56,650 nucleotides of DNA. Origin: Lachnospiraceae bacterium (GTDB lineage: Bacteria; Bacillota; Clostridia; Lachnospirales; Lachnospiraceae). The position numbers and the translations under genes are program-made. The first letter of the stretch is position 1; each line of letters starts with the position of its first letter. Where the stretch lies: positions 1-56,650 of the forward strand of contig JAFXSQ010000052.1 of NCBI GenBank assembly GCA_017525525.1. The letters run 5' to 3'. Under the pieces are notes generated by a model. That model saw only the letters and a list, made by a program, of their open reading frames with translations. It was not told the DNA's origin and did no database searches. This document shows positions 1-56,650 of the stretch, in pieces.

Positions 1-468
1 ATGCTTTCTGTACTCATCCCCGCACTTCCAGATCTCTTTGTCGGTAAAATACCTGCTTGTATCTTCATCGGATATTTCAAAGAAAACCCGAAGCATATCC
101 ATATTCAGGGTCTTTCCGAAACGTCTTGGTCTTGTAAATAAGGAAACAAATGCTTTACGATCAAGAAACTCTTTGATCAGGAGTGTCTTGTCCACATAAT
201 AGTATTCTGACTGTGCACGGATATAATCCGATATGCCTACCGGAAGTGGTTTTTTTTCATTCTCTACTCCCGACTTGATATATCGTCCTGTAACGATACG
301 CTTATCAGCCGGACGCTTTGCATCATCCGGTATCTGCCATCTCTTACTTACCTTAACAGCTCCGGGAATCAAACCTTCCTTGCAGAATTCCGTCACTCTA
401 CGCTCCGATATTCCCCATACCACAGCCATTTGCTTGCAGGATTTCATATGAACATACCCCCTTTGCAT
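1..468 (-). CDS. AAA-ATPase-like / PD-(D/E)XK family protein, N-terminal part (runs off the window)
   Basis: The reverse strand is open from an ATG at 468 to base 1, giving 156 residues without a stop. The first ~50 residues look like a small helix-turn-helix (WGISERRVTEFCKEG, then WQIPDDAKRP). A domain typical of the AAA-ATPase-like (DUF1703-type) family follows: GISDYI, YYYVDKTLLIKEFL and the P-loop-like FTRPRRFGKT, then LNMDMLRVFFE. Family members usually continue for ~350 more residues to a PD-(D/E)XK nuclease-like end, which lies outside this window. An AGGAGGT sits 5 nt before the ATG at 468. An in-frame ATG at 447, preceded by GGGGGT, fits better with the promoter at 483-511. The cellular role of this family is not established. 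A C-terminal remnant of the same family is at 36923-37183. Confidence 0.8.
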   Translation of the reverse strand, partial: MQRGYVHMKSCKQMAVVWGISERRVTEFCKEGLIPGAVKVSKRWQIPDDAKRPADKRIVTGRYIKSGVENEKKPLPVGISDYIRAQSEYYYVDKTLLIKEFLDRKAFVSLFTRPRRFGKTLNMDMLRVFFEISDEDTSRYFTDKEIWKCGDEYRKH

Positions 469-482
469 CTATTACCTCCTAC

Positions 483-511
483 AGTATAAACATTATTCGG
501 AAGGATGTCAA
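483..511 (-). promoter_or_regulatory. Sigma-A-type promoter for the gene at 1-468
   Basis: On the reverse strand, TTGACA (506-511) and TATACT (483-488) are separated by exactly 17 nt, a near-consensus promoter. The predicted transcript start (~476) falls inside the AGGAGGT before the ATG at 468. That favours translation from the in-frame ATG at 447, or a very short leader. Confidence 0.6.
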
Positions 512-535
512 TTTGCATTTGATATCCTTCCGAAT
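495..535. promoter_or_regulatory. Inverted repeat overlapping the -35 box
   Basis: ATTCGGAAGGAT and ATCCTTCCGAAT (part of 17-nt arms with one mismatch) flank a 7-nt centre. The repeat covers the -35 box and spacer of the promoter at 483-511, so it may be an operator. It could also be a weak terminator for the XRE fragment upstream, but no T-run follows. Confidence 0.45.
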
Positions 536-616
536 ATATTTCCGAAAAAAGTCGTCTTTATTTGATAGATTAGACTATGGGACCATTCGGAACCGGAGCC
601 CGGCTCCACTCATTTT

Positions 617-823
617 TTATGCGCTTATCCGCACTTTTACATCAACATTGACCACAATGATCTCATCCATCTGTACCGCAAAAACCGCTGCCAGCACTAC
701 CAGATTATCGATCGTAGGCATCGCAGTTCCATGCTGCCACTTGTAGATAGCCTGAGGAGTTGCAAATCCGAAGATATCCCGCAGATCTCTTACAGTCAGG
801 CCAGCTACCTCCCTCAGTCTCAC
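617..823 (-). pseudogene. Truncated XRE/Cro-type helix-turn-helix regulator
   Basis: The 68 codons read RLREVAGLTVRDLRDIFGF then QAIYKWQHGTAMPTIDNL, a clear XRE HTH related to small Lachnospiraceae regulators. Family members normally have ~10-20 more residues before the first helix. Here an in-frame TAA lies just upstream of the only available GTG start at 823, and no good ribosome binding site is visible. The gene therefore looks 5'-truncated. The stop is followed by a GC-rich palindrome near 595-610 and then by the upstream region of the gene at 1-468. Confidence 0.6.
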
Positions 824-898
824 GAGGCTTTATAACTATTATACGAGGAGGCCAGTCATGGATACAACATCATATCAGATATTTCACCGGATATAACT

Positions 899-916
899 TT
901 TACCCAATTGGGTAAA
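899..916. promoter_or_regulatory. 18-bp perfect palindrome, possible operator
   Basis: TTTACCCAA followed by TTGGGTAAA forms a perfect 9+9 palindrome in the gap between the truncated XRE gene and the possible small ORF at 1108. Its size suggests a dimeric repressor site. The cognate protein is unknown. Nothing else could be supported in the ~280-nt gap from 824 to 1107. Confidence 0.4.
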
Positions 917-1107
917 GGTTGTGCGCAATCTATTTACATTCCTAATACTTGATATACCTAAAAAGGTTCAGTGAGGAAAACATCACCTTCAGTTTGATTT
1001 CATAATATCACAGAAACCTATGACTTCAACTTCAGTTCATTATAAACCAAAGTAACAGGTCGCCGACAGGGCCATACCCCACCAACGACCGATTAAGGAG
1101 GAAATAT

Positions 1108-1245
1108 GTGACGTCTTATGATACTACAAATCCCAAGCAGAAAATACACCTATCTCCCGAACGGTTGAATAATATCTACAAATGGCAAAAAGACCACCGG
1201 CAGAGAAGACGCATGAAAAACTCCAACCGGTGGTCTATAAAGTGA
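1108..1245 (+). CDS. Possible 45-aa basic small protein
   Basis: A GTG at 1108 is preceded by AAGGAGG with 6-nt spacing and opens a 45-codon frame ending in TGA at 1245. The peptide is basic, with IYKWQKDHRQRRR in the middle. I do not recognise it. Its 3' end overlaps the inverted repeat that probably terminates the opposing giant gene, which counts against it. The strong ribosome binding site is the main support. Confidence 0.35.
   Translation: MTSYDTTNPKQKIHLSPERLNNIYKWQKDHRQRRRMKNSNRWSIK
1186..1236 (-). terminator. Rho-independent terminator of the giant protein gene
   Basis: AGACCACCGG (1191-1200) and CCGGTGGTCT (1227-1236) form a perfect 10-bp stem. On the reverse strand the stem is followed by TTTTTGCC. 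It lies about 70 nt after the stop codon of the gene at 1307-7180. Confidence 0.65.
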
Positions 1246-1306
1246 AAAGAAGTTATGTATCAGGTCTCAGGTCTCACGTCCTTCCCCCTGTATCACTATA
1301 AAATTT

Positions 1307-4300
1307 TTACTGCATTCCATCCTTAGCTATGTCGTAGAATGCTTTTGTTGTTCCCTGATTGAACTTCGTTCCCTTAGGCACGAACTGTACCTGGAATGCT
1401 TCAAGCTTTCTTGCATAACCTGCCGAACCGGACTTCTCGTTGTTGCCTGCCCAACCAAGCCAGCCGAACTTCTCACAGTAGGTTCTGTAGTACATGTCGT
1501 AGAGATTTGCTACCTGGCCTGCAGCTTTGAGCTGGATCATCTCTACTCTTCTTGACATACCCTTGGTTCCTGCAAATGTCGATTTATCAGCTGTGGTTGC
1601 CCACTGAGTCCAACCCATCTTCTCTACATAAGCTCTGTACTTTACTGATCCGCCTATGCCTGAAAGCTGCATCTGGATGGTCTCCATCCTCAGGTTGTCG
1701 GTTGTGCCTGCGAACTTAGCTTCGTTTACCTTGGTTCCGATGCCTGCTGTTGACCAAGCCATCCAGTTCTTCTTCTGTACATAAGCCCTGTACTTCAAGG
1801 TTACCTTCTTGATTGCGAAGGTTTTCTTAACGGTTCCACCGTACTTGCCCTTACCTGTAATCTTAACGGTTGCATTTCCGGCGTTGGTGTTGTTGCTGTA
1901 AGATACGGTATAATCAGTGCCCTTCTTCAAGGTTTTGCCATCATGTTTTACGGTTACTGTCGGCTTGATTTCTGAGCCTGTCCATGCCTTGTTGCCAAGC
2001 CCTGTTACTGTTGCCTCAGCGATATCGATGAGCTTTTCTATCTTGGTCTCTTCCTCGGTAATCTCTTCCTTGCCTTCAGAATCCTTGAAGAGCTTACCGC
2101 ACTCCGAGCAGGTCCAGTACTCTATGTTGCCTTCTTCATCAACTGTAGGATCCTTGGCCTCAACATGTGTAAGCTTGTGTCCTTCGTACTTGATTACCGT
2201 CTCTGCAAGGGTGATTTCTTTCTTGCCCTCTGCATCCTCGAAGAGCTTGTCACAGTGCGAGCATGTGTAGTAAGCCTTGTTACCGTCCTCGGTGCAGGTT
2301 GCTTTCTTTTCAGGCACAAGTGCGAGCTTGTGCTCTGACTTCGGAAGAACCGTCTGCTCTTTGGTTATCTCACTCTTGCCCTCTGCATCCGCAAAGTACT
2401 TACCGCAAACTGAACATGTCCAATACTCTATGTTGCCATCCTTCTCTGTCGTTGCCTCAACAGCTTCAACATGTGTAAGCTTATGGCCTTCTGTCTTGAC
2501 TACAAGCTCAGCCTCTGTTGTCTCTGTCTTACCCTCTGCATCTGCAAAGAGCTTCTTGCACTCTGAGCACTCCCAGTATGCCTTCTTGCCGTCTTCGGTA
2601 CATGTTGCCTTGACCTCGGCATGAGCTGTAAGGTTGTGGCCTTTTGCCTTCTCAACAAGGGCTGTCTCTGTTGTCTCTGTCTTTCCGTCCTTATCTGAGA
2701 AGAGCTTCTTACATACCGAGCACTCCCAGTATGCTTTCTTGCCTTCCTTCTCGCAGGTCGCTGCTACTGACTCGTGAGCTGTAAGTGTATGCTTATCTGT
2801 CTTCGCAATCTTTACCGCTGCTTCTGTAGTCTCAGTCTTTCCATCCTTGTCAGCAAAGAGCTTCTTACATACTGAGCACTCCCAGTATGCTTTGTTTCCT
2901 TCCTCGCCACAGGTAGCTTCCTTGGCTGTATGCGCGGTGAGGGTATGTCCCTTTGCTGGGATTGTCTCAGTATAGCTGCTGGTACATCCTGAACAACGGT
3001 AGGTTCTGACACCGGTCTCTGTACAGGTTGGCTCCTTTGTTACGGTGCTTGTGTAGGAATGGGTGTGTCCGGGAGCTGAATATGTATAAGTCGCTGTCGC
3101 AATCTCACTATCAGTCATACCATCCTTAACAGCTATAGCCTTAACCGTAGTAGTCGAAGACACAGTGAATGAATCTGTGTAAGCTGTGCTTGCTGTCGTA
3201 GGCGCTGAACCATTGGTAGTATAGTAGATTGTTGCTCCTGCCGTTCCACATGTAATCGTAATAGTCTTTGAGCTTGAAAAGCTGCCTGCTGCAGGTAATA
3301 CAGGTGTTTCAACCTTAGGTGCTGCTGCGATAACAAAAGCATCACTATCTGCGGATGCAAGCTTTGTACCCGAAGCCTTCTCACGAACATAATATGTTCC
3401 GTTTGAAAGTCCGGATATAGTAGTTGAGCTTTCTGCAACCGAAGTATAAGTTGTAACTGTTGATAATCTGTACTCATACTCTTTTGAAGCTGTTAATCCG
3501 GTAATTGTTCCGTTATCGTTTGTCGACAACGTACAATCGGTTTTGCTCAAGCCTGTCGGTTTATCTGCCTGAGTAACATCTATTGTCTGAATCGCACTTT
3601 CTGCTGTCGTAGCTGTCCCCGGAGTCTTGACCTTTATGTCATTGGTTGCTACAACTCCCGAAGTTATAGTCACAGTTGTTCCTGTGATATCTACCCAGTT
3701 TTCTCCTCCATCCAAGCTGTATTTCATTCCATTTGCAACGTCCGACAGTGTTCCACTGTTTGCACTGTCAGCCACAAATGTCGCAGTAGGTGTTGCTGTA
3801 TATGCTTTTACAACTATTGCGGCACTGTCAGAAGATGCAAGGACAGTCCCGCTTGCTTTGACGCGTACATAATACGTTCCAGGAACAAGGGCGGTGATAG
3901 ACTCTGCATTATCTGCAACATCTGTATAAGATGTTGCTCCTGATAACTTATACTGATACTTTACCGAACTTGTTAATCCGGTTATCGTTCCGTCATTATC
4001 CGACGATGTTGTGCATGCTGTCACACTCAATCCTGTCGGGGCTTCTGCCTGCGTAATATCTATTGTCTGGACTTCACTTTCTGTCGCTGTTTCTGTTCCC
4101 GGAGTCTTAACCTTTATGTCATTAGCTGCAGTAACTCCTGAAGTTATAGTCACAGTTGTTTCTGTTATATCTGTCCATGTACTTCCACCATCTATGCTAT
4201 ATTGCATTCCGCTTGTAACATCTGACAGTGTTCCGCTTTCCGTTCCGTCAGCCACAAATGTTGCATCAGGTGTAGCTGTATATTCCTTAACCACTGCCTC

Positions 4301-7180
4301 CACACTGTCAGAAGATGCAAGAACAGTTCCGCTTGCTTTAACACGTACTACATATGTTCCCGCAGCAAGTCCTGTGATGGAAGTTGCGCTTGCTCCGACC
4401 GAAGTATAATCTGAAGCTGACGACAGCTTGTATTCATATAGTTTTGAGCTATCTAATCCTGTTATCGTTCCATCATCATTTGACGATGTTGTGCATGCTG
4501 TCACTTCTAATCCGGCAGGGGCTTCTGCCTGAGTAATCTCTATCGTCTGAATTGCGCTTTCTGTTGTTGTTGCCGTTGCCGGAGTCTTAACCTTTATTCC
4601 ATTAGTTGTTGTGACTCCCGAAGCTATAGAAACGGTTGTGTCAGAAATATCTGTCCATGTATTTCCACCATCTATGCTATACTGCATTCCACTTGTAACG
4701 TCCGACAGTGTTCCACTATCCGTACCATCAGCTGCAAATGACGCAGTAGGTGTGGCTGAATACTCTTTAAGATAGAAAGTCTTGTAATCCGGCTCTAAGA
4801 ACCAAGTGGCAGCTTCATCTTCGGTATTCTCTATAAGTATTCCGTCACTAGAATTGCTTAAGGCTGCATTCCAGCCGCTTTTGGCCATATCACTAGCTTT
4901 AAAACCCGCTTTAACATATAAATCGGGATGTGTATGCTCACTATTAACCGCATCACCAATCTCTGTATAATAATGTGTAAAGCCCGTATCTCCCGTAGCA
5001 TCATATACAAAACCTGCTTCCCTACCTTGTGTAGCATACCAATTTGCCGTATACGGCTTAATTTCATATGTTTTGTGGGCAGGAATAACTATCTTGTATA
5101 ACGGTCTTGAATCGTATCTATATTGTGAGCAATACATTGTATCGTAATTTGTAGATCCTTTAATTACATGTATTGTTTTTGCGAAATCATACCACACATT
5201 CCAATCAACTGTTATTGTTTCATCTGAAATATTGATCTGCGATCCGGCAGATGCTAAAACCGCAGCTTTTCTGCTGTTATACGCACTAGTAGGTATATCA
5301 CCATAATAGATTTCATGATTGTTGTTAACCGAAGTGACTGCATCAACAGAATCCGTATATCCCGTTACCCATATGTAGAATACCTTTTCAGAGTCACTAT
5401 CATTAGTACAATGGATCACTCCATTAGGGCTTTCAATCAAAGGTATTTTATCCAAACCGTCTGCCGGATATATGTAGGATTTTTCAGCATTTCTAAACTG
5501 TAAAGGCACATATTTTTTAGCCGGAACAGTAAGCTTAAATAGCTTTCCTTCGTCAGTAATAGATGTCTGATTAAACGTATCTATATCGACAGGCTCTCCT
5601 AATATCGGTCTCATCACTGTATGTTTGTCAGTATAACTCGTTTCGGTTGCTGTAACCTCTACTGCATCACTTAAGTAATCTTCTAACATTGGTGATGTAA
5701 GCATATAAGTAGTTCCAACCACGCCTTCAGTTACCGGTGTTCTGGTTGTATCTGAACTTACAATCCAGAACTTACTTGGATCATCCGAAAGATCAGGGAG
5801 CGTGAAATCCCCACAATTAACAGTGATAGTGTCCCCAACTGTCATTGTATTGTACGCCCTTGTGAAATCACCGAAATACCTCACAGTCTCTGTATCATCA
5901 CTGTTTTCACCGTAGGTAACGGTTATTGGTGCTGCTGTAGTATTTGTGGAATTAAACACACTATCAGCCACAAATACTGAACTGGCTGTATATGGTTTAT
6001 ATGTGCTTCCTCCAATGCCTCTTACAGAAATAATCGTCTTATTACCATCATCTGTTGCAGGAACAGATTTTGGTTTTGTAGATGTTGCAACACCATATAT
6101 TATAAATGCTGTATATCCTTTACCTAATCTGGTGTTAGTAGCTTTTTGACCATAAAACTGATTATCTTCGTAACTATATACGCCATTTACGCCCTTACCT
6201 GCTATATCATACTCTCCACCAATAGAATAGCTAAAAGAATATGAAACTGTGCCCGGTGTAGTATTTACATGACGATAATCCATTTTTGTTAATACTACAT
6301 CAGAATCAGTAACGACACCCATTACGGCTTTTCCTTTTGTACCTGTCACATCAGCACCTGTACCATCATGCGCTGTAAGACCTTCATTTGCAACAGCAAC
6401 ATAATCATTACCTTCCGGATTAAATGCCGCAAAATCCAATTCATTTAACCCAACACCCACTTGAGGGTTAGCAGGACTTTTCGCTGTACCTTCAACTGTC
6501 GCAATTACAGAAAAAGGTTCATCCAATGAATAACTACCCAATATAGTGATATCACCATATTCAGCCAATTCCATAGACAACATCAAGGACAACGCATAAT
6601 AATAACCATCAATATTTACTACATACGGAGACTCAATTTTTGCCCTTTGCGTATCATTTGCAGATGAAAGATATACAGAGCAAGCATTAAGCTTTGTATT
6701 ATCAATAGTAGAAATAACAGTATCTCCGCTCTTAATCTGGATATAGTTTGTCGGAATATAGTTTTCTGTATCCACCTGACCTATAGGTATCATATAATCA
6801 GACAACCATTCATTGACAGGCTTTGTACTACTATCAATAGTAACTTCTGTATCAGTCCAATCCCAAATTACATTACCCTCTGGGAAATTAGGTATATCTT
6901 TTTTGAAAATCTTAGAACCTATCAAATCAACAACAGCATCTGCTCTCTCCTGAATAGTCGGAGCAGGTGAAGCCTTCGCATCCAGTGGCACAAAAAAACC
7001 GGCACCCGGTGAAAGCAAGGTTAATACCATTGCCAACGCCAAAGCACATGCCAGTCGTCCAAGCCATGTATGCTTAATTACAGTTTTGCACGAGCCCATA
7101 CCCAAGCGATTTTTCTGCGCATCAAAAAAGGCTTTCGAATCGCCGGAGTGTCTCTCAGTCAACGAGTTACATTCTCTCAT
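1307..7180 (-). CDS. Giant secreted surface protein with Cys-rich and ChW repeats (1957 aa)
   Basis: The start ATG at 7180 follows GGGAGG by about 8 nt. A basic, unusually long N-region precedes the hydrophobic signal core (LACALALAMVLTLL, ~residues 44-57) and a likely AKA cleavage site near residue 70. Residues ~80-800 are a unique beta-rich region I do not recognise. Three tandem ~160-aa repeats follow (~809-1284; each starts Y(S/T)ATPxA(S/T)F and contains SGTLSDV). Next come a chitobiase/hexosaminidase C-terminal-like domain (~1291-1371), seven ~45-aa Cys repeats with YWxCSxCxKxF cores (~1376-1711), an Ig-like/MBG domain (~1715-1790) and three ChW repeats to the end. No LPXTG or transmembrane tail is present. 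The role is probably adhesion or surface binding (inference). The C-terminal third is almost identical to that of the gene at 11174. Confidence 0.85.
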   Translation of the reverse strand: MRECNSLTERHSGDSKAFFDAQKNRLGMGSCKTVIKHTWLGRLACALALAMVLTLLSPGAGFFVPLDAKASPAPTIQERADAVVDLIGSKIFKKDIPNFPEGNVIWDWTDTEVTIDSSTKPVNEWLSDYMIPIGQVDTENYIPTNYIQIKSGDTVISTIDNTKLNACSVYLSSANDTQRAKIESPYVVNIDGYYYALSLMLSMELAEYGDITILGSYSLDEPFSVIATVEGTAKSPANPQVGVGLNELDFAAFNPEGNDYVAVANEGLTAHDGTGADVTGTKGKAVMGVVTDSDVVLTKMDYRHVNTTPGTVSYSFSYSIGGEYDIAGKGVNGVYSYEDNQFYGQKATNTRLGKGYTAFIIYGVATSTKPKSVPATDDGNKTIISVRGIGGSTYKPYTASSVFVADSVFNSTNTTAAPITVTYGENSDDTETVRYFGDFTRAYNTMTVGDTITVNCGDFTLPDLSDDPSKFWIVSSDTTRTPVTEGVVGTTYMLTSPMLEDYLSDAVEVTATETSYTDKHTVMRPILGEPVDIDTFNQTSITDEGKLFKLTVPAKKYVPLQFRNAEKSYIYPADGLDKIPLIESPNGVIHCTNDSDSEKVFYIWVTGYTDSVDAVTSVNNNHEIYYGDIPTSAYNSRKAAVLASAGSQINISDETITVDWNVWYDFAKTIHVIKGSTNYDTMYCSQYRYDSRPLYKIVIPAHKTYEIKPYTANWYATQGREAGFVYDATGDTGFTHYYTEIGDAVNSEHTHPDLYVKAGFKASDMAKSGWNAALSNSSDGILIENTEDEAATWFLEPDYKTFYLKEYSATPTASFAADGTDSGTLSDVTSGMQYSIDGGNTWTDISDTTVSIASGVTTTNGIKVKTPATATTTESAIQTIEITQAEAPAGLEVTACTTSSNDDGTITGLDSSKLYEYKLSSASDYTSVGASATSITGLAAGTYVVRVKASGTVLASSDSVEAVVKEYTATPDATFVADGTESGTLSDVTSGMQYSIDGGSTWTDITETTVTITSGVTAANDIKVKTPGTETATESEVQTIDITQAEAPTGLSVTACTTSSDNDGTITGLTSSVKYQYKLSGATSYTDVADNAESITALVPGTYYVRVKASGTVLASSDSAAIVVKAYTATPTATFVADSANSGTLSDVANGMKYSLDGGENWVDITGTTVTITSGVVATNDIKVKTPGTATTAESAIQTIDVTQADKPTGLSKTDCTLSTNDNGTITGLTASKEYEYRLSTVTTYTSVAESSTTISGLSNGTYYVREKASGTKLASADSDAFVIAAAPKVETPVLPAAGSFSSSKTITITCGTAGATIYYTTNGSAPTTASTAYTDSFTVSSTTTVKAIAVKDGMTDSEIATATYTYSAPGHTHSYTSTVTKEPTCTETGVRTYRCSGCTSSYTETIPAKGHTLTAHTAKEATCGEEGNKAYWECSVCKKLFADKDGKTETTEAAVKIAKTDKHTLTAHESVAATCEKEGKKAYWECSVCKKLFSDKDGKTETTETALVEKAKGHNLTAHAEVKATCTEDGKKAYWECSECKKLFADAEGKTETTEAELVVKTEGHKLTHVEAVEATTEKDGNIEYWTCSVCGKYFADAEGKSEITKEQTVLPKSEHKLALVPEKKATCTEDGNKAYYTCSHCDKLFEDAEGKKEITLAETVIKYEGHKLTHVEAKDPTVDEEGNIEYWTCSECGKLFKDSEGKEEITEEETKIEKLIDIAEATVTGLGNKAWTGSEIKPTVTVKHDGKTLKKGTDYTVSYSNNTNAGNATVKITGKGKYGGTVKKTFAIKKVTLKYRAYVQKKNWMAWSTAGIGTKVNEAKFAGTTDNLRMETIQMQLSGIGGSVKYRAYVEKMGWTQWATTADKSTFAGTKGMSRRVEMIQLKAAGQVANLYDMYYRTYCEKFGWLGWAGNNEKSGSAGYARKLEAFQVQFVPKGTKFNQGTTKAFYDIAKDGMQ
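3330..4760 (-). repeat. Three tandem ~480-bp repeats inside the giant gene
   Basis: Units begin near 4755, 4275 and 3800, a period of about 477-480 bp (160 aa). Each encodes the same pair of beta-sandwich-like modules: a SIDGGxTWTDI-type half, then a TGLxxSxxYxYKLS-type half. The repeats are diverged but easily aligned, so unit gain or loss by recombination is plausible. Confidence 0.75.
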
Positions 7181-7326
7181 ATCCTTTTCCTCCCATTTTT
7201 TTAAGATTCCTTAAAGAACCTTATATAGTCTATGCTCCGGCATAATAAGCCGTCACACCGAGGATAATTATATAACCCCGCGGGAGAAAATTATATATTG
7301 TTGTCTTATTTGACATAATAATATGC

Positions 7327-8547
7327 CTAATCGTCAACAGGGATGACAATCGTCAGAAGCATACTGCTTCGCCCTTTATTGATAGCATCATTTTCTGTTT
7401 CGGACTCCGCCTCATCTTCACTCACTTTCCAGACTCTGCTACTACCGACTAATGCACTTGAAATTCTTTCTCTTAGCCCTTTGCTTTCCTCAGATGTACT
7501 CGTGGCTTCTATTCCCAGATCACACAGCAGTATTACCGTGTCGTCCAGGGTTCTAGCCCGAAGGGACACGTATTTTACTCTGTTTCCAAGCTCTGTCGTC
7601 ACACGGCGAATATCATCTATAGCCGGACTTACATGCCCGGCTATATCAGACCCTGAAGATAGCTGCAATCTCTCAAACCCCATCTGTTCAAGCACGCCGC
7701 CTAAAGCCTCAACCGAGGATTTAAGCCCGGCAAGTGCACTTTGCAATCCGCCAGCGACTGCTTCATCGTCTTCCCTCTCTTCAAGCTCGCTCATAATCCT
7801 TCCTTCAAGCAGTGAGTTTTTATCGATACTCTTTTTCCTACTTTTTGCATCCATATACTTTGCAAGATTCATAAGCACTCCGCCCGCCACGATGAGTATG
7901 AGCGTTATCATCAGGTATGAGAACACTATGGGCAAGGCTATATTCCTGCCTGTTGTATCCGACTCGTGAAGTGCCTTGTAATTGGAATATGCCTTCATCG
8001 CCGCTCCGGTCACCTCAAGGAACAGCATAACGAAGACTACGCCCCACACTATTTTCAGCTTTTTGTACTTTCTTCTCACAATCGGTCTCAGTAACCTTGC
8101 GACAATCATTACCGCAATTATCTGCGTTGCGCACACATAAGCATACGCCCATCCCTTGCCGTTCTGTGCTGTCATTTCCGCGCCGAGGACAGCGCTCGCA
8201 TCCTCAAACGGCAGCACCATAAATGAGGCAAGTGTCGTGCTGACCAGACTGATTATAAAACTGTAGACAACAACAACCGGGAATTCACCCTTTACAGTGA
8301 TAGAGGGCATAATGATGGCCGCCACCTCAGGAATCGCAAGACACATGTAGATTATAGCAGCAGAAGTGGCATTCGGGAAATCACGCTTCTGCAGAACATC
8401 AATTATGATAAGGCACACAGAACAGAATATGGCAACCGCAATCAGAACGAACGGACTGACCTTCCTTTTCACGAAGGCTATTCTTGCACCTATCAAGAAT
8501 GACACACCTATACTTACGTCAAAGAATATACTGCCTATCCCCGGCAT
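7327..8547 (-). CDS. Polytopic membrane protein with cytoplasmic coiled-coil tail, putative accessory sensor 1
   Basis: Of 406 residues, the first ~230 carry about seven hydrophobic helices (for example VLIAVAIFCSVCLIIIDVL and VIVARLL). A charged, mostly helical cytoplasmic tail follows. The tail ends in MLLTIVIPV, which resembles the last strand of a GHKL ATPase domain, but no H, N or G box is present. It is last in the operon RR (10304), GHKL kinase (9645), this protein's paralogue (8558), then this gene, with a 10-nt gap. Similarity in layout to the 8558 protein points to duplication. AgrC-type kinases carry such a multi-helix sensor in the same chain as the ATPase; here it is separate. 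The sensor role is inference. Confidence 0.6.
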   Translation of the reverse strand: MPGIGSIFFDVSIGVSFLIGARIAFVKRKVSPFVLIAVAIFCSVCLIIIDVLQKRDFPNATSAAIIYMCLAIPEVAAIIMPSITVKGEFPVVVVYSFIISLVSTTLASFMVLPFEDASAVLGAEMTAQNGKGWAYAYVCATQIIAVMIVARLLRPIVRRKYKKLKIVWGVVFVMLFLEVTGAAMKAYSNYKALHESDTTGRNIALPIVFSYLMITLILIVAGGVLMNLAKYMDAKSRKKSIDKNSLLEGRIMSELEEREDDEAVAGGLQSALAGLKSSVEALGGVLEQMGFERLQLSSGSDIAGHVSPAIDDIRRVTTELGNRVKYVSLRARTLDDTVILLCDLGIEATSTSEESKGLRERISSALVGSSRVWKVSEDEAESETENDAINKGRSSMLLTIVIPVDD

Positions 8548-8557
8548 AATCTCACCT

Positions 8558-9652
8558 CTACAGTACCCTTGTTATCGTCATGGTCTTCTCGCCTTCGTAT
8601 CCCTCGTTAAAGGATATCTCACTCATCAGCATCATCTCATCACCGAGGGGACGCACACATATCGTCATGTACCCTCCGCTGCCTTTCAGACTTGCAAATG
8701 AACTGCTCAAAGTCTCAAGCTCCTTCCTAAGCTTTGCCGCCTTATCTCCAAGCATCTTCTTCGCAGCGTCCATATCACTTATGAGCTCAAGCACCATGTT
8801 TCTCTTTTCAAGCTCTTTCGAAAGCACTTCAATCGCCCTGTCTATTCCGTCCGATGCTTCACGATCCTCACGGTCTATCTCTCCTATGATCTTTTTTTCA
8901 AACAGGCTTTTCTCACTAATGATCGACCCGAATTTGTGTTTCTCCCTGCCCTTTACAACATTTACGACAACAAAAATGACTACTACGATAGTCAGTACCA
9001 TGACCATGTATGTTATACCAAGCACTATCAGGACATCATCCCGGGCAGGAGCCTCGTGTCTTGACTTATAATTAATATATCCCCTCGCAGGCACACCTAG
9101 TATATCATACATCATGATTATACAGAAAAGCACGCGGTAAACGACACCATCTCCCTTAATCCACTTAAGCAGAAGCTTCACAAGAAGCGCCGAAATAACA
9201 GTTGCGATTAACTGAACCACGCAGATGTACAAGTATCCGATTCCCCCTGAGCTCCTTGAGGTCGTTTCAGCAGCCATTACATCCTTGGCAGGTTCGATAA
9301 AAGCACAGACCGCGAACACTATCGCACTGACGAAGATGATTATAAATGCATTGACAACCGTCCTCTTGTATACGCTTCCCTCGGTGTACTTAGTCCCCTG
9401 AATTATTGCAATCATCTCCAAAACTCCGGCCAGGCAAAACCAGAACAGATACACCGGAAGGCTATTCGGATCCTGCTTCTGTGCCACATCAAGCACACAA
9501 AGCATAATCGCACACTCCAGCATAACTGCGAGCACCTGTGGTACGCTCGTCTTCTTTCTCGGAAGCGCAATCATTGCGCCCACTACGAACGCTACTCCTA
9601 TAAATATATCCCATAAGAATGATCCGACTGTTGGCATTGCCATCTTACTCAT
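8558..9652 (-). CDS. Polytopic membrane protein with cytoplasmic tail, putative accessory sensor 2
   Basis: This 364-aa protein has about seven membrane helices in residues ~10-235 and then a charged helical tail (residues ~240-364). The tail ends TMTITRVL, again like the end of a GHKL domain without its catalytic boxes. It shares the start (S/G-x-FxxDxxIGVxFxxGAxIA) and helix order of the 7327 protein, so the two are paralogues. Its start overlaps the end of the GHKL kinase gene by 8 nt, which suggests translational coupling and a shared complex. The function is inferred from context. Confidence 0.6.
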   Translation of the reverse strand: MSKMAMPTVGSFLWDIFIGVAFVVGAMIALPRKKTSVPQVLAVMLECAIMLCVLDVAQKQDPNSLPVYLFWFCLAGVLEMIAIIQGTKYTEGSVYKRTVVNAFIIIFVSAIVFAVCAFIEPAKDVMAAETTSRSSGGIGYLYICVVQLIATVISALLVKLLLKWIKGDGVVYRVLFCIIMMYDILGVPARGYINYKSRHEAPARDDVLIVLGITYMVMVLTIVVVIFVVVNVVKGREKHKFGSIISEKSLFEKKIIGEIDREDREASDGIDRAIEVLSKELEKRNMVLELISDMDAAKKMLGDKAAKLRKELETLSSSFASLKGSGGYMTICVRPLGDEMMLMSEISFNEGYEGEKTMTITRVL

Positions 9653-10301
9653 CCCTCCAGCTTATCCATGTTTCAAATGTGTCGCCGTTGTCCTTCATCT
9701 CCAGCTTGCCACCCAGCCTGTCCGTTACCATGCGGATTATCTTGATTCCCATGCCGTGCGAACCCGCATCCTCCTTGCTTGTCTCAAAGTTCCTCTCTAT
9801 CGGGTGCACATCCTGCGGCTTTGAGTTTTTAATATGAATCAGTTTCTCGGAGATATCCGCGTGGATAACCGGTTCCTCACACCCGGCCTTTGCTGCATTT
9901 TCACATGCTTCTATCGCATTGTCTAACAGGTTCGACAAAAGCGCAGTAGCACGTCTGACTTCCATCTTTACGCCGAGGGGCGAGACATTCGCAACCAAAT
10001 AAATGTCCTTCTCCTGCGCACGTAACACCTTATCAGCGACTATGTACTCTACAAAGTGGTCCATGTCCATGTCACCCGCTTCGTAGGCGCGTGAATAGTT
10101 CTCCAAATCGTGACGCACGAATCTAAGCCTTCTGTCCGAAAGAGCCGCAAGCTCATAAGCCTCCTCCTTCGCTTTCAGACGTCTGCTGACGACAAGCCGT
10201 ACCACAAGGGTAACGGCAAACACAACTACAACAAAAACCAATATGCCGATATATATCCCAAGATATGATTTGAAAGCAGAATCCGTGTCCTGAAGAAGCA
10301 T
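9645..10301 (-). CDS. GHKL-type sensor histidine kinase with a single membrane helix
   Basis: This 218-aa protein has one N-terminal hydrophobic segment (residues ~13-38) and then an AgrC/CitA-like kinase core. The H box is VRHDLENYS with phosphoacceptor candidate His64. The N box is LLSNLLDNAIEAC (~121-133) and the G box is GSHGMGIKII (~180-189). Typical AgrC/LytS family kinases have five to eight membrane helices; this one has one, so it probably receives its signal from partners. The gene lies 2 nt after the response regulator gene and overlaps the next membrane protein gene by 8 nt. Phosphotransfer to the RR at 10304 is expected. Confidence 0.85.
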   Translation of the reverse strand: MLLQDTDSAFKSYLGIYIGILVFVVVVFAVTLVVRLVVSRRLKAKEEAYELAALSDRRLRFVRHDLENYSRAYEAGDMDMDHFVEYIVADKVLRAQEKDIYLVANVSPLGVKMEVRRATALLSNLLDNAIEACENAAKAGCEEPVIHADISEKLIHIKNSKPQDVHPIERNFETSKEDAGSHGMGIKIIRMVTDRLGGKLEMKDNGDTFETWISWRDE

Positions 10302-10303
10302 GA

Positions 10304-11008
10304 TTAAGTTCTCTCCCCCAGATACTCGGCGTAGCCCACATAAAAATCAGACTTAAACTGCCTTCCGATAGGCAGCTTCTCACCGTTTTTAAGCGCAACA
10401 TTTCCTCCGCCAACAGAATCAGCGTAGTCAAGATTCACGATAAATCCCGAATGACAGCGAACAAAATTAGACGGGAGCTCCTGAAGTATGTCTCGTATGT
10501 TCATATAAGTCTCGCGCTCTTCGTCCGCAACAATCACAAGTCTTCTTCCCCGCCTTGTGATGTACCTGATTTTATCTACAGGTATGTCGAGCGTAACCCA
10601 TTTCTCAACAATTCTTAGGCTTTTGTTCCGACTGCTTGTCAGACGCATGGCCTTGCTTATGGCGCGGCCTAAGGTCGCCTCCTGCATCTTCTTAATCACA
10701 AAATAACAGTGCATAGTCTCGTACGCATCTGTAGCATAATCCGGAATCTCCGTAAGATAAATGATAGCGGTATAAGGATTGCTTCTGTTAATCTCCTTGC
10801 CGAGATCGATACCGTTTAGGTCATCCCTGTGATACTCTATGTCAAGTATGACCATGTCGTAATCAATTTTTGATCCGCTGACCTCATTCTTAAACTCATC
10901 CGGAGCTGCAATCGTAATCTCCGCACCCTCCGCCAGCTTCTGTTCTTCTATGATATTTTTAGTGTAAAGCGCGTCTTCTCTGTTGTCATCGCAGATAAGA
11001 ATCTTCAT
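10304..11008 (-). CDS. LytTR-family response regulator
   Basis: The protein has 234 aa. The receiver domain (1-~115) has the acidic pair in ICDDN (residues 7-8) and phosphoacceptor Asp56 in VILDIEYH. A LytTR DNA-binding domain follows (~130-234: TLDIPVDKIRYI, the ExxxY/MNIRDILQELP segment, FVRCHSGFIVNLDY). I start at the ATG at 11008 because GAGGAA lies 6 nt upstream; the adjacent ATG at 11011 is an alternative. Further upstream starts would precede the predicted promoter. The gene heads the four-gene signalling operon. The likely targets are the flanking giant surface genes (inference). Confidence 0.9.
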   Translation of the reverse strand: MKILICDDNREDALYTKNIIEEQKLAEGAEITIAAPDEFKNEVSGSKIDYDMVILDIEYHRDDLNGIDLGKEINRSNPYTAIIYLTEIPDYATDAYETMHCYFVIKKMQEATLGRAISKAMRLTSSRNKSLRIVEKWVTLDIPVDKIRYITRRGRRLVIVADEERETYMNIRDILQELPSNFVRCHSGFIVNLDYADSVGGGNVALKNGEKLPIGRQFKSDFYVGYAEYLGERT

Positions 11009-11038
11009 CATTTGTTCCTCATGCATAAGAATGGATAG

Positions 11039-11068
11039 AGTATAGCTTTTACCCTTTGAAGTTGTCAA
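11039..11068 (-). promoter_or_regulatory. Sigma-A-type promoter of the RR/kinase/membrane-protein operon
   Basis: Reverse-strand TTGACA (11063-11068) and TATACT (11039-11044) are separated by 18 nt. The start would be near 11032, about 20 nt before the RR start codon. Confidence 0.65.
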
Positions 11069-11102
11069 GCAAAAGCGCAATTGGGGTTGACAGATTAACA
11101 GC

Positions 11103-11137
11103 AACGGAGCGGCTCCGTTTGATTTGAGCTGCTCCGT
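11103..11137. terminator. Alternative hairpins after the second giant gene
   Basis: AACGGAG/CTCCGTT forms a tight stem at 11103-11119. The left arm (ACGGAGC) can instead pair with GCTCCGT at 11131-11137. Neither is followed by a T-run, so this is only a possible terminator for the gene ending at 11174. Confidence 0.4.
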
Positions 11138-11173
11138 CGTCTGTCTGTTATTCTTTATGAATTGTTGAATGTT

Positions 11174-14100
11174 TTACTGCATTCCGTCCCTTGCCATGTC
11201 GTAGAATGCATTAGCTGTTCCCTGATTGAACTTCGTTCCCTTAGGTACGAACTGTACCTGGAATGCTTCAAGCTTTCTTGCATAGCCTGCCGAACCGGAC
11301 TTCTCGTTGTTGCCTGCCCAGCCGAGCCAGCCGAACTTCTCACAGTAGGTTCTGTAGTACATATCATAGAGATTTGCTACCTGGCCTGCTGCTTTGAGTT
11401 GGATCATCTCAACTCTTCTTGACATCCCCTTGGTTCCTGCGAAGGTAGTCTTGTCAGCTGTGGTTGCCCACTGCGTCCAGCCCATCTTCTCAACATAAGC
11501 CCTGTACTTAACTGATCCGCCTATGCCAGTGAGCTGCATCTGGATTGTCTCCATCCTCAGGTTGTCGGTTGTGCCGGCGAACTTAGCTTCGTTTACCTTA
11601 GTTCCGATACCTGCTGTTGACCAACTCATCCAGTTCTTCTTCTGTACATAAGCTCTGTACTTCAAGGTTACCTTCTTGATTGCAAAGGTCTTCTTAACTG
11701 TTCCGCCGTATTTGTCCTTACCTGTTATCTTAACGGTTGCATTTCCGGCGTTGGTGTTGTTACTGTAGGATACGGTATAATCCGTGCCCTTCTTCAAGGT
11801 TTTGCCATCAAGTTTTACGGTTACTGTCGGCTTGATTGCCGAACCAGTCCATGCCTTGTTGCCAAGCCCTGTTACCACTGCCTCAGCAATGTTGATGAGC
11901 TTTTCTACCTTGGTCTCTTCCTCGGCGATTTCTTCCTTACCTTCAGCATCCTTGAAGAACTTGCCACACTCCGAGCACGTCCAGTACTCTAAGTTGCCTT
12001 CTTCATCAACTGTCGGATCCTTTGCCTCAACATGTGTAAGCTTGTGGCCTTCGGACTTGATGATTGTTTCTTCCTTGCTTATCTCCTTCTTGCCCTCTGC
12101 ATCCTCAAAGAGCTTATCACAGTGTGAGCAAGTATAATAAGCTTTGTTTCCATCCTCAGTGCAGGTTGCTTTCTTCTCCGGTACAAGTGTGAGCTTGTGC
12201 TCTGACTTCGGAAGAACAGTCTGCTCTTTGGTTATCTCACTCTTGCCCTCTGCATCTGCAAAGTACTTACCGCAAACTGAACATGTCCAATACTCTATGT
12301 TGCCATCCTTCTCTGTTGTAGCCTCAACAGCTTCAACATGTGTAAGCTTATGACCTTCTGTCTTGATTACAAGCTCAGCCTCTGTTGTCTCGGTCTTACC
12401 CTCTGCATCTGCGAAGAGCTTCTTGCACTCTGAGCACTCCCAGTATTCTTTCTTTCCATCTTCGGTGCATGTCGGCTTAACCTCTTCATAGGCTGTAAGC
12501 TTATGTCCCTTTGCCTTCTCAACAAGGGCTGTCTCTGTTGTCTCGGTCTTTCCATCCTTGTCTGAGAAGAGCTTCTTACATACCGAACACTCCCAGTATG
12601 CTTTCTTTCCATCTTCGGTACATGTTTCCTCTACTGCCTCATGAGCTGTCAAGGTATGTGCCTTCATCTCTTCTACAAGGTTCTTCTCCTCTACTTCTGT
12701 CTTTGCCTCTGTATCCGAGAAGAGCTTCTTACATACCGAACACTCCCAGTATGCCTTCTTGCCTTCCTTCTCGCAGGTTGCTGCTACTGCCTCGTGAGCT
12801 GTAAGGGTATGCTTATCTGTCTTCGCAATCTTTACTACAGCTTCTGTAGTCTCAGCCTTGCCCTGTGCATCCGAGAAGAACTTCTTACATATCGAGCACT
12901 CCCAATATGCCTTGTTTCCTTCTTCCGCACATGTTGCTTCCTTTGCTACGTGAGCTGTGAGAGTATGTCCCTTAGCCGGTATGGTTTCCGTCTTTGAACC
13001 GGTAGAACATGTCGTGCACTGATAAGTCATAATTCCGGTCTCGGTACAGGTTGCCTCCTTCGTTACTGTTCCCGTAGACGGCCAGGTATGCGTATGTACT
13101 ACAGGCGGCACATAAGGTGTACTGACTGTGATTGTTACCACCTTGTTACCCGCTGCGTAATATGTATTCCCAGCAGCCGATATAGTTACTTTGCATACTC
13201 CTGCTGTTGAACCGGCACTGAAGTCACCCGTTGTTTCATCGACTAAGCAGCCGGAAAGCGTTTGGGTTATTCCATAGGTTACATCCCCCACTGCTGACCC
13301 CTTATATGTCGACAAATCAAGGCTTCCACCTGTTGTAACACTTGCCGATGCTGTTCCGCTGAGCGGGTTATCTGCTTTATCGATAGTTACAGTTACTGCA
13401 CTTGTCAAACCGGTAAGGTTGTAGTTACCCGCATCTGCTCCCTTGAGCTTTACTCCTGTAACGGTTACAGGCTTGTCCACTCCCACATTTGCATCGGCTA
13501 TCGTAGCCGTTGCTTCAGATATGTCTACTGCAACATCATCACCCACTATCGCTGATGTGACAGTTCCTACAACAAGAGAAACGGAGGTATTTCCCGCCTC
13601 ATACTTTCTTCCCGTTGCGGTAACACTTACAGTTGTGTCTTTTGGTGCTATCGTCGCTGTTAACCCTGTGGGCTGAGTGATAGTATAATTCCCCGCATCT
13701 GCTCCGGAAAGAGTGAATTCAGCCACCGTTACCGTCTTATCAGTACCTACATTCTTATCAGCAAATGTTCCGGTTGTGGGTGATAGTAACGCAACATCAT
13801 CTCCTTCTATAACACCATCACTCAACGTCAAATTGCCAGGCAATTCAACCGTGTCGCTGCCATCATAAGTCTTGTCAGCTATATCTAAGCCATTTATAGT
13901 TAATTCTTTAGCATTTATACACACGAGCATACTTTGCGAAGATACATCTTCGTAGTTGTTCCCACCATCTACTTTATAGTATACAGTGTAATCACCCGCG
14001 TCATTTCCAACCGGTACAGAGTCCTCCCAATTTGTACCGTCTAAACTGTATTTCATAGAACCACCGGTAGTTAAGCCTCCTACAACAAGCTCCTGATCCT

Positions 14101-17100
14101 CTCCCGTATAATATAAATCTTCTCCAAAACTCGGTGCTTCCACTTCCGGTGTTGCCTTGTTTATCGTGAATGATGTTTCAGCTGTCCCCGAATTATAGTT
14201 TTTAGTTTCCGATACGCTTGCCTTTATCCAGTATGTATTTGCATTCGTCGGTATATCGGTTGTGTATTCCGACTGGTCGGTACTATAAGTATACTGTACG
14301 ACTCCGTTCCCCAGATTACCTGTTAATTCCGGCTCATTTGGCTCTTCTCCGTATGTCCATCCTTCCATCGACAACGACAAATCAAGGTTTACCTTAGCTA
14401 TACAGAAGTCGGTTGAAGCGTTGCTTGGCAGTCTGTAATAATAAGGATTCGATAAAGCTGCTGCTGTAGCAACATAATCGCCTGCATTTATATGCTCGCC
14501 ATCAACAGAAACCTCCACCTCGCAGGTATCCCCATTAACCAGGCCCGTTGCTTCACAAGACGGATAAATAGAGAAACCTGTATAATCCTGAGAAAGATCA
14601 CTCCACGACAAGCCAACCGTTCTCGGCTCTACGGTAAGGTAATACACTCCCGACAAAGTCTCGTTTCCGTCTGAATAAGTAGCAGTAATCACAGTTGTTC
14701 CCGGAGTTCCAACCGTTATCGTTGCGGTTTCGGCATTATTTGCCACCGTTGCAACGCTTGTATTACTTGATTCCCATGACCATGTTGCTTCATCAATATT
14801 TTTTGCGCTTGCCGTAATCGTGAAATCATCATCTCCATACTCAGCGGAACCCGATGTCACATTGTGTTCTTCTCCACGGTTAAATGTAACAAGACTATCA
14901 GCATCTACATCAGTATATGTCATAAGATAGTCGGAAAAGCTGTCCGTCTCGGCTGTAAAACCATTCCCCTCAGTAAGACTCCACTTCGAGTCATCCATAA
15001 CCCTGGGCGTCTCACCCTGGTGCAATCTTATAAGCTTATATTGTCTCACATATCCATCTGCAACCGCAGGCATATCATGCGCTTGTGAGGTTATCGTAAT
15101 CTCTTTATCAAACTTCTTTATTTTACCTATGTTTGTCGGGCTATTGCTGCCTTTTTTGCAAAACAGCTGAAGATAATAATCCTTAGCATACGCAAAGTGA
15201 TATCCCCTCGGGAATCCGCAATACCATACCAGCCACCACTCCCAAAAGCTCGCATATTGGCCTTTGTAAGGTTCATATTCACTTTCATAATAAAGTTCAA
15301 AGGCATCGGAAGTCAGCTCTTCAGCATCCAGATTAACCCCGACTTCACCTTCTCCGCCTGACAAAGCATCTATAATACTCTGTTGAAGGGCATCTGTATC
15401 ATCACTATCCAAATCAATGACAGCTTCATTATAGACACCCTCATTACCAAGCGAATCGATTATATCTCCCGCAGTATCCTTTACTGTATCTTGATCTTCC
15501 TCATCTGTAACATTCGTATTCACATCATATACATGCGCTGTAACTGTTTTTCCGACATTTCCAATCTGTGCGGTTACTTCCACCTCTCCGGCTGCTTTAC
15601 CCGTAAGCCTTCCGTTTGCATTGATGGTTGCGATACTATCGTTATTAACCGACCAGGCCTCTCCGGAGTGATATGCGTTCCTTGGCTTCAGGTTATTTAC
15701 ACCTACATTAATCGAGTTTTCCTTATACACGATCGGGTTAGAAGGAGTGATAGAAAAATCAAGCACCTTATCACTATACAAAACAGGAGCCGAATATTCA
15801 GATACATCACTGCCAAAATACCCCGAGTAGTAATTTGGAGTTAAATATACGCAAACCGCAACCTTCACGATGTCACCACTGTGAATGATTCGCGATTCGT
15901 TTTCATTCTCCCTTCCTCTTGCATACAAACCGGATAAATGATCTGTAATGTCATACATGTATCTGCCCGTTTCCGGATCATAATATGCTAGATTAGGAAT
16001 AATCTTGCCCTCACCGTCAAAATTCGGATTTCCAAAATTACACAACGCATTACTGGTTAATCCGACAGTACCGCCAACATCCCATATCACTTCATTTTCT
16101 TCATTCAAAAACCTTACCTTAATCTGATACATATCATCTTCATACGGTAAATCTTCAAGAGCTATTGAGGACTCCCAGCTAACCACATATTCATCATCTA
16201 TGGAGACATTTTGTGGCGTCGCATATTTATCTATATTACAAACCCAGTTTTTCGTAGGAGATTCAACCGAATAATCACTGTCCTGATACAGAGCCCTTGT
16301 CTGATTTTCAAAACCACAGGTCATCACGCTGTACGATACCGCATATGACGTATCTTTTGTCAGGTACTGATCCGCGCGATTCTTAATATGCGGTTTAAGA
16401 TCTATGGAATAGACACCATCTGATATGCTGCCGTTCCAGTTTTCATTCGGACAATTAAAAGAGCCGAACCTGACATCAAAAGGTTCTTCATTATCAATCT
16501 TTATTCTGATCATATAATCGATGACATCCGCATTGGGAACAGCATCCCATGTTGCAATCAAATCATCACTTAAAGCTATGTTTGTCGGAACCGCAAATTG
16601 TTCCTTATAGGAATTAAAAACAAAAGTGCCGTATGCCGGTTCGGAATACTCAGACGTATGGAAATACGCAGACTGCTCTTCCACCTTTATCATAGCAATT
16701 TTAAATTCCTGCTCACCGTCATCATACACTCTATAATCATAATTATAATCAAGATATGCTAATTTTAATCTCCATCCTAATTCTATCCGTCGATTATAGC
16801 CTTCTTTTTCGGTATACACATAATCATTCTTGACACTATCACCGGAAAAATGGAAAAAATCATACCCGTTTGTATTCCATGCACTTTCATCATTTATGTC
16901 GCGAGGATAGACATAAGCCCTGTATTCCCCGTGATAAACCTCATCATCAACGTTAAAATACATATACAGCTTTCCGTCCTCCTCTGTGACGAGAGGCATC
17001 TGCGGTTTAGATAATTGAATAGACTGCGCAAGAGAATAAAGCTTTGCTTCCGACAAATCCGAAAACGAACTGTTGTAACTATTCTCTGTATTGATTGCTC

Positions 17101-17548
17101 TTATCTTATACTTGACATACACCTGTGTAAGACTGTTATTTCCCGATCTGACAGCTATCAGGTGTATTGCATTCTGAAGATCAAGGCTATCATCGTCTCC
17201 ACAACCTACAATCTCCGAATTTCCGACCTGATCCCCGCATGCACTGTCAGTGTACGCAAAAACCTCCAGTTCATACGCATTCGCTCCGTTGGATTTTGCC
17301 CACGTTGCCAAAGCTCTTTCGGAACCACTGCCCCAGCCTATAGCGGCAGGAACTTCCAGTTCCTCATCCGCCTTCACCACTCCCGCCGGCACTCCTGCGA
17401 ATACCGTAGTTAAAGCAACAAAAAAAGCCACCACAAAAGCAAGACTTCTTTTAACCGCATTCGTTCCTCTGCTACATCTTCTTGGCGCATTCGAACCACT
17501 TCCCCCATTGGGAGCGCCCGAATTAACCAAACTCTTCACATCTTTCAT
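11174..17548 (-). CDS. Giant secreted surface protein with Ig-like, Cys-rich and ChW repeats (~2124 aa)
   Basis: I start at the ATG at 17548 (MKDVKSL), 11 nt after GGGAGG. An in-frame ATG at 17596 with weak GGTGG is possible. A signal peptide core (SLAFVVAFFVALTTVFAG) lies near residues 36-53, with cleavage near VKA. Fibronectin-like beta modules follow, then two Big_2-like domains (~600-676 and ~893-970), YDG/MBG-type domains (~1210-1390; DKTYDGSDTV, NVGTDKTVTV, GADAGNYTI), eight Cys repeats (~1487-1883), another MBG-like domain and three ChW repeats ending at 2124. There is no sortase motif. The last ~600 residues nearly match the gene at 1307, but with one extra Cys repeat. The role is probably a surface adhesin or binding protein (inference). 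Confidence 0.85.
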   Translation of the reverse strand: MKDVKSLVNSGAPNGGSGSNAPRRCSRGTNAVKRSLAFVVAFFVALTTVFAGVPAGVVKADEELEVPAAIGWGSGSERALATWAKSNGANAYELEVFAYTDSACGDQVGNSEIVGCGDDDSLDLQNAIHLIAVRSGNNSLTQVYVKYKIRAINTENSYNSSFSDLSEAKLYSLAQSIQLSKPQMPLVTEEDGKLYMYFNVDDEVYHGEYRAYVYPRDINDESAWNTNGYDFFHFSGDSVKNDYVYTEKEGYNRRIELGWRLKLAYLDYNYDYRVYDDGEQEFKIAMIKVEEQSAYFHTSEYSEPAYGTFVFNSYKEQFAVPTNIALSDDLIATWDAVPNADVIDYMIRIKIDNEEPFDVRFGSFNCPNENWNGSISDGVYSIDLKPHIKNRADQYLTKDTSYAVSYSVMTCGFENQTRALYQDSDYSVESPTKNWVCNIDKYATPQNVSIDDEYVVSWESSIALEDLPYEDDMYQIKVRFLNEENEVIWDVGGTVGLTSNALCNFGNPNFDGEGKIIPNLAYYDPETGRYMYDITDHLSGLYARGRENENESRIIHSGDIVKVAVCVYLTPNYYSGYFGSDVSEYSAPVLYSDKVLDFSITPSNPIVYKENSINVGVNNLKPRNAYHSGEAWSVNNDSIATINANGRLTGKAAGEVEVTAQIGNVGKTVTAHVYDVNTNVTDEEDQDTVKDTAGDIIDSLGNEGVYNEAVIDLDSDDTDALQQSIIDALSGGEGEVGVNLDAEELTSDAFELYYESEYEPYKGQYASFWEWWLVWYCGFPRGYHFAYAKDYYLQLFCKKGSNSPTNIGKIKKFDKEITITSQAHDMPAVADGYVRQYKLIRLHQGETPRVMDDSKWSLTEGNGFTAETDSFSDYLMTYTDVDADSLVTFNRGEEHNVTSGSAEYGDDDFTITASAKNIDEATWSWESSNTSVATVANNAETATITVGTPGTTVITATYSDGNETLSGVYYLTVEPRTVGLSWSDLSQDYTGFSIYPSCEATGLVNGDTCEVEVSVDGEHINAGDYVATAAALSNPYYYRLPSNASTDFCIAKVNLDLSLSMEGWTYGEEPNEPELTGNLGNGVVQYTYSTDQSEYTTDIPTNANTYWIKASVSETKNYNSGTAETSFTINKATPEVEAPSFGEDLYYTGEDQELVVGGLTTGGSMKYSLDGTNWEDSVPVGNDAGDYTVYYKVDGGNNYEDVSSQSMLVCINAKELTINGLDIADKTYDGSDTVELPGNLTLSDGVIEGDDVALLSPTTGTFADKNVGTDKTVTVAEFTLSGADAGNYTITQPTGLTATIAPKDTTVSVTATGRKYEAGNTSVSLVVGTVTSAIVGDDVAVDISEATATIADANVGVDKPVTVTGVKLKGADAGNYNLTGLTSAVTVTIDKADNPLSGTASASVTTGGSLDLSTYKGSAVGDVTYGITQTLSGCLVDETTGDFSAGSTAGVCKVTISAAGNTYYAAGNKVVTITVSTPYVPPVVHTHTWPSTGTVTKEATCTETGIMTYQCTTCSTGSKTETIPAKGHTLTAHVAKEATCAEEGNKAYWECSICKKFFSDAQGKAETTEAVVKIAKTDKHTLTAHEAVAATCEKEGKKAYWECSVCKKLFSDTEAKTEVEEKNLVEEMKAHTLTAHEAVEETCTEDGKKAYWECSVCKKLFSDKDGKTETTETALVEKAKGHKLTAYEEVKPTCTEDGKKEYWECSECKKLFADAEGKTETTEAELVIKTEGHKLTHVEAVEATTEKDGNIEYWTCSVCGKYFADAEGKSEITKEQTVLPKSEHKLTLVPEKKATCTEDGNKAYYTCSHCDKLFEDAEGKKEISKEETIIKSEGHKLTHVEAKDPTVDEEGNLEYWTCSECGKFFKDAEGKEEIAEEETKVEKLINIAEAVVTGLGNKAWTGSAIKPTVTVKLDGKTLKKGTDYTVSYSNNTNAGNATVKITGKDKYGGTVKKTFAIKKVTLKYRAYVQKKNWMSWSTAGIGTKVNEAKFAGTTDNLRMETIQMQLTGIGGSVKYRAYVEKMGWTQWATTADKTTFAGTKGMSRRVEMIQLKAAGQVANLYDMYYRTYCEKFGWLGWAGNNEKSGSAGYARKLEAFQVQFVPKGTKFNQGTANAFYDMARDGMQ

Positions 17549-17620
17549 ACCTTCATTAACCTCCCTTTTATCATTTTGTGAAAAAGATGTGAACATTTTA
17601 ACACCACCAATGTAGCATGT

Positions 17621-17874
17621 CTATTTTGTCAGACCGACCATTGTCTTATCGACATATTTTATGTCATAATCGCCCCCGATACTTTCCTTCGCTCTCTCCG
17701 TCTTCGCCAGCATCTCCTCAGCTCGCTTCAGCTTTACCTTATCCACATACAGTTTCTTCTTGTATGCATCCACATGCACCGCATACACCGACTCGTAATT
17801 CCTATGGAAATCCTCGCAGAACTCCCGCCCAATTTCCAATGCCTGTCGTATTTTTTACTCATGATTTCTTTCAA
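17621..17874 (-). pseudogene. Unknown ~84-aa ORF interrupted by a frameshift at an A6 run
   Basis: AAGGAG lies 9 nt before a TTG at 17874, giving KEIMSKK. After the A6 run at 17851-17856 the coding signal moves to the -1 frame: IRQALEIGREFCEDFHRNY and on to KTMVGLTK at 17621. A seventh A, or a -1 slip on A6, would join them into one helical, charged protein. I do not recognise the family. It follows the terminator at 17898-17924, so it is probably its own unit. It may be a mutation, a sequencing error or slippage. Confidence 0.5.
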
Positions 17875-17897
17875 ATAAACCATCTCCTTAAACACAA

Positions 17898-17924
17898 GAA
17901 AAACCGGAGTTATTATTCTCCGGT
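17898..17924 (-). terminator. Rho-independent terminator after the Rpn-like tail gene
   Basis: ACCGGAG (17903-17909) and CTCCGGT (17918-17924) form a 7-bp stem with an 8-nt loop, followed on the reverse strand by TTTTTC. It lies 28 nt after the stop at 17952. Confidence 0.75.
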
Positions 17925-17951
17925 CTTCCATCACATTATTATTTACTTTCA

Positions 17952-18158
17952 TTAACCTTTAAGATTGACTATAAATACTTGCCTTTTTTCCTGGGGGATG
18001 TTTAAGGCATCCATTGCCTGATCTTTCGTCAACCCAAGAGAATCCATAAGGCTTTTTATATTGTCAGTTATTACCTCTTCCCTTTCTTTTTCTACTCTCT
18101 CTTCTACTCTCTCTTCTATTTCATCTTTCATTAAAAAATCCATAAGCGCTTGACACAT
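17952..18158 (-). CDS. 68-aa protein like the C-terminus of Rpn/PD-(D/E)XK nuclease-transposases
   Basis: The ATG at 18158 follows AAGGAGGG by 6 nt. The peptide has a charged coiled-coil (DEIEERVEERVEKEREE) and then SLMDSLGLTKDQAMDALNIP. This is the usual tail of Rpn-family recombination-promoting nuclease/putative transposase proteins of Firmicutes. The nuclease domain is missing, so it is probably a free-standing tail or a remnant that kept a good ribosome binding site. The gene starts 4 nt after the stop of the DUF1016 remnant. Confidence 0.6.
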   Translation of the reverse strand: MCQALMDFLMKDEIEERVEERVEKEREEVITDNIKSLMDSLGLTKDQAMDALNIPQEKRQVFIVNLKG

Positions 18159-18162
18159 AATA

Positions 18163-19256
18163 CTATCCCTCCTTAGCATCTGCAAGTTCCGCCTCAATTT
18201 CCTCTATTGTCGGTAATGATGATCTGTAATCATCCGGAAGAAATCTACTGATGTCATATACTGCAATACCCATAGGCTGACTGCTTGCCTCTAAAGCATA
18301 TTGAGCTTTTATATTGTCTTTTGATTTGCAGATAATCAGCCCCATTGTAGGACCATCTTTCTCACTCTTCATCTGATGATTTACTGCAACCATAAAAGTT
18401 CCAAGCTGTCCCATATCCCCCGATTGAAACTCTCCTATTTTTACCTCAATCACAAAGAAGCAATGTAGCTTGTAATTATAAAAGAGAAGATCAACATAGT
18501 TTTCCGTGTTGCCAATGTTAAGTTCAACTTCCCGTCCGGCATGGGCAAATCCGTTTCCTAACTCCATAATGAGCTTCTCGACATTTGCCAAAAGCGCATC
18601 TTTAAGCTCCTTCTCATTATATTTTTCTCTTATAGAAATAAAGTCAAAATTATAAGGATCCTTCGTAATCGCCTGTGCAAGCTCGCTCTGATCCTCCGGA
18701 AGCGTCAGACTAAAATTTGTAATAGCCTTCCCTTGACGTTCATACAGATCCGTATCAAGAAAATTCATCAGCACCGATCTTGACCAGTTGTTTTCCAGCG
18801 TTTTTTTCACATAAAACAGCGCTTTTTCCGGATCACCCTTTGATTTTCCAAGAATCTGAATATGATGTCCCCACGGTATTTGAAATATCGCCTCTAAATC
18901 GTCAACAGGCTGTTGACGATTTTCATTGTCTTCTGAGCCGTCAACAAGTTGTTGACGATTCTCAGGCACTCCAGGGTACATCTCATAGAAATAACGCATA
19001 TATTTCAAATTTGTGGTCGAAAACGATTTAATATCCGGAAAATATCCTTCAAATCACTACTAATTGTTTTATAAAAACCGGAACCGTATCCCGCCTCTTC
19101 ACTCATAAGCGCAATGTCCCTGCCAAGCCCCCAATAAAATCGCAGCATTTCACTATTAACCTTAACCGCTGCCTTAAGCTGGCTCAGACGGAAACGCTTT
19201 GAAACATCTTTTATCCAGTTTCTATATTTGATGTCTGTTTTTATAAGGCCACTCAT
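18163..19256 (-). pseudogene. DUF1016 (YhcG-type) PD-(D/E)XK nuclease, frameshifted
   Basis: The N-terminal domain (19005-19256: YRNWIKDVSKRFRLSQLKAA, FYWGLGRDIA) and the C-terminal nuclease domain (18163-19008: IPWGHH, YVDLLFYNYKLHCFFVIEVK, GLIICKSKDN) belong to one DUF1016 protein of ~365 aa. They are in different frames. Inserting one C in the CC at ~19035-19036 would restore KDIFPDIKSFSTTNLKYMRY across the junction. The catalytic D...E-x-K is intact in the C-terminal half. The linker carries two ENRQQxVD repeats. DUF1016 genes often sit in type I restriction loci, which matches the HsdM-like tail just upstream. Confidence 0.75.
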
Positions 19257-19258
19257 AC

Positions 19259-19420
19259 TTACTGCTCTCCTTCAATCTCTGCAATGATCTTGTCAATATC
19301 ATCCCTCAAAACCTGCTCCCGGACAACAATATCTTTTATTTCAGCATTCAGTTTTACAATATCTATCTTCTCCCGTGTATCTTCCGCTTCCACATATGAG
19401 CTTACACAAAGAACCATCAT
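19259..19420 (-). pseudogene. Possible C-terminal remnant of a type I methyltransferase subunit (HsdM-like)
   Basis: A 53-codon frame (ATG at 19420, TAA at 19259-19261) encodes [21 protein letters not shown] followed by an [17 protein letters not shown] tail. This is a coiled-coil like the C-terminus of HsdM proteins in my recollection. There is no ribosome binding site, and the 5' end overlaps the stop of the GNAT gene. It stops 2 nt before the DUF1016 start. The identification is tentative. Confidence 0.4.
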
Positions 19421-19875
19421 TTCAAAGACATCACATAAATCTGGCAGGGATTAGCTTCATCCCAAAGGAGCGGGAATACTTCCAACTCCTTGAAACCACA
19501 GCTTATGTAAAAAAGATTTGTCCTATCATAATCCTCATACATTCCCATCTTTACAGTCTTAACCTGCATAAATTCGTATCCATCAGCCCTTGCCACTTCT
19601 ATAGCCTTTTCAACAAGTTCCCGACCCACCCCGTTTCTGTGGTATTTCTTCATTACACCCATAACGGCAAGTTCAACAGTGGCACGCCCGGTCTCCTTCA
19701 GACATAAGAATCCCATGATTCTATCATCATCCTTAGCCTCAAGAAAGGTCCAGTCTGTACAGTCATGGATATAGCCTTCCCGGCTCTCTTCAAGCTCAAA
19801 CCATTCCGTCAAATCTTCAAGCACCGCTCTTGCGATTGCTCTTTTTTCATCCGAATCCTTTATCGTTAAAACCAC
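19417..19875 (-). CDS. GNAT-family N-acetyltransferase
   Basis: This 152-aa protein fits a single GNAT fold: an acidic first helix ([10 protein letters not shown]), a beta core ([21 protein letters not shown]) and the acetyl-CoA loop [16 protein letters not shown] (residues ~75-90). The end, [18 protein letters not shown], is typical. The start is a GTG at 19875, with GAGGAA upstream lying within the end of the TIGR04076 gene (stop at 19881), so the two are coupled. The acceptor substrate is unknown. Confidence 0.85.
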
Positions 19876-19880
19876 TCTTT

Positions 19881-20261
19881 TTATTCCTCTTCATTTTTTT
19901 GTGTTTCATCAGGATAATCCCAGAAGCCACCGGTATGGAAGTTTTCATTTCCCAGCGGCTTTGCCGTCAGTTTGAAAATGACGCAGCCATCCGGGCATAC
20001 AACAGTTTTTGTGTATTTCCCATCTCCACCGACCTTGGTAAGATCGCCACCGCTTCTGACAGCTTCCATTATAGGATACAGCATCATCATTGTCTTTGAA
20101 CAGATTCCGTAACCGTCCCTATTAACCGGGCATCCATAGGTACATTTATAAACATCTCCGATTTCCTCGCCGTTACGACAATACCTTTCTGTATGATCCC
20201 CATGTAAAAATCCTGATACTTCTACTGTAAATTCATATTCTTCGTCATACCACTTTTTCAT
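19881..20261 (-). CDS. TIGR04076 family protein
   Basis: The ATG at 20261 follows GAGGGA by 6 nt, giving 126 aa. The pattern of Cys residues (YKCTYGCPVNRDGYGICSK and a later VVCPDGCVIFKL), with the final GFWDYP, matches the small TIGR04076 family of anaerobes. Its biochemical function is unknown; metal binding by the cysteines is possible. Repeat copy A begins 19 nt upstream of the start codon. Confidence 0.75.
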   Translation of the reverse strand: MKKWYDEEYEFTVEVSGFLHGDHTERYCRNGEEIGDVYKCTYGCPVNRDGYGICSKTMMMLYPIMEAVRSGGDLTKVGGDGKYTKTVVCPDGCVIFKLTAKPLGNENFHTGGFWDYPDETQKNEEE

Positions 20262-20279
20262 TTTTTCCCTCGTCAATTT

Positions 20280-20454
20280 AAGACTCTTCCTGTTGCTTCG
20301 CAAGCCCTCGCATTTCGTCATAAGGGGTACCGCTTGCGGTGGATTCCTTATGACATCGAAGGCCGGCACCTCAACGCTTCGCATTGAGGTCTGCGTCGCT
20401 CCGCTCAGAGTGACACCGTCGTGTCAATACCACCGCTTCAGCCCGAAGAATCTT
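20280..20454. repeat. Intergenic hairpin repeat, family 1 copy A
   Basis: This ~175-bp element has ends AAGACTCTTC and GAAGAATCTT. Inside are the stem GTCATAAGG/CCTTATGAC and the hairpin ACCTCAACGC-TTC-GCATTGAGGT. Copies B (29207-29385) and C (34934-35107) are nearly identical over the first ~100 bp. Its edge is 19 nt from the TIGR04076 start codon. Confidence 0.85.
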
Positions 20455-20491
20455 TTTTCATAACTCACTTTACACTATCATTATTCCGCAT

Positions 20492-21655
20492 TTATCCCAT
20501 ATTAAGAGCGGTTTTAAGCCTGTTCAATCCATCGATGACGAGCGAGCGCGGACAGGCAACATTCATCCTCAAAAAGCGCTCCCCTCCCTTTCCGAATATA
20601 CTTCCCGGAGAGAGATAAAGCCCCGTCTTGCTTCGTATGGCAGCCTGCAGCTTCTTTGAATCTTCCGTATAACTGCTCATATCAAGCCACATAAGATATG
20701 TTGCGTCCTGCCTGACCGCTTTTACCTTCTGCAGTTCATTTTCAATAAACTCATAAACCGTTTTTTTGTTCTCTTCGATGTAAGCATTCAGCGCTTCGAG
20801 CCATTCATGCCCCTCATCCGAAAAAGCCGCCAGCGTCGCATCCATTGCAAATGCATTCGGCTCAGCCACCTCATCGGTATTCAGCGCGCGATTCATCCTG
20901 TTGTAAAGCCCTTCTTCCGGAACATATACGGCCGCCGTATTCAATCCCGCTATATTAAAGCATTTTGTCGGAGCAACTGCGGTTATGCTGTTCATGCGGC
21001 ACTCCTCGGAAACAGAAGCAAAAGGAATATATTCCCTGCCCGGCTCAACTATGTCGCAATGTATCTCGTCAGAGAATACAAGCACATGATGCTTTGCACA
21101 CAGCTCTCCCACTCTTTTCAGTGTCGACTCATCCCATATCTTTCCTATGGGATTGTGCGGATTACAGAGAATGAGCATGGTTGTAAGTGGATCGGACAGT
21201 TTCTTCTCGAGATCCTCGAAATCCATGCTGTACGCACCGTCTTCAAACTTTAGCCGGTTTTCAAGCACTCTGCGGCCGTTGTTGATAATCGAATTAAAGA
21301 AGATGTTATACACCGGTGTCTGGATAACTATTTTTTCCGCAGGCGTCGTGAACTTCCTCACAGCAGTCGAAAGAGCAGGGATTACACCGGTAGTAAAGAT
21401 CAGCCTGTTCTTTTCCATCTTAAGGTTATGGTACTTAAGCCACCACTTAAAATAAGCGTCGTACCACTCGTCCGGAACATCGCTGTAACCGAACACACCG
21501 TGAGCAGCTCGCTTCTCTATGGCCTCCCGGATGCACGGTGCTGTCGGAAAATCCATGTCGGCCACCCACATCGGAAGCTCACCGTCCCTTACATCCCACT
21601 TTAAGGAATTGGTGCCGGTTCTGTTTATTATTTCATCAAAGTTATATTCTGACAT
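20492..21655 (-). CDS. MalY/PatB-family PLP-dependent aminotransferase / cystathionine beta-lyase
   Basis: The 387-aa protein starts at the ATG at 21655 (MSEYNFDEIINRTGTNS), 8 nt after GAGAGG. It has the family signatures: KWD near the N-terminus, LPMWVADMDFP, LILCNPHNPIGK, VFSDEIHCDIV, and the PLP lysine Lys231 in APTKCFNIAGL. Members cleave C-S bonds (cystathionine or cysteine to ammonia, pyruvate and thiol) or transaminate. A longer in-frame N-terminus would be encoded by the upstream repeat and is unlikely. It is cytoplasmic. Sulfur metabolism would fit with CysK at 26931, though the two are not in one operon. Confidence 0.9.
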   Translation of the reverse strand: MSEYNFDEIINRTGTNSLKWDVRDGELPMWVADMDFPTAPCIREAIEKRAAHGVFGYSDVPDEWYDAYFKWWLKYHNLKMEKNRLIFTTGVIPALSTAVRKFTTPAEKIVIQTPVYNIFFNSIINNGRRVLENRLKFEDGAYSMDFEDLEKKLSDPLTTMLILCNPHNPIGKIWDESTLKRVGELCAKHHVLVFSDEIHCDIVEPGREYIPFASVSEECRMNSITAVAPTKCFNIAGLNTAAVYVPEEGLYNRMNRALNTDEVAEPNAFAMDATLAAFSDEGHEWLEALNAYIEENKKTVYEFIENELQKVKAVRQDATYLMWLDMSSYTEDSKKLQAAIRSKTGLYLSPGSIFGKGGERFLRMNVACPRSLVIDGLNRLKTALNMG

Positions 21656-21676
21656 GCTTTTTACCTCTCGTATAAT

Positions 21677-21760
21677 ATGTAATGGCACGATTGCTAAAGC
21701 AATCCTGCCCAGTCGGTCGGTGCGATGCAAAATTATGACTTCGTCATAATCGCACCTCCC
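21677..21760. repeat. Intergenic hairpin repeat, family 2 copy E
   Basis: This 84-bp element has the helices GGCA/TGCC with GATTGC-taaa-GCAATC, then GGTGCG/CGCACC enclosing ATTATGAC-ttc-GTCATAAT. It is related to copy D at 33334-33463. It ends 22 nt from the aminotransferase start codon. Confidence 0.8.
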
Positions 21761-21763
21761 TTT

Positions 21764-21830
21764 AAGATTCTTCGCTTCGCGTAAGACATGACACGTGTCA
21801 TGACTTAAGGCCTTTAGCCCGAAGAATCTT
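21764..21830. repeat. Intergenic hairpin repeat, family 3 copy 1
   Basis: This 67-bp element has ends AAGATTCTTC and GAAGAATCTT and an ATGACACGTGTCAT palindrome in the middle. It is joined head to tail to copy E and reaches to 4 nt from the DUF3737 stop codon. A related copy is at 22725-22790. Confidence 0.8.
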
Positions 21831-21833
21831 TTC

Positions 21834-22706
21834 TTACCACAACCCTTCCGGGGTGTCGGTCATCTCCGCTATATCATCACAGATTATCTTGGTTTTTGAA
21901 GTATCAATCTTATCTTTTTGAATGACCAGATGATTTATCCTGTCCGCCTTTATGGTTCCGCTCCTCGGGTTGAACACGCTGTCAACCGTGCCTCGAATAT
22001 CAGCCTCCACATCCGCATACTCGAACACAAGCGTAGTGTTGATAAGCCTGCAGTTTATCATCTCGAGGTTCTCGATGTAGCACATGCCCTGCAAACTCTC
22101 TATGGTGCAGTCGATGAATCTCAGGTTCTTCGAATTCCACCCTAAGTACTCACCTGTGATAAATGTATTCTTCACCGTTACATTCTCACAATTCCAAAAA
22201 GCATCCTTGCTCGCTAAGTTAGAATCCTCGACCTCTATGTTCACTCCGCCGTCAAAGCTGTAGTCACCTATCAGATTAAGCGACTTCACCCTGACATCCC
22301 TGCAGTTCATACCAAAGTACGGACCGTTGGCATTCACACGGTCAAGCGTTACACCGGTACAATTCCATAGTGTCTCCTGAGCATTCGGTATCATGACATT
22401 CGACAGAGTGATATTCTCGCAACGTCTGAAGTTCTTCGGTGCCTCAACGATTGAGTCGCTCATAGAATAATTCTTCGTGTACCAAACTCCCGCGCGAGCC
22501 ATGTCAAAGAAGGTCACAAGCCTTAAATCCACCCCATCGCAGTACCAGAAGGGATACTTGTACCGAAACAGGCACTCACAAGCCTTTACATTCCTGCACT
22601 CCTTAAGAGGCGACTCCCCCTTCTCGAACACACAGCCGTTAAGCTTAATATCCTCCATACCGTAAAGAGCTCTCTCTTCTATAAATTTTGTATCCTTGTA
22701 TTCCAT
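21834..22706 (-). CDS. DUF3737 family protein (right-handed beta-helix-like)
   Basis: The ATG at 22706 (MEYKDTKFIEERALYGMEDI) follows AGGAGTG by 7 nt, giving 290 aa. The sequence is a run of short repeats with C or N at turns (NVKACECLF, NVTVKNTFITGEYLGWNS, NLEMINCRLINTTL), as in pentapeptide- or pectate-lyase-like beta-helices. This is the DUF3737 family, whose function is unknown. There is no signal peptide, so it is cytoplasmic. It is divergent from the PHP gene at 22944. Confidence 0.8.
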   Translation of the reverse strand: MEYKDTKFIEERALYGMEDIKLNGCVFEKGESPLKECRNVKACECLFRYKYPFWYCDGVDLRLVTFFDMARAGVWYTKNYSMSDSIVEAPKNFRRCENITLSNVMIPNAQETLWNCTGVTLDRVNANGPYFGMNCRDVRVKSLNLIGDYSFDGGVNIEVEDSNLASKDAFWNCENVTVKNTFITGEYLGWNSKNLRFIDCTIESLQGMCYIENLEMINCRLINTTLVFEYADVEADIRGTVDSVFNPRSGTIKADRINHLVIQKDKIDTSKTKIICDDIAEMTDTPEGLW

Positions 22707-22724
22707 TTTTTTACACTCCTTTTT

Positions 22725-22790
22725 AAGACGCTTCACGTAAGACATGACACCTTTGTGCACTAACTTAAGGCCTTTATCCCGAAGAATCTT
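22725..22790. repeat. Intergenic hairpin repeat, family 3 copy 2
   Basis: This 66-bp relative of 21764-21830 shares CGTAAGACATGACAC, ACTTAAGGCCTTTA and the GAAGAATCTT end. It lies 19 nt upstream of the DUF3737 start codon. The central palindrome is degraded here. Confidence 0.7.
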
Positions 22791-22884
22791 TTTCATAATC
22801 AACTGTATGCTACTCTCTATACAGTTTTTATATTTTACCACACTCCTCCTGCAAATGAAACAAAAACACAGCTCGTATTGTCAC

Positions 22885-22913
22885 TTGTTGGCGGCTAAAA
22901 TGTATGGTATATT
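22885..22913 (+). promoter_or_regulatory. Promoter for the PHP gene
   Basis: TTGTTG (22885-22890), a 17-nt spacer and TATATT (22908-22913) lie about 30 nt before the start codon at 22944. Confidence 0.5.
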
Positions 22914-22943
22914 TAAGCCAGATTATACACGGAGGTTTGGTCA

Positions 22944-23699
22944 ATGGGCGAAACAAAAGAAACAGCTTATCCGTATCTTTATGAGACACATCTTCATACA
23001 AGTCAGGCAAGCGCATGTGCGCATAACACCGGCCGAGAAATGGCTGAGGCCGCGCAGGCATACGGCTATTCCGGCATCGTCGTCACCGACCACAACTGGG
23101 GCGGAAATACCTGCATCCCGAAAAGCTTGAGCTGGTCCGACTGGGTTGATGAGTTTGCAAAAGGATATTACGATGCGCTTGAATACGGCGAAAAAAACGA
23201 CTTTGACGTATTCTTCGGATATGAAGCCGGGTACGATGCCACGGAATTCCTTATCCACGGTATCACTCCGGAATGGTTAATGAAGCACCCTGAGATAAAG
23301 GACGCAACGATAGCTGAGCAGCTTGAGATAGTTCATGCCGGAGGCGGTATAGTGGTTCACGCCCATCCCTACCGCGAGGATTACTACATTCCCGAAATCA
23401 GGCTCTTTCCCGAGCATGTCGACGCCGTTGAAGCCGTAAATGCGATGCATTCCTGCAGTCGAAGCGAGTACCACAACAATCCGAAGTTTGACGAGCTGGC
23501 TTTAGCATACGCCCGTAAGCACAACTTCCCGCTCACCGCAGGCTCCGATATCCACAACACATCCTTACTCGGCGGAGGGATGGCCTTCAGGCATAGGCTT
23601 AAGTCCTCCAAAGACCTCTGCGATGCCATTATAAATAACGGCGATTATATCCTCACCAACGGGGATACATGGTTCGACAGGAACGGAAACAGGCTTTGA
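22944..23699 (+). CDS. PHP-domain metal-dependent phosphoesterase
   Basis: The ATG at 22944 follows GGAGG by 7 nt, giving 251 aa. The PHP metal-binding motifs are present in order: YETHLHT (~14-20), VVTDHNW (~46-52), GYEAGYD, VVHAHPYRED (~136-145) and TAGSDIHN (~198-205). PHP proteins hydrolyse phosphoesters such as histidinol phosphate or nucleotides; the substrate cannot be told from the sequence. It is the only plus-strand gene in the left 48 kb with full support, has its own promoter, and converges with the alcohol dehydrogenase gene (13-nt gap). Confidence 0.88.
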   Translation: MGETKETAYPYLYETHLHTSQASACAHNTGREMAEAAQAYGYSGIVVTDHNWGGNTCIPKSLSWSDWVDEFAKGYYDALEYGEKNDFDVFFGYEAGYDATEFLIHGITPEWLMKHPEIKDATIAEQLEIVHAGGGIVVHAHPYREDYYIPEIRLFPEHVDAVEAVNAMHSCSRSEYHNNPKFDELALAYARKHNFPLTAGSDIHNTSLLGGGMAFRHRLKSSKDLCDAIINNGDYILTNGDTWFDRNGNRL

Positions 23700-23712
23700 A
23701 ATATATGACCGC

Positions 23713-24822
23713 CTATTTCTTCCTGATCTCATCAAGCACACTACGGTCAAACGGATAGGGAACTCTCGCTATCCGGTCCGGAGCTTTGAGGATTTCCTCT
23801 GCGGAAAGCTCCGTCAGCCGGTTCCAATCGTCGGCCGGTACATTTTCCGGCACTGTCGTCTTCCTGATAAATCTATCGAATTCATCGAAGTTCCCAAATC
23901 CCGCCCACGAAAGCACATTATTCTTCATTTCATCATCCGCAAAGCGCACATAGCCAGGCAGGAAGAAGCCTATAGCCCTTCCGTGGGGAATACCCAAAGT
24001 AAATGTAAGCCTATAGCTTAAGGCATGCGGCAGTGAAGTTCCCGTCTGCGCTATGGCCTGACCCGCAAGGTTAGATGAATACAGCAAGCTCTTATAATCT
24101 TCATCTGAAGGTTCGCGTAACCCCGTCAGGACATCCTTGGTCTTACTCCATTCAACCAGCCCTTCCCTCACCGTCTCTGCTGAAACTGGATTGGTTGCGG
24201 TATGAATATAGCTTTCAATAAGATGTCCCAAAGCATCCACGGAGGTGTTAATTATCAGCTCCTTCGGTGCAGCCTTTAGGTACCTGTAGTCAAGCAGCGC
24301 CATGGCAGGAAAGAGCTTCAGGCTTGAGCTCACCTTTGTGGAAAGATCGTTCCTTGTCAATACGGAAACCGCCGTAACCTCAGAACCCGTACCGCACGTA
24401 GTCGGTATCGCAATCACCGGCAGGCTTTCCGCTCTCATATCCGAGGCACCTTCGTAACCCTTCACATGCAGAAAATCTCCCTGCTTATCCTTATGAAACA
24501 TCATAATCGCAATCGACTTTGCCGCATCAAGCGGAGAACCTCCGCCTATTCCTATCACAAAGTCGCACGCATTAGACAATCCGAAATCTCTTGCCTTCAT
24601 TACCGTCTCAACCGAAGGGTTCTCCTCGATCTCGTTATAGACAGCGTATCCAAGTCCACACTTGTCTAACGCTATAGTCACATCTTCCTGTGCCCCGCAC
24701 CTTACAGCCGAGCTTCTCCCCGTAACTAAAAGAGCCTTGCTTCCGTAGGAACAAAGCTCATCCGCATGATTGATCACCGCATTCTCTTCACTGTAAACCT
24801 TTACCGGAGTAATATAACTCAT
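23713..24822 (-). CDS. Iron-containing alcohol dehydrogenase family protein
   Basis: The 369-aa protein has the NAD-binding GIGGGSPLDAAKS (~92-104), the family signature region IPTTCGTGSEVT (~137-148) and the metal ligands Asp and His in VDALGHLIES (~195-204), with further His residues in SLPHALSYRL and GIPHGRAIGFF. It is most like butanol/1,3-propanediol-type dehydrogenases, reducing aldehydes with NAD(P)H; the actual substrate is unknown. GGAGG lies 8 nt before the ATG. A YitT remnant sits directly upstream. Confidence 0.9.
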   Translation of the reverse strand: MSYITPVKVYSEENAVINHADELCSYGSKALLVTGRSSAVRCGAQEDVTIALDKCGLGYAVYNEIEENPSVETVMKARDFGLSNACDFVIGIGGGSPLDAAKSIAIMMFHKDKQGDFLHVKGYEGASDMRAESLPVIAIPTTCGTGSEVTAVSVLTRNDLSTKVSSSLKLFPAMALLDYRYLKAAPKELIINTSVDALGHLIESYIHTATNPVSAETVREGLVEWSKTKDVLTGLREPSDEDYKSLLYSSNLAGQAIAQTGTSLPHALSYRLTFTLGIPHGRAIGFFLPGYVRFADDEMKNNVLSWAGFGNFDEFDRFIRKTTVPENVPADDWNRLTELSAEEILKAPDRIARVPYPFDRSVLDEIRKK

Positions 24823-24841
24823 TTTAAAACCTCCGTAAAAC

Positions 24842-25080
24842 CTAATCCGCCGGTTTCCTGTAGAACCTTCCCATCAGCCGTTCGGTCTTCAATACATTTA
24901 CAAATGCATTCTCGTCTACCTTTTTTATCTCCGCTATAACATGATTACGCACCGCGCTTCTCCGAAAGATAGATACTTATAAAATCCGTACCGCCGCTTG
25001 TCGCATCCATAAGCAGACACATGCTTATGGCAAGTCCGTTGATCAGTGTCATACCGCCCATGGTATCATCTGAAATCTCC
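24842..25080 (-). pseudogene. YitT/DUF2179 membrane protein remnant
   Basis: The reverse strand encodes MTLINGLAISMCLLMDATSGG followed by TDFISIYLSEKRG, typical of a YitT family membrane segment, and then a stop. A shift in frame gives RNHVIAEIKKVDENAFVNV and on to a TAG at 24842, like the DUF2179 C-terminal domain. The central portion is missing, so this is an internally deleted, frameshifted relic. Confidence 0.6.
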
Positions 25081-25083
25081 TTT

Positions 25084-25113
25084 ATCCTAAGCTTTCTTAT
25101 CCTAAGCTTTCTT
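25084..25113. repeat. 15-bp tandem duplication
   Basis: ATCCTAAGCTTTCTT occurs twice in a row (25084-25098 and 25099-25113). It duplicates the last codons and stop of the EAL gene, possibly as a scar of the deletion that made the YitT relic. Confidence 0.8.
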
Positions 25114-26904
25114 CAGGTATTTCTCCTCATACTCCTCTATCGGGATTGGCTTGCTGAAGTAGTATCCCTGAATAAAGTTGCAGCCGAACTCCTTGAGCTT
25201 CTCAACCTGCTTTTTCTCCTCGGCGCCCTCGGCGAGGCAGACAAGATTGAGTTCATTTGCAAGGGAAATTATGTACTTCACAACGGTTATGTCCTTCTCG
25301 TTGTCACTATCGGTTCCCACCTTGTCTACAAAGCTCTTGTCTATCTTCAGTGTATCGATTGGAAGCTCCGTTAACAGCGACAGGGATGAGTACCCCGTCC
25401 CGAAGTCGTCCATGGATATCTTGAAGCCCTTCTCCCTGAGCCTGTTTAAAACCACGAACATTCGCTCCCTGTTATCATACGACGCACTCTCGGTAAGCTC
25501 AAAATCAATCAGGGAATGGTCCACATTATGTGAATCAACTATCTCTGCAAGGCTGTCCGTAAGCCCCTTGACATAGAGTCTGCTTCTTGAAAGGTTTACG
25601 GATATTGGATACAGAGGCAGTCCCTTCTCCTTCCACTCGGCAAGCTTTGCACATACCTTGTCGAGCACTATGTCATCTATCTTCCCTATGGAGCCGTCAG
25701 CCTCAAAGAAGGGAACAAACCTGTTTGGAGCCAAGAGCTCCTTGCCTTTGTATCTCCACCTTATCAGCGCCTCCGCGCCCTTTACGCTTCCGCTGGTTAT
25801 ATCAAACTTAGGCTGCAGATAAACCTCGAACTCATCGTTAAGGATTGCCTTTTCGAGGTAAGCCTTGATGTAATTACTCCAGACTATGTCGTCATGCATC
25901 TTGTCGGTATACATGATTATCTCGGTCACATTGTGATTGGTTCCGAGCCTCTGCGCAAGCTTGCCCGCATCGGCAACACGGTTTCCCGAAAGCAGTGACC
26001 TCTGCATGGGCACCACACCACACCTGAAGTAAATCCTGTAATTCGGATCCTCGGGGAAATAAGACAGTTCTTTGAAAAACGCCTTAAGACGGCTTATCGT
26101 CTCCTCCTCGGGCATATCCTTGATCATCATGCAGAAGTTATCGTTGTGACACCTTGCGCTTGTGTACACGAAATCCGCTTCATTCATGGCCCGGACAACA
26201 TTCTCAAGAACCCTGTTGGCCACATTGTGCCCGTAAACCTCGTTGAGTATCCTGAATTCCTTTATATCGAAATGTGCAAATGCAAAGTCTTTTATCCCCG
26301 CTTCTATCGGCATCTCGAGGAAGGGCATGATATGATTCCAGTTGTAATGCCCGGTGATAGGGTCAAAGAATGCCGTCTTGTAAAGCAGCTCCTTATCAAG
26401 CTGGTCATAATCATCCTTCATAACGGCCAGCGCTCTTTCCTCCGTGACCTTCCACTCATAAAGAATACGATACTTCTCGCCCTGCCAGAACACGCTTATG
26501 ATCTGCGGATCATCACTTATCTTTAATTTGGTATACTGGCGGAATGCATCGTCATCCTCCGCCATCTTTTTAAACAGTTTCTGAAGAGCCTCAAATCCTA
26601 TATCAATGTCTGAATCAATCTCGACAGAATAGTAATAGGCGCCTCTTAACTCAACCGACTTCAATCCCGAAGGATACTCGACCTTGTCGTCGCCGGGCCT
26701 GTACTCAATACCGATAACTTCTTTTTCCAAGCCGTCAACGAAAAACACCCCCGGATAATCATAAGTTCCGAAGGCGTTCGCATACTTGCCGATTGCATCA
26801 CAAATCTCTCCCTTCTTAAAGGAAGCTATCATGTCCGCATCGGCATCAATATAGTAAAGGACTCTGTCAGGTTTATAAAGCTGGTTCAGTTTATTAATAT
26901 ACAT
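25102..26904 (-). CDS. Cyclic-di-GMP phosphodiesterase with degenerate GGDEF and intact EAL domain
   Basis: This 600-aa cytoplasmic protein has an N-terminal region (~1-170) I do not recognise. A GGDEF-like domain follows (~175-330), in which the signature is replaced by CHNDNF, so it should not make cyclic-di-GMP. The EAL domain (~345-595) keeps its metal and catalytic residues: GAEALIRW, SVNLSRSR, FELTES, DDFGTGYSSL, LKIDKSFV, AEGAEEKKQ and IQGYYFSKP. It should hydrolyse cyclic-di-GMP to pGpG. The start lies 26 nt after the cysK stop, so the two genes are probably co-transcribed. Confidence 0.9.
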   Translation of the reverse strand: MYINKLNQLYKPDRVLYYIDADADMIASFKKGEICDAIGKYANAFGTYDYPGVFFVDGLEKEVIGIEYRPGDDKVEYPSGLKSVELRGAYYYSVEIDSDIDIGFEALQKLFKKMAEDDDAFRQYTKLKISDDPQIISVFWQGEKYRILYEWKVTEERALAVMKDDYDQLDKELLYKTAFFDPITGHYNWNHIMPFLEMPIEAGIKDFAFAHFDIKEFRILNEVYGHNVANRVLENVVRAMNEADFVYTSARCHNDNFCMMIKDMPEEETISRLKAFFKELSYFPEDPNYRIYFRCGVVPMQRSLLSGNRVADAGKLAQRLGTNHNVTEIIMYTDKMHDDIVWSNYIKAYLEKAILNDEFEVYLQPKFDITSGSVKGAEALIRWRYKGKELLAPNRFVPFFEADGSIGKIDDIVLDKVCAKLAEWKEKGLPLYPISVNLSRSRLYVKGLTDSLAEIVDSHNVDHSLIDFELTESASYDNRERMFVVLNRLREKGFKISMDDFGTGYSSLSLLTELPIDTLKIDKSFVDKVGTDSDNEKDITVVKYIISLANELNLVCLAEGAEEKKQVEKLKEFGCNFIQGYYFSKPIPIEEYEEKYLKKA

Positions 26905-26930
26905 GTAAGTCCCCCCATCTGTATAATAAT

Positions 26931-27833
26931 CTAAATCAGTGCTGTTGAAAAATACCTCTCCGCCCTGTCGGGGAGAACCGTTGCAATCACCTTATCCGCA
27001 CCGTACTTTTCAGCCATCTGCATGGCTGTCCATACATTTGCACCGGCACTTGTGCCGACTAAAAGTCCCTGTACCTTAGCCAGGCTTCTCGCAGTATTTA
27101 TCGCATCCTCGTCCGTCACCTCAACAATATCGGTGATTATAGAGGTATCCAGTATGTCAGGTATAAAACCGTCGCCTATGCCCTGTATCTGATGAAGTCC
27201 CGGCTCATCCCCAAGAAGCGCCGACACATTCTTCGGCTCAACCGCAACTATCTTCGTATCAGGATTCCTCTCAAGCAGATACTTTGCGACACCCTGAAGC
27301 GTTCCTCCCGAACCTATGCCGGACACATAGATGTCTATCTTTTGTCCAAGCTGCTCGCAGAGCTCGACAGCCGTGGTTCTATAGTGTATCTCCGGGTTTG
27401 CCGGATTCTTGAACTGCTGAGGCACGAAATACTCATCCGACTGTGCGGCTATCCTCTCAGCCTCGGTCACAGCTCCGTCCACGCTCAGCTCCTGTGGCGT
27501 AAGCACAAGCTCTGCACCGAGAGCCTTGATTATCTTCTTTCTCTCCTCGGACATATTCTCGGGCATAACGATTATTACCTTATACCCTTTTCTTACGCCA
27601 CAGAGCGCCAGTCCGATACCTGTATTGCCGCTGGTCGGTTCGATTATGGTCATGCCCGGTTTAAGCTTCCCGTCCCTTTCAGCAGCCTCGATCATGTTCT
27701 TGGCTATCCTGTCCTTTATGCTTCCTCCCGGGTTTAAAAACTCCGCCTTCGCGAATATATTAAGTCCGGTACTCTCCTTAAGCGAAAGCAGCGGTGTATT
27801 GCCTATGAGATCTATTATATTTGAGTAGTACAT
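26931..27833 (-). CDS. cysK: Cysteine synthase A (O-acetylserine sulfhydrylase)
   Basis: The 300-aa protein has the standard family features. IGNTPLL is near the start. The PLP lysine is Lys40 in NPGGSIKDRIA. The substrate loop is EPTSGNTGIGLA, the phosphate-binding loop is SGIGSGGTLQG (~170-180), and GTSAGANV is near the C-terminus. It makes cysteine from O-acetylserine and sulfide in the cytoplasm. The length matches bacterial CysK (~300-310). AAGGA precedes the ATG by ~10 nt. The upstream 130-nt region carries two structured hairpins. Confidence 0.95.
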   Translation of the reverse strand: MYYSNIIDLIGNTPLLSLKESTGLNIFAKAEFLNPGGSIKDRIAKNMIEAAERDGKLKPGMTIIEPTSGNTGIGLALCGVRKGYKVIIVMPENMSEERKKIIKALGAELVLTPQELSVDGAVTEAERIAAQSDEYFVPQQFKNPANPEIHYRTTAVELCEQLGQKIDIYVSGIGSGGTLQGVAKYLLERNPDTKIVAVEPKNVSALLGDEPGLHQIQGIGDGFIPDILDTSIITDIVEVTDEDAINTARSLAKVQGLLVGTSAGANVWTAMQMAEKYGADKVIATVLPDRAERYFSTALI

Positions 27834-27930
27834 CTTTGAAATATCCTTCCGTTTCTCGACCTTTCTTCCGGGTCAAATGTTATACAGTATGTTAACACTT
27901 TTCAGGTCTTTCCGCAAGTGTACGATTAAT

Positions 27931-28016
27931 CGAGTTGGTGAGACGAAAGCGAACCGAACTCGCGCGCGGGACACCGGTCAGATTTAGCTGACATCTACAT
28001 TTCGGTGTCCCTGCGC
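27931..28016. other. Two adjacent hairpins upstream of cysK
   Basis: One hairpin pairs CGAGTT with AACTCG, with GGT/ACC inside (27931-27962). The other pairs GGGACACCG (27968-27976) with CGGTGTCCC (28003-28011), flanked by GCGC/GCGC, and encloses a nested GTCAG/CTGAC stem. There is no T-box sequence and no T-run. They could be a leader structure or another repeated palindrome. Confidence 0.5.
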
Positions 28017-28020
28017 ATAA

Positions 28021-28056
28021 GAAAAACCGGCCTGATATTTTATATCAAGCCGGTCA
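28021..28056 (-). terminator. Rho-independent terminator of the ACT/Pr6Pr unit
   Basis: ACCGGCCTGATAT (28026-28038) pairs with ATATCAAGCCGGT (28042-28054), with one G-T-type pair and a short loop. On the reverse strand it is followed by TTTTTC. It lies 16 nt after the Pr6Pr stop. Confidence 0.8.
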
Positions 28057-28071
28057 AAAAAGCTTTTTCAT

Positions 28072-28731
28072 TCATTGTTTTTTGAACTTTTTTCTTATTG
28101 CAACAAGCGCTGCCGCTATACCGAAAGTTATAAGTATGATACCCGCAAAGATACACATTCCGACCGGCAGCCCCCAGTTCACGAAGCCGTACCAGTCATT
28201 GGTGTCCGGCCACTCTCCCACTCCGTTCACCAGAAGATTGATCAGGTAGAACAGTCCGTAAGCTATGGTCGGTATCACCGAAAGCAGACAATGCTTTACT
28301 CCAAACTCAACCCGTGTATCAAAAACCAGGAACTCAGCCATGGCAATAAGCGGCACTATCAGATGAAACCAGAGATTAGAACCCTTATACAAAAGCGAAT
28401 GTCCGTATATGGGGCCTAAAAACGCTGCTATGGTCATAAATGTAACGCCCACAGCCGCAGCGGTCATAAGCTTTGCCATGCCCATAGCCTTCGAGCATCC
28501 GCCATCCGAGCTTCTTCCCTTTACGATATACCACACCAGCCATGCGTAAGCCACTACGGTGCAGAGCACATTCGAAAGCACCGTGTAGAACTTGAAGTTC
28601 GCAAGTCCGTCCGCGGTAAGCCCGGTCGCAGAGCTGTTGATGACCATCATAATCACAAAGCCAATGGTTCCGCACACTGCGATGAGAATATTCAGTATAA
28701 GAGTTATTAAATCTCTTTTGTTTCTATCCAT
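28072..28731 (-). CDS. Pr6Pr-family (FAR-17a/AIG1-like) membrane protein
   Basis: This 219-aa protein has six hydrophobic helices (for example LITLILNILIAVCGTIGF, MTAAAVGVTFMTIAAFLG, PVGMCIFAGIILITF). It has the family hallmarks FKFYTVLSN, LWFHLIVPLIAM and DTNDWYGFVNWG. Pr6Pr proteins are six-helix integral membrane proteins of uncertain function, possibly esterase-like hydrolases by analogy to AIG1. It follows the ACT gene by 19 nt and is the last gene before the terminator at 28021. Confidence 0.8.
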   Translation of the reverse strand: MDRNKRDLITLILNILIAVCGTIGFVIMMVINSSATGLTADGLANFKFYTVLSNVLCTVVAYAWLVWYIVKGRSSDGGCSKAMGMAKLMTAAAVGVTFMTIAAFLGPIYGHSLLYKGSNLWFHLIVPLIAMAEFLVFDTRVEFGVKHCLLSVIPTIAYGLFYLINLLVNGVGEWPDTNDWYGFVNWGLPVGMCIFAGIILITFGIAAALVAIRKKFKKQ

Positions 28732-28750
28732 ATGTCCTTATCCATAATTA

Positions 28751-29185
28751 CTAAAGCTCTGGAACCTGATCCTCGGTTATAACTCTTAAGCCAGCCTTGG
28801 CAAGCTCGGTCTCCGCAGCCTTATAGTCATCCACACGGAAGATCATGTATACCTGCTCCGATACATTTGCACCTGATACGGCGTACATATACTTTATGTT
28901 GATGTTGGCCTCTGTGAAGACCTTAAGAACCTTGTTAAGTCCGCCCGGCACATTCGGGATCTCGACGATCACGACATGCGTAAGCTTATTGACATAGCCT
29001 GCATCCTTTAATACGGTTGTTGCCTCGTACACGTCATCAACTATGATACGCGCTATGCCAAAGCCGTCTGTCTGAGCCACAGAGATGGCTCTCATGTTTA
29101 TGTTGTTAGCCGCAAGCACGGTGGTCATCTCGTCCATCTTGCCGGGCTTGTCCTCTATGAAAATGGAAACCTGCTTTACACTCAT
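28751..29185 (-). CDS. Tandem ACT-domain protein
   Basis: The 144 residues are two ACT folds: 1-~68 (QVSIFIEDKPGKMDEMTTVL, INMRAISVAQTDGFGIARII) and ~70-140 (VVIVEIPNVPGGLNKVLKVF, INIKYMYAV). Such paired-ACT proteins are commonly found beside phenylacetate-CoA ligase and indolepyruvate oxidoreductase genes, as here. They probably bind an amino acid and regulate, but no effector is proven. AGGGGG precedes the ATG. Repeat copy B separates it from paaK. Confidence 0.88.
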   Translation of the reverse strand: MSVKQVSIFIEDKPGKMDEMTTVLAANNINMRAISVAQTDGFGIARIIVDDVYEATTVLKDAGYVNKLTHVVIVEIPNVPGGLNKVLKVFTEANINIKYMYAVSGANVSEQVYMIFRVDDYKAAETELAKAGLRVITEDQVPEL

Positions 29186-29206
29186 CTTTTTTACCCCCTT
29201 TGCTTA

Positions 29207-29385
29207 AAGATCCTTCCTGTTGCTTCGCAAGCCCTCGCATTTCGTCATAAGGGGTACCGCTTGCGGTGGATTCCTTATGACATCGAAGGCCGGCACCGTA
29301 ACGCTTCGCATTACGGTCTGCGTCGCTGCGCTCAGGATGACACGTCCGCTTGGTGTCATTCTGAGGTCTACGCCCGAAGAATCTT
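29207..29385. repeat. Intergenic hairpin repeat, family 1 copy B
   Basis: This ~179-bp element has ends AAGATCCTTC and GAAGAATCTT. It is almost identical to copies A and C over its left half. One hairpin reads ACCGTAACGC-TTC-GCATTACGGT instead of ACCTCAACGC-TTC-GCATTGAGGT, preserving pairing. It ends 22 nt from the ACT gene start. Confidence 0.85.
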
Positions 29386-29410
29386 TTTTAACTCTTCTAA
29401 GTCATTCGCC

Positions 29411-29453
29411 GTGAAAAAACAAATGTCTGCTTCGCAGCCGCTTGTTTTTTCAC
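29411..29453. other. Long hairpin just after paaK
   Basis: GTGAAAAAACAA (29411-29422) and TTGTTTTTTCAC (29442-29453) form a perfect 12-bp stem 6 nt from the paaK stop. It could end or protect the paaK transcript; no T-run follows on the reverse strand beyond the stem. Confidence 0.6.
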
Positions 29454-29459
29454 TTAAGC

Positions 29460-30761
29460 TCATATTTTTCTCTTATCAATAACCCTGACAGCCTTGCCTT
29501 CGCTTCGCTCTATGGACTTCGGTGCAACAAGTGTCACCTTAGCCTTGATACCGAGCATGTTCTTCATGCCTGCTACAAGGTCTGCCTGACGCTTTGTGAT
29601 CTCATTTACATCATCGGTGAACATCTCAGGTGTCATCTCAACATGTACATCAAGCGAGTCAGTGTTATTCTTCCTGTCAACTATGATCTGATAGTTAGCC
29701 TGATAACCGTTGTTAAGAAGCACTGTCTCGATCTGTGACGGGAATACATTGACGCCGCGAATGATGAGCATATCATCGGAACGTCCCATAGGCTTGGCCA
29801 TCTTCACATGGGTACGGCCGCAGGGGCACTTCTCTCTCGAGAGCACGCAGATGTCCCTTGTCCTGTAACGAAGAAGCGGGAACGCCTTTCTGTCTAACGC
29901 AGTAAACACAAGCTCACCCTTGGTTCCGTCCGGAAGAACCTCTCCGGTATTCGGATCTATTATCTCTGCCACGAAATGATCTTCATTGATATGCATACCC
30001 GTCTGAGCGCTGCACTCGTAAGCGACGCCGGGACCCGAAAGCTCTGTAAGTCCGTATATATCATAAGCCTTGATTCCAAGTGTCTTCTCTATGTCCTGAC
30101 GCATCTCCTCGCTCCATGCCTCAGCACCGAGAATTCCCGCCTTAAGCGGTATATCTTCCGGACTCATGCCCATCTCCTTCATGGTTTCGCCGAGGTATGC
30201 CGCGTATGAAGGCGTACAGCAAAGTATGGTAGCCTTAAGATCCTGAATGAACATTATCTGCCTCTCGGTATTACCCGATGACATAGGAATGGTAAGGCAT
30301 CCTACCTTCTGGCTTCCGCCGTGAAGACCGAAGCCTCCGGTGAAAAGACCGTAACCGTAGCTTACCTGAACTACATCCTCGTCTGTTGCACCGGCAGCGG
30401 TAAGCGCTCTCGCGCAGCAGTCCTCCCAGAGGTCAAGATCCTCCTTTGTGTAAAAGCCCATCACTCTCTTGCCGGTGGTTCCCGAGGTCGAGTGAATTCT
30501 AACAACATCCTTAAGCGGAACGCCCACAAGGCCTGTCGGATAAGTGTCTCTTAAGTCCGACTTCTTCAAGAAGGGACGCTTGTGAAGATCTTCAATTCCC
30601 TTGATGTCCTCCGGTGTAACACCCTTCTCTTCCATCTTCTTGCGATAGTAAGGAACATTGTCCCAGGCATGCTTTACCTGCTCTACTATCTTCTTATTCT
30701 GGATCTCGAGTATCTTCTCTCTTGGAGCACACTCAATCTCCTCCTGATAATACCTTTCCAT
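29460..30761 (-). CDS. paaK: Phenylacetate-CoA ligase
   Basis: The 433-aa adenylate-forming enzyme is of normal length. It has the ATP-binding P-loop HSTSGTTGKRVMGFYT (~90-105), LGAEAWSEEMR, the A5-like DIYGLTELSGPG, LVFTALDRKAFPLLRYRTRD and the C-terminal GVNVFPSQIE. It activates phenylacetate or related aryl acetates to CoA thioesters in the cytoplasm. AGGAGG lies 5 nt before the ATG. The IorAB and ACT neighbours indicate a role in oxidative catabolism of aromatic amino acids, where IorAB makes aryl-acetyl-CoA. The ligase may then run in reverse to yield ATP (inference). Confidence 0.93.
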   Translation of the reverse strand: MERYYQEEIECAPREKILEIQNKKIVEQVKHAWDNVPYYRKKMEEKGVTPEDIKGIEDLHKRPFLKKSDLRDTYPTGLVGVPLKDVVRIHSTSGTTGKRVMGFYTKEDLDLWEDCCARALTAAGATDEDVVQVSYGYGLFTGGFGLHGGSQKVGCLTIPMSSGNTERQIMFIQDLKATILCCTPSYAAYLGETMKEMGMSPEDIPLKAGILGAEAWSEEMRQDIEKTLGIKAYDIYGLTELSGPGVAYECSAQTGMHINEDHFVAEIIDPNTGEVLPDGTKGELVFTALDRKAFPLLRYRTRDICVLSREKCPCGRTHVKMAKPMGRSDDMLIIRGVNVFPSQIETVLLNNGYQANYQIIVDRKNNTDSLDVHVEMTPEMFTDDVNEITKRQADLVAGMKNMLGIKAKVTLVAPKSIERSEGKAVRVIDKRKI

Positions 30762-30814
30762 GATTACCTCCTGTTTAATTAAAATCTTTATCTTTGGTAT
30801 CTGATACTACGCTC

Positions 30815-30896
30815 AGCTTCCGAGCACGGATATACATACAATCCACACGGTCGCCTCCCTAGCGTTCCTTGTATGTATATCGTGCTCTTTGAAGCT
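30815..30896. other. 80-nt hairpin between iorB and paaK
   Basis: GAGCACGG plus ATATACATACAA pairs with TTGTATGTATAT plus CGTGCTC, with one bulged G. An outer AGCTTC/GAAGCT pair extends it, and the loop is ~27 nt. It lies 20 nt after the iorB stop codon and 54 nt before the paaK start. Confidence 0.7.
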
Positions 30897-30915
30897 TCGC
30901 TTGTGTATAGAAACT

Positions 30916-31488
30916 TTATGCATTCTTTCCAAGTTCAAACGCTTTTTTGTTCATCTCTAAGAACTTTGCGGGAACGATTGCTTCCATAGCCTTGATCCAT
31001 GCCTCCTCCGGCATATCGAAGTAATGCGAAAGCCTTCCCATGAGCACTATGTTAACAGCCTTTACGGAGCCTGCCTCCTGAGCAAGCTTCACGCAGTCGA
31101 TTGCGTCAACCTTAGCGCCTGTAGCCTGCATCTTTTCAACCAGGTTCTCGGGATACTGTGCCGCACCTGTTATAACCGGCATAGGATCTATCTGCTGGAT
31201 ATTGGTTACTATCTGGCCGCCTTCCTTTAAGTATGACAGCCACCTTGCAGCTTCAAGGAGCTCAAAGCTTACTATATAGTCTGCCTGACCCTCATCTATA
31301 ACCGGAGAGTACACCTTATCGCCGTAACGCACGTAGGTTACGACCGAGCCGCCTCTCTGACTCATGCCGTGAACCTCAGAAACCTTTACATCATAGCCCG
31401 CATCAAGCAGGAGTCTTCCCAAAAGCTTGCTCGCAAGAAGGGAACCCTGACCGCCTACTCCGACGATCATTACATTCTTTGTCTCCAT
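30916..31488 (-). CDS. iorB: Indolepyruvate:ferredoxin oxidoreductase, beta subunit
   Basis: The ATG at 31488 (METKNVMIVGVGGQGSLLAS) follows GGAGGG by 8 nt, giving 190 aa. This is the POR gamma-type domain, with GVGGQG near the start, VSEVHGMSQRGGSVVTYVRYG (split here at ~42-62), and a final helical section. It forms the second subunit with IorA and has no cofactor cysteines of its own. It starts 1 nt after the iorA stop, so the pair is translated together. The complex converts aryl pyruvates and CoA to aryl-acetyl-CoA, CO2 and reduced ferredoxin. Confidence 0.93.
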   Translation of the reverse strand: METKNVMIVGVGGQGSLLASKLLGRLLLDAGYDVKVSEVHGMSQRGGSVVTYVRYGDKVYSPVIDEGQADYIVSFELLEAARWLSYLKEGGQIVTNIQQIDPMPVITGAAQYPENLVEKMQATGAKVDAIDCVKLAQEAGSVKAVNIVLMGRLSHYFDMPEEAWIKAMEAIVPAKFLEMNKKAFELGKNA

Positions 31489-31489
31489 C

Positions 31490-33313
31490 TTAGTTGCCCT
31501 CCTTTCTCTGCCCTGCAGCATCTGCTGCAGGGAGCCCCGCGGCTTTGAGCGGTTCAGAGCTGTTCGCAAGAACAGCTTCCTTAGCTGAACTTTCAAAAGC
31601 CTTTACCGGACAGAGCTGCTCACACACGCCGCAGCCCACGCAAAGTGTCTGGTCTACTACCGCTTTGCCTTCTTTGATCGAGATAGCCGGGCAGCCGATC
31701 CTCATGCAGGACTTGCATCCGATACATTTGCTCTTGTCCACGCAGAGCGGCGGGTTGTGCTTAACATACTTAAGCAGAGCGCAAGGTCTTCTGGAAATGA
31801 TGACTGAAGGCTCATCCACCTTAAGTTCTTCCTTGACAGCCGCATCACATGCTGCAAGATCGTAAGGATCCACTACTCTTACTCTGTTGAAGCCCATAGC
31901 CCTGCACAGAGCCTCGAGGTCTATCTTGCCCGCAGGATCGCCCTTTATGTTTAGACCGGTAGTTGGGTTTTGCTGATGTCCCGTCATACCGGTTATGGAA
32001 TTATCGAGTATGATTATCGTCGAATTAGACTGGTTATACGCCACATTTGCAAGGCCTGTCATGCCTGAGTGCATAAATGTGGAATCACCGATTACGGCTA
32101 CGGTCTTCTTCTCGTTCTCGCCATCGCCGGCCTTGTTGAAGCCGTGGATTGCGCTTATCGAACCGCCCATGCAAAGCGTCATGTCCATAGCGGAAAGCGG
32201 AGCAACCGCGCCTAAGGTGTAGCAGCCGATATCACCCAAAACGGTACATTTGTTTTTGGATAATGTATAGAAAAGTCCTCTGTGCGGGCAGCCTGCGCAC
32301 ATAACAGGCGGCCTTACCGGAACATTTTCGTCAAGAGACGGACCCTTTGCTGCCTTCTCTCCCAAAGCCTCAGCGATCAAGTTCTGAGAGAACTCATCGC
32401 ATATCGGAAGAAGATCCTTGCCGTTGAGCGTCAAGCCCAATGCGCGGCAATGGTTTTCGATAATCGGATCAAGCTCCTCAACCACGATAAGCTTGTCCAC
32501 CTTTGCGGCAAAGTCCTTGATAAGCTTTGTCGGAAGCGGATTCACAAGTCCGATCTTCAACACGGATACCTTGTCCCCGTATACTTCCTTCACATATTGA
32601 TATGAAGTTGAGCTTGTGATGATACCGAGCTTTGTATCGCCCATCTCCACGCGGTTTACCGAAGCAGTCTCAGACCACTCAGCCATGCGCTTCATCCTGT
32701 CCTCTACGAAGGGATGACGCTTCTTTGCCATACCCGGCATCATGACATTCTTCGGGATGTTCTTCTCGTAAGGCTTCCTCTCGGGAACCACGCGCTCGCC
32801 GGCTTCGACAACCGACTGAGAATGAGCTACTCTCGTACACATCTTTACTATGATCGGAGTGTCATACTCCTCGGAAAGCTCATAGGCAAGCTTAACAAAT
32901 TCAAGTGTCTCCGCAGAATCGGAGGGCTCGAGCATGGGCACCTTTGATGCGATCGCATGGTGCCTTGAGTCCTGCTCATTCTGTGAAGAATGCATACCTG
33001 CGTCATCCGCAACAGCTATTACTATACCGCCGTTCACGCCTGTGTAGGACATGGTGTAAAGGGGATCCGCAGCCACATTTAAGCCTACATGCTTCATACC
33101 GCAGAAGGCTCTCCTTCCTGCAAGGGAAGCGCCGAAGCATGCCTCCATGGCAACCTTCTCATTCGGTGCCCACTCGCAGTATATATCATCATATTTTGCG
33201 GCCTCCTCGGTTATCTCCGTTGACGGAGTACCCGGGTAGCTTGACACGAAGCAACAGCCTGCCTCGTACAAACCTCTCGCAAAGGCCTTGTTTCCAAGCA
33301 TTAATTCTTTCAT
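31490..33313 (-). CDS. iorA: Indolepyruvate:ferredoxin oxidoreductase, alpha subunit
   Basis: The 607-aa protein carries a pyrimidine domain (SSYPGTPSTEITEEAA, then EWAPNEKVAMEA), a central domain, and the TPP-binding domain with the metal/TPP motif GDSTFMHSGMTGLANV and NSTIIILDN. It ends with two 4Fe-4S clusters (CIGCKSCMRIGCP and CVGCGVCEQLCP, ~545-590). This is the complete IorA architecture. It is cytoplasmic and ferredoxin-linked, and anaerobic by nature. GAAGGAG precedes the ATG. Repeat copy D lies 21 nt upstream. Confidence 0.95.
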   Translation of the reverse strand: MKELMLGNKAFARGLYEAGCCFVSSYPGTPSTEITEEAAKYDDIYCEWAPNEKVAMEACFGASLAGRRAFCGMKHVGLNVAADPLYTMSYTGVNGGIVIAVADDAGMHSSQNEQDSRHHAIASKVPMLEPSDSAETLEFVKLAYELSEEYDTPIIVKMCTRVAHSQSVVEAGERVVPERKPYEKNIPKNVMMPGMAKKRHPFVEDRMKRMAEWSETASVNRVEMGDTKLGIITSSTSYQYVKEVYGDKVSVLKIGLVNPLPTKLIKDFAAKVDKLIVVEELDPIIENHCRALGLTLNGKDLLPICDEFSQNLIAEALGEKAAKGPSLDENVPVRPPVMCAGCPHRGLFYTLSKNKCTVLGDIGCYTLGAVAPLSAMDMTLCMGGSISAIHGFNKAGDGENEKKTVAVIGDSTFMHSGMTGLANVAYNQSNSTIIILDNSITGMTGHQQNPTTGLNIKGDPAGKIDLEALCRAMGFNRVRVVDPYDLAACDAAVKEELKVDEPSVIISRRPCALLKYVKHNPPLCVDKSKCIGCKSCMRIGCPAISIKEGKAVVDQTLCVGCGVCEQLCPVKAFESSAKEAVLANSSEPLKAAGLPAADAAGQRKEGN

Positions 33314-33333
33314 GTATATAAAACTCCTTCACA

Positions 33334-33463
33334 ATGTAATGGCATGATTCGTAAACGAATCCTGCCCAATCTATTGTCATAAGGAATCCACCGCTTCGCG
33401 GTATCCCTTATGACGAAAGTCGGTGCGATGCAGAATCATGACTTCGTCATGATCGCACCTCCC
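33334..33463. repeat. Intergenic hairpin repeat, family 2 copy D with inserted hairpin
   Basis: This 130-bp element matches copy E (21677-21760) at both ends. In the middle it carries an extra ~48 bp containing the stem GTCATAAGG/CCTTATGAC, also present in family 1. Helices GATTCG-taaa-CGAATC and ATCATGAC-ttc-GTCATGAT differ from copy E by paired changes. It spans from the pncB stop codon to 21 nt before the iorA start. Confidence 0.82.
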
Positions 33464-34914
33464 TATTCCATATTCCCGACAACCTGTACCGCTGCAAGCA
33501 GGTTATCCTTAACCTTGTAAAGCTTCGGTGAGAGGTCTAAATAATGGATATGCGGATTTGCAAATCTCTGCTCCTCTTCCCATATCTCCTCAGCAAGCTG
33601 CTTTTTGACAAAGGTCTGAATCTCCTTTAAGGTCGGTTCCTCGTACACATACTCGCCGTCCTTGAAGATGGTTACCTGAAGCGGCTTTGCGGTCACATTC
33701 TCGAAGCTTGAGCGCTTCCATGGCTTCGTGGGGTCCACGTATGCGTAAGGCTTTGAGGTATCCACCTCCTCGTTGCCGAGAGTGAGCAGATCCGCCACCG
33801 CGTAACCTGTCTCGTTGCTGTATATACGCCACAGCTTCTTCTTGCCAGGGTTTGTAATCTTCTCCACATTCTCGGATATCTTGATCTTCGGTATGAATTT
33901 ATCTCCGTCCTTAACCGCAACAAGCTTGTAAACTCCGTTGAACACCGGATCCGACTTGGAGGTGATCATTCTCTCGCCCACGCCGTAGGAGTCGATCTTC
34001 GCTCCCTGTGCATTAAGTGAATTGATAAGGTATTCGTCTACACTGTTAGACACAACGATGTTGCAATCCTGCAGACCTGCCTCATCGAGTCTCTTTCTTA
34101 TCTTCTTTGAGAAGTAAGCAAGGTCACCGCTGTCTATCCTTATTCCCTTAAGCCTCTTGCCCATGGGCTCCAAGACCTCATGCGCAACCCTAATGGCATT
34201 CGGAAGTCCGCTCTTTAAGATGTCAAATGTATCGATAAGAAGTGTACAATCATCCGGGTAAATCTCCGCATAAGCCTTAAATGAATCGTACTCGCTCGGG
34301 AAGAACTCAACCCAGCTGTGAGCCATGGTTCCGACAGCCTTGATGCCGAACTCAAGGTCAGCCTCGACGGTTGCCGTTACATTTACACCGCCGATGTAGC
34401 ATGCGCGGGTGCCCCATACTGCGGCATCCGGTCCCTGAGCGCGTCTTGCGCCGAACTCCATGATCACCGAGTCGCCTGCAGCGCGCACTATACGGCTTGC
34501 CTTCGTTGCGATAAGCGACTGGAAGTTGATGCACAGTAAGAGTGTGGTCTCCATAATCTGCGCCTCGATAACCGGCGCGGTAACTGTCACGATAGGGGTA
34601 TTCGGATAAACTATGGTTCCCTCCGGAACCGCCTCTATGGTTCCCGTAAACTTGAAGTCCTTAAGGTACTCGAGGAAGCCTTCGGAGAACATGCCCCTGC
34701 CCCTTAAGTAGTCTATATCTTCCTTGGTGAAGTGCAGGTTCTTCACATAATCAATCAGCATATGCAGTCCTGCCGATACCACGAAACCGCCTTCATCAGG
34801 GTTCTTGCGATAGAACATATCAAACACCGCTATCGTGTCCTTGTGTCCCGTCTCAAAGTACCCGTTTGCCATGGTCAGCTCGTAGTAGTCCATTATCATG
34901 GTTAAGTTTCTCAT
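33463..34914 (-). CDS. pncB: Nicotinate phosphoribosyltransferase
   Basis: The ATG at 34914 (MRNLTMIMDYYELTMANGYF) follows AAAGGA by ~7 nt, giving 483 aa. Features include YYELTMANGYF, EFGARRAQGPDAA (substrate-phosphate region), GVNVTATVEADLEFGIKAVGT, IRIDSGDLAYFSKKIRK and YGVGERMITSKSDPVFNG. It makes nicotinate mononucleotide from nicotinate and PRPP for NAD synthesis. It belongs to the longer Firmicute type of the family. It is flanked on both sides by repeat elements (C upstream, D downstream). Confidence 0.93.
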   Translation of the reverse strand: MRNLTMIMDYYELTMANGYFETGHKDTIAVFDMFYRKNPDEGGFVVSAGLHMLIDYVKNLHFTKEDIDYLRGRGMFSEGFLEYLKDFKFTGTIEAVPEGTIVYPNTPIVTVTAPVIEAQIMETTLLLCINFQSLIATKASRIVRAAGDSVIMEFGARRAQGPDAAVWGTRACYIGGVNVTATVEADLEFGIKAVGTMAHSWVEFFPSEYDSFKAYAEIYPDDCTLLIDTFDILKSGLPNAIRVAHEVLEPMGKRLKGIRIDSGDLAYFSKKIRKRLDEAGLQDCNIVVSNSVDEYLINSLNAQGAKIDSYGVGERMITSKSDPVFNGVYKLVAVKDGDKFIPKIKISENVEKITNPGKKKLWRIYSNETGYAVADLLTLGNEEVDTSKPYAYVDPTKPWKRSSFENVTAKPLQVTIFKDGEYVYEEPTLKEIQTFVKKQLAEEIWEEEQRFANPHIHYLDLSPKLYKVKDNLLAAVQVVGNME

Positions 34915-34933
34915 ATTATGTCCTTTCTTATTC

Positions 34934-35107
34934 AAGATCCTTCCTGTTGCTTCGCAAGCCCTCGCATTTCGTCATAAGGGGTACCGCTTGCGGTGGATTC
35001 CTTATGACATCGAAGGCCGGCACCTCAACGCTTCGCATTGAGGTCTGCGTCGCTGCGCTCAGGATGACGCTGTGTCATTCTGAGGAGCTTTAGCGACGAA
35101 GAATCTT
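34934..35107. repeat. Intergenic hairpin repeat, family 1 copy C
   Basis: This ~174-bp element has ends AAGATCCTTC and GAAGAATCTT. It shares its left ~110 bp with copies A and B almost without change. It fills the space between the stop codon of the acyl-CoA synthetase (35111) and 20 nt before the pncB start. Confidence 0.85.
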
Positions 35108-35110
35108 TCA

Positions 35111-36745
35111 TCATCCGCGATTCTCCTGCTCTACAAGCCTGTCGGCACCGTACATGGCGCGAAGCTTCGGCTTCTCGATCTTGCCTGTAGCATTTCTCGG
35201 TATCTCGGAGAAGATGATCGTCTTCGGTCTCTTGTATCTCGGAAGTGTGAGGCAGAAGTTCTCTATCTCCTCCTCGGTGCACTCCATACCCTGCTTTATC
35301 TCTATGATGGCTGCGGTCTTCTCTCCCAGTCTTCTGTCCGGAAGTCCGATAACGGCCACATCCTTTACCTTGTCGTTCTTTCTTATGAAGTCCTCTATCT
35401 GAACCGGGTAGATATTCTCACCGCCGGATACGATGACATCCTTCTTCCTGTCTACAAGGAAGATAAATCCGTCCTCGTCCTGCATAGCCATATCTCCGGT
35501 AAAGAGCCAGCCATCTTTTATAGTCTCGGCGGTCGCCTCTTCATTTCTGTAGTAACAGGTCATCACGCCGGGGCCCTTTACACAGAGCTCACCCACCTCT
35601 CCCTGCTTTACAACATTGCCTTCCTCGTCAACTATCTTAGTCTCCCAGCGGTAACCCGGCACGCCTATCGCGCCTACCTTGTGTATGTTCTCTACTCCAA
35701 GGTGTACGCAGCCCGGGCCTGTCGACTCGGAAAGACCATAGTTCGTATCATACTGATGGTTCGGGAAGTACTCCTTCCATCTCTTTATAAGTGACGGCGG
35801 AACCGGCTGTGCACCTATGTGCATCAGTCTCCACTGATCAAGCTTGTAATCCGAAAGCTTCAGGTCGCCTCTGTCAAGTGCATCAAGTATATCCTGAGCC
35901 CATGGAACCAGCAGCCATACTATGGTGCAGCGCTCATCCGACACAGCCTTGAGTATGGTCTCCGGCTTTGTTCCCTTAAGGAGAACCGCCTTGCTTCCCG
36001 CAACTAAGCTGCCCATCCAGTGGAACTTAGCGCCCGTGTGGTAAAGGGGTGGTATACAGAGAAATGTATCGTCCCTGCCCTGGCCGTGGTGCTTCTGCTC
36101 CATCTCTGCCGCCTGTATGAGTGACAGATGCTTGTGCAGTATGGCCTTCGGAAAGCCTGTTGTTCCCGATGAGAAGTATATGGCACCGAAGTCATCCTCT
36201 GTAAGCTTGATATCCGGCGATGCGCTTGAGCAATCAGCTACAAGCTCGTGATAAGACTCCGCAAAGCTCGGGCAGTTGTCGCCCACATATATAAGAAGTC
36301 TTCCGTGTGAAAGTCTCTCGGCATTCTCCTCTATACGGCCAATAAACGCCGGTCCAAAGACAATCATGTCAACCTCGGCAAGCTCGGCGCAGTAGAGTAT
36401 CTCATCCGCATCGTATCTGAAGTTAAAGGGCACCGCGATAGCTCCGGTCTTTAAGACGCCGAAGTATATCGGCAGCCACTCAAGGCAGTTATACATGATA
36501 ATGGCCACCTTGTCGCCCTTCTTAATGCCCCTGCTTATAAGCATGTTCGCAAAGCGGTTAGCCTTCTCATTGAACACGCCCCAGGTTATCTCCCTCCTGT
36601 AGGGCTCAAAGCGGTTGGACTCAACCAGCTCAAACTCCTTCCAGGTCTTTCTCCTCGTGTCCTGCTCATCTGGGTTGAGCTCAACCAAAGCCACCTCATC
36701 CCTGTAGAGCGACGCATTTCTTTCAAGTAATTCTGTAACAACCAT
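35111..36745 (-). CDS. Acyl-CoA synthetase (AMP-forming), FadD-like
   Basis: The ATG at 36745 (MVVTELLERNASLYRDEVAL) follows GGAGG by 10 nt, giving 544 aa. The AMP-binding motifs are complete: IYFSSGTTGFPKAILHKH (~197-214), YGLSESTGPG (~322), GWLFTGDMAMQDEDGFIFL (~410-428), DRKKDVIVSGGENIYP and the catalytic lysine in RNATGKIEKPKLR. It activates a carboxylic acid to its CoA ester. Fatty or aryl acids are likely, but the substrate is not determined. It is the most upstream gene of the 33-37 kb cluster. Confidence 0.9.
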   Translation of the reverse strand: MVVTELLERNASLYRDEVALVELNPDEQDTRRKTWKEFELVESNRFEPYRREITWGVFNEKANRFANMLISRGIKKGDKVAIIMYNCLEWLPIYFGVLKTGAIAVPFNFRYDADEILYCAELAEVDMIVFGPAFIGRIEENAERLSHGRLLIYVGDNCPSFAESYHELVADCSSASPDIKLTEDDFGAIYFSSGTTGFPKAILHKHLSLIQAAEMEQKHHGQGRDDTFLCIPPLYHTGAKFHWMGSLVAGSKAVLLKGTKPETILKAVSDERCTIVWLLVPWAQDILDALDRGDLKLSDYKLDQWRLMHIGAQPVPPSLIKRWKEYFPNHQYDTNYGLSESTGPGCVHLGVENIHKVGAIGVPGYRWETKIVDEEGNVVKQGEVGELCVKGPGVMTCYYRNEEATAETIKDGWLFTGDMAMQDEDGFIFLVDRKKDVIVSGGENIYPVQIEDFIRKNDKVKDVAVIGLPDRRLGEKTAAIIEIKQGMECTEEEIENFCLTLPRYKRPKTIIFSEIPRNATGKIEKPKLRAMYGADRLVEQENRG

Positions 36746-36845
36746 GTAGTTATTTCCTCCAATAAATAAAGCTTTCCCTATTATCACACTACCGCGTTAA
36801 ACTGTCAAGGCGAGAGTGATTGTTTGGGGAGATTTTTTAGCGTGT

Positions 36846-36888
36846 AAAAAGCTCCGTAACAGAAACGGATTTCCATACGGAGCTTTTT
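36846..36888. terminator. Bidirectional rho-independent terminator
   Basis: AAAAAGCTCCGTA (36846-36858) and TACGGAGCTTTTT (36876-36888) form a perfect 13-bp stem with A/T tails on both sides. It lies after the remnant gene at 36923 (reverse strand). Confidence 0.85.
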
Positions 36889-36922
36889 ATCATTGATTAC
36901 TACTTTTTCTGAGTTTCTCTGC

Positions 36923-37183
36923 CTAACCTTTCTTAATCAAAACCTCCTTGCCCTTGAAGGCAAGTCCATACTTGTAGATATTCTCCTTCGCTATGCCTTT
37001 GCCGATAAGCTCTGCTTCGTACTTCTTATCCTCTATCTGCTTTAAAGCCGCATCGGCTGTATCCTCCAGGCTTTTTTCATCGTTATATGAATCATGCACC
37101 TTAAACTCCATGATAACAGACTTCTTGGCATTATCTCCCACATTTTGGGGCGTCATAACAACATCATATCTTCCATTAATCAA
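36923..37183 (-). pseudogene. C-terminal remnant of an AAA-ATPase-like / PD-(D/E)XK protein
   Basis: The 86 codons (YDVVMTPQNV, IMEFKVHDSYND, AALKQIEDKKYEAELIGKGI) match the C-terminal PD-(D/E)XK nuclease-like domain of the family whose N-terminus is at 1-468. The core D...ExK is kept. An in-frame TAA lies directly before the TTG at 37183, so the ATPase part is lost. There is no good ribosome binding site. It is a relic or a decayed copy. Confidence 0.7.
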
Positions 37184-37189
37184 TTATCA

Positions 37190-37315
37190 AAGATTTATAC
37201 CAAGAGTAACAAAGCTACGGCTACTCTTACAGACGCATCATGGAATAATGAGGAGATAAATAATAAAGAGAAGTTAGAGCTCATTACAGATATTATGATG
37301 GGCAAAGTAATATAA
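37190..37315 (+). pseudogene. Possible C-terminal remnant of an unknown protein
   Basis: The plus frame encodes KIYTKSNKATATLTDASWNN then KEKLELITDIMMGKVI and stops at 37315. The composition looks protein-coding, but there is no start and I do not recognise the family. It abuts the broken end of the reverse-strand remnant, suggesting a deletion junction near 37185. Confidence 0.3.
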
Positions 37316-37320
37316 CACAT

Positions 37321-37357
37321 AATAATAGCCCGGAAGCAATGCTTCCGGGCTATTATT
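37321..37357. terminator. Terminator after galE
   Basis: A perfect 17-bp stem (AATAATAGCCCGGAAGC and its complement) has a 3-nt loop and lies 7 nt from the galE stop. It is symmetrical, so it can also close the plus-strand side. It marks the end of the long malE-to-galE operon. Confidence 0.85.
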
Positions 37358-37364
37358 ATCAGTA

Positions 37365-38381
37365 TCACTCGTTATATCCGTTAGGATTCTTGCTCTGCCA
37401 GTTCCATGAATCGGCACACATCTCTTCTATTCCGAACTTAGCTTCCCAATTAAGCTCCTTCTTAGCCAAGGATGCGTCCGAATAGCAGGTCGCTATATCG
37501 CCGGGTCTTCTAGGCTTAATCTGATATGGAACATCATGTCCGCACGCCTTAGAAAATGCCTTAATAACATCGAGCACGCTGTATCCGTTGCCGGTTCCGA
37601 GATTGTAGACTTTAACTCCGGGATTCTCCTTAATCTTATCAAGCGCTTTAACATGACCAAGCGCAAGATCAACCACATGGATGTAATCTCTTACTCCCGT
37701 TCCGTCCGGAGTATCGTAATCATCGCCAAATACTCCAACACATTCGAGCTTACCTATCGCCACCTGAGCAACATATGGAAGCAGGTTGTTAGGAATTCCC
37801 TTAGGATCCTCTCCTATCATTCCGCTCTTATGGGCTCCGATAGGATTAAAGTATCTAAGCAATATAACATTCCACTCATTATCAGATGTATGAATATCTG
37901 TGAGTATCTGCTCAAGCATACTCTTAGTCCATCCGTATGGATTAGTAGGTGTTCCCTTAGGGCACTCCTCGGTAATAGGTATAAATGCCGGATCACCATA
38001 AACAGTTGCAGAAGATGAGAATATAATATTCTTACAATTATGTTCTCTCATAACTTCAACCAAAGTCAAAGTTCCGGTTATATTATTCTTATAATACTCT
38101 AAAGGCTTAGCAACTGATTCACCAACAGCCTTAAGTCCTGCAAAATGAATGACCGCGTCGATATTCTCGACACTAAATATCTTCTCAAGTGCTTCCTTAT
38201 CAAGCATATCATTTTCGTAAAATGTTACCTTCTTGCCGGTAATCTCTTCTATCCTGTCAACAGCCTTCTTGCTTGAATTATAGAGGTTGTCTAAAATAAC
38301 AACTTCATATCCGGCATCAAGAAGCTCAACACATGTATGACTTCCAATGTAACCGGCACCACCTGTAACCAAAATCTTCAT
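37365..38381 (-). CDS. galE: UDP-glucose 4-epimerase
   Basis: The 338-aa short-chain dehydrogenase-type enzyme has the NAD motif VTGGAGYIGSHT at residues 5-16. Other features are VIHFAGLKAVGES, the catalytic Ser in FSSSATVYG, the YxxxK (YGWTKSML), and the UDP-sugar-binding RYFNPIGAH and RPGDIA. It interconverts UDP-galactose and UDP-glucose, the last Leloir step. It lies 19 nt after the LacI-GGDEF gene at the end of the import operon, while galK and galT are on the opposite strand at 50.9-53.8 kb. Confidence 0.96.
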   Translation of the reverse strand: MKILVTGGAGYIGSHTCVELLDAGYEVVILDNLYNSSKKAVDRIEEITGKKVTFYENDMLDKEALEKIFSVENIDAVIHFAGLKAVGESVAKPLEYYKNNITGTLTLVEVMREHNCKNIIFSSSATVYGDPAFIPITEECPKGTPTNPYGWTKSMLEQILTDIHTSDNEWNVILLRYFNPIGAHKSGMIGEDPKGIPNNLLPYVAQVAIGKLECVGVFGDDYDTPDGTGVRDYIHVVDLALGHVKALDKIKENPGVKVYNLGTGNGYSVLDVIKAFSKACGHDVPYQIKPRRPGDIATCYSDASLAKKELNWEAKFGIEEMCADSWNWQSKNPNGYNE

Positions 38382-38400
38382 AATTTAAATCCTCCTTAGA

Positions 38401-40323
38401 TTAATCTCGTCTGTTCATCTTTCTTGATACTTTATCTTCGTACATTCTATCGTCAGCCATATTGACAAATACATCTATAGATTTATCAGAATCTGCATCG
38501 CAAATTACATATCCAACGCTCACTGTAAGCTCAATAGGCATATTCTCTCTCTTGCTTATGCGTGAAAGTTCTTCTCTAAGATCATCTATATTGCTCTTAA
38601 TATGCTGTTCATCCTCAATATAATCAAGAAGCAAAAACTCATCACCTCCGAGTCTAAAACCAAGTGATTGCCTCGATGAAAACCTGGTAATAAGATCAGC
38701 AACTATCTTAATTGCCCGGTCTCCAACATCATGACCATAGTTGTCATTTAAAAACTTCAACCTATCAAGGTCATAGTAAACTACTGAAACTATCTTGCCT
38801 TCGCTCTTAGCCTCTTCGTAAAATCTTGAAGCGTAATGATTATATCCAAATCTATTGTACAACGAAGTCAACGAATCATGATTATATAACATCGTAAGTG
38901 CAGAATTCATCTTAGCAAGCATAGTTCGTGAATATAACTGTTCTATTCCTGTAGTCAATGAATTCATTATCTCAAAAAGGAACTGCTGCTTCATGAGATA
39001 AACCGCATTCTTAATCACAAAATATCCGATGCATTTGTCCTTAAAGTGAAGTGGGAGGAACAGGTAGTTCACACCACTCTCCTTAATATCAAACATCGGA
39101 AATACTCCATTTATGCCTTCCTTAATCTCGGTATCAACATCTCCATAGGAAAACATCACTATCATATCTTCGGGATAACCCGTAGTCATAAGGCTGTCTC
39201 TATATCCATTAATGGTATCGATATCGAAGTTGTTAACCTCATAGTTATTGAGAGCCGATGCTTTCTTATCAACAATGAGATACATCGCATCACACTTAAA
39301 AGCCGGAATACTCAAAGGTATACACTCAAGCATCTCCCCTATACTCTTACACCCTGCAAGTCTTGAGTCAAGTGCCAAAACATCGCCCTCAAAGTATTCT
39401 CTGTCTATATTCCAGAGCATGTTATCCTTAAGTGTCTCTCTAGACCTTACTTCAACATCTGATTCACATCCACAGCTCTCCCAAAAGATTGGCTCAGAGT
39501 TCGTATGGGAGATTAACTCAACATCCTTGCCGTCCCAGATATCAAGAAACATCTCTATACATCTGTATCCTACATCCTCTCTTACATAACTCGTCGTAGA
39601 AATGCGAGGAATGTAATGTCTTGATTTATCAAGGTCATCAAATCCGGTCACAATAAAATCTCTCGGAACGTTAAAGCCCCTATTCTCCGCTTCTCTTATA
39701 ACTCCAACGGCAGTATTGTCATTAACGCAAATGACAGCGTCAGGCAATTCCTTCTTAAGATTATATATCTCCCTAAAAGCGCTGACACCTGACTTGTAAT
39801 CAAAGTCACCGTAATGAATGTAATAATCCTCATCACTTATATCATGCTCTTTAACATAATCAAGAAGTGCCTTAGATCTTTCGATACTCTCATAGTTGTC
39901 ATCGGGACCCATAACAAACCAAAATCTTCTCGCGTTATGTTCCTCATAAACATGAGAAATCATCTTCTTCATAGCCGAATAATTATCGATACCCACATAA
40001 TACAAATCATCATATAAGCAGTTAATCGATATTGCCGGCACCTTAGAAGCTCTTGCTCTGTTAATGACTTCTTCTCTCACCTTGAAATCCTTGGTATTAT
40101 TAAGATCTAATACGATACCATCGTAATCCTTAAAATCAGGGAGATTAAAAATGTTATACTCTCCAAGATTGTAATCGTCATTGGTATTCCAATTACCGGA
40201 GCAATTAAAGATATATAGGTTGATGTCTTCACCGAGCTCGTTTATTCTGTTAAGCATCCCCGATGGCCAGGCATATGTAAAATACCTGTTCCAACTCTCC
40301 ATAATAATAGCAATCTTCTTCAA
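38401..40323 (-). CDS. LacI-like sugar-binding domain fused to a GGDEF diguanylate cyclase
   Basis: This ~640-aa protein starts at a TTG (40323, 9 nt after AAGGA; a TTG at 40329 is an alternative). Residues 1-~290 form a periplasmic-binding-protein fold of the LacI/GalR type (IVLDLN, FWFVMGPDDN, DAVICVNDNTAVGVI, IVTGFDDLDKSRHYIPRIST) without HTH or signal peptide, so the ligand is sensed in the cytoplasm. A middle region (~300-470) may be GAF-like. The GGDEF domain (~475-635) is intact (YYDLDRLKFLNDNYGHDVGD, FRLGGDEFLLL). The usual RxxD inhibitory site is absent (SRQS). It probably makes cyclic-di-GMP in response to a sugar. It lies between the GH53 and galE genes. Confidence 0.88.
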   Translation of the reverse strand: MKKIAIIMESWNRYFTYAWPSGMLNRINELGEDINLYIFNCSGNWNTNDDYNLGEYNIFNLPDFKDYDGIVLDLNNTKDFKVREEVINRARASKVPAISINCLYDDLYYVGIDNYSAMKKMISHVYEEHNARRFWFVMGPDDNYESIERSKALLDYVKEHDISDEDYYIHYGDFDYKSGVSAFREIYNLKKELPDAVICVNDNTAVGVIREAENRGFNVPRDFIVTGFDDLDKSRHYIPRISTTSYVREDVGYRCIEMFLDIWDGKDVELISHTNSEPIFWESCGCESDVEVRSRETLKDNMLWNIDREYFEGDVLALDSRLAGCKSIGEMLECIPLSIPAFKCDAMYLIVDKKASALNNYEVNNFDIDTINGYRDSLMTTGYPEDMIVMFSYGDVDTEIKEGINGVFPMFDIKESGVNYLFLPLHFKDKCIGYFVIKNAVYLMKQQFLFEIMNSLTTGIEQLYSRTMLAKMNSALTMLYNHDSLTSLYNRFGYNHYASRFYEEAKSEGKIVSVVYYDLDRLKFLNDNYGHDVGDRAIKIVADLITRFSSRQSLGFRLGGDEFLLLDYIEDEQHIKSNIDDLREELSRISKRENMPIELTVSVGYVICDADSDKSIDVFVNMADDRMYEDKVSRKMNRRD

Positions 40324-40349
40324 AACCAATCTTCCTTATAACTAAACAA

Positions 40350-41453
40350 TCAATCCACAGTGAAATCTCTTATTGCCTTTAGTGCCGGAAGTGCGTTGCC
40401 CTCATAATCAAACAACGCCTGATTAGCCCATTCGTTACCGCCAGGTCCCTTCTCTCCTGTATACTTGAGCGCAGCCTCGGTCGCCCATCCGACATTAGGA
40501 ACAGGAATCCATCCCGGCTCCCAATAATAGAAGCCCAAGCCGCCCGGAACCTTAGAAACCCTTGTCATAACATCAATCATGAAGTCTCTCTGACCTTCTT
40601 TAGTCATAGGATAATCAAGATTCTCTACAAGTTCAGGTCTGGTTGCCATACCTTTCAGTTCATCTGTCGGCTTCTTCTCGTAAGAACGGTAGTCTTCCAT
40701 GGTAAATCCCATAGATACTTCGGCGATACATATCTTCTTGCCGTAGCGCTTAGCCATATCGTTCATATTGAATTCAAGCTCATCTAAACTTCCATGCCAA
40801 AAAGGATAATAAGATAATCCAATTATATCAAAATTTTCTCCTCTTGTCATATAATTATCGAACCAATCCACATACATTTCATTAAAGCCACCATTGTCGA
40901 GATGAATCATAATCGGTACGTCCTTATCTACTTCTCTTACACCTCTTATTCCGGCACTTATATATCTCGCAATATTGTCGTAATTAGGCTTCTTGCCTGT
41001 TGGCCACAACAATCCGTTAGTGACCTCATTGCCAACTTGCACCATTCCGGGAGCAGCATCTTCATCATGAAGACGCTTCATAACCTTAACGGTGTATTTA
41101 TACACCGCCTCCTCAAGCTCATCTACGCCTAATCCCCTCCACGCTTTAGGTACATTCTGCTTGCCGGGATCAGCCCAGAAATCACTGTAATGAAGGTCAA
41201 GCAGAGTGCTCATATTATGCGCCTTAGCTCTTTTCGAGAGTGCCATTACCTTATTGATGTCATTAGTTCCCGCACCATAAGCATTGCCGTCCCCATCATA
41301 AGGATCATTCCAAAGCCTTAATCTTACAGAATTACATCCGTTATTCATAAGGATATCAAACAAATCTCCCTCGACACCATCGTCATAGTACTTGGCACCA
41401 TATTGCTTCTGCTCAATTAGGGTCGATATATCCATACCTTTTATAAATTCCAT
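40350..41453 (-). CDS. Cytoplasmic GH53 endo-beta-1,4-galactanase
   Basis: The ATG at 41453 (MEFIKGMDISTLIEQKQYGA) follows AAAGGA by 7 nt, giving 367 aa of GH53 catalytic domain alone. Features are VRLRLWNDPYD, LDLHYSDFWADPGKQ, the acid/base Glu143 in QVGNEVTNG, and the nucleophile Glu245 in CIAEVSMGF. GH53 enzymes cut beta-1,4-galactan. With no signal peptide it should act on imported oligosaccharides, complementing the secreted GH53 at 53971. It is in the importer operon. An attenuator-like hairpin lies 19 nt upstream. Confidence 0.92.
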   Translation of the reverse strand: MEFIKGMDISTLIEQKQYGAKYYDDGVEGDLFDILMNNGCNSVRLRLWNDPYDGDGNAYGAGTNDINKVMALSKRAKAHNMSTLLDLHYSDFWADPGKQNVPKAWRGLGVDELEEAVYKYTVKVMKRLHDEDAAPGMVQVGNEVTNGLLWPTGKKPNYDNIARYISAGIRGVREVDKDVPIMIHLDNGGFNEMYVDWFDNYMTRGENFDIIGLSYYPFWHGSLDELEFNMNDMAKRYGKKICIAEVSMGFTMEDYRSYEKKPTDELKGMATRPELVENLDYPMTKEGQRDFMIDVMTRVSKVPGGLGFYYWEPGWIPVPNVGWATEAALKYTGEKGPGGNEWANQALFDYEGNALPALKAIRDFTVD

Positions 41454-41471
41454 AATCATATCCTTTCCAAA

Positions 41472-41507
41472 AATGACATAGCACAAATACAATTATGCTA
41501 TGTCATT
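41472..41507 (-). terminator. Intra-operon hairpin with T-run before the GH53 gene
   Basis: AATGACATAGCA (41472-41483) and TGCTATGTCATT (41496-41507) form a perfect 12-bp stem. On the reverse strand it runs into TTTTTGG and then the GH53 ribosome binding site. It could attenuate transcription between the zinc-ribbon and GH53 genes. Confidence 0.7.
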
Positions 41508-41541
41508 TATTATTGCACTAAAGACGTACCTAAGTCACCAA

Positions 41542-41754
41542 TCAATCAAAATCAGTAATCCTGTCGTACATTCTTCTGTACTTAATCCTAATCATTTCAT
41601 TTTTCTTGAGTACGTCTTCCTCATCACCAGTGTACTGACACCTTAAGCAATAGTACTCCTTTTTATCTTTATCGTAGAACATATCAATATCGAGATCCCT
41701 CATAAAACACATAGGGCATCTGTAGTTTAATTTGCCTTTTCCAGATTGAGCCAT
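41542..41754 (-). CDS. 70-aa zinc-ribbon-like protein
   Basis: The protein has two CxxC pairs, YRCPMCFMRD (~12-21) and YYCLRCQYTG (~34-43), separated by ~20 residues, a typical zinc ribbon, and then a basic tail. Its start overlaps the end of the 613-aa gene by 28 nt, so it is translated with it. I do not know its function. Small zinc ribbons of this type occur beside sugar ABC transporters in Lachnospiraceae, in my recollection. Confidence 0.75.
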   Translation of the reverse strand: MAQSGKGKLNYRCPMCFMRDLDIDMFYDKDKKEYYCLRCQYTGDEEDVLKKNEMIRIKYRRMYDRITDFD

Positions 41755-43568
41755 GTCGTAACTACCTCCTTGTCTTTAATATTCTTCTTAATTCCCAATT
41801 TAAACATCGGAGAAAATGCATAGCCCTCCTCAAAGTAAGAAGTACCATTATCAGAATCTGTGGTAAGAGAAACCTTGGTCTGAATTGCAGGGATAATTGC
41901 AGTTGCTTCTTTGCCGTTCTCTACTGCCTCGTCCCTACATTTGTACTCGTAGCTTAAATTCTTGCTCTCAGAGTCTGAAGAAGTTGACAAAGTAATTCCG
42001 GTCATATCTTCAGGATATTCTGTAGTTCCGTAACATGCAACAATATACTCATTAAGAGTAACTAAAGCATCCGGATTAGACATCTTAAGAATCTCTCTCT
42101 CGAATCGAATCTTAGAAGAACCTTCCTCGAATACAATCTTAGTCTGAATAGTAACAGTCAAGTCGCTAAACTCGATATCTACAGGATCAAGCGTAAGTAT
42201 TCTCTCATTACCTTCCTGTGAAAATGTTGCATGAGTTCGACATAAGCAGAGATCAACCTCTTCTCCCTTATATGAAACTTTGGCAGATCTTACAGTTCCT
42301 TCACCGGCATAATGTGTAAAATATCCTGCTCTGTATTTCTCTTGAATAAGGAAAGGATACGACGCATCCTGAACGTGCTTGGTGCCGATTCCGACTTCCC
42401 ATTTAAGCTTAGCTGCGTATGGTCTTAAGTCAACAATCGCACCACCCTGATCCATGTTAACACAAGCTCTCATATACGGATCTACATACCAGAATAACTG
42501 CTTATCGGAACCGTATAGAATGTCCTTCCAAAGAGCACACTCAGGCTCCTCGTAACCTTTGTTCTCGCGATAAAAATCAGCGAATTCTGCCATAGTCATG
42601 TCAATCAGTTCGCCTTTTTTCTTAAGCTCACCATAGTAGGCCATTCCATCCTCGTATGACTTCTTAAGAAGCTCATACGGTTGCTCCCAGCGTCCCATCT
42701 TGTTAAGCCATCCCGGTCCTACAAACATCATATTATATGAGTATCCGTTGTTAAACTTGGCAAGATGTCTGTACTGGTCGATAAGGTTGTAAAGATAAGG
42801 GTATTCCCATGTCTTGGTATCGTAAATCATACCTCTTAAAACATTCTGCGGATGAGTTCCGAAGTTAGAACCATTACCATCGTAACATGCAAGTAAGTCT
42901 CTTGACAAATGTGGAATAGCCACTATTCCGCTGTCCTCGTCTTCATTTGCCGCAGGAGCGTGTGTGTTCTGCTTTGAAGGAATCCATGGATTCCACGGAC
43001 CACCATCAAAGAGTGTATACCATGAGTTATTACATGTGTGGTAAGCCTTAGGGCCTTCCTCCCAGCATGTTGCAACCGCACATTTGACAGATGGGTATTT
43101 CTCTTTAATATAGTTGGTCAATTCTGCATCCATGTAATAAGAGCCTGTAGATTCTGGGTAAAAACCGAATATATCATGAAATTTATAAAATACGTCATCT
43201 ACAATGCTCTTCTTGTCCTCCATAGAGAACATCCAGATGCAGAAATCCTTGGTCTTATATTTCTCTCTAAATTCCTCACAAGGAAGTCCAAGTAAAGACA
43301 GAGCAATCTCATCTCCATACTTCTCATGATCTGCCTTGGCAAGCTCGCAGGCTTCCTCGTTGAAGAGACTTGCATATGTCATCTGAATCGTGCATTTAAG
43401 TCCATTCTTGTGAGCGGTCTCCTGCTGGAACTTGAATATGTCTAACGACTCGGTCAGAAGGGACTCTCTTCCGATATCCTCTTCCTTGCCTTGACCGGTT
43501 ACCTTTTCTGCGTACTCAGGAACCATCTCAGGGCGATGTATTATATTTACAACAAATGTATTATCCAC
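41727..43568 (-). CDS. Putative carbohydrate-active enzyme of unassigned family (613 aa)
   Basis: The start is a GTG at 43568 after GGAGAA. Residues ~1-330 look like a beta/alpha barrel with conserved acidic, His and Trp positions (VVNIIHRPEM, FGFYPESTGSYYMDAEL, GGPWNPWIPSKQNTHAPA, MTMAEFADFY), resembling polysaccharide-deacetylase- or GH57-like folds and possibly DUF3863-type proteins. Residues ~350-610 are beta-rich, like the C-terminal domain of many glycosidases. There is no signal peptide, so it is cytoplasmic. It lies between the permease and GH53 genes, which implies action on galactan-derived sugars. The exact reaction is unknown. Confidence 0.6.
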   Translation of the reverse strand: MDNTFVVNIIHRPEMVPEYAEKVTGQGKEEDIGRESLLTESLDIFKFQQETAHKNGLKCTIQMTYASLFNEEACELAKADHEKYGDEIALSLLGLPCEEFREKYKTKDFCIWMFSMEDKKSIVDDVFYKFHDIFGFYPESTGSYYMDAELTNYIKEKYPSVKCAVATCWEEGPKAYHTCNNSWYTLFDGGPWNPWIPSKQNTHAPAANEDEDSGIVAIPHLSRDLLACYDGNGSNFGTHPQNVLRGMIYDTKTWEYPYLYNLIDQYRHLAKFNNGYSYNMMFVGPGWLNKMGRWEQPYELLKKSYEDGMAYYGELKKKGELIDMTMAEFADFYRENKGYEEPECALWKDILYGSDKQLFWYVDPYMRACVNMDQGGAIVDLRPYAAKLKWEVGIGTKHVQDASYPFLIQEKYRAGYFTHYAGEGTVRSAKVSYKGEEVDLCLCRTHATFSQEGNERILTLDPVDIEFSDLTVTIQTKIVFEEGSSKIRFEREILKMSNPDALVTLNEYIVACYGTTEYPEDMTGITLSTSSDSESKNLSYEYKCRDEAVENGKEATAIIPAIQTKVSLTTDSDNGTSYFEEGYAFSPMFKLGIKKNIKDKEVVTTWLNLEKAN

Positions 43569-43593
43569 TTTTTATTCTCCTTTATTAATCGAT

Positions 43594-44445
43594 TTATCCC
43601 TTGACTGCTCCTGAGGTTACACCCTCCACGTAGTACTTCTGCATTATGATGAAGAGGATAGATATAGGAATTGATACCACAAATCCACCAGCACAGAATA
43701 TTGCAAAGTACTCATTGACAAGCGAACGGTCAAGCATGTTATATAATCCTATCGCTACCGTGTAATCCTTAGAAACACCTGAGTTAAGCATAAGCTTAGC
43801 GAATACGAAATCGCCCCAAGGGATAAGGAAAGAACTGATTATCTGATAGACTATAATAGGCTTACATATAGGCATTACTACCTTGGTAAATATCTTAAAT
43901 TCACTTGCTCCTTCAAGCTTAGCTGACTCTCTCAAGGACACTGGAATCGTATCCATGAATCCCTTTACTATCAGGAAGCCCAGACCCGAACCTGCGGAAT
44001 AAACTATAATCATTCCAAGGTGAGAGTTAGTAAGTCCGATAGACTTTAATACGAAGTAAACAGCTATCATTGAAAGAACACCCGGGAACATGTTGAGAAT
44101 CAAAGAGAAACTCATTAATTCTTTTCTTCCTCTAAACCTCATACAACTGAATGCATAACTTACCATAAGCACGAACAGCGTGGAAATGATGCAGGTAAAG
44201 ATTGAGATTATTAATGTGTTCTTGAACCATGTTCCGTATTGAACTACTGAATCAGGCTTTGTAAGAAGAGTTACAAAGTTATTGATCGTCCAGCTCTGTG
44301 GAAAGAAGTGAGTCTTGTTAACTCCCGAATACCCACTAAATGCTGTTACTACAAGCCAGAGAATTGGAACGAGCCAGATTACAACCAAAATTGCCAACAA
44401 TAAATGTCTTAAAAATGCTATAAATTTTTTCTTGAATTTTATCAT
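43594..44445 (-). CDS. Sugar ABC transporter permease, MalG type
   Basis: The ATG at 44445 (MIKFKKKFIAFLRHLLLAIL) overlaps the malF stop by 4 nt (ATGA), giving 283 aa. It has six membrane helices and the EAA loop LRESAKLEGASEFKIFTKVV, which contacts the ATPase. The C-terminus is YYVEGVTSGAVKG, as in MalG. It forms the membrane channel with the 44442 protein. No ATPase gene is present in the window, so a shared MsmK-type ATPase elsewhere is expected. Confidence 0.93.
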   Translation of the reverse strand: MIKFKKKFIAFLRHLLLAILVVIWLVPILWLVVTAFSGYSGVNKTHFFPQSWTINNFVTLLTKPDSVVQYGTWFKNTLIISIFTCIISTLFVLMVSYAFSCMRFRGRKELMSFSLILNMFPGVLSMIAVYFVLKSIGLTNSHLGMIIVYSAGSGLGFLIVKGFMDTIPVSLRESAKLEGASEFKIFTKVVMPICKPIIVYQIISSFLIPWGDFVFAKLMLNSGVSKDYTVAIGLYNMLDRSLVNEYFAIFCAGGFVVSIPISILFIIMQKYYVEGVTSGAVKG

Positions 44446-45926
44446 TGAAACTGCTCCTCTCTGCCTCCTGACATTAATTTTCTGAATAATGTAAGTGTAA
44501 ATACTGCACAGATTATGAATACGATAATACCGATAACTGATGCCATCTTGTAGTTGTAGTATTCGTTGGTCAATCTGAACAACCATGTCACAAGCAAGTC
44601 AACTTCCTTACCATTAGCATTTGCCATAGCCTGATCCGGAGTGATGTAAGAGTTGTTTGTGAGCAGATAGATTACATTAAAATTGTTGATGTTCTTAACA
44701 AAATCTGTTATAAGTGCAGGACCTTGGATAAACAATACATAAGGCATTGTTACGTGAACAAAAGCTTGGAAATTGGTTGCACCGTCTATCTTAGCTGCCT
44801 CTATCTGATCTGTAGGAATGTTCATTAATACACCGGTCGCAATAAGCATCTGGTATGGAACACCTACCCAGATATTAATCATAATTATCATAAATTTAGC
44901 CCAGTGCTCAGATGAAAGAAATGGAATGTAATTAAGATGCTCGTTAACCAAGCCGATATTCTTCAGCACATCTACAATTCCTAAATTGCCAAGCACGGAG
45001 TTAACTATTCCTGCGTCATCAAAGAAGTATCTTACCAAGAGCAAAGTGACGAACTGTGGAACGGCTATAGCAACTATGAACAAAGTTCTCCACATTTTCT
45101 TGAACTTGACACCCTTGACATTGATAAGCATTGCAAGAAGTATCCCAAGGAAAAATGTCGTAACTGTTGCAAGCACTGCCCAGAGAAGAGTCCAGCCCAA
45201 GATTTTACCAAATGCGTAACTGAATGATGATGTTACGGTGTTGGTGAAAAGACTCTTGAAGTTAGCCAATCCTACCCAGGTAAACAGTGCGTTAGGTGGC
45301 ATATGATTCTGGTCATAATTGGTAAATGCTATTGCTATAAGAACCAAAATCGGAATAATGTTCATCAGGATTACTCCAACCGTCGGCAAGAACAACAGCG
45401 TAATGTGAAACTTGTTATTTACAAGTGTCTTAATACCTCCCCAGAAATTATTAATATGTGGTTTATTAATTGACTCAGGCAGCTGATCAATAAGCTGAAG
45501 TCTATATACTGCCTTTATGTTGGCGATCCAGATAAGAATAAATACAAACACAAGGAACAGTGATACTATTGACCCGAGCAATATAGTAAACGAATTGTCA
45601 TAATCGTTAACCGTGGTCTGTAAAGTAGCAGGATCTAATATTTTCTCGAATTTAACTGTACCTAACGTACCAAAATCTTTAAGACTCGGGATTGCAAAGA
45701 TAACAAATAACACAATTGATAATGCCTCAAACAGCGTTAACAGAATACCTTTAATAATCTGCTTATGAGCCGTATATCCCGCTCCCATAAAGAGCATTGA
45801 AAGCTTAACAGACCAATCACCCTTGGATATAGCTTCGCCCAATTCCTTAAAATAAGTCTTAAATCCTGATTCTTTTTTATTTTCTTTTATAGATTCTTTT
45901 TTAGTTGGAGTATTCTTTTTGCTCAT
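44442..45926 (-). CDS. Sugar ABC transporter permease, MalF type
   Basis: The 494-aa protein has an extra N-terminal region with two or three helices (~1-170), as in clostridial MalF. The core permease follows: LLFLPTVGVILMNIIPILVL, the periplasmic loop, EAAKIDGATNFQAFVHVTMP (EAA loop) and YYNYKMASVIGIIVFII. AAGGGG lies ~7 nt before the ATG. A stem-loop separates it from the binding protein gene. It is a membrane partner of the 43594 permease. Confidence 0.92.
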   Translation of the reverse strand: MSKKNTPTKKESIKENKKESGFKTYFKELGEAISKGDWSVKLSMLFMGAGYTAHKQIIKGILLTLFEALSIVLFVIFAIPSLKDFGTLGTVKFEKILDPATLQTTVNDYDNSFTILLGSIVSLFLVFVFILIWIANIKAVYRLQLIDQLPESINKPHINNFWGGIKTLVNNKFHITLLFLPTVGVILMNIIPILVLIAIAFTNYDQNHMPPNALFTWVGLANFKSLFTNTVTSSFSYAFGKILGWTLLWAVLATVTTFFLGILLAMLINVKGVKFKKMWRTLFIVAIAVPQFVTLLLVRYFFDDAGIVNSVLGNLGIVDVLKNIGLVNEHLNYIPFLSSEHWAKFMIIMINIWVGVPYQMLIATGVLMNIPTDQIEAAKIDGATNFQAFVHVTMPYVLFIQGPALITDFVKNINNFNVIYLLTNNSYITPDQAMANANGKEVDLLVTWLFRLTNEYYNYKMASVIGIIVFIICAVFTLTLFRKLMSGGREEQFQ

Positions 45927-45972
45927 ATCTTTCCCCTTAAGAAATCAATCCAATTGTTATATTGGTAACAAA

Positions 45973-46007
45973 GGACCGGGAAGTATACTTAAACTACTGC
46001 CCGGCCC
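45973..46007. other. Stem-loop between the binding-protein and permease genes
   Basis: GGACCGGG (45973-45980) pairs with CCCGGCCC (46000-46007) with one mismatch, and an AAGTATACTT palindrome lies in the loop. Such structures in malE-malF gaps often stabilise or attenuate mRNA, so that the binding protein exceeds the permease. Confidence 0.55.
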
Positions 46008-46076
46008 AATGATTCATTATCTTTAACATGCCAAGCCCATAATCGATATTTAGGCTTTTATTGTATTAATTCATTG

Positions 46077-47393
46077 TTATTGAACGGCTGCTGTAATACC
46101 CTCAACCGCATTGTCAAGTAACTTCTGAAGATCAGTTCCGTCAGGATTGCCTGTGATCAATATAAGTCCAAGAGTGTTAGCAGGATCCCAGTAGTTACCG
46201 CCTACACGCTGAGGTGATGCGAACTCTGCCTGTGCTGCAAGTGCTGCAATTGCAGGTGAAGCCTGTACGTCAGCAGACTGAGAAGCTTCCTCGTTAGCTG
46301 GTCCAAGACCTCTTGCATTAAATCTTGCAATCTGATTCTCCTTGTTGGTAAGGTACTCAGCTAAAATCATGCTCCAACCAACGAACTGTGAATGAGGGTT
46401 AACACCAATCATCTTGTATCCTGAGAATGATGACATCTGTACCTGCTTGCCACCGCATGTAAATGTAGGAAGCTTGCATGCTGCCATGTTGTCACCCCAT
46501 GCTTCCTTGATAGCATCTGAGTTCCATACACCTGAAACTGCTGCAGCAAACTTACCGTCTTTAATACCGGTTACGATATCCGCATCCTCTTTAACGCTTT
46601 CAAATCCTTTGTTCTTGCCAAGATCAATGATTGCCTGAGCAACATCTGTTGCGCCTTCTGCGTTCCATGTACAATTGTTGGTTACACCATCTTCATTAAG
46701 AGTTACATCATATCCTGCACCCTTGAAGAATGAGTAGTTATACCATGCATCTGAAACTATCATAGCTACCTTCTTGCCTGCTTTATCAGCTGTTGCTGTC
46801 ATAGCATCAAGCGACTCAACGTCTGACTCTGATAAAACTGACTTATCATAGTACATGAAATATCCGTTATCAGCTGTCATTGGGTATGCATAAAGCTTAC
46901 CGTCGATTGTAGCTGCCTCAACAGAACCTGCGAGGTTCTCGTTCTTAACATCGTAAGTATATGTGTTAGCTACTTCCTGAAGAGCTCCACCGTTAACGAG
47001 CTCAAGTATCTGATCATCTGCAAATGCGTATACATCCGGAGCTGCCTCAACGTCTGTAAGTACATCATCCTTAGCATCTGCTTCAGACTTAGCACCTAAT
47101 GTAATGTCAAATGTTACATCAGGATAAAGAGCCTTAAAACTGTCGATTAATCCTTGAGTGAACTCCTGATCTTCCTCTGAAGCCCAAACTGTAAGTTTAA
47201 CTGTTCCCTCGGTTGCCTTGATAAGTTTAGCAACAGGATCTTCGGCTGAAGCACCGTCCTCTGCTGCTGATGAATCTTTCGCTCCTGAATCAGCAGGTGC
47301 TGATGTTTCTTTGGTTTCTTTGTTACCACAACCTGCCATAGCAAAAACCATGGTAAGTGTAAGTATCATCGCTAATAGTTTCAGTTTCTTCAT
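46077..47393 (-). CDS. Sugar ABC transporter substrate-binding lipoprotein, MalE type
   Basis: The ATG at 47393 (MKKLKLLAMILTLTMVFAMA) follows AGGAGG by ~10 nt, giving 438 aa. The signal peptide ends in a lipobox FAMAGC, so the mature protein is lipid-anchored outside the membrane. A Ser/Ala/Asp-rich linker (ETSAPADSGAKDSSAAE) is followed by a MalE/cluster-1 fold (LTVWASEEDQEF, YAYPMTADNGYFMYYDKSVL). It should bind galacto-oligosaccharides (from context). It is the first gene of the import operon, with its own promoter and operator. Confidence 0.93.
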   Translation of the reverse strand: MKKLKLLAMILTLTMVFAMAGCGNKETKETSAPADSGAKDSSAAEDGASAEDPVAKLIKATEGTVKLTVWASEEDQEFTQGLIDSFKALYPDVTFDITLGAKSEADAKDDVLTDVEAAPDVYAFADDQILELVNGGALQEVANTYTYDVKNENLAGSVEAATIDGKLYAYPMTADNGYFMYYDKSVLSESDVESLDAMTATADKAGKKVAMIVSDAWYNYSFFKGAGYDVTLNEDGVTNNCTWNAEGATDVAQAIIDLGKNKGFESVKEDADIVTGIKDGKFAAAVSGVWNSDAIKEAWGDNMAACKLPTFTCGGKQVQMSSFSGYKMIGVNPHSQFVGWSMILAEYLTNKENQIARFNARGLGPANEEASQSADVQASPAIAALAAQAEFASPQRVGGNYWDPANTLGLILITGNPDGTDLQKLLDNAVEGITAAVQ

Positions 47394-47513
47394 AATGTTT
47401 CGTCCTCCTTTTAGAACAATGTGAATTAATAAGTGATATGTTGACAACGACCGCCAGCTTATATCACTCTTCAGTGCTTTTGTTGCTCAGTTAAGTGATT
47501 CATTTTCCCTTGC

Positions 47514-47531
47514 TGCGCAATCGGTTGTCCT
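47514..47531. promoter_or_regulatory. LacI-family operator at the malE promoter
   Basis: TGCGCAATCGGTTGTCCT shares GCGCAA-nCGG-TTG with the sites at 48797 and 53899. It begins about 10 nt downstream of the -10 box of the promoter at 47541-47569, a position that would block transcription. The right half-site is imperfect. Confidence 0.65.
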
Positions 47532-47540
47532 TATGTTGTA

Positions 47541-47569
47541 AATATATCACAACATTTTTTTGATGTCAA
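47541..47569 (-). promoter_or_regulatory. Sigma-A-type promoter of the import operon
   Basis: Reverse-strand TTGACA (47564-47569), a 17-nt spacer and TATATT (47541-47546) form a strong promoter. The leader to malE is ~140 nt. Confidence 0.8.
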
Positions 47570-47659
47570 CACAAAAATTATTAATTTTTACAAATGTTTT
47601 GAAAACCCTTATTCTGCCTATTGTGCGCTATATACAATACCGCTTCCTATTAAACAAAA

Positions 47660-47700
47660 AAAAGATGGCAATATGCTAGGAGGGTACATTGCCATCTTTT
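47660..47700 (-). terminator. Rho-independent terminator of the lacI gene
   Basis: AAAAGATGGCAAT (47660-47672) and ATTGCCATCTTTT (47688-47700) form a 13-bp stem. On the reverse strand it runs into TTTTTTTTGTTT. It lies 40 nt after the lacI stop. Confidence 0.85.
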
Positions 47701-47740
47701 GTTAATATATATTATGGGTCTTTGTGAACATTTATAGTAT

Positions 47741-48751
47741 CTATTGGGTTGAGGACTTTAGCTGTACTTCATACGAAAGCATAACCTTCTGTTCAACCTC
47801 AATTCCATTCAAAATATCGAACAATGTCTTACAAGCATTGATTCCAAGCTCCTTAGGATCATACTGAAGAGCAGTTATTGTAGGCTGATTGTTGGATATC
47901 AACTCGCTGTTATAGAACGATGCTATCTTGATATCCTCAGAAATACTTACCTCGTCACGCTTAAGCTTCGCAATTGTTGCGCTACATATTCCGTCATCCA
48001 TACACATCAGACACTCAGCGCCATTTCTTAATGCTGTATCAGTAGCTCTCTCAACATCCTCGTCAGAGAGACAATTCATAAATATATCATCATCAGTTAT
48101 ATCTATCTTCTGTTCCTTAAGGGCATGTAAAAAGCCCTCTCTTCTCGTACGATTGACAACATGGTTAGAGTCGCCGCCAATAAGTGCAAACTTCTTAATA
48201 CCCTTCATGATAAGGATGGATGTAAGCTCGTTACACGCCTTAAAATGGTCGTTATCAATCTGTACAACATCTTTATAATCTGTCGAACCTATAGCAACAA
48301 AAGGAACCTTACTTTCGATTAAGTACGGGATGCTTTCGTCGTTGATCAACGTTCTTCCTAAGATAACTCCATCAACCTTATGATTGCTAACTATTCTCTT
48401 CAAATGAGAGATGTTGTTATCGTATACAACTCCCATCAAAATATCGTAATTCTCTGCAGATGCTGCATCGACAACTCCCGCCATACATCTCTGGAAGAAA
48501 GGAAGTGCTGTCATCGAGGAATCTCCCGGAACCACCCAACATATATTGTAGGTCTTGGACTCTGATAGTCCTTTGGCAATAGGATTAGGCTTATAGTTAT
48601 GTTCCTTGATATACGAAAGAACTCTCTCTCTCGTCTCCTTGCCTATCCTTCCCTTGCCGGAGATTGCTCTTGACACTGTCGACTTGGATGTCCCTAATGC
48701 ATTGGCAACATCTTCTATCGTAACCTTATCTTCAATATACTCATTACCCAT
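47741..48751 (-). CDS. LacI-family transcriptional regulator of the galactan locus
   Basis: The 336-aa protein has an N-terminal LacI HTH (VTIEDVANALGTSKSTVSRA, residues ~9-28) with the hinge YKPNPIAKGLSESK. The periplasmic-binding-like sensor has FVAIGSTDYKDVVQIDN, FALIGGDSNHVVNRTRREGF, GAECLMCMDDGICSATIAKL and a C-terminal ALQYDPKELGI. AAGGAG precedes the ATG at 48751. It should repress the locus until a galactan-derived sugar binds. Its own upstream region carries a matching operator, suggesting autoregulation. Confidence 0.92.
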   Translation of the reverse strand: MGNEYIEDKVTIEDVANALGTSKSTVSRAISGKGRIGKETRERVLSYIKEHNYKPNPIAKGLSESKTYNICWVVPGDSSMTALPFFQRCMAGVVDAASAENYDILMGVVYDNNISHLKRIVSNHKVDGVILGRTLINDESIPYLIESKVPFVAIGSTDYKDVVQIDNDHFKACNELTSILIMKGIKKFALIGGDSNHVVNRTRREGFLHALKEQKIDITDDDIFMNCLSDEDVERATDTALRNGAECLMCMDDGICSATIAKLKRDEVSISEDIKIASFYNSELISNNQPTITALQYDPKELGINACKTLFDILNGIEVEQKVMLSYEVQLKSSTQ

Positions 48752-48796
48752 ATCATCATTCGCTCCTTGACATCGAGTTATAACTGTGCTACACTA

Positions 48797-48814
48797 TGCG
48801 CAAGCGGTTGCATG
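48797..48814. promoter_or_regulatory. LacI-family operator between lacI and the GH42 gene
   Basis: TGCGCAAGCGGTTGCATG has half-sites GCGCAA and TTGCAT around GCGG. It lies 46-63 nt upstream of lacI and ~100 nt upstream of the GH42 promoter. It would overlap a weak lacI -35 box (TTGCGC on the reverse strand). Confidence 0.7.
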
Positions 48815-48900
48815 CAAGCATAAGATTACCATTTTATTCAGTGTTTGTCAAGGGTTTTCTTACTTTTATTTTAAAAGCACCTACATGCTACTGTAAGCAT

Positions 48901-48928
48901 TTGCGCAACAAATATCATAAGCTATACT
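48901..48928 (+). promoter_or_regulatory. Promoter of the GH42-galK-galT operon
   Basis: TTGCGC (48901-48906), a 16-nt spacer and TATACT (48923-48928) lie ~43 nt before the GH42 start codon. The -35 element sits in a TTGCGCAA palindrome. Confidence 0.6.
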
Positions 48929-48945
48929 TGATATATATCAAGTAT
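48924..48945. promoter_or_regulatory. 22-bp perfect palindrome overlapping the -10 box
   Basis: ATACTTGATAT followed by its exact complement ATATCAAGTAT overlaps the -10 box and the predicted start site of the GH42 promoter. The sequence differs from the GCGCAA-type operator, so a second regulator may bind. Confidence 0.6.
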
Positions 48946-48970
48946 GTGCGACAATAAATAGGAGGATGCC

Positions 48971-50965
48971 ATGGAATTTAAATCAACTTTATTTGGCTCG
49001 GCATACTATGATGAATATATGCCATACGACAGGATTGATACTGATTTTCAGATGATGAAGGACGCGGGATTCAACGTAATAAGAATCGCCGAATCAACTT
49101 GGAGTACCTGGGAACCGAGTGATAATCAATATGATTTTACTCACCTTCATCGGATGCTTGACAAAGCGACAGAATACGGAATCAGCGTAATTATAGGAAC
49201 GCCAACCTACGCTATTCCGCCTTGGTTATATAAGAAGTATCCTGACATAATGGCAGTAACGGCTGAGGGTCCTTTGTTATACGGTCACAGACAACTTCAC
49301 GATATAACTAATCCTCATTTCTTGTTTCACGCAGAACGCATTATAAGGAAGTTGATGGATGAGGTTAAGGATTATGACTGTGTTATAGGCTATCAGCTCG
49401 ACAACGAAACAAGAGCTGCTGACGCTGCGTCAAGTGAAACACAGAAGCTGTTCGTTGCTGAATTAAGAAAAACATATCCTGATATCAACGAATTTAACAG
49501 AGAATTCGGACTTGATTATTGGAGTAATAAGATTGATTCATGGGATGATTTCCCTGATATTCGCGGTACGATAAACGGTAGTTTATCAGCAGCTTACAAG
49601 AGATTCTTAAGAAACAGGATAACCGAGTATCTAACGTGGCAGGCTTCAATAATAAGAGAATACAAACGTGATGATCAGTTCATAACTCATAACTTTGATT
49701 ATTCATGGATAGGTCATTCATTTGGAATACAACCTTTAGTCAATCAGTTTGATGCAGCCAAATGTATGGATATAGCAGGTGTCGATATATATCATCCATG
49801 TAAGGATGAGTTAACCGGTGCAACAATAGCATTTGGCGGAGCAGTCGGAAGAGCACTTAAGAAGGACAATTATCTTGTCTTAGAGACTGAAGCACAAGGC
49901 AGAACTGATTGGCTTGCCTATAAAGGACAATTAAGACTCAATGCATACTCTCATTTGGCAAGCGGAGCTTTAAGTGTTATGTATTGGCATTGGCATTCGA
50001 TACACAATTCATTCGAGACATATTGGAAAGGTATCTTAAGTCACGACCTTAAGGCGAACGCCACCTATAACGAACTTTCAGATTTCAGACATGAGATGTT
50101 AAGTATTGAAGACAGAATACGAGGTCTTAAGAAGGAATCAAAAGTTGCAATTATAGTAGATAATCAGAGTCTTGTAGGGATTGATGAATTCCCTATAAGC
50201 GATAGTTCAGAACTCGACTACAATCATATATTAAGGTGGTTTTATGATTCATGTTACGAGATGAATATTGAATGTGATCTCGTCTCGGTTGAAGATACAT
50301 TTGACAACTATCAAATGTTAATTGTGCCTGCACTTTACTCTGCTTCTGTCAGCACTCTGAATAAGATTAAAGATTATATCAGTAATGGTGGTCATGCACT
50401 TATAGGATTTAAGAGCGGATTCAGTGACGAGGAAATCAAGGTTTATGCTGGCACTGAGCCTTACGTTATATCAGAGGCTATAGGTGCTCATTACGATCAA
50501 TACACCAATCCTAAAGGTGTAAGTATTACAATTGATGATAAGCACTATGAAGTCACTGAGTGGATGGAACTATTATATAACGATGATGCTAAGGTTATTG
50601 CATCATATGACCACAAGTATTACAAGGACTATGCTGCTATTACCTGTAAAGATTATGGTAAGGGCAGTGCAACATATATCGGATGTTATTTTTCAAAGGA
50701 GGGACTAAAGAGTGTAATATCATCCGTTACCAAGAAAGCCGGTATTAATATTCCTAAGATTGACTATCCGATAGTTAAGAAATCAGGAATCAATCAATAT
50801 GGAAGAAGAATCAATTATTACTTTAACTACTCTTCTGATGAACAGAGTTTTGTTTACGACGGACGCGACGGAATCTCTCTTCTTGACAACTCAGATATTT
50901 ATTCAAAAGACACAGTTAAACTAAATGATTGGGATCTTATAATAATTGAAGAAAACGAAGAATAA
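48971..50965 (+). CDS. GH42 beta-galactosidase
   Basis: The 664-aa protein follows AGGAGG by ~5 nt. It has the GH42 A domain (1-~385): MMKDAGFNVIRIAESTWSTW, GTPTYAIPPWL, the acid/base Glu146 in YQLDNETRAA, and the nucleophile Glu305 or Glu307 in LVLETEAQG. The B domain is a trimerisation-type fold (~390-600), followed by a small C domain. There is no signal peptide. It releases galactose from galacto-oligosaccharides made by GH53. It is the first gene of the plus-strand operon with galK and galT. Confidence 0.95.
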   Translation: MEFKSTLFGSAYYDEYMPYDRIDTDFQMMKDAGFNVIRIAESTWSTWEPSDNQYDFTHLHRMLDKATEYGISVIIGTPTYAIPPWLYKKYPDIMAVTAEGPLLYGHRQLHDITNPHFLFHAERIIRKLMDEVKDYDCVIGYQLDNETRAADAASSETQKLFVAELRKTYPDINEFNREFGLDYWSNKIDSWDDFPDIRGTINGSLSAAYKRFLRNRITEYLTWQASIIREYKRDDQFITHNFDYSWIGHSFGIQPLVNQFDAAKCMDIAGVDIYHPCKDELTGATIAFGGAVGRALKKDNYLVLETEAQGRTDWLAYKGQLRLNAYSHLASGALSVMYWHWHSIHNSFETYWKGILSHDLKANATYNELSDFRHEMLSIEDRIRGLKKESKVAIIVDNQSLVGIDEFPISDSSELDYNHILRWFYDSCYEMNIECDLVSVEDTFDNYQMLIVPALYSASVSTLNKIKDYISNGGHALIGFKSGFSDEEIKVYAGTEPYVISEAIGAHYDQYTNPKGVSITIDDKHYEVTEWMELLYNDDAKVIASYDHKYYKDYAAITCKDYGKGSATYIGCYFSKEGLKSVISSVTKKAGINIPKIDYPIVKKSGINQYGRRINYYFNYSSDEQSFVYDGRDGISLLDNSDIYSKDTVKLNDWDLIIIEENEE

Positions 50966-50981
50966 ACAGGGAGGAACCAAA

Positions 50982-52262
50982 ATGTTAAACTTAGATCAGA
51001 TTATAAATGACATTAATGAAGGTAGATTAGATGACAAGCTTCTTGATATCTATGTAGACGAGAGTAAGCTTTCAACTCAGAAAGACAGATATATAAATGC
51101 TTTGAACGAATATAAGAAACTGTTTACCGAAGAACTTGACGGAATATACAGTGCACCGGGAAGAAGTGAAATCGGAGGCAATCACACCGATCACCAACAC
51201 GGCGAAACATTGGCTGCATCTATCAATGATGATGCTATTGCGATGGTTAAAAGCACAGACAAGAACGTTGTTAATGTTCTTTCTGAGGGCTATGACATGA
51301 TTACGATTGACCTTAATGACATCGACAAGAAAGATTCTGAAGAAGGAACTACAATCGCATTAATCAAGGGTGTAATTAAAGGAGTTAAAGATCACGGATA
51401 TAACATCGGTGGATTTAATGCATACATTACCAGCAACGTGTTATCCGGTTCCGGTCTATCGTCTTCAGCAGCATTTGAAACACTTATAGGTACTATTCTT
51501 TCAGGTCTATACAATGATATGAAGATACCTGCCGTTGAGATTGCGATAATCGGACAGTACGCTGAGAATTATTACTTTGGCAAGCCATGCGGTCTCTTAG
51601 ATCAGACTGCTTCTTCGGTTGGCGGATTATGTCACATGGACTTTATTAATCCAAAAGAGCCGGCTGTTACAAAAGTTGATTTTGATATGGAGTCTTATGG
51701 CTATAGCTTATGTATAACAGATACCAAAGGTTCTCACGCAGACTTAACCGACGACTACGCTGCAGTTCCTAAAGAGATGAAAGAAGTTGCTTCTTTCTTC
51801 GGAAAGGAAGTATTGATAGAAGTTGACGAGGCTGATGTCATAAAAAATGCTGCCGCTATCAGAGAGAAATATTCAGACAGGGCTTTCTTAAGAGCTATAC
51901 ATTTTTACGAGGAGAACAAGCGCGTTAATCAAGAGGTTGAAGCTCTTAAAACGGGAGACATCGACACATTTTTAAAGACAGTAAATGCATCAGGTAACTC
52001 ATCATATAAGTATCTTCAGAACGTTTACACCAACCATGATGTTGAACACCAGAATGTTTCTGTCGCTTTGATGCTTAGCGAATTGTTCTTAGGCAACAAC
52101 GGTGTTGCAAGAGTTCACGGCGGTGGATTTGCCGGAACCATTCAAGCATTTGTCAAAAACGAAGCGGTTGCGGACTATAAGAAGAAGATGGACATTGTGT
52201 TTGGAGATGGTGCATGTAACGTACTTAAGATTAGAAAATACGGCGGAATGAAAGTGTTATAA
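50982..52262 (+). CDS. galK: Galactokinase
   Basis: The ATG at 50982 (MLNLDQIINDINEG) follows GGGAGG by 9 nt, giving 426 aa. GHMP kinase features are the galactokinase signature APGRSEIGGNHTDHQHG (~62-78), the ATP loop LSGSGLSSSAAFE (~154-166) and HGGGFAGTIQAF near the C-terminus. It phosphorylates galactose to galactose 1-phosphate in the cytoplasm. It starts 16 nt after the GH42 stop and is followed by galT after 24 nt. Confidence 0.96.
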   Translation: MLNLDQIINDINEGRLDDKLLDIYVDESKLSTQKDRYINALNEYKKLFTEELDGIYSAPGRSEIGGNHTDHQHGETLAASINDDAIAMVKSTDKNVVNVLSEGYDMITIDLNDIDKKDSEEGTTIALIKGVIKGVKDHGYNIGGFNAYITSNVLSGSGLSSSAAFETLIGTILSGLYNDMKIPAVEIAIIGQYAENYYFGKPCGLLDQTASSVGGLCHMDFINPKEPAVTKVDFDMESYGYSLCITDTKGSHADLTDDYAAVPKEMKEVASFFGKEVLIEVDEADVIKNAAAIREKYSDRAFLRAIHFYEENKRVNQEVEALKTGDIDTFLKTVNASGNSSYKYLQNVYTNHDVEHQNVSVALMLSELFLGNNGVARVHGGGFAGTIQAFVKNEAVADYKKKMDIVFGDGACNVLKIRKYGGMKVL

Positions 52263-52286
52263 TTTAGCTTCAGGAGGTTTTGAACT

Positions 52287-53786
52287 ATGAACAATATCAG
52301 TGATTTAATTAAGGAACTTGTTAAGTACGGCAAGGACAGAGGCTTGGTCGACAAAGAGGATGAAGTCTATACAATCAACAGATTAATTGAGCTTTTTAAT
52401 GAGAATGAATACGCACCGAGCGAGGGTGAGGTTGAGTTTAGAGAGATTCACCTTATTCTTGAGGATATGTTAGCATTTGCTGTTGAGAAGGGTTTGGTTA
52501 AGGATACTATTGCGAATAAAGATATATTCGACACTAAGATTATGGGAATGCTCACCCCTCCTCCTTCATATGTAAGAAAGGAATTCAAAGAGAGGTATGA
52601 TAAGGATCCTAAGGATGCAACAGATTATTATTATCATTTTAGCAGAGCTACCAACTATATCAGAGATGACAGAATAGCGAAGGATGAGAAATGGACTTCT
52701 GAGACCGAGTTCGGATTAATGGATATAACCATCAACCTTTCTAAGCCGGAGAAGGATCCTAAAGACATAGCAGCACAGGGAGCAATGAAGAAATCGGGAT
52801 ATCCGGCCTGCCTTCTCTGTCGTGAAAATGAAGGCTACGCAGGCCACCTTGCACACCCTGCAAGAAACAACCACAGAATTATTCCTATTACTCTTTGTGG
52901 CGAGGCATACAATCTTCAGTATTCGCCTTATGTTTACTACAACGAACATTGTATCATTTTCAATGATAAGCACACACCTATGAAGATTGACAAGGATGCA
53001 TTTGCCAAGATTATTGATTTCGTAAGACAGTTCCCGCACTATACTGCAGGTTCTAATGCTGACCTGCCGATTGTCGGAGGCTCGATTCTAAGCCATGATC
53101 ATTTTCAGGGTGGTGGATATGAGTTCGCAATGGTAAGGGCGCCTTATGAAAGAGAGTTTAAGATTAAGGACTTCCCTAATGTTCACGCAGGAACGATTAA
53201 GTGGCCGCTTTCTACTATCAGGCTTCAATCCTCTTCTGCTGAGGATATCGTAGACGCTGCTGACCTCATTCTTAAAGCATGGAGAGGTTATACCGATGAG
53301 GATGCGTTTATATACGCTGAAACTGACGGAACACCTCATAACACAATCACTCCTATCGCGAGAATGCGCGGCGACTTATACGAACTTGATTTAGTATTGA
53401 GGAACAACATAACTACAGATGAATTCCCTGCAGGGGTTTATCATCCACATCAAGAGTATCATCATATTAAGCGCGAGAATATCGGACTTATCGAGGTTAT
53501 GGGACTGGCTGTGTTGCCTGCAAGGCTTAAGAAAGAAATGTCAGTGTTAGAGCAGGCGATATTAAATGGAGAAGATCTTTCTGCTAAACCTGAGACAGAA
53601 TCACATAAAGAATGGGCAGAAGGATGGATTAAGAAGTATGATGATATCAATGCCGACAACATCCACAGGATTGTTCAAAATGAGATTGCAGATGTCTTCT
53701 CTCACGTGTTAGAGGATGCCGGAGTTTATAAGAGGACCGAGGAAGGTATTAGAGCTTTTAAGAGGTTCACCGATATGTTTGAATAA
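52287..53786 (+). CDS. galT: UDP-glucose--hexose-1-phosphate uridylyltransferase (class 2)
   Basis: The 499-aa protein is the Firmicute class-2 GalT, longer than the ~350-aa class 1. Features are CLLCRENEGYAGHLAHPARN, the histidine motif GGSILSHDHFQGGGYE (~265-280), TPHNTITPIARMR and VYHPHQEYHHIKRENIGLIE. It transfers UMP from UDP-glucose to galactose 1-phosphate. AGGAGG lies 8 nt before the ATG. It is last in the operon, and a short fragment of the family-1 repeat follows its stop. Confidence 0.95.
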   Translation: MNNISDLIKELVKYGKDRGLVDKEDEVYTINRLIELFNENEYAPSEGEVEFREIHLILEDMLAFAVEKGLVKDTIANKDIFDTKIMGMLTPPPSYVRKEFKERYDKDPKDATDYYYHFSRATNYIRDDRIAKDEKWTSETEFGLMDITINLSKPEKDPKDIAAQGAMKKSGYPACLLCRENEGYAGHLAHPARNNHRIIPITLCGEAYNLQYSPYVYYNEHCIIFNDKHTPMKIDKDAFAKIIDFVRQFPHYTAGSNADLPIVGGSILSHDHFQGGGYEFAMVRAPYEREFKIKDFPNVHAGTIKWPLSTIRLQSSSAEDIVDAADLILKAWRGYTDEDAFIYAETDGTPHNTITPIARMRGDLYELDLVLRNNITTDEFPAGVYHPHQEYHHIKRENIGLIEVMGLAVLPARLKKEMSVLEQAILNGEDLSAKPETESHKEWAEGWIKKYDDINADNIHRIVQNEIADVFSHVLEDAGVYKRTEEGIRAFKRFTDMFE

Positions 53787-53813
53787 GATCCTTCGTCGCT
53801 TCGCTCCTCAGGA
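53785..53813. repeat. Truncated intergenic repeat after galT
   Basis: AAGATCCTTCGTCGCTTCGC and CTCCTCAGGA match the left end and an internal piece of the family-1 repeats, starting inside the galT stop codon. The rest is missing. No clear terminator is visible before the next gene. Confidence 0.55.
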
Positions 53814-53860
53814 CCATCTCTTTAGTAAAAATCACTATTTTTTTTAAACAAAATAACTAA

Positions 53861-53889
53861 TTGCCAAAATGGAAATTTAATGATATTAT
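53861..53889 (+). promoter_or_regulatory. Promoter of the secreted GH53 gene
   Basis: TTGCCA (53861-53866), a 17-nt spacer and TATTAT (53884-53889) lie directly before the operator at 53899. Confidence 0.7.
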
Positions 53890-53898
53890 TACACCATG

Positions 53899-53916
53899 AG
53901 CGCAACCGCTTGCGCT
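53899..53916. promoter_or_regulatory. LacI-family operator at the secreted GH53 promoter
   Basis: AGCGCAACCGCTTGCGCT has perfect 7-nt half-sites (AGCGCAA/TTGCGCT) around CCGC. It spans about +3 to +20 relative to the predicted start, so binding would block initiation. It is the best of the three sites. Confidence 0.8.
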
Positions 53917-53970
53917 AGGGTTTCGGGGTTTTGAACTAACAAATTTTAACAGAGTTAAGGAGGCCGTTAC

Positions 53971-56650
53971 ATGAAAGTAGGGTTACGAAGATTAGTAGCA
54001 ATAATGATTGCATTTGCATTAGTGTTAAGTTATATCCCAAAGAGTGGATTAACTATATATAATGTTCATGCTGAAGATTCGACAATCACAATTGCCAATT
54101 CTGATTTTTCATCAGATATCTGGGGAGATAGCAGAGGATGGAGCGTTTCATATGAAAGTACAGAGAGTTATCCGGAGCTGAATACTTTTGAGTATTCAAG
54201 TGATTCCTGGATGACTCCTCCCGATGGTAGTGAGTATGGTGCCAAGTTTTACAGTACATCTGCCAACTCATTATACTTCACACAGACAATTGATATTCCT
54301 GCAGGTTCATATGAATTTGAATCTGTAAATATGGGTGAAAATGCTTCAATCAGTATTTCAGTAAATGACAATGATAGCGATTCTATCACTCTTTCGGGTT
54401 ATAATATCTGGGATAATACGAGCCTTTATTTTTCAACCGATGAAGATATCAGTAACGCTACCCTTAAGATAACGGTTAATATTTCTGCAGGCGGATGGGG
54501 ATATTTAGATTCAATAACGGCCGATCGCATTGATAAACAGGAATACAATAATGCTACAACAACAGAGGAACAATCAACCACCGAAGACACAGCAATCAAC
54601 AACGCAGAAATCACTGTAAAAAAAGTTGACAATCTTTCAGATGATTTTGCTTTAGGAACCGATATCTCAGCAATTCATTCTATTTATGAAAGTGGAGCAT
54701 ATTGTAAAGACTATAATGGCAACAGATTATCAGAAGCACAGTTTTTTTCATTTCTTAAGGAGAATGGTGTTAACTGGGTTCGTATCAGAGTATGGAATGA
54801 TCCGTACAACGCTAACGGTAAAGGTTACGGTGGTGGTAACAATGATATTAATGCAGCCGTTACCATGGGTAAATTAGCAACTGACGCAGGTCTTAAAGTT
54901 TTAATTGATTTTCATTACTCGGATTTCTGGGCTGATCCTTCTAAGCAGCAGGCACCTAAAGCGTGGGCTAATTATACAGTTGATCAAAAGGCAAATGCAG
55001 TTAACACATTTACAAAGACTTCGTTAACCACCTTAAAGAACGCCGGAGTAAATGTTAAGATGGTTCAGATTGGTAACGAAACCAATGGCAAGATATGTGG
55101 TGAGAGCGGTTTTTCCAACATGTCTAAGATATTTAATGCCGGAAGTTCTGCTGTAAGAGAAGTATTTAGCGATGCATTGGTAGCCCTTCATTTTACCGAT
55201 CCTCAAGACTCAGGTAAGCAGGCAGGATACGCTCAGAGCTTATCTGACAATAATGTAGATTACGATGTATTTGCTTCGTCATATTATCCATTCTGGCACG
55301 GAAGTTTAAGCAATCTAAAATCAGTTCTTGGTGGGATTGCAGCAACATACAATAAAAAAGTAATGGTCGCTGAGACATCGTATGCGTGGACATTAGAAGA
55401 TGGTGACGGTCACGAAAACACGGTAAGAGTAGGAACCAATGATAATGTAAGTGACTGCATTTACCCTTATACAGTTGAAGGACAGGCAGCATGGGTTAGA
55501 GATGTAGTTGACACGGTTAACAGTATTGATAATGGTATCGGCGTGTTCTACTGGGAAGCAGCTTGGATTCCTGTTGGCAATTACGCTACTTCTACCAACA
55601 AGGCGGCAACCTTGGCATCCAACAAGGCCAAATGGGAACAATACGGCTCCGGATGGGCATCAAGTTATTCTGCCGAGTATGATCCAAATGATGCAGGTAA
55701 ATGGTACGGTGGCTCAAGTATTGATAATCAGGCGTTCTTTGATTTTGACGGAAAAGCTATCAATTCGCTAAAGGTCTATAAATACATGAGCACAGGTTCT
55801 AGGCAGGCTGCGGTTACTGCAAATGCTGTAGAATCCGTAAGCATAGAAGTATACGATTCTTCAGATCTAACGAATTCAGTTATAAACGCACTTCCTACAA
55901 GTGTTAATGTGACATTAAGCGACATGTCTACTGTTACCGATTCGGTTACATGGAATACGTCAGATATAAACAAGATAACCGGTGTCGGAACCTATACAGT
56001 TAAAGGCACGCTTGGTACTTACAGTAGTTTTACAACAAGCTGTACTGTAACTGTTAAACCGCAAAATCTTTTGACTAATGCAGAAGATCCAAGCTTCGAG
56101 AACGGTGGCAATGGATGGACATTTGAAGGCGTAGGTAGTGTAACCGGTGATGATCCTCATGATGGAGTTAAGTCATTCCATTATTGGAACGAGTCAGCAG
56201 GTGAGACTAAAGCATATAGAACCGTAACTTTGCCTGCGGGAACATACACATTTAAGGCTTATTCTCAGGGTCTTGCAAATGATACAGGATACATTTATCT
56301 AAGCTATGACAATACAACTCTTAAAGGTGAGTATACTTTGAATGGATGGAACGTATGGCAAGAGCCTACCATTAAGAACTTTACCTTAACTAAAGAGACT
56401 GAGATAGAGATTGGAATAGTAGCCAACTATCAAGCCGAAGGTTGGGGAACGGTTGACGACCTTTATATTTATGAGTCTTCTTCAGAGCAGAACACCTCCG
56501 AAGATGATAAACTTGAGCCGGTGTCTGTACTCTACAGAACCTACGTACAAAAGAACGGCTGGATGTCCTATGTGTCCGACGGAACAATGTCCGGTACCTC
56601 CGGAAAGTCCCTAAGACTCGAAGCAATACAGATTAAGCTCGACACCGATG
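53971..56650 (+). CDS. Secreted multidomain GH53 endo-beta-1,4-galactanase (3' end outside the window)
   Basis: The ATG at 53971 follows AAGGAGG by 7 nt; 893 codons are visible with no stop. A signal peptide (MIAFALVLSYIP core, cleavage after VHA) is followed by a carbohydrate-binding beta-sandwich (~35-175; CBM61-like position), a Thr/Glu-rich linker and the GH53 domain (~225-610). Catalytic residues are Glu370 in QIGNETNG and Glu468 in VAETSYAW. A Big_4-like domain (~625-700), a second CBM-like module (~705-835) and the first ChW repeat (YRTYVQKNGWMSY, ~853) come next. ChW links it to the giant proteins. It should hydrolyse pectic galactan at the cell surface. Confidence 0.93.
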   Translation, partial: MKVGLRRLVAIMIAFALVLSYIPKSGLTIYNVHAEDSTITIANSDFSSDIWGDSRGWSVSYESTESYPELNTFEYSSDSWMTPPDGSEYGAKFYSTSANSLYFTQTIDIPAGSYEFESVNMGENASISISVNDNDSDSITLSGYNIWDNTSLYFSTDEDISNATLKITVNISAGGWGYLDSITADRIDKQEYNNATTTEEQSTTEDTAINNAEITVKKVDNLSDDFALGTDISAIHSIYESGAYCKDYNGNRLSEAQFFSFLKENGVNWVRIRVWNDPYNANGKGYGGGNNDINAAVTMGKLATDAGLKVLIDFHYSDFWADPSKQQAPKAWANYTVDQKANAVNTFTKTSLTTLKNAGVNVKMVQIGNETNGKICGESGFSNMSKIFNAGSSAVREVFSDALVALHFTDPQDSGKQAGYAQSLSDNNVDYDVFASSYYPFWHGSLSNLKSVLGGIAATYNKKVMVAETSYAWTLEDGDGHENTVRVGTNDNVSDCIYPYTVEGQAAWVRDVVDTVNSIDNGIGVFYWEAAWIPVGNYATSTNKAATLASNKAKWEQYGSGWASSYSAEYDPNDAGKWYGGSSIDNQAFFDFDGKAINSLKVYKYMSTGSRQAAVTANAVESVSIEVYDSSDLTNSVINALPTSVNVTLSDMSTVTDSVTWNTSDINKITGVGTYTVKGTLGTYSSFTTSCTVTVKPQNLLTNAEDPSFENGGNGWTFEGVGSVTGDDPHDGVKSFHYWNESAGETKAYRTVTLPAGTYTFKAYSQGLANDTGYIYLSYDNTTLKGEYTLNGWNVWQEPTIKNFTLTKETEIEIGIVANYQAEGWGTVDDLYIYESSSEQNTSEDDKLEPVSVLYRTYVQKNGWMSYVSDGTMSGTSGKSLRLEAIQIKLDTD

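Follow-up and report, generated by a model that had tools for sequence, protein, structure and literature searches.

A LytTR two-component locus of a Lachnospiraceae bacterium in which the sensor kinase appears to be divided into a minimal kinase and separate seven-helix proteins

As a rule, a sensor histidine kinase is one chain and acts as a homodimer, and in the known AgrC-type members the sensor and the kinase form one chain. Degenerate ATPase domains occur in the histidine-kinase-like proteins DivL, Spo0B, and ChpT, of which Spo0B and ChpT carry a phospho-histidine; to our knowledge, none of the three is a seven-helix receptor with a separate minimal kinase. Split histidine kinases, whose functions are distributed over two proteins, have been described for CheA3/CheA4 of Rhodobacter and Hik36/Hik43 of Synechocystis, and autophosphorylation of CheA3 and CheA4 is reported to occur only when the two are together (PMC3591291, PMC7656254).

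A group of gut bacteria seems to have split the one-chain sensor kinase into a small kinase and separate seven-helix sensors. The locus analysed here lies in a stretch of 56,650 nucleotides (the window) from a Lachnospiraceae bacterium (GCA_017525525.1, contig JAFXSQ010000052.1). We read it, with a probability of roughly 0.6, as an AgrC/LytTR-type two-component system whose sensor kinase was divided by duplication and specialisation, with the seven-helix proteins as receptors that end in pseudokinase tails. The features are as follows.

1307-7180, minus strand: flanking giant ChW protein (ChW and CHB_HEX_C_1 domains)
7327-8547, minus strand: seven-helix protein P0001 with a predicted pseudokinase tail (paralogue of P0002; structure model)
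7330-7764, minus strand: P0001 residues 262-406 (the tail), predicted to fold like a histidine-kinase ATPase domain, no catalytic boxes
8558-9652, minus strand: seven-helix protein P0002 with a short, truncated putative pseudokinase tail (hydrophobic helices; family profile)
9645-9652, minus strand: 8-nt overlap of the kinase and receptor genes (gene coordinates; the same in the relative G322)
9645-10301, minus strand: minimal GHKL kinase P0003 with one membrane helix (HATPase_c_5; H, N, and G boxes)
10304-11011 (ATG at 11011 or 11008), minus strand: LytTR regulator P0004 (Pfam domains)
11039-11068, minus strand: promoter-like TTGACA-18-TATACT before the regulator (consensus match only)
11174-17596, minus strand: flanking giant ChW protein (ChW, YDG, and Big_2 domains)

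All gene positions given by an earlier sequence-only reading were confirmed on the minus strand, and its gene bounds held except for the start of the upper giant, which lies at 17596 and not at 17548. The intergenic gaps adjoining the operon do not exceed about 160 bp. The 8-nt overlap between the kinase and the first membrane protein is real and, read by eye, is kept in G322, the membrane protein of which is 56% identical to that of the window; translational coupling is probable.

Seven-helix proteins and their tails

A simple hydropathy count gave seven helices in each membrane protein and, as had been proposed, the two are paralogues (30% identity, E 1e-36). Neither P0001 nor P0002 had a Pfam or NCBIfam match near the cut-off, and a sequence search with the profile of the seven-helix family found no solved structure. 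The absence of catalytic boxes from the tails was seen in the alignment with active kinases. Direct comparison of the window's own tails with GHKL kinases was negative; their link to GHKL domains is suggested instead by the profiles of relatives and by a structure model. A profile of P0002, P0001, and the G322 protein matched the relatives' seven-helix family (probability 97.7, E 1.6e-12, 351 columns), and this family of 12 proteins in turn matched 11 short kinases in hhalign (probability 99.4, E 4.4e-21, 204 columns). The relatives' tails alone gave 8.4e-18 and the GHKL core alone 1.7e-13, against 0.18-0.71 for 10 column shuffles and 2 reversals. The model of P0001 consists of membrane helices followed by a C-terminal alpha/beta domain, and its predicted tail matches the ATPase domains of DesK and AgrC.

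In the merged alignment, the tails have T, K, N, D or E in place of the histidine, or its stretch is missing; the N-box motif is broken, with the first asparagine left in some relatives, and the G boxes are absent. The last helix and the strands of the GHKL domain are preserved in the relatives' tails. We regard it as very improbable that the tails are decaying kinase remnants with no role, so that only the seven-helix parts, or nothing, would matter. The tails of the window are indeed very degenerate, and tail dN exceeded sensor dN in each of the five receptor pairs compared among the relatives, as well as in P0002 versus G322. Nevertheless, the tails persist across two genera, the relatives' tails keep these fold-defining elements, and tail dN was low where dS was measurable, as selection on the tails would have it (0.061 with dS 0.33 for the G323/G316 receptors, where the sensor gave 0.055 with dS 0.33; 0.44 with dS 1.59 for P0002 versus G322). 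In two of the six two-receptor operons the paralogous sensors are 42% and 38% identical and the tails 76% and 68%, a pattern that would suit a shared transducer.

The short kinase and its relatives

P0003 matches HATPase_c_5 at 2.5e-15 (Pfam), its N and G boxes align with those of active GHKL kinases, and its H box (RFVRHDLENY) contains the phospho-accepting histidine. The single membrane helix ascribed to it was also found by the simple hydropathy count. Relative to AgrC-type kinases, about 20 residues after the histidine are missing: the histidine-to-N-box distance is 60 in P0003, compared with 84-90 in 100 other kinases. This comparison was based on 126 aligned rows, of which 12 without the histidine were set aside; among the 114 measured, 13 fell at 59-68, one at 78, and 100 at 84-90. 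The 13 short-distance rows represent 12 distinct kinases (the window's kinase was counted twice), of which 11 have a partner and one lies at the end of a contig.

Seven-helix proteins and short GHKL kinases also co-occur in relatives; the split loci, 13 in the counts used here, differ in gene order and receptor number. A genus search with P0001 found G322, whereas single-protein scans gave no relative of P0002 in genome contigs or plasmids and none of P0001 in viral contigs. Matches of the P0002 family in G052 and G266 covered only short stretches, with the gene set lacking nearby, and were dropped. A search of 391 genomes of the class gave no full-length receptor at E 1e-12, a limit at which weaker relatives would be missed. 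An adjoining separate sensor is not a general property of short GHKL kinases: no receptor relative was found beside 22 other short kinases, some of which are limited by contig or locus ends, and their histidine-to-N-box distance is 86-88. In a kinase tree that took in 75 long kinases with sensor and kinase in one chain, the split kinases fell into one group (support 100/96) with one single-chain kinase inside. Taken together, co-occurrence, homology, tree grouping, and the kinase deletion lend good support to the split-sensor part of the sequence-only reading.

Alternatively, the seven-helix proteins may be membrane inhibitors of a kinase that is active alone, with tails that hold the kinase or the regulator inactive until a signal arrives. 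Such an arrangement has a precedent in the LytTR Regulatory Systems, where the partner of the LytTR regulator is reported to be a membrane protein that acts as an inhibitor (PMC6193735). In G160, moreover, a regulator of the split-system group lies next to a seven-helix protein that is degenerate; all four kinase matches in that genome fall in frames of at least 445 aa, so the membrane protein can persist without a short kinase. On the other hand, a short kinase is retained at the 13 split loci, and the post-histidine deletion is present in 11 of the 12 that are measurable (the G317 kinase has no histidine), which suggests that a partner is needed rather than that the kinase is autonomous. We consider inhibition unlikely, though it is the strongest of the alternatives.

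In the divided-kinase reading, the cytoplasmic tails of the receptors would be GHKL pseudokinases that lost the phospho-histidine and the ATP-binding boxes, and the 218-aa kinase would have kept the histidine and the ATPase but lost the sensor; its dimerisation domain also seems to have lost the second helix. The membrane-proximal helix kept in both may be where receptor and kinase associate, and the state of the receptor would then set how active the kinase is on the LytTR regulator. In relatives, this regulator probably controls its own operon as well. In two-receptor operons, two signals could meet at one kinase. The gene set, the homologies, the lost residues, the deletion, the one kinase and one regulator tree group, and the repeat arrays of four relatives are visible in the sequences; complex formation, the direction of control, phosphotransfer, the ligand, and the targets are inferred. 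More tentatively, and at somewhat less than even odds, the locus may be a bacterial counterpart of receptors with a common signal-transducing kinase: interchangeable seven-helix receptors whose tails are dead kinase domains would join one minimal kinase that is unable to form the normal dimerisation bundle alone, phosphorylation would be confined to the mixed complex, and one kinase and one regulator could read several signals.

The regulator and the flanking giant proteins

P0004 has Response_reg (5.9e-9) and LytTR (2.5e-14) domains in Pfam and in a tree falls into one group (100/99) with the regulators from the remaining split systems. The promoter-like site before it matches 11 of 12 consensus positions and ranks first among the 13 sites of the stretch, weak evidence given the 7.1 sites expected from shuffles. 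Repeats of 9 bp with 12-bp gaps stand at the operon or regulator promoter in four of five genomes of one subclade. This is the layout reported for LytTR regulators, and the operators of LytTR Regulatory Systems are described as repeats with gaps of 11-13, mostly 12 bp (PMC6193735). Two things alone served as operator evidence here: the location of the repeats at the operon, and the two-repeat search, which gave 21 matches in 14 genomes versus 5 for its backward control. A three-repeat pattern with one mismatch was rejected as unspecific, with matches in 35 of 37 genomes and 21 bp equal to seven codons. Other two-repeat matches, among them one inside a coding region of G303 and one preceding a 604-aa exported protein of G312, were taken for chance or at most for leads. 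The best repeat that precedes the regulator in the window lies in a hairpin-like stretch at spacing 19; neither it nor the repeats before the P0005 giant (spacing 23) match the relatives' array, and neither set is common to the other giant.

The two giants had been noted for nearly identical C-termini, and their last 205 aa are in fact 96% identical. It had been proposed that the operon is a surface-sensing or surface-switching module, which would control both giants. The giants adjoin the operon in the window, a ChW gene lies directly downstream of the operon in G303, and of the 13 split loci, 5 have secreted or surface neighbours (scored by rule in 4 and by eye in G317) versus 2 of 22 scorable control loci, an excess that is a hint at most. 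Against this, parts of the 205-aa C-terminus recur in 67 distinct frames of the genome (98 matches), 58 of them at least 250 aa long, although some of the 67 match only the part preceding the ChW repeats; no repeat array is common to the regions before the two giants; and the rule scored no secreted flank at 9 of the 13 split loci (8 if G317 is counted by eye). Only 1 of 10 scanned proteins near the relatives' operons, that of G303, has ChW repeats, and in the nearest relative, G322, a gene for an 11-helix protein is found downstream of the operon instead. The surface proposal is thus unsupported and we hold it improbable; the giants are probably mere context and not part of the system. Nor do the flank counts support the wider idea that all split kinases regulate surface proteins.

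Comparison with known systems

If the divided-kinase reading is true, the locus shows a route from an obligate homodimer to a modular heteromer, provides a natural test of what dimerisation helices do, and means that several receptors can feed one kinase, so that several sensors could share it. Such systems would have a genome signature, a short GHKL kinase with a histidine-to-N-box distance below 70.

The system resembles AgrC-type kinases with LytTR regulators in its GHKL ATPase with N and G boxes, its H box, its polytopic sensor, and the adjoining LytTR partner gene (P0004 here). It differs in that the sensor and the kinase are apparently spread over two or three proteins, the sensor chain ends in what appears to be a dead GHKL domain, and P0003 lies outside the 84-90 spacing. 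With CheA3/CheA4 and Hik36/Hik43 it shares the distribution of kinase functions over two proteins; the CheA3/CheA4 kind is CheA-type, with the phospho-accepting domain split from the catalytic domain, whereas P0003 holds the histidine and the ATPase together and the sensor is the separated part. Unlike Spo0B and ChpT, the tails here have no phospho-histidine. The LytTR Regulatory Systems (HdrRM, BrsRM) similarly combine a LytTR regulator and a membrane protein in one operon, and the repeats at 12-bp gaps in four relatives are a further likeness; they are described as two-protein systems that have no kinase, whereas the present system has a receiver domain and a kinase.

The proposed split-kinase operon and its occurrence in relatives

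The window corresponds to contig C5 of a 3.19-Mb genome (G000) consisting of 75 contigs, and contains the following four-gene set.

Four-gene set in the window
7327-11011, minus strand: whole set (P0004, P0003, P0002, and P0001)
P0004, minus strand: LytTR response regulator
P0003, minus strand: 218-aa GHKL kinase with a single hydrophobic helix
P0002, minus strand: seven-helix protein of 364 aa
P0001, minus strand: seven-helix protein of 406 aa

A promoter-like sequence, TTGACA-18-TATACT, ended 27 nt ahead of the first ATG of the regulator. The sequence-only reading had described an 8-nt overlap between the kinase and the first membrane protein, two paralogous membrane proteins, and two giant proteins flanking the operon. 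All three held: the overlap lay between the kinase gene and P0002, P0001 and P0002 (hereafter receptors) shared 30% identity, and both giants had ChW domains and near-identical C-termini. Neither P0001 nor P0002 matched a known family near the cut-off.

The kinase was used as the query in 37 genomes of the genus, including that of the window, followed by reading of the neighbourhoods of its short relatives. Recurrence of the parts beyond the window was confirmed: short GHKL kinases with one helix were repeatedly found across the genus together with a LytTR regulator and either one or two membrane proteins. The membrane proteins of the relatives were approximately 390-435 aa (480 aa in G310) with 5 to 8 helices by a simple hydropathy count, and the gene order varied as listed below.

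Gene order on the coding strand
G303, G306: receptor, kinase, regulator
G316, G323: two receptors, regulator, kinase
G312: regulator, two receptors, kinase
G309, G313: receptor, regulator, receptor, kinase
G310: regulator, receptor, kinase
G326: regulator, kinase, receptor
Window: regulator, kinase, two receptors

In G322, a relative 56% identical to P0002 was preceded by the end of a kinase gene, again with an 8-nt overlap. G317 had a kinase, a regulator, and a seven-helix fragment that stops at the contig end and that the receptor profile does not assign. Thus, the split set, with kinase and sensor on separate chains, was present in 12 of the 37 genomes counting G317, or 11 leaving it out; two contig ends were left out of the count, one in G330 with a kinase and a regulator and one in G300 with a fragment of a receptor. 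One genome of another genus (G129) contained a receptor in two partial frames with a regulator and a kinase. A genome scan gave seven named loci, namely six Lachnospiraceae metagenome-assembled genomes, with hosts including the gut of roe deer, water deer, and sheep, and Eubacterium sp. MSJ-21.

The receptor profile matched 134 of 299 genomes of the family. Nearly all of the matches listed covered the kinase part alone (profile positions from about 135) in frames of about 440 aa, and the sensor part was reached, among the matches listed, in G129, G160, and G044, the last being a single-chain kinase that retained the N box. No full-length receptor was found at E 1e-12 in 391 genomes of the class.

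Deletion in the split kinases and their inferred origin

The distance between the H-box histidine and the N-box asparagine was counted in residues via a profile alignment (126 rows). Twelve rows without the histidine were set aside, namely nine receptor tails, the G317 kinase, and two long chains (74 and 80). The G317 kinase (L057:9290-9970) had a lysine at the histidine column and a distance of 70, and its ATPase boxes look intact. Among the remaining 114 rows, 100 were at 84-90, the single-chain G200 kinase was at 78, and 13 were at 59-68. These 13 rows, in which the window kinase (distance 60) was entered twice, represent 12 distinct kinases, of which 11 are partnered and one, from G330, lies at a contig end. 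A further 22 short kinases, for which the available neighbouring DNA showed no receptor relative, had distances of 86-88; hence, the deletion rather than shortness marks the split kinases. In our reading of the alignment, the lost stretch of about 20 residues would be the expected place of the second helix of the dimerisation domain in the aligned single-chain kinases. The corresponding distance in the receptors was 65 in G303 and G306. G309 and G313 each contributed one further low value (68 and 74); the remaining receptors measured in the genus were at 79-80, and the G129 piece was at 84. As some receptors are shortened too, they are not simply supplying the lost helix everywhere.

In a tree of 110 kinases, whose bootstrap was not yet stable and in which the kinase of the window formed a long branch, the 11 partnered kinases and those of G330 and G317 (both at contig ends) fell in one group (100/96), which also contained the single-chain G200 kinase. 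The G200 sensor had a GNMIRNF stretch where the receptors have the GNIWRN motif, and was the highest-ranking of the 81 single-chain sensors compared with the receptor profile, although its match was weak (E 0.0028, probability 10.8; next 0.0059). The G200 kinase is thus a possible unsplit sister of the split systems. Its regulator fell outside the group (100/99) that united the 12 regulators of split loci, separate from 24 others, and also took in the G330 regulator and one G160 regulator. As the simplest history, we infer that a single-chain kinase was duplicated, and that one copy lost the sensor and the other lost catalysis.

In G160 (L141:5094-6985), the regulator adjoins a degenerate seven-helix protein. 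No short kinase was found in the G160 genome, where all kinase matches lay in frames of at least 445 aa; this locus may have lost its kinase and function as a two-protein pair of regulator and membrane protein. Short GHKL kinases without a neighbouring receptor relative, most of them with a regulator, occurred in many genera (L128-L149) and were scattered on the kinase tree. In G189 (L144:4687-5969), a 191-aa five-helix protein and a 237-aa kinase of normal spacing (87) overlapped by 7 nt, representing either a split of a different type or a frameshift.

Receptor tails and the proposed mechanism

Sensor and tail were equally constrained in the G323/G316 receptor (dN 0.055 and 0.061, respectively; dS 0.33 for both). 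For most other receptor pairs, silent sites were saturated and dN was higher in the tails than in the sensors; P0002 against its G322 relative gave an overall dN of 0.35 and dS of 2.7, with 0.44/1.59 in the tail. Two operons carried receptors with diverged sensors and similar tails.

Receptor pairs of one operon
L056:10547-12943 (G316): sensors 42% and tails 76% identical; tail DNA up to 96% per 100 bp
L050:6413-8796 (G323): sensors 38% and tails 68% identical; tail DNA up to 83% per 100 bp

These values suggest gene conversion confined to the pseudokinase tails in both pairs, and we propose that the tails are kept alike because both receptors serve the same kinase. The pattern was absent from the other four two-receptor operons, including that of the window.

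In a merged alignment, the membrane-exiting helix was alike in receptor and kinase, with a Y, N, L pattern. The receptor would meet the kinase via this helix, which precedes the H box, and its pseudokinase tail may position or hold the minimal kinase. Signal perception by the seven-helix part would then alter both kinase autophosphorylation and the LytTR regulator's state. This reading, drawn from sequence and one structural model, is most uncertain where it passes from a gene set to a complex.

Promoter repeats, neighbouring genes, and known systems

In G306, G309, G312, and G313, 9-bp repeats of the AAAAATGCA type with 12-bp gaps were observed at the operon or regulator promoter, directly preceding a TATAAT-like box (the box and the third repeat were read by eye). 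The array was not at the operon of G303, the fifth genome of the same subclade, and no such array was present in the window. A two-repeat pattern with one mismatch gave 21 matches in 14 genomes, four of them at split operons, and the backward pattern gave 5. The same layout has been described for the LytTR operators of LytTR Regulatory Systems (PMC6193735). In G312 (L231:5623-9539), an operator-like repeat pair (one mismatch) preceded an exported 604-aa protein, with a dockerin-like C-terminus by eye, and then a second exported protein; the 604-aa protein is possibly a regulator target, or the pair arose by chance.

Among ten proteins scanned near the split operons of relatives, one had ChW repeats (G303), one each of G310 and G317 had extracellular domains of other types (CAP/Big_2, LRR), none of those of G326 went beyond a choline-binding match below the threshold, and further neighbours were protein kinases or enzymes. 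By a fixed but crude rule, 4 of 13 split loci had a secreted flank (a fifth, G317, by eye). The same crude rule gave 6 of 126 genes farther from split operons and 2 of 22 scorable control loci, which included G330, probably a split system truncated where its contig stops; a 23rd without a core was dropped.

Parts of the C-terminal 205 aa of the giants recurred in 67 distinct G000 frames (58 of at least 250 aa), the places in the window being 1307-7180, 11174-17596, and 56524-56637; this is a large ChW-type surface protein family. A DUF1016/YhcG-type nuclease gene (18163-19256) reads in two adjacent frames.

No comparable split kinase system was found among titles and abstract openings of the open-access literature searched. 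The available portion of a review of phosphorelay regulation applies the word "pseudokinase" to another kind of kinase alone (PMC12189002). The split kinases already described are of the CheA type and, in the available portions of the two reports, differ from the present ones in that the phospho-acceptor part is divided from the catalytic part (PMC3591291, PMC7656254).
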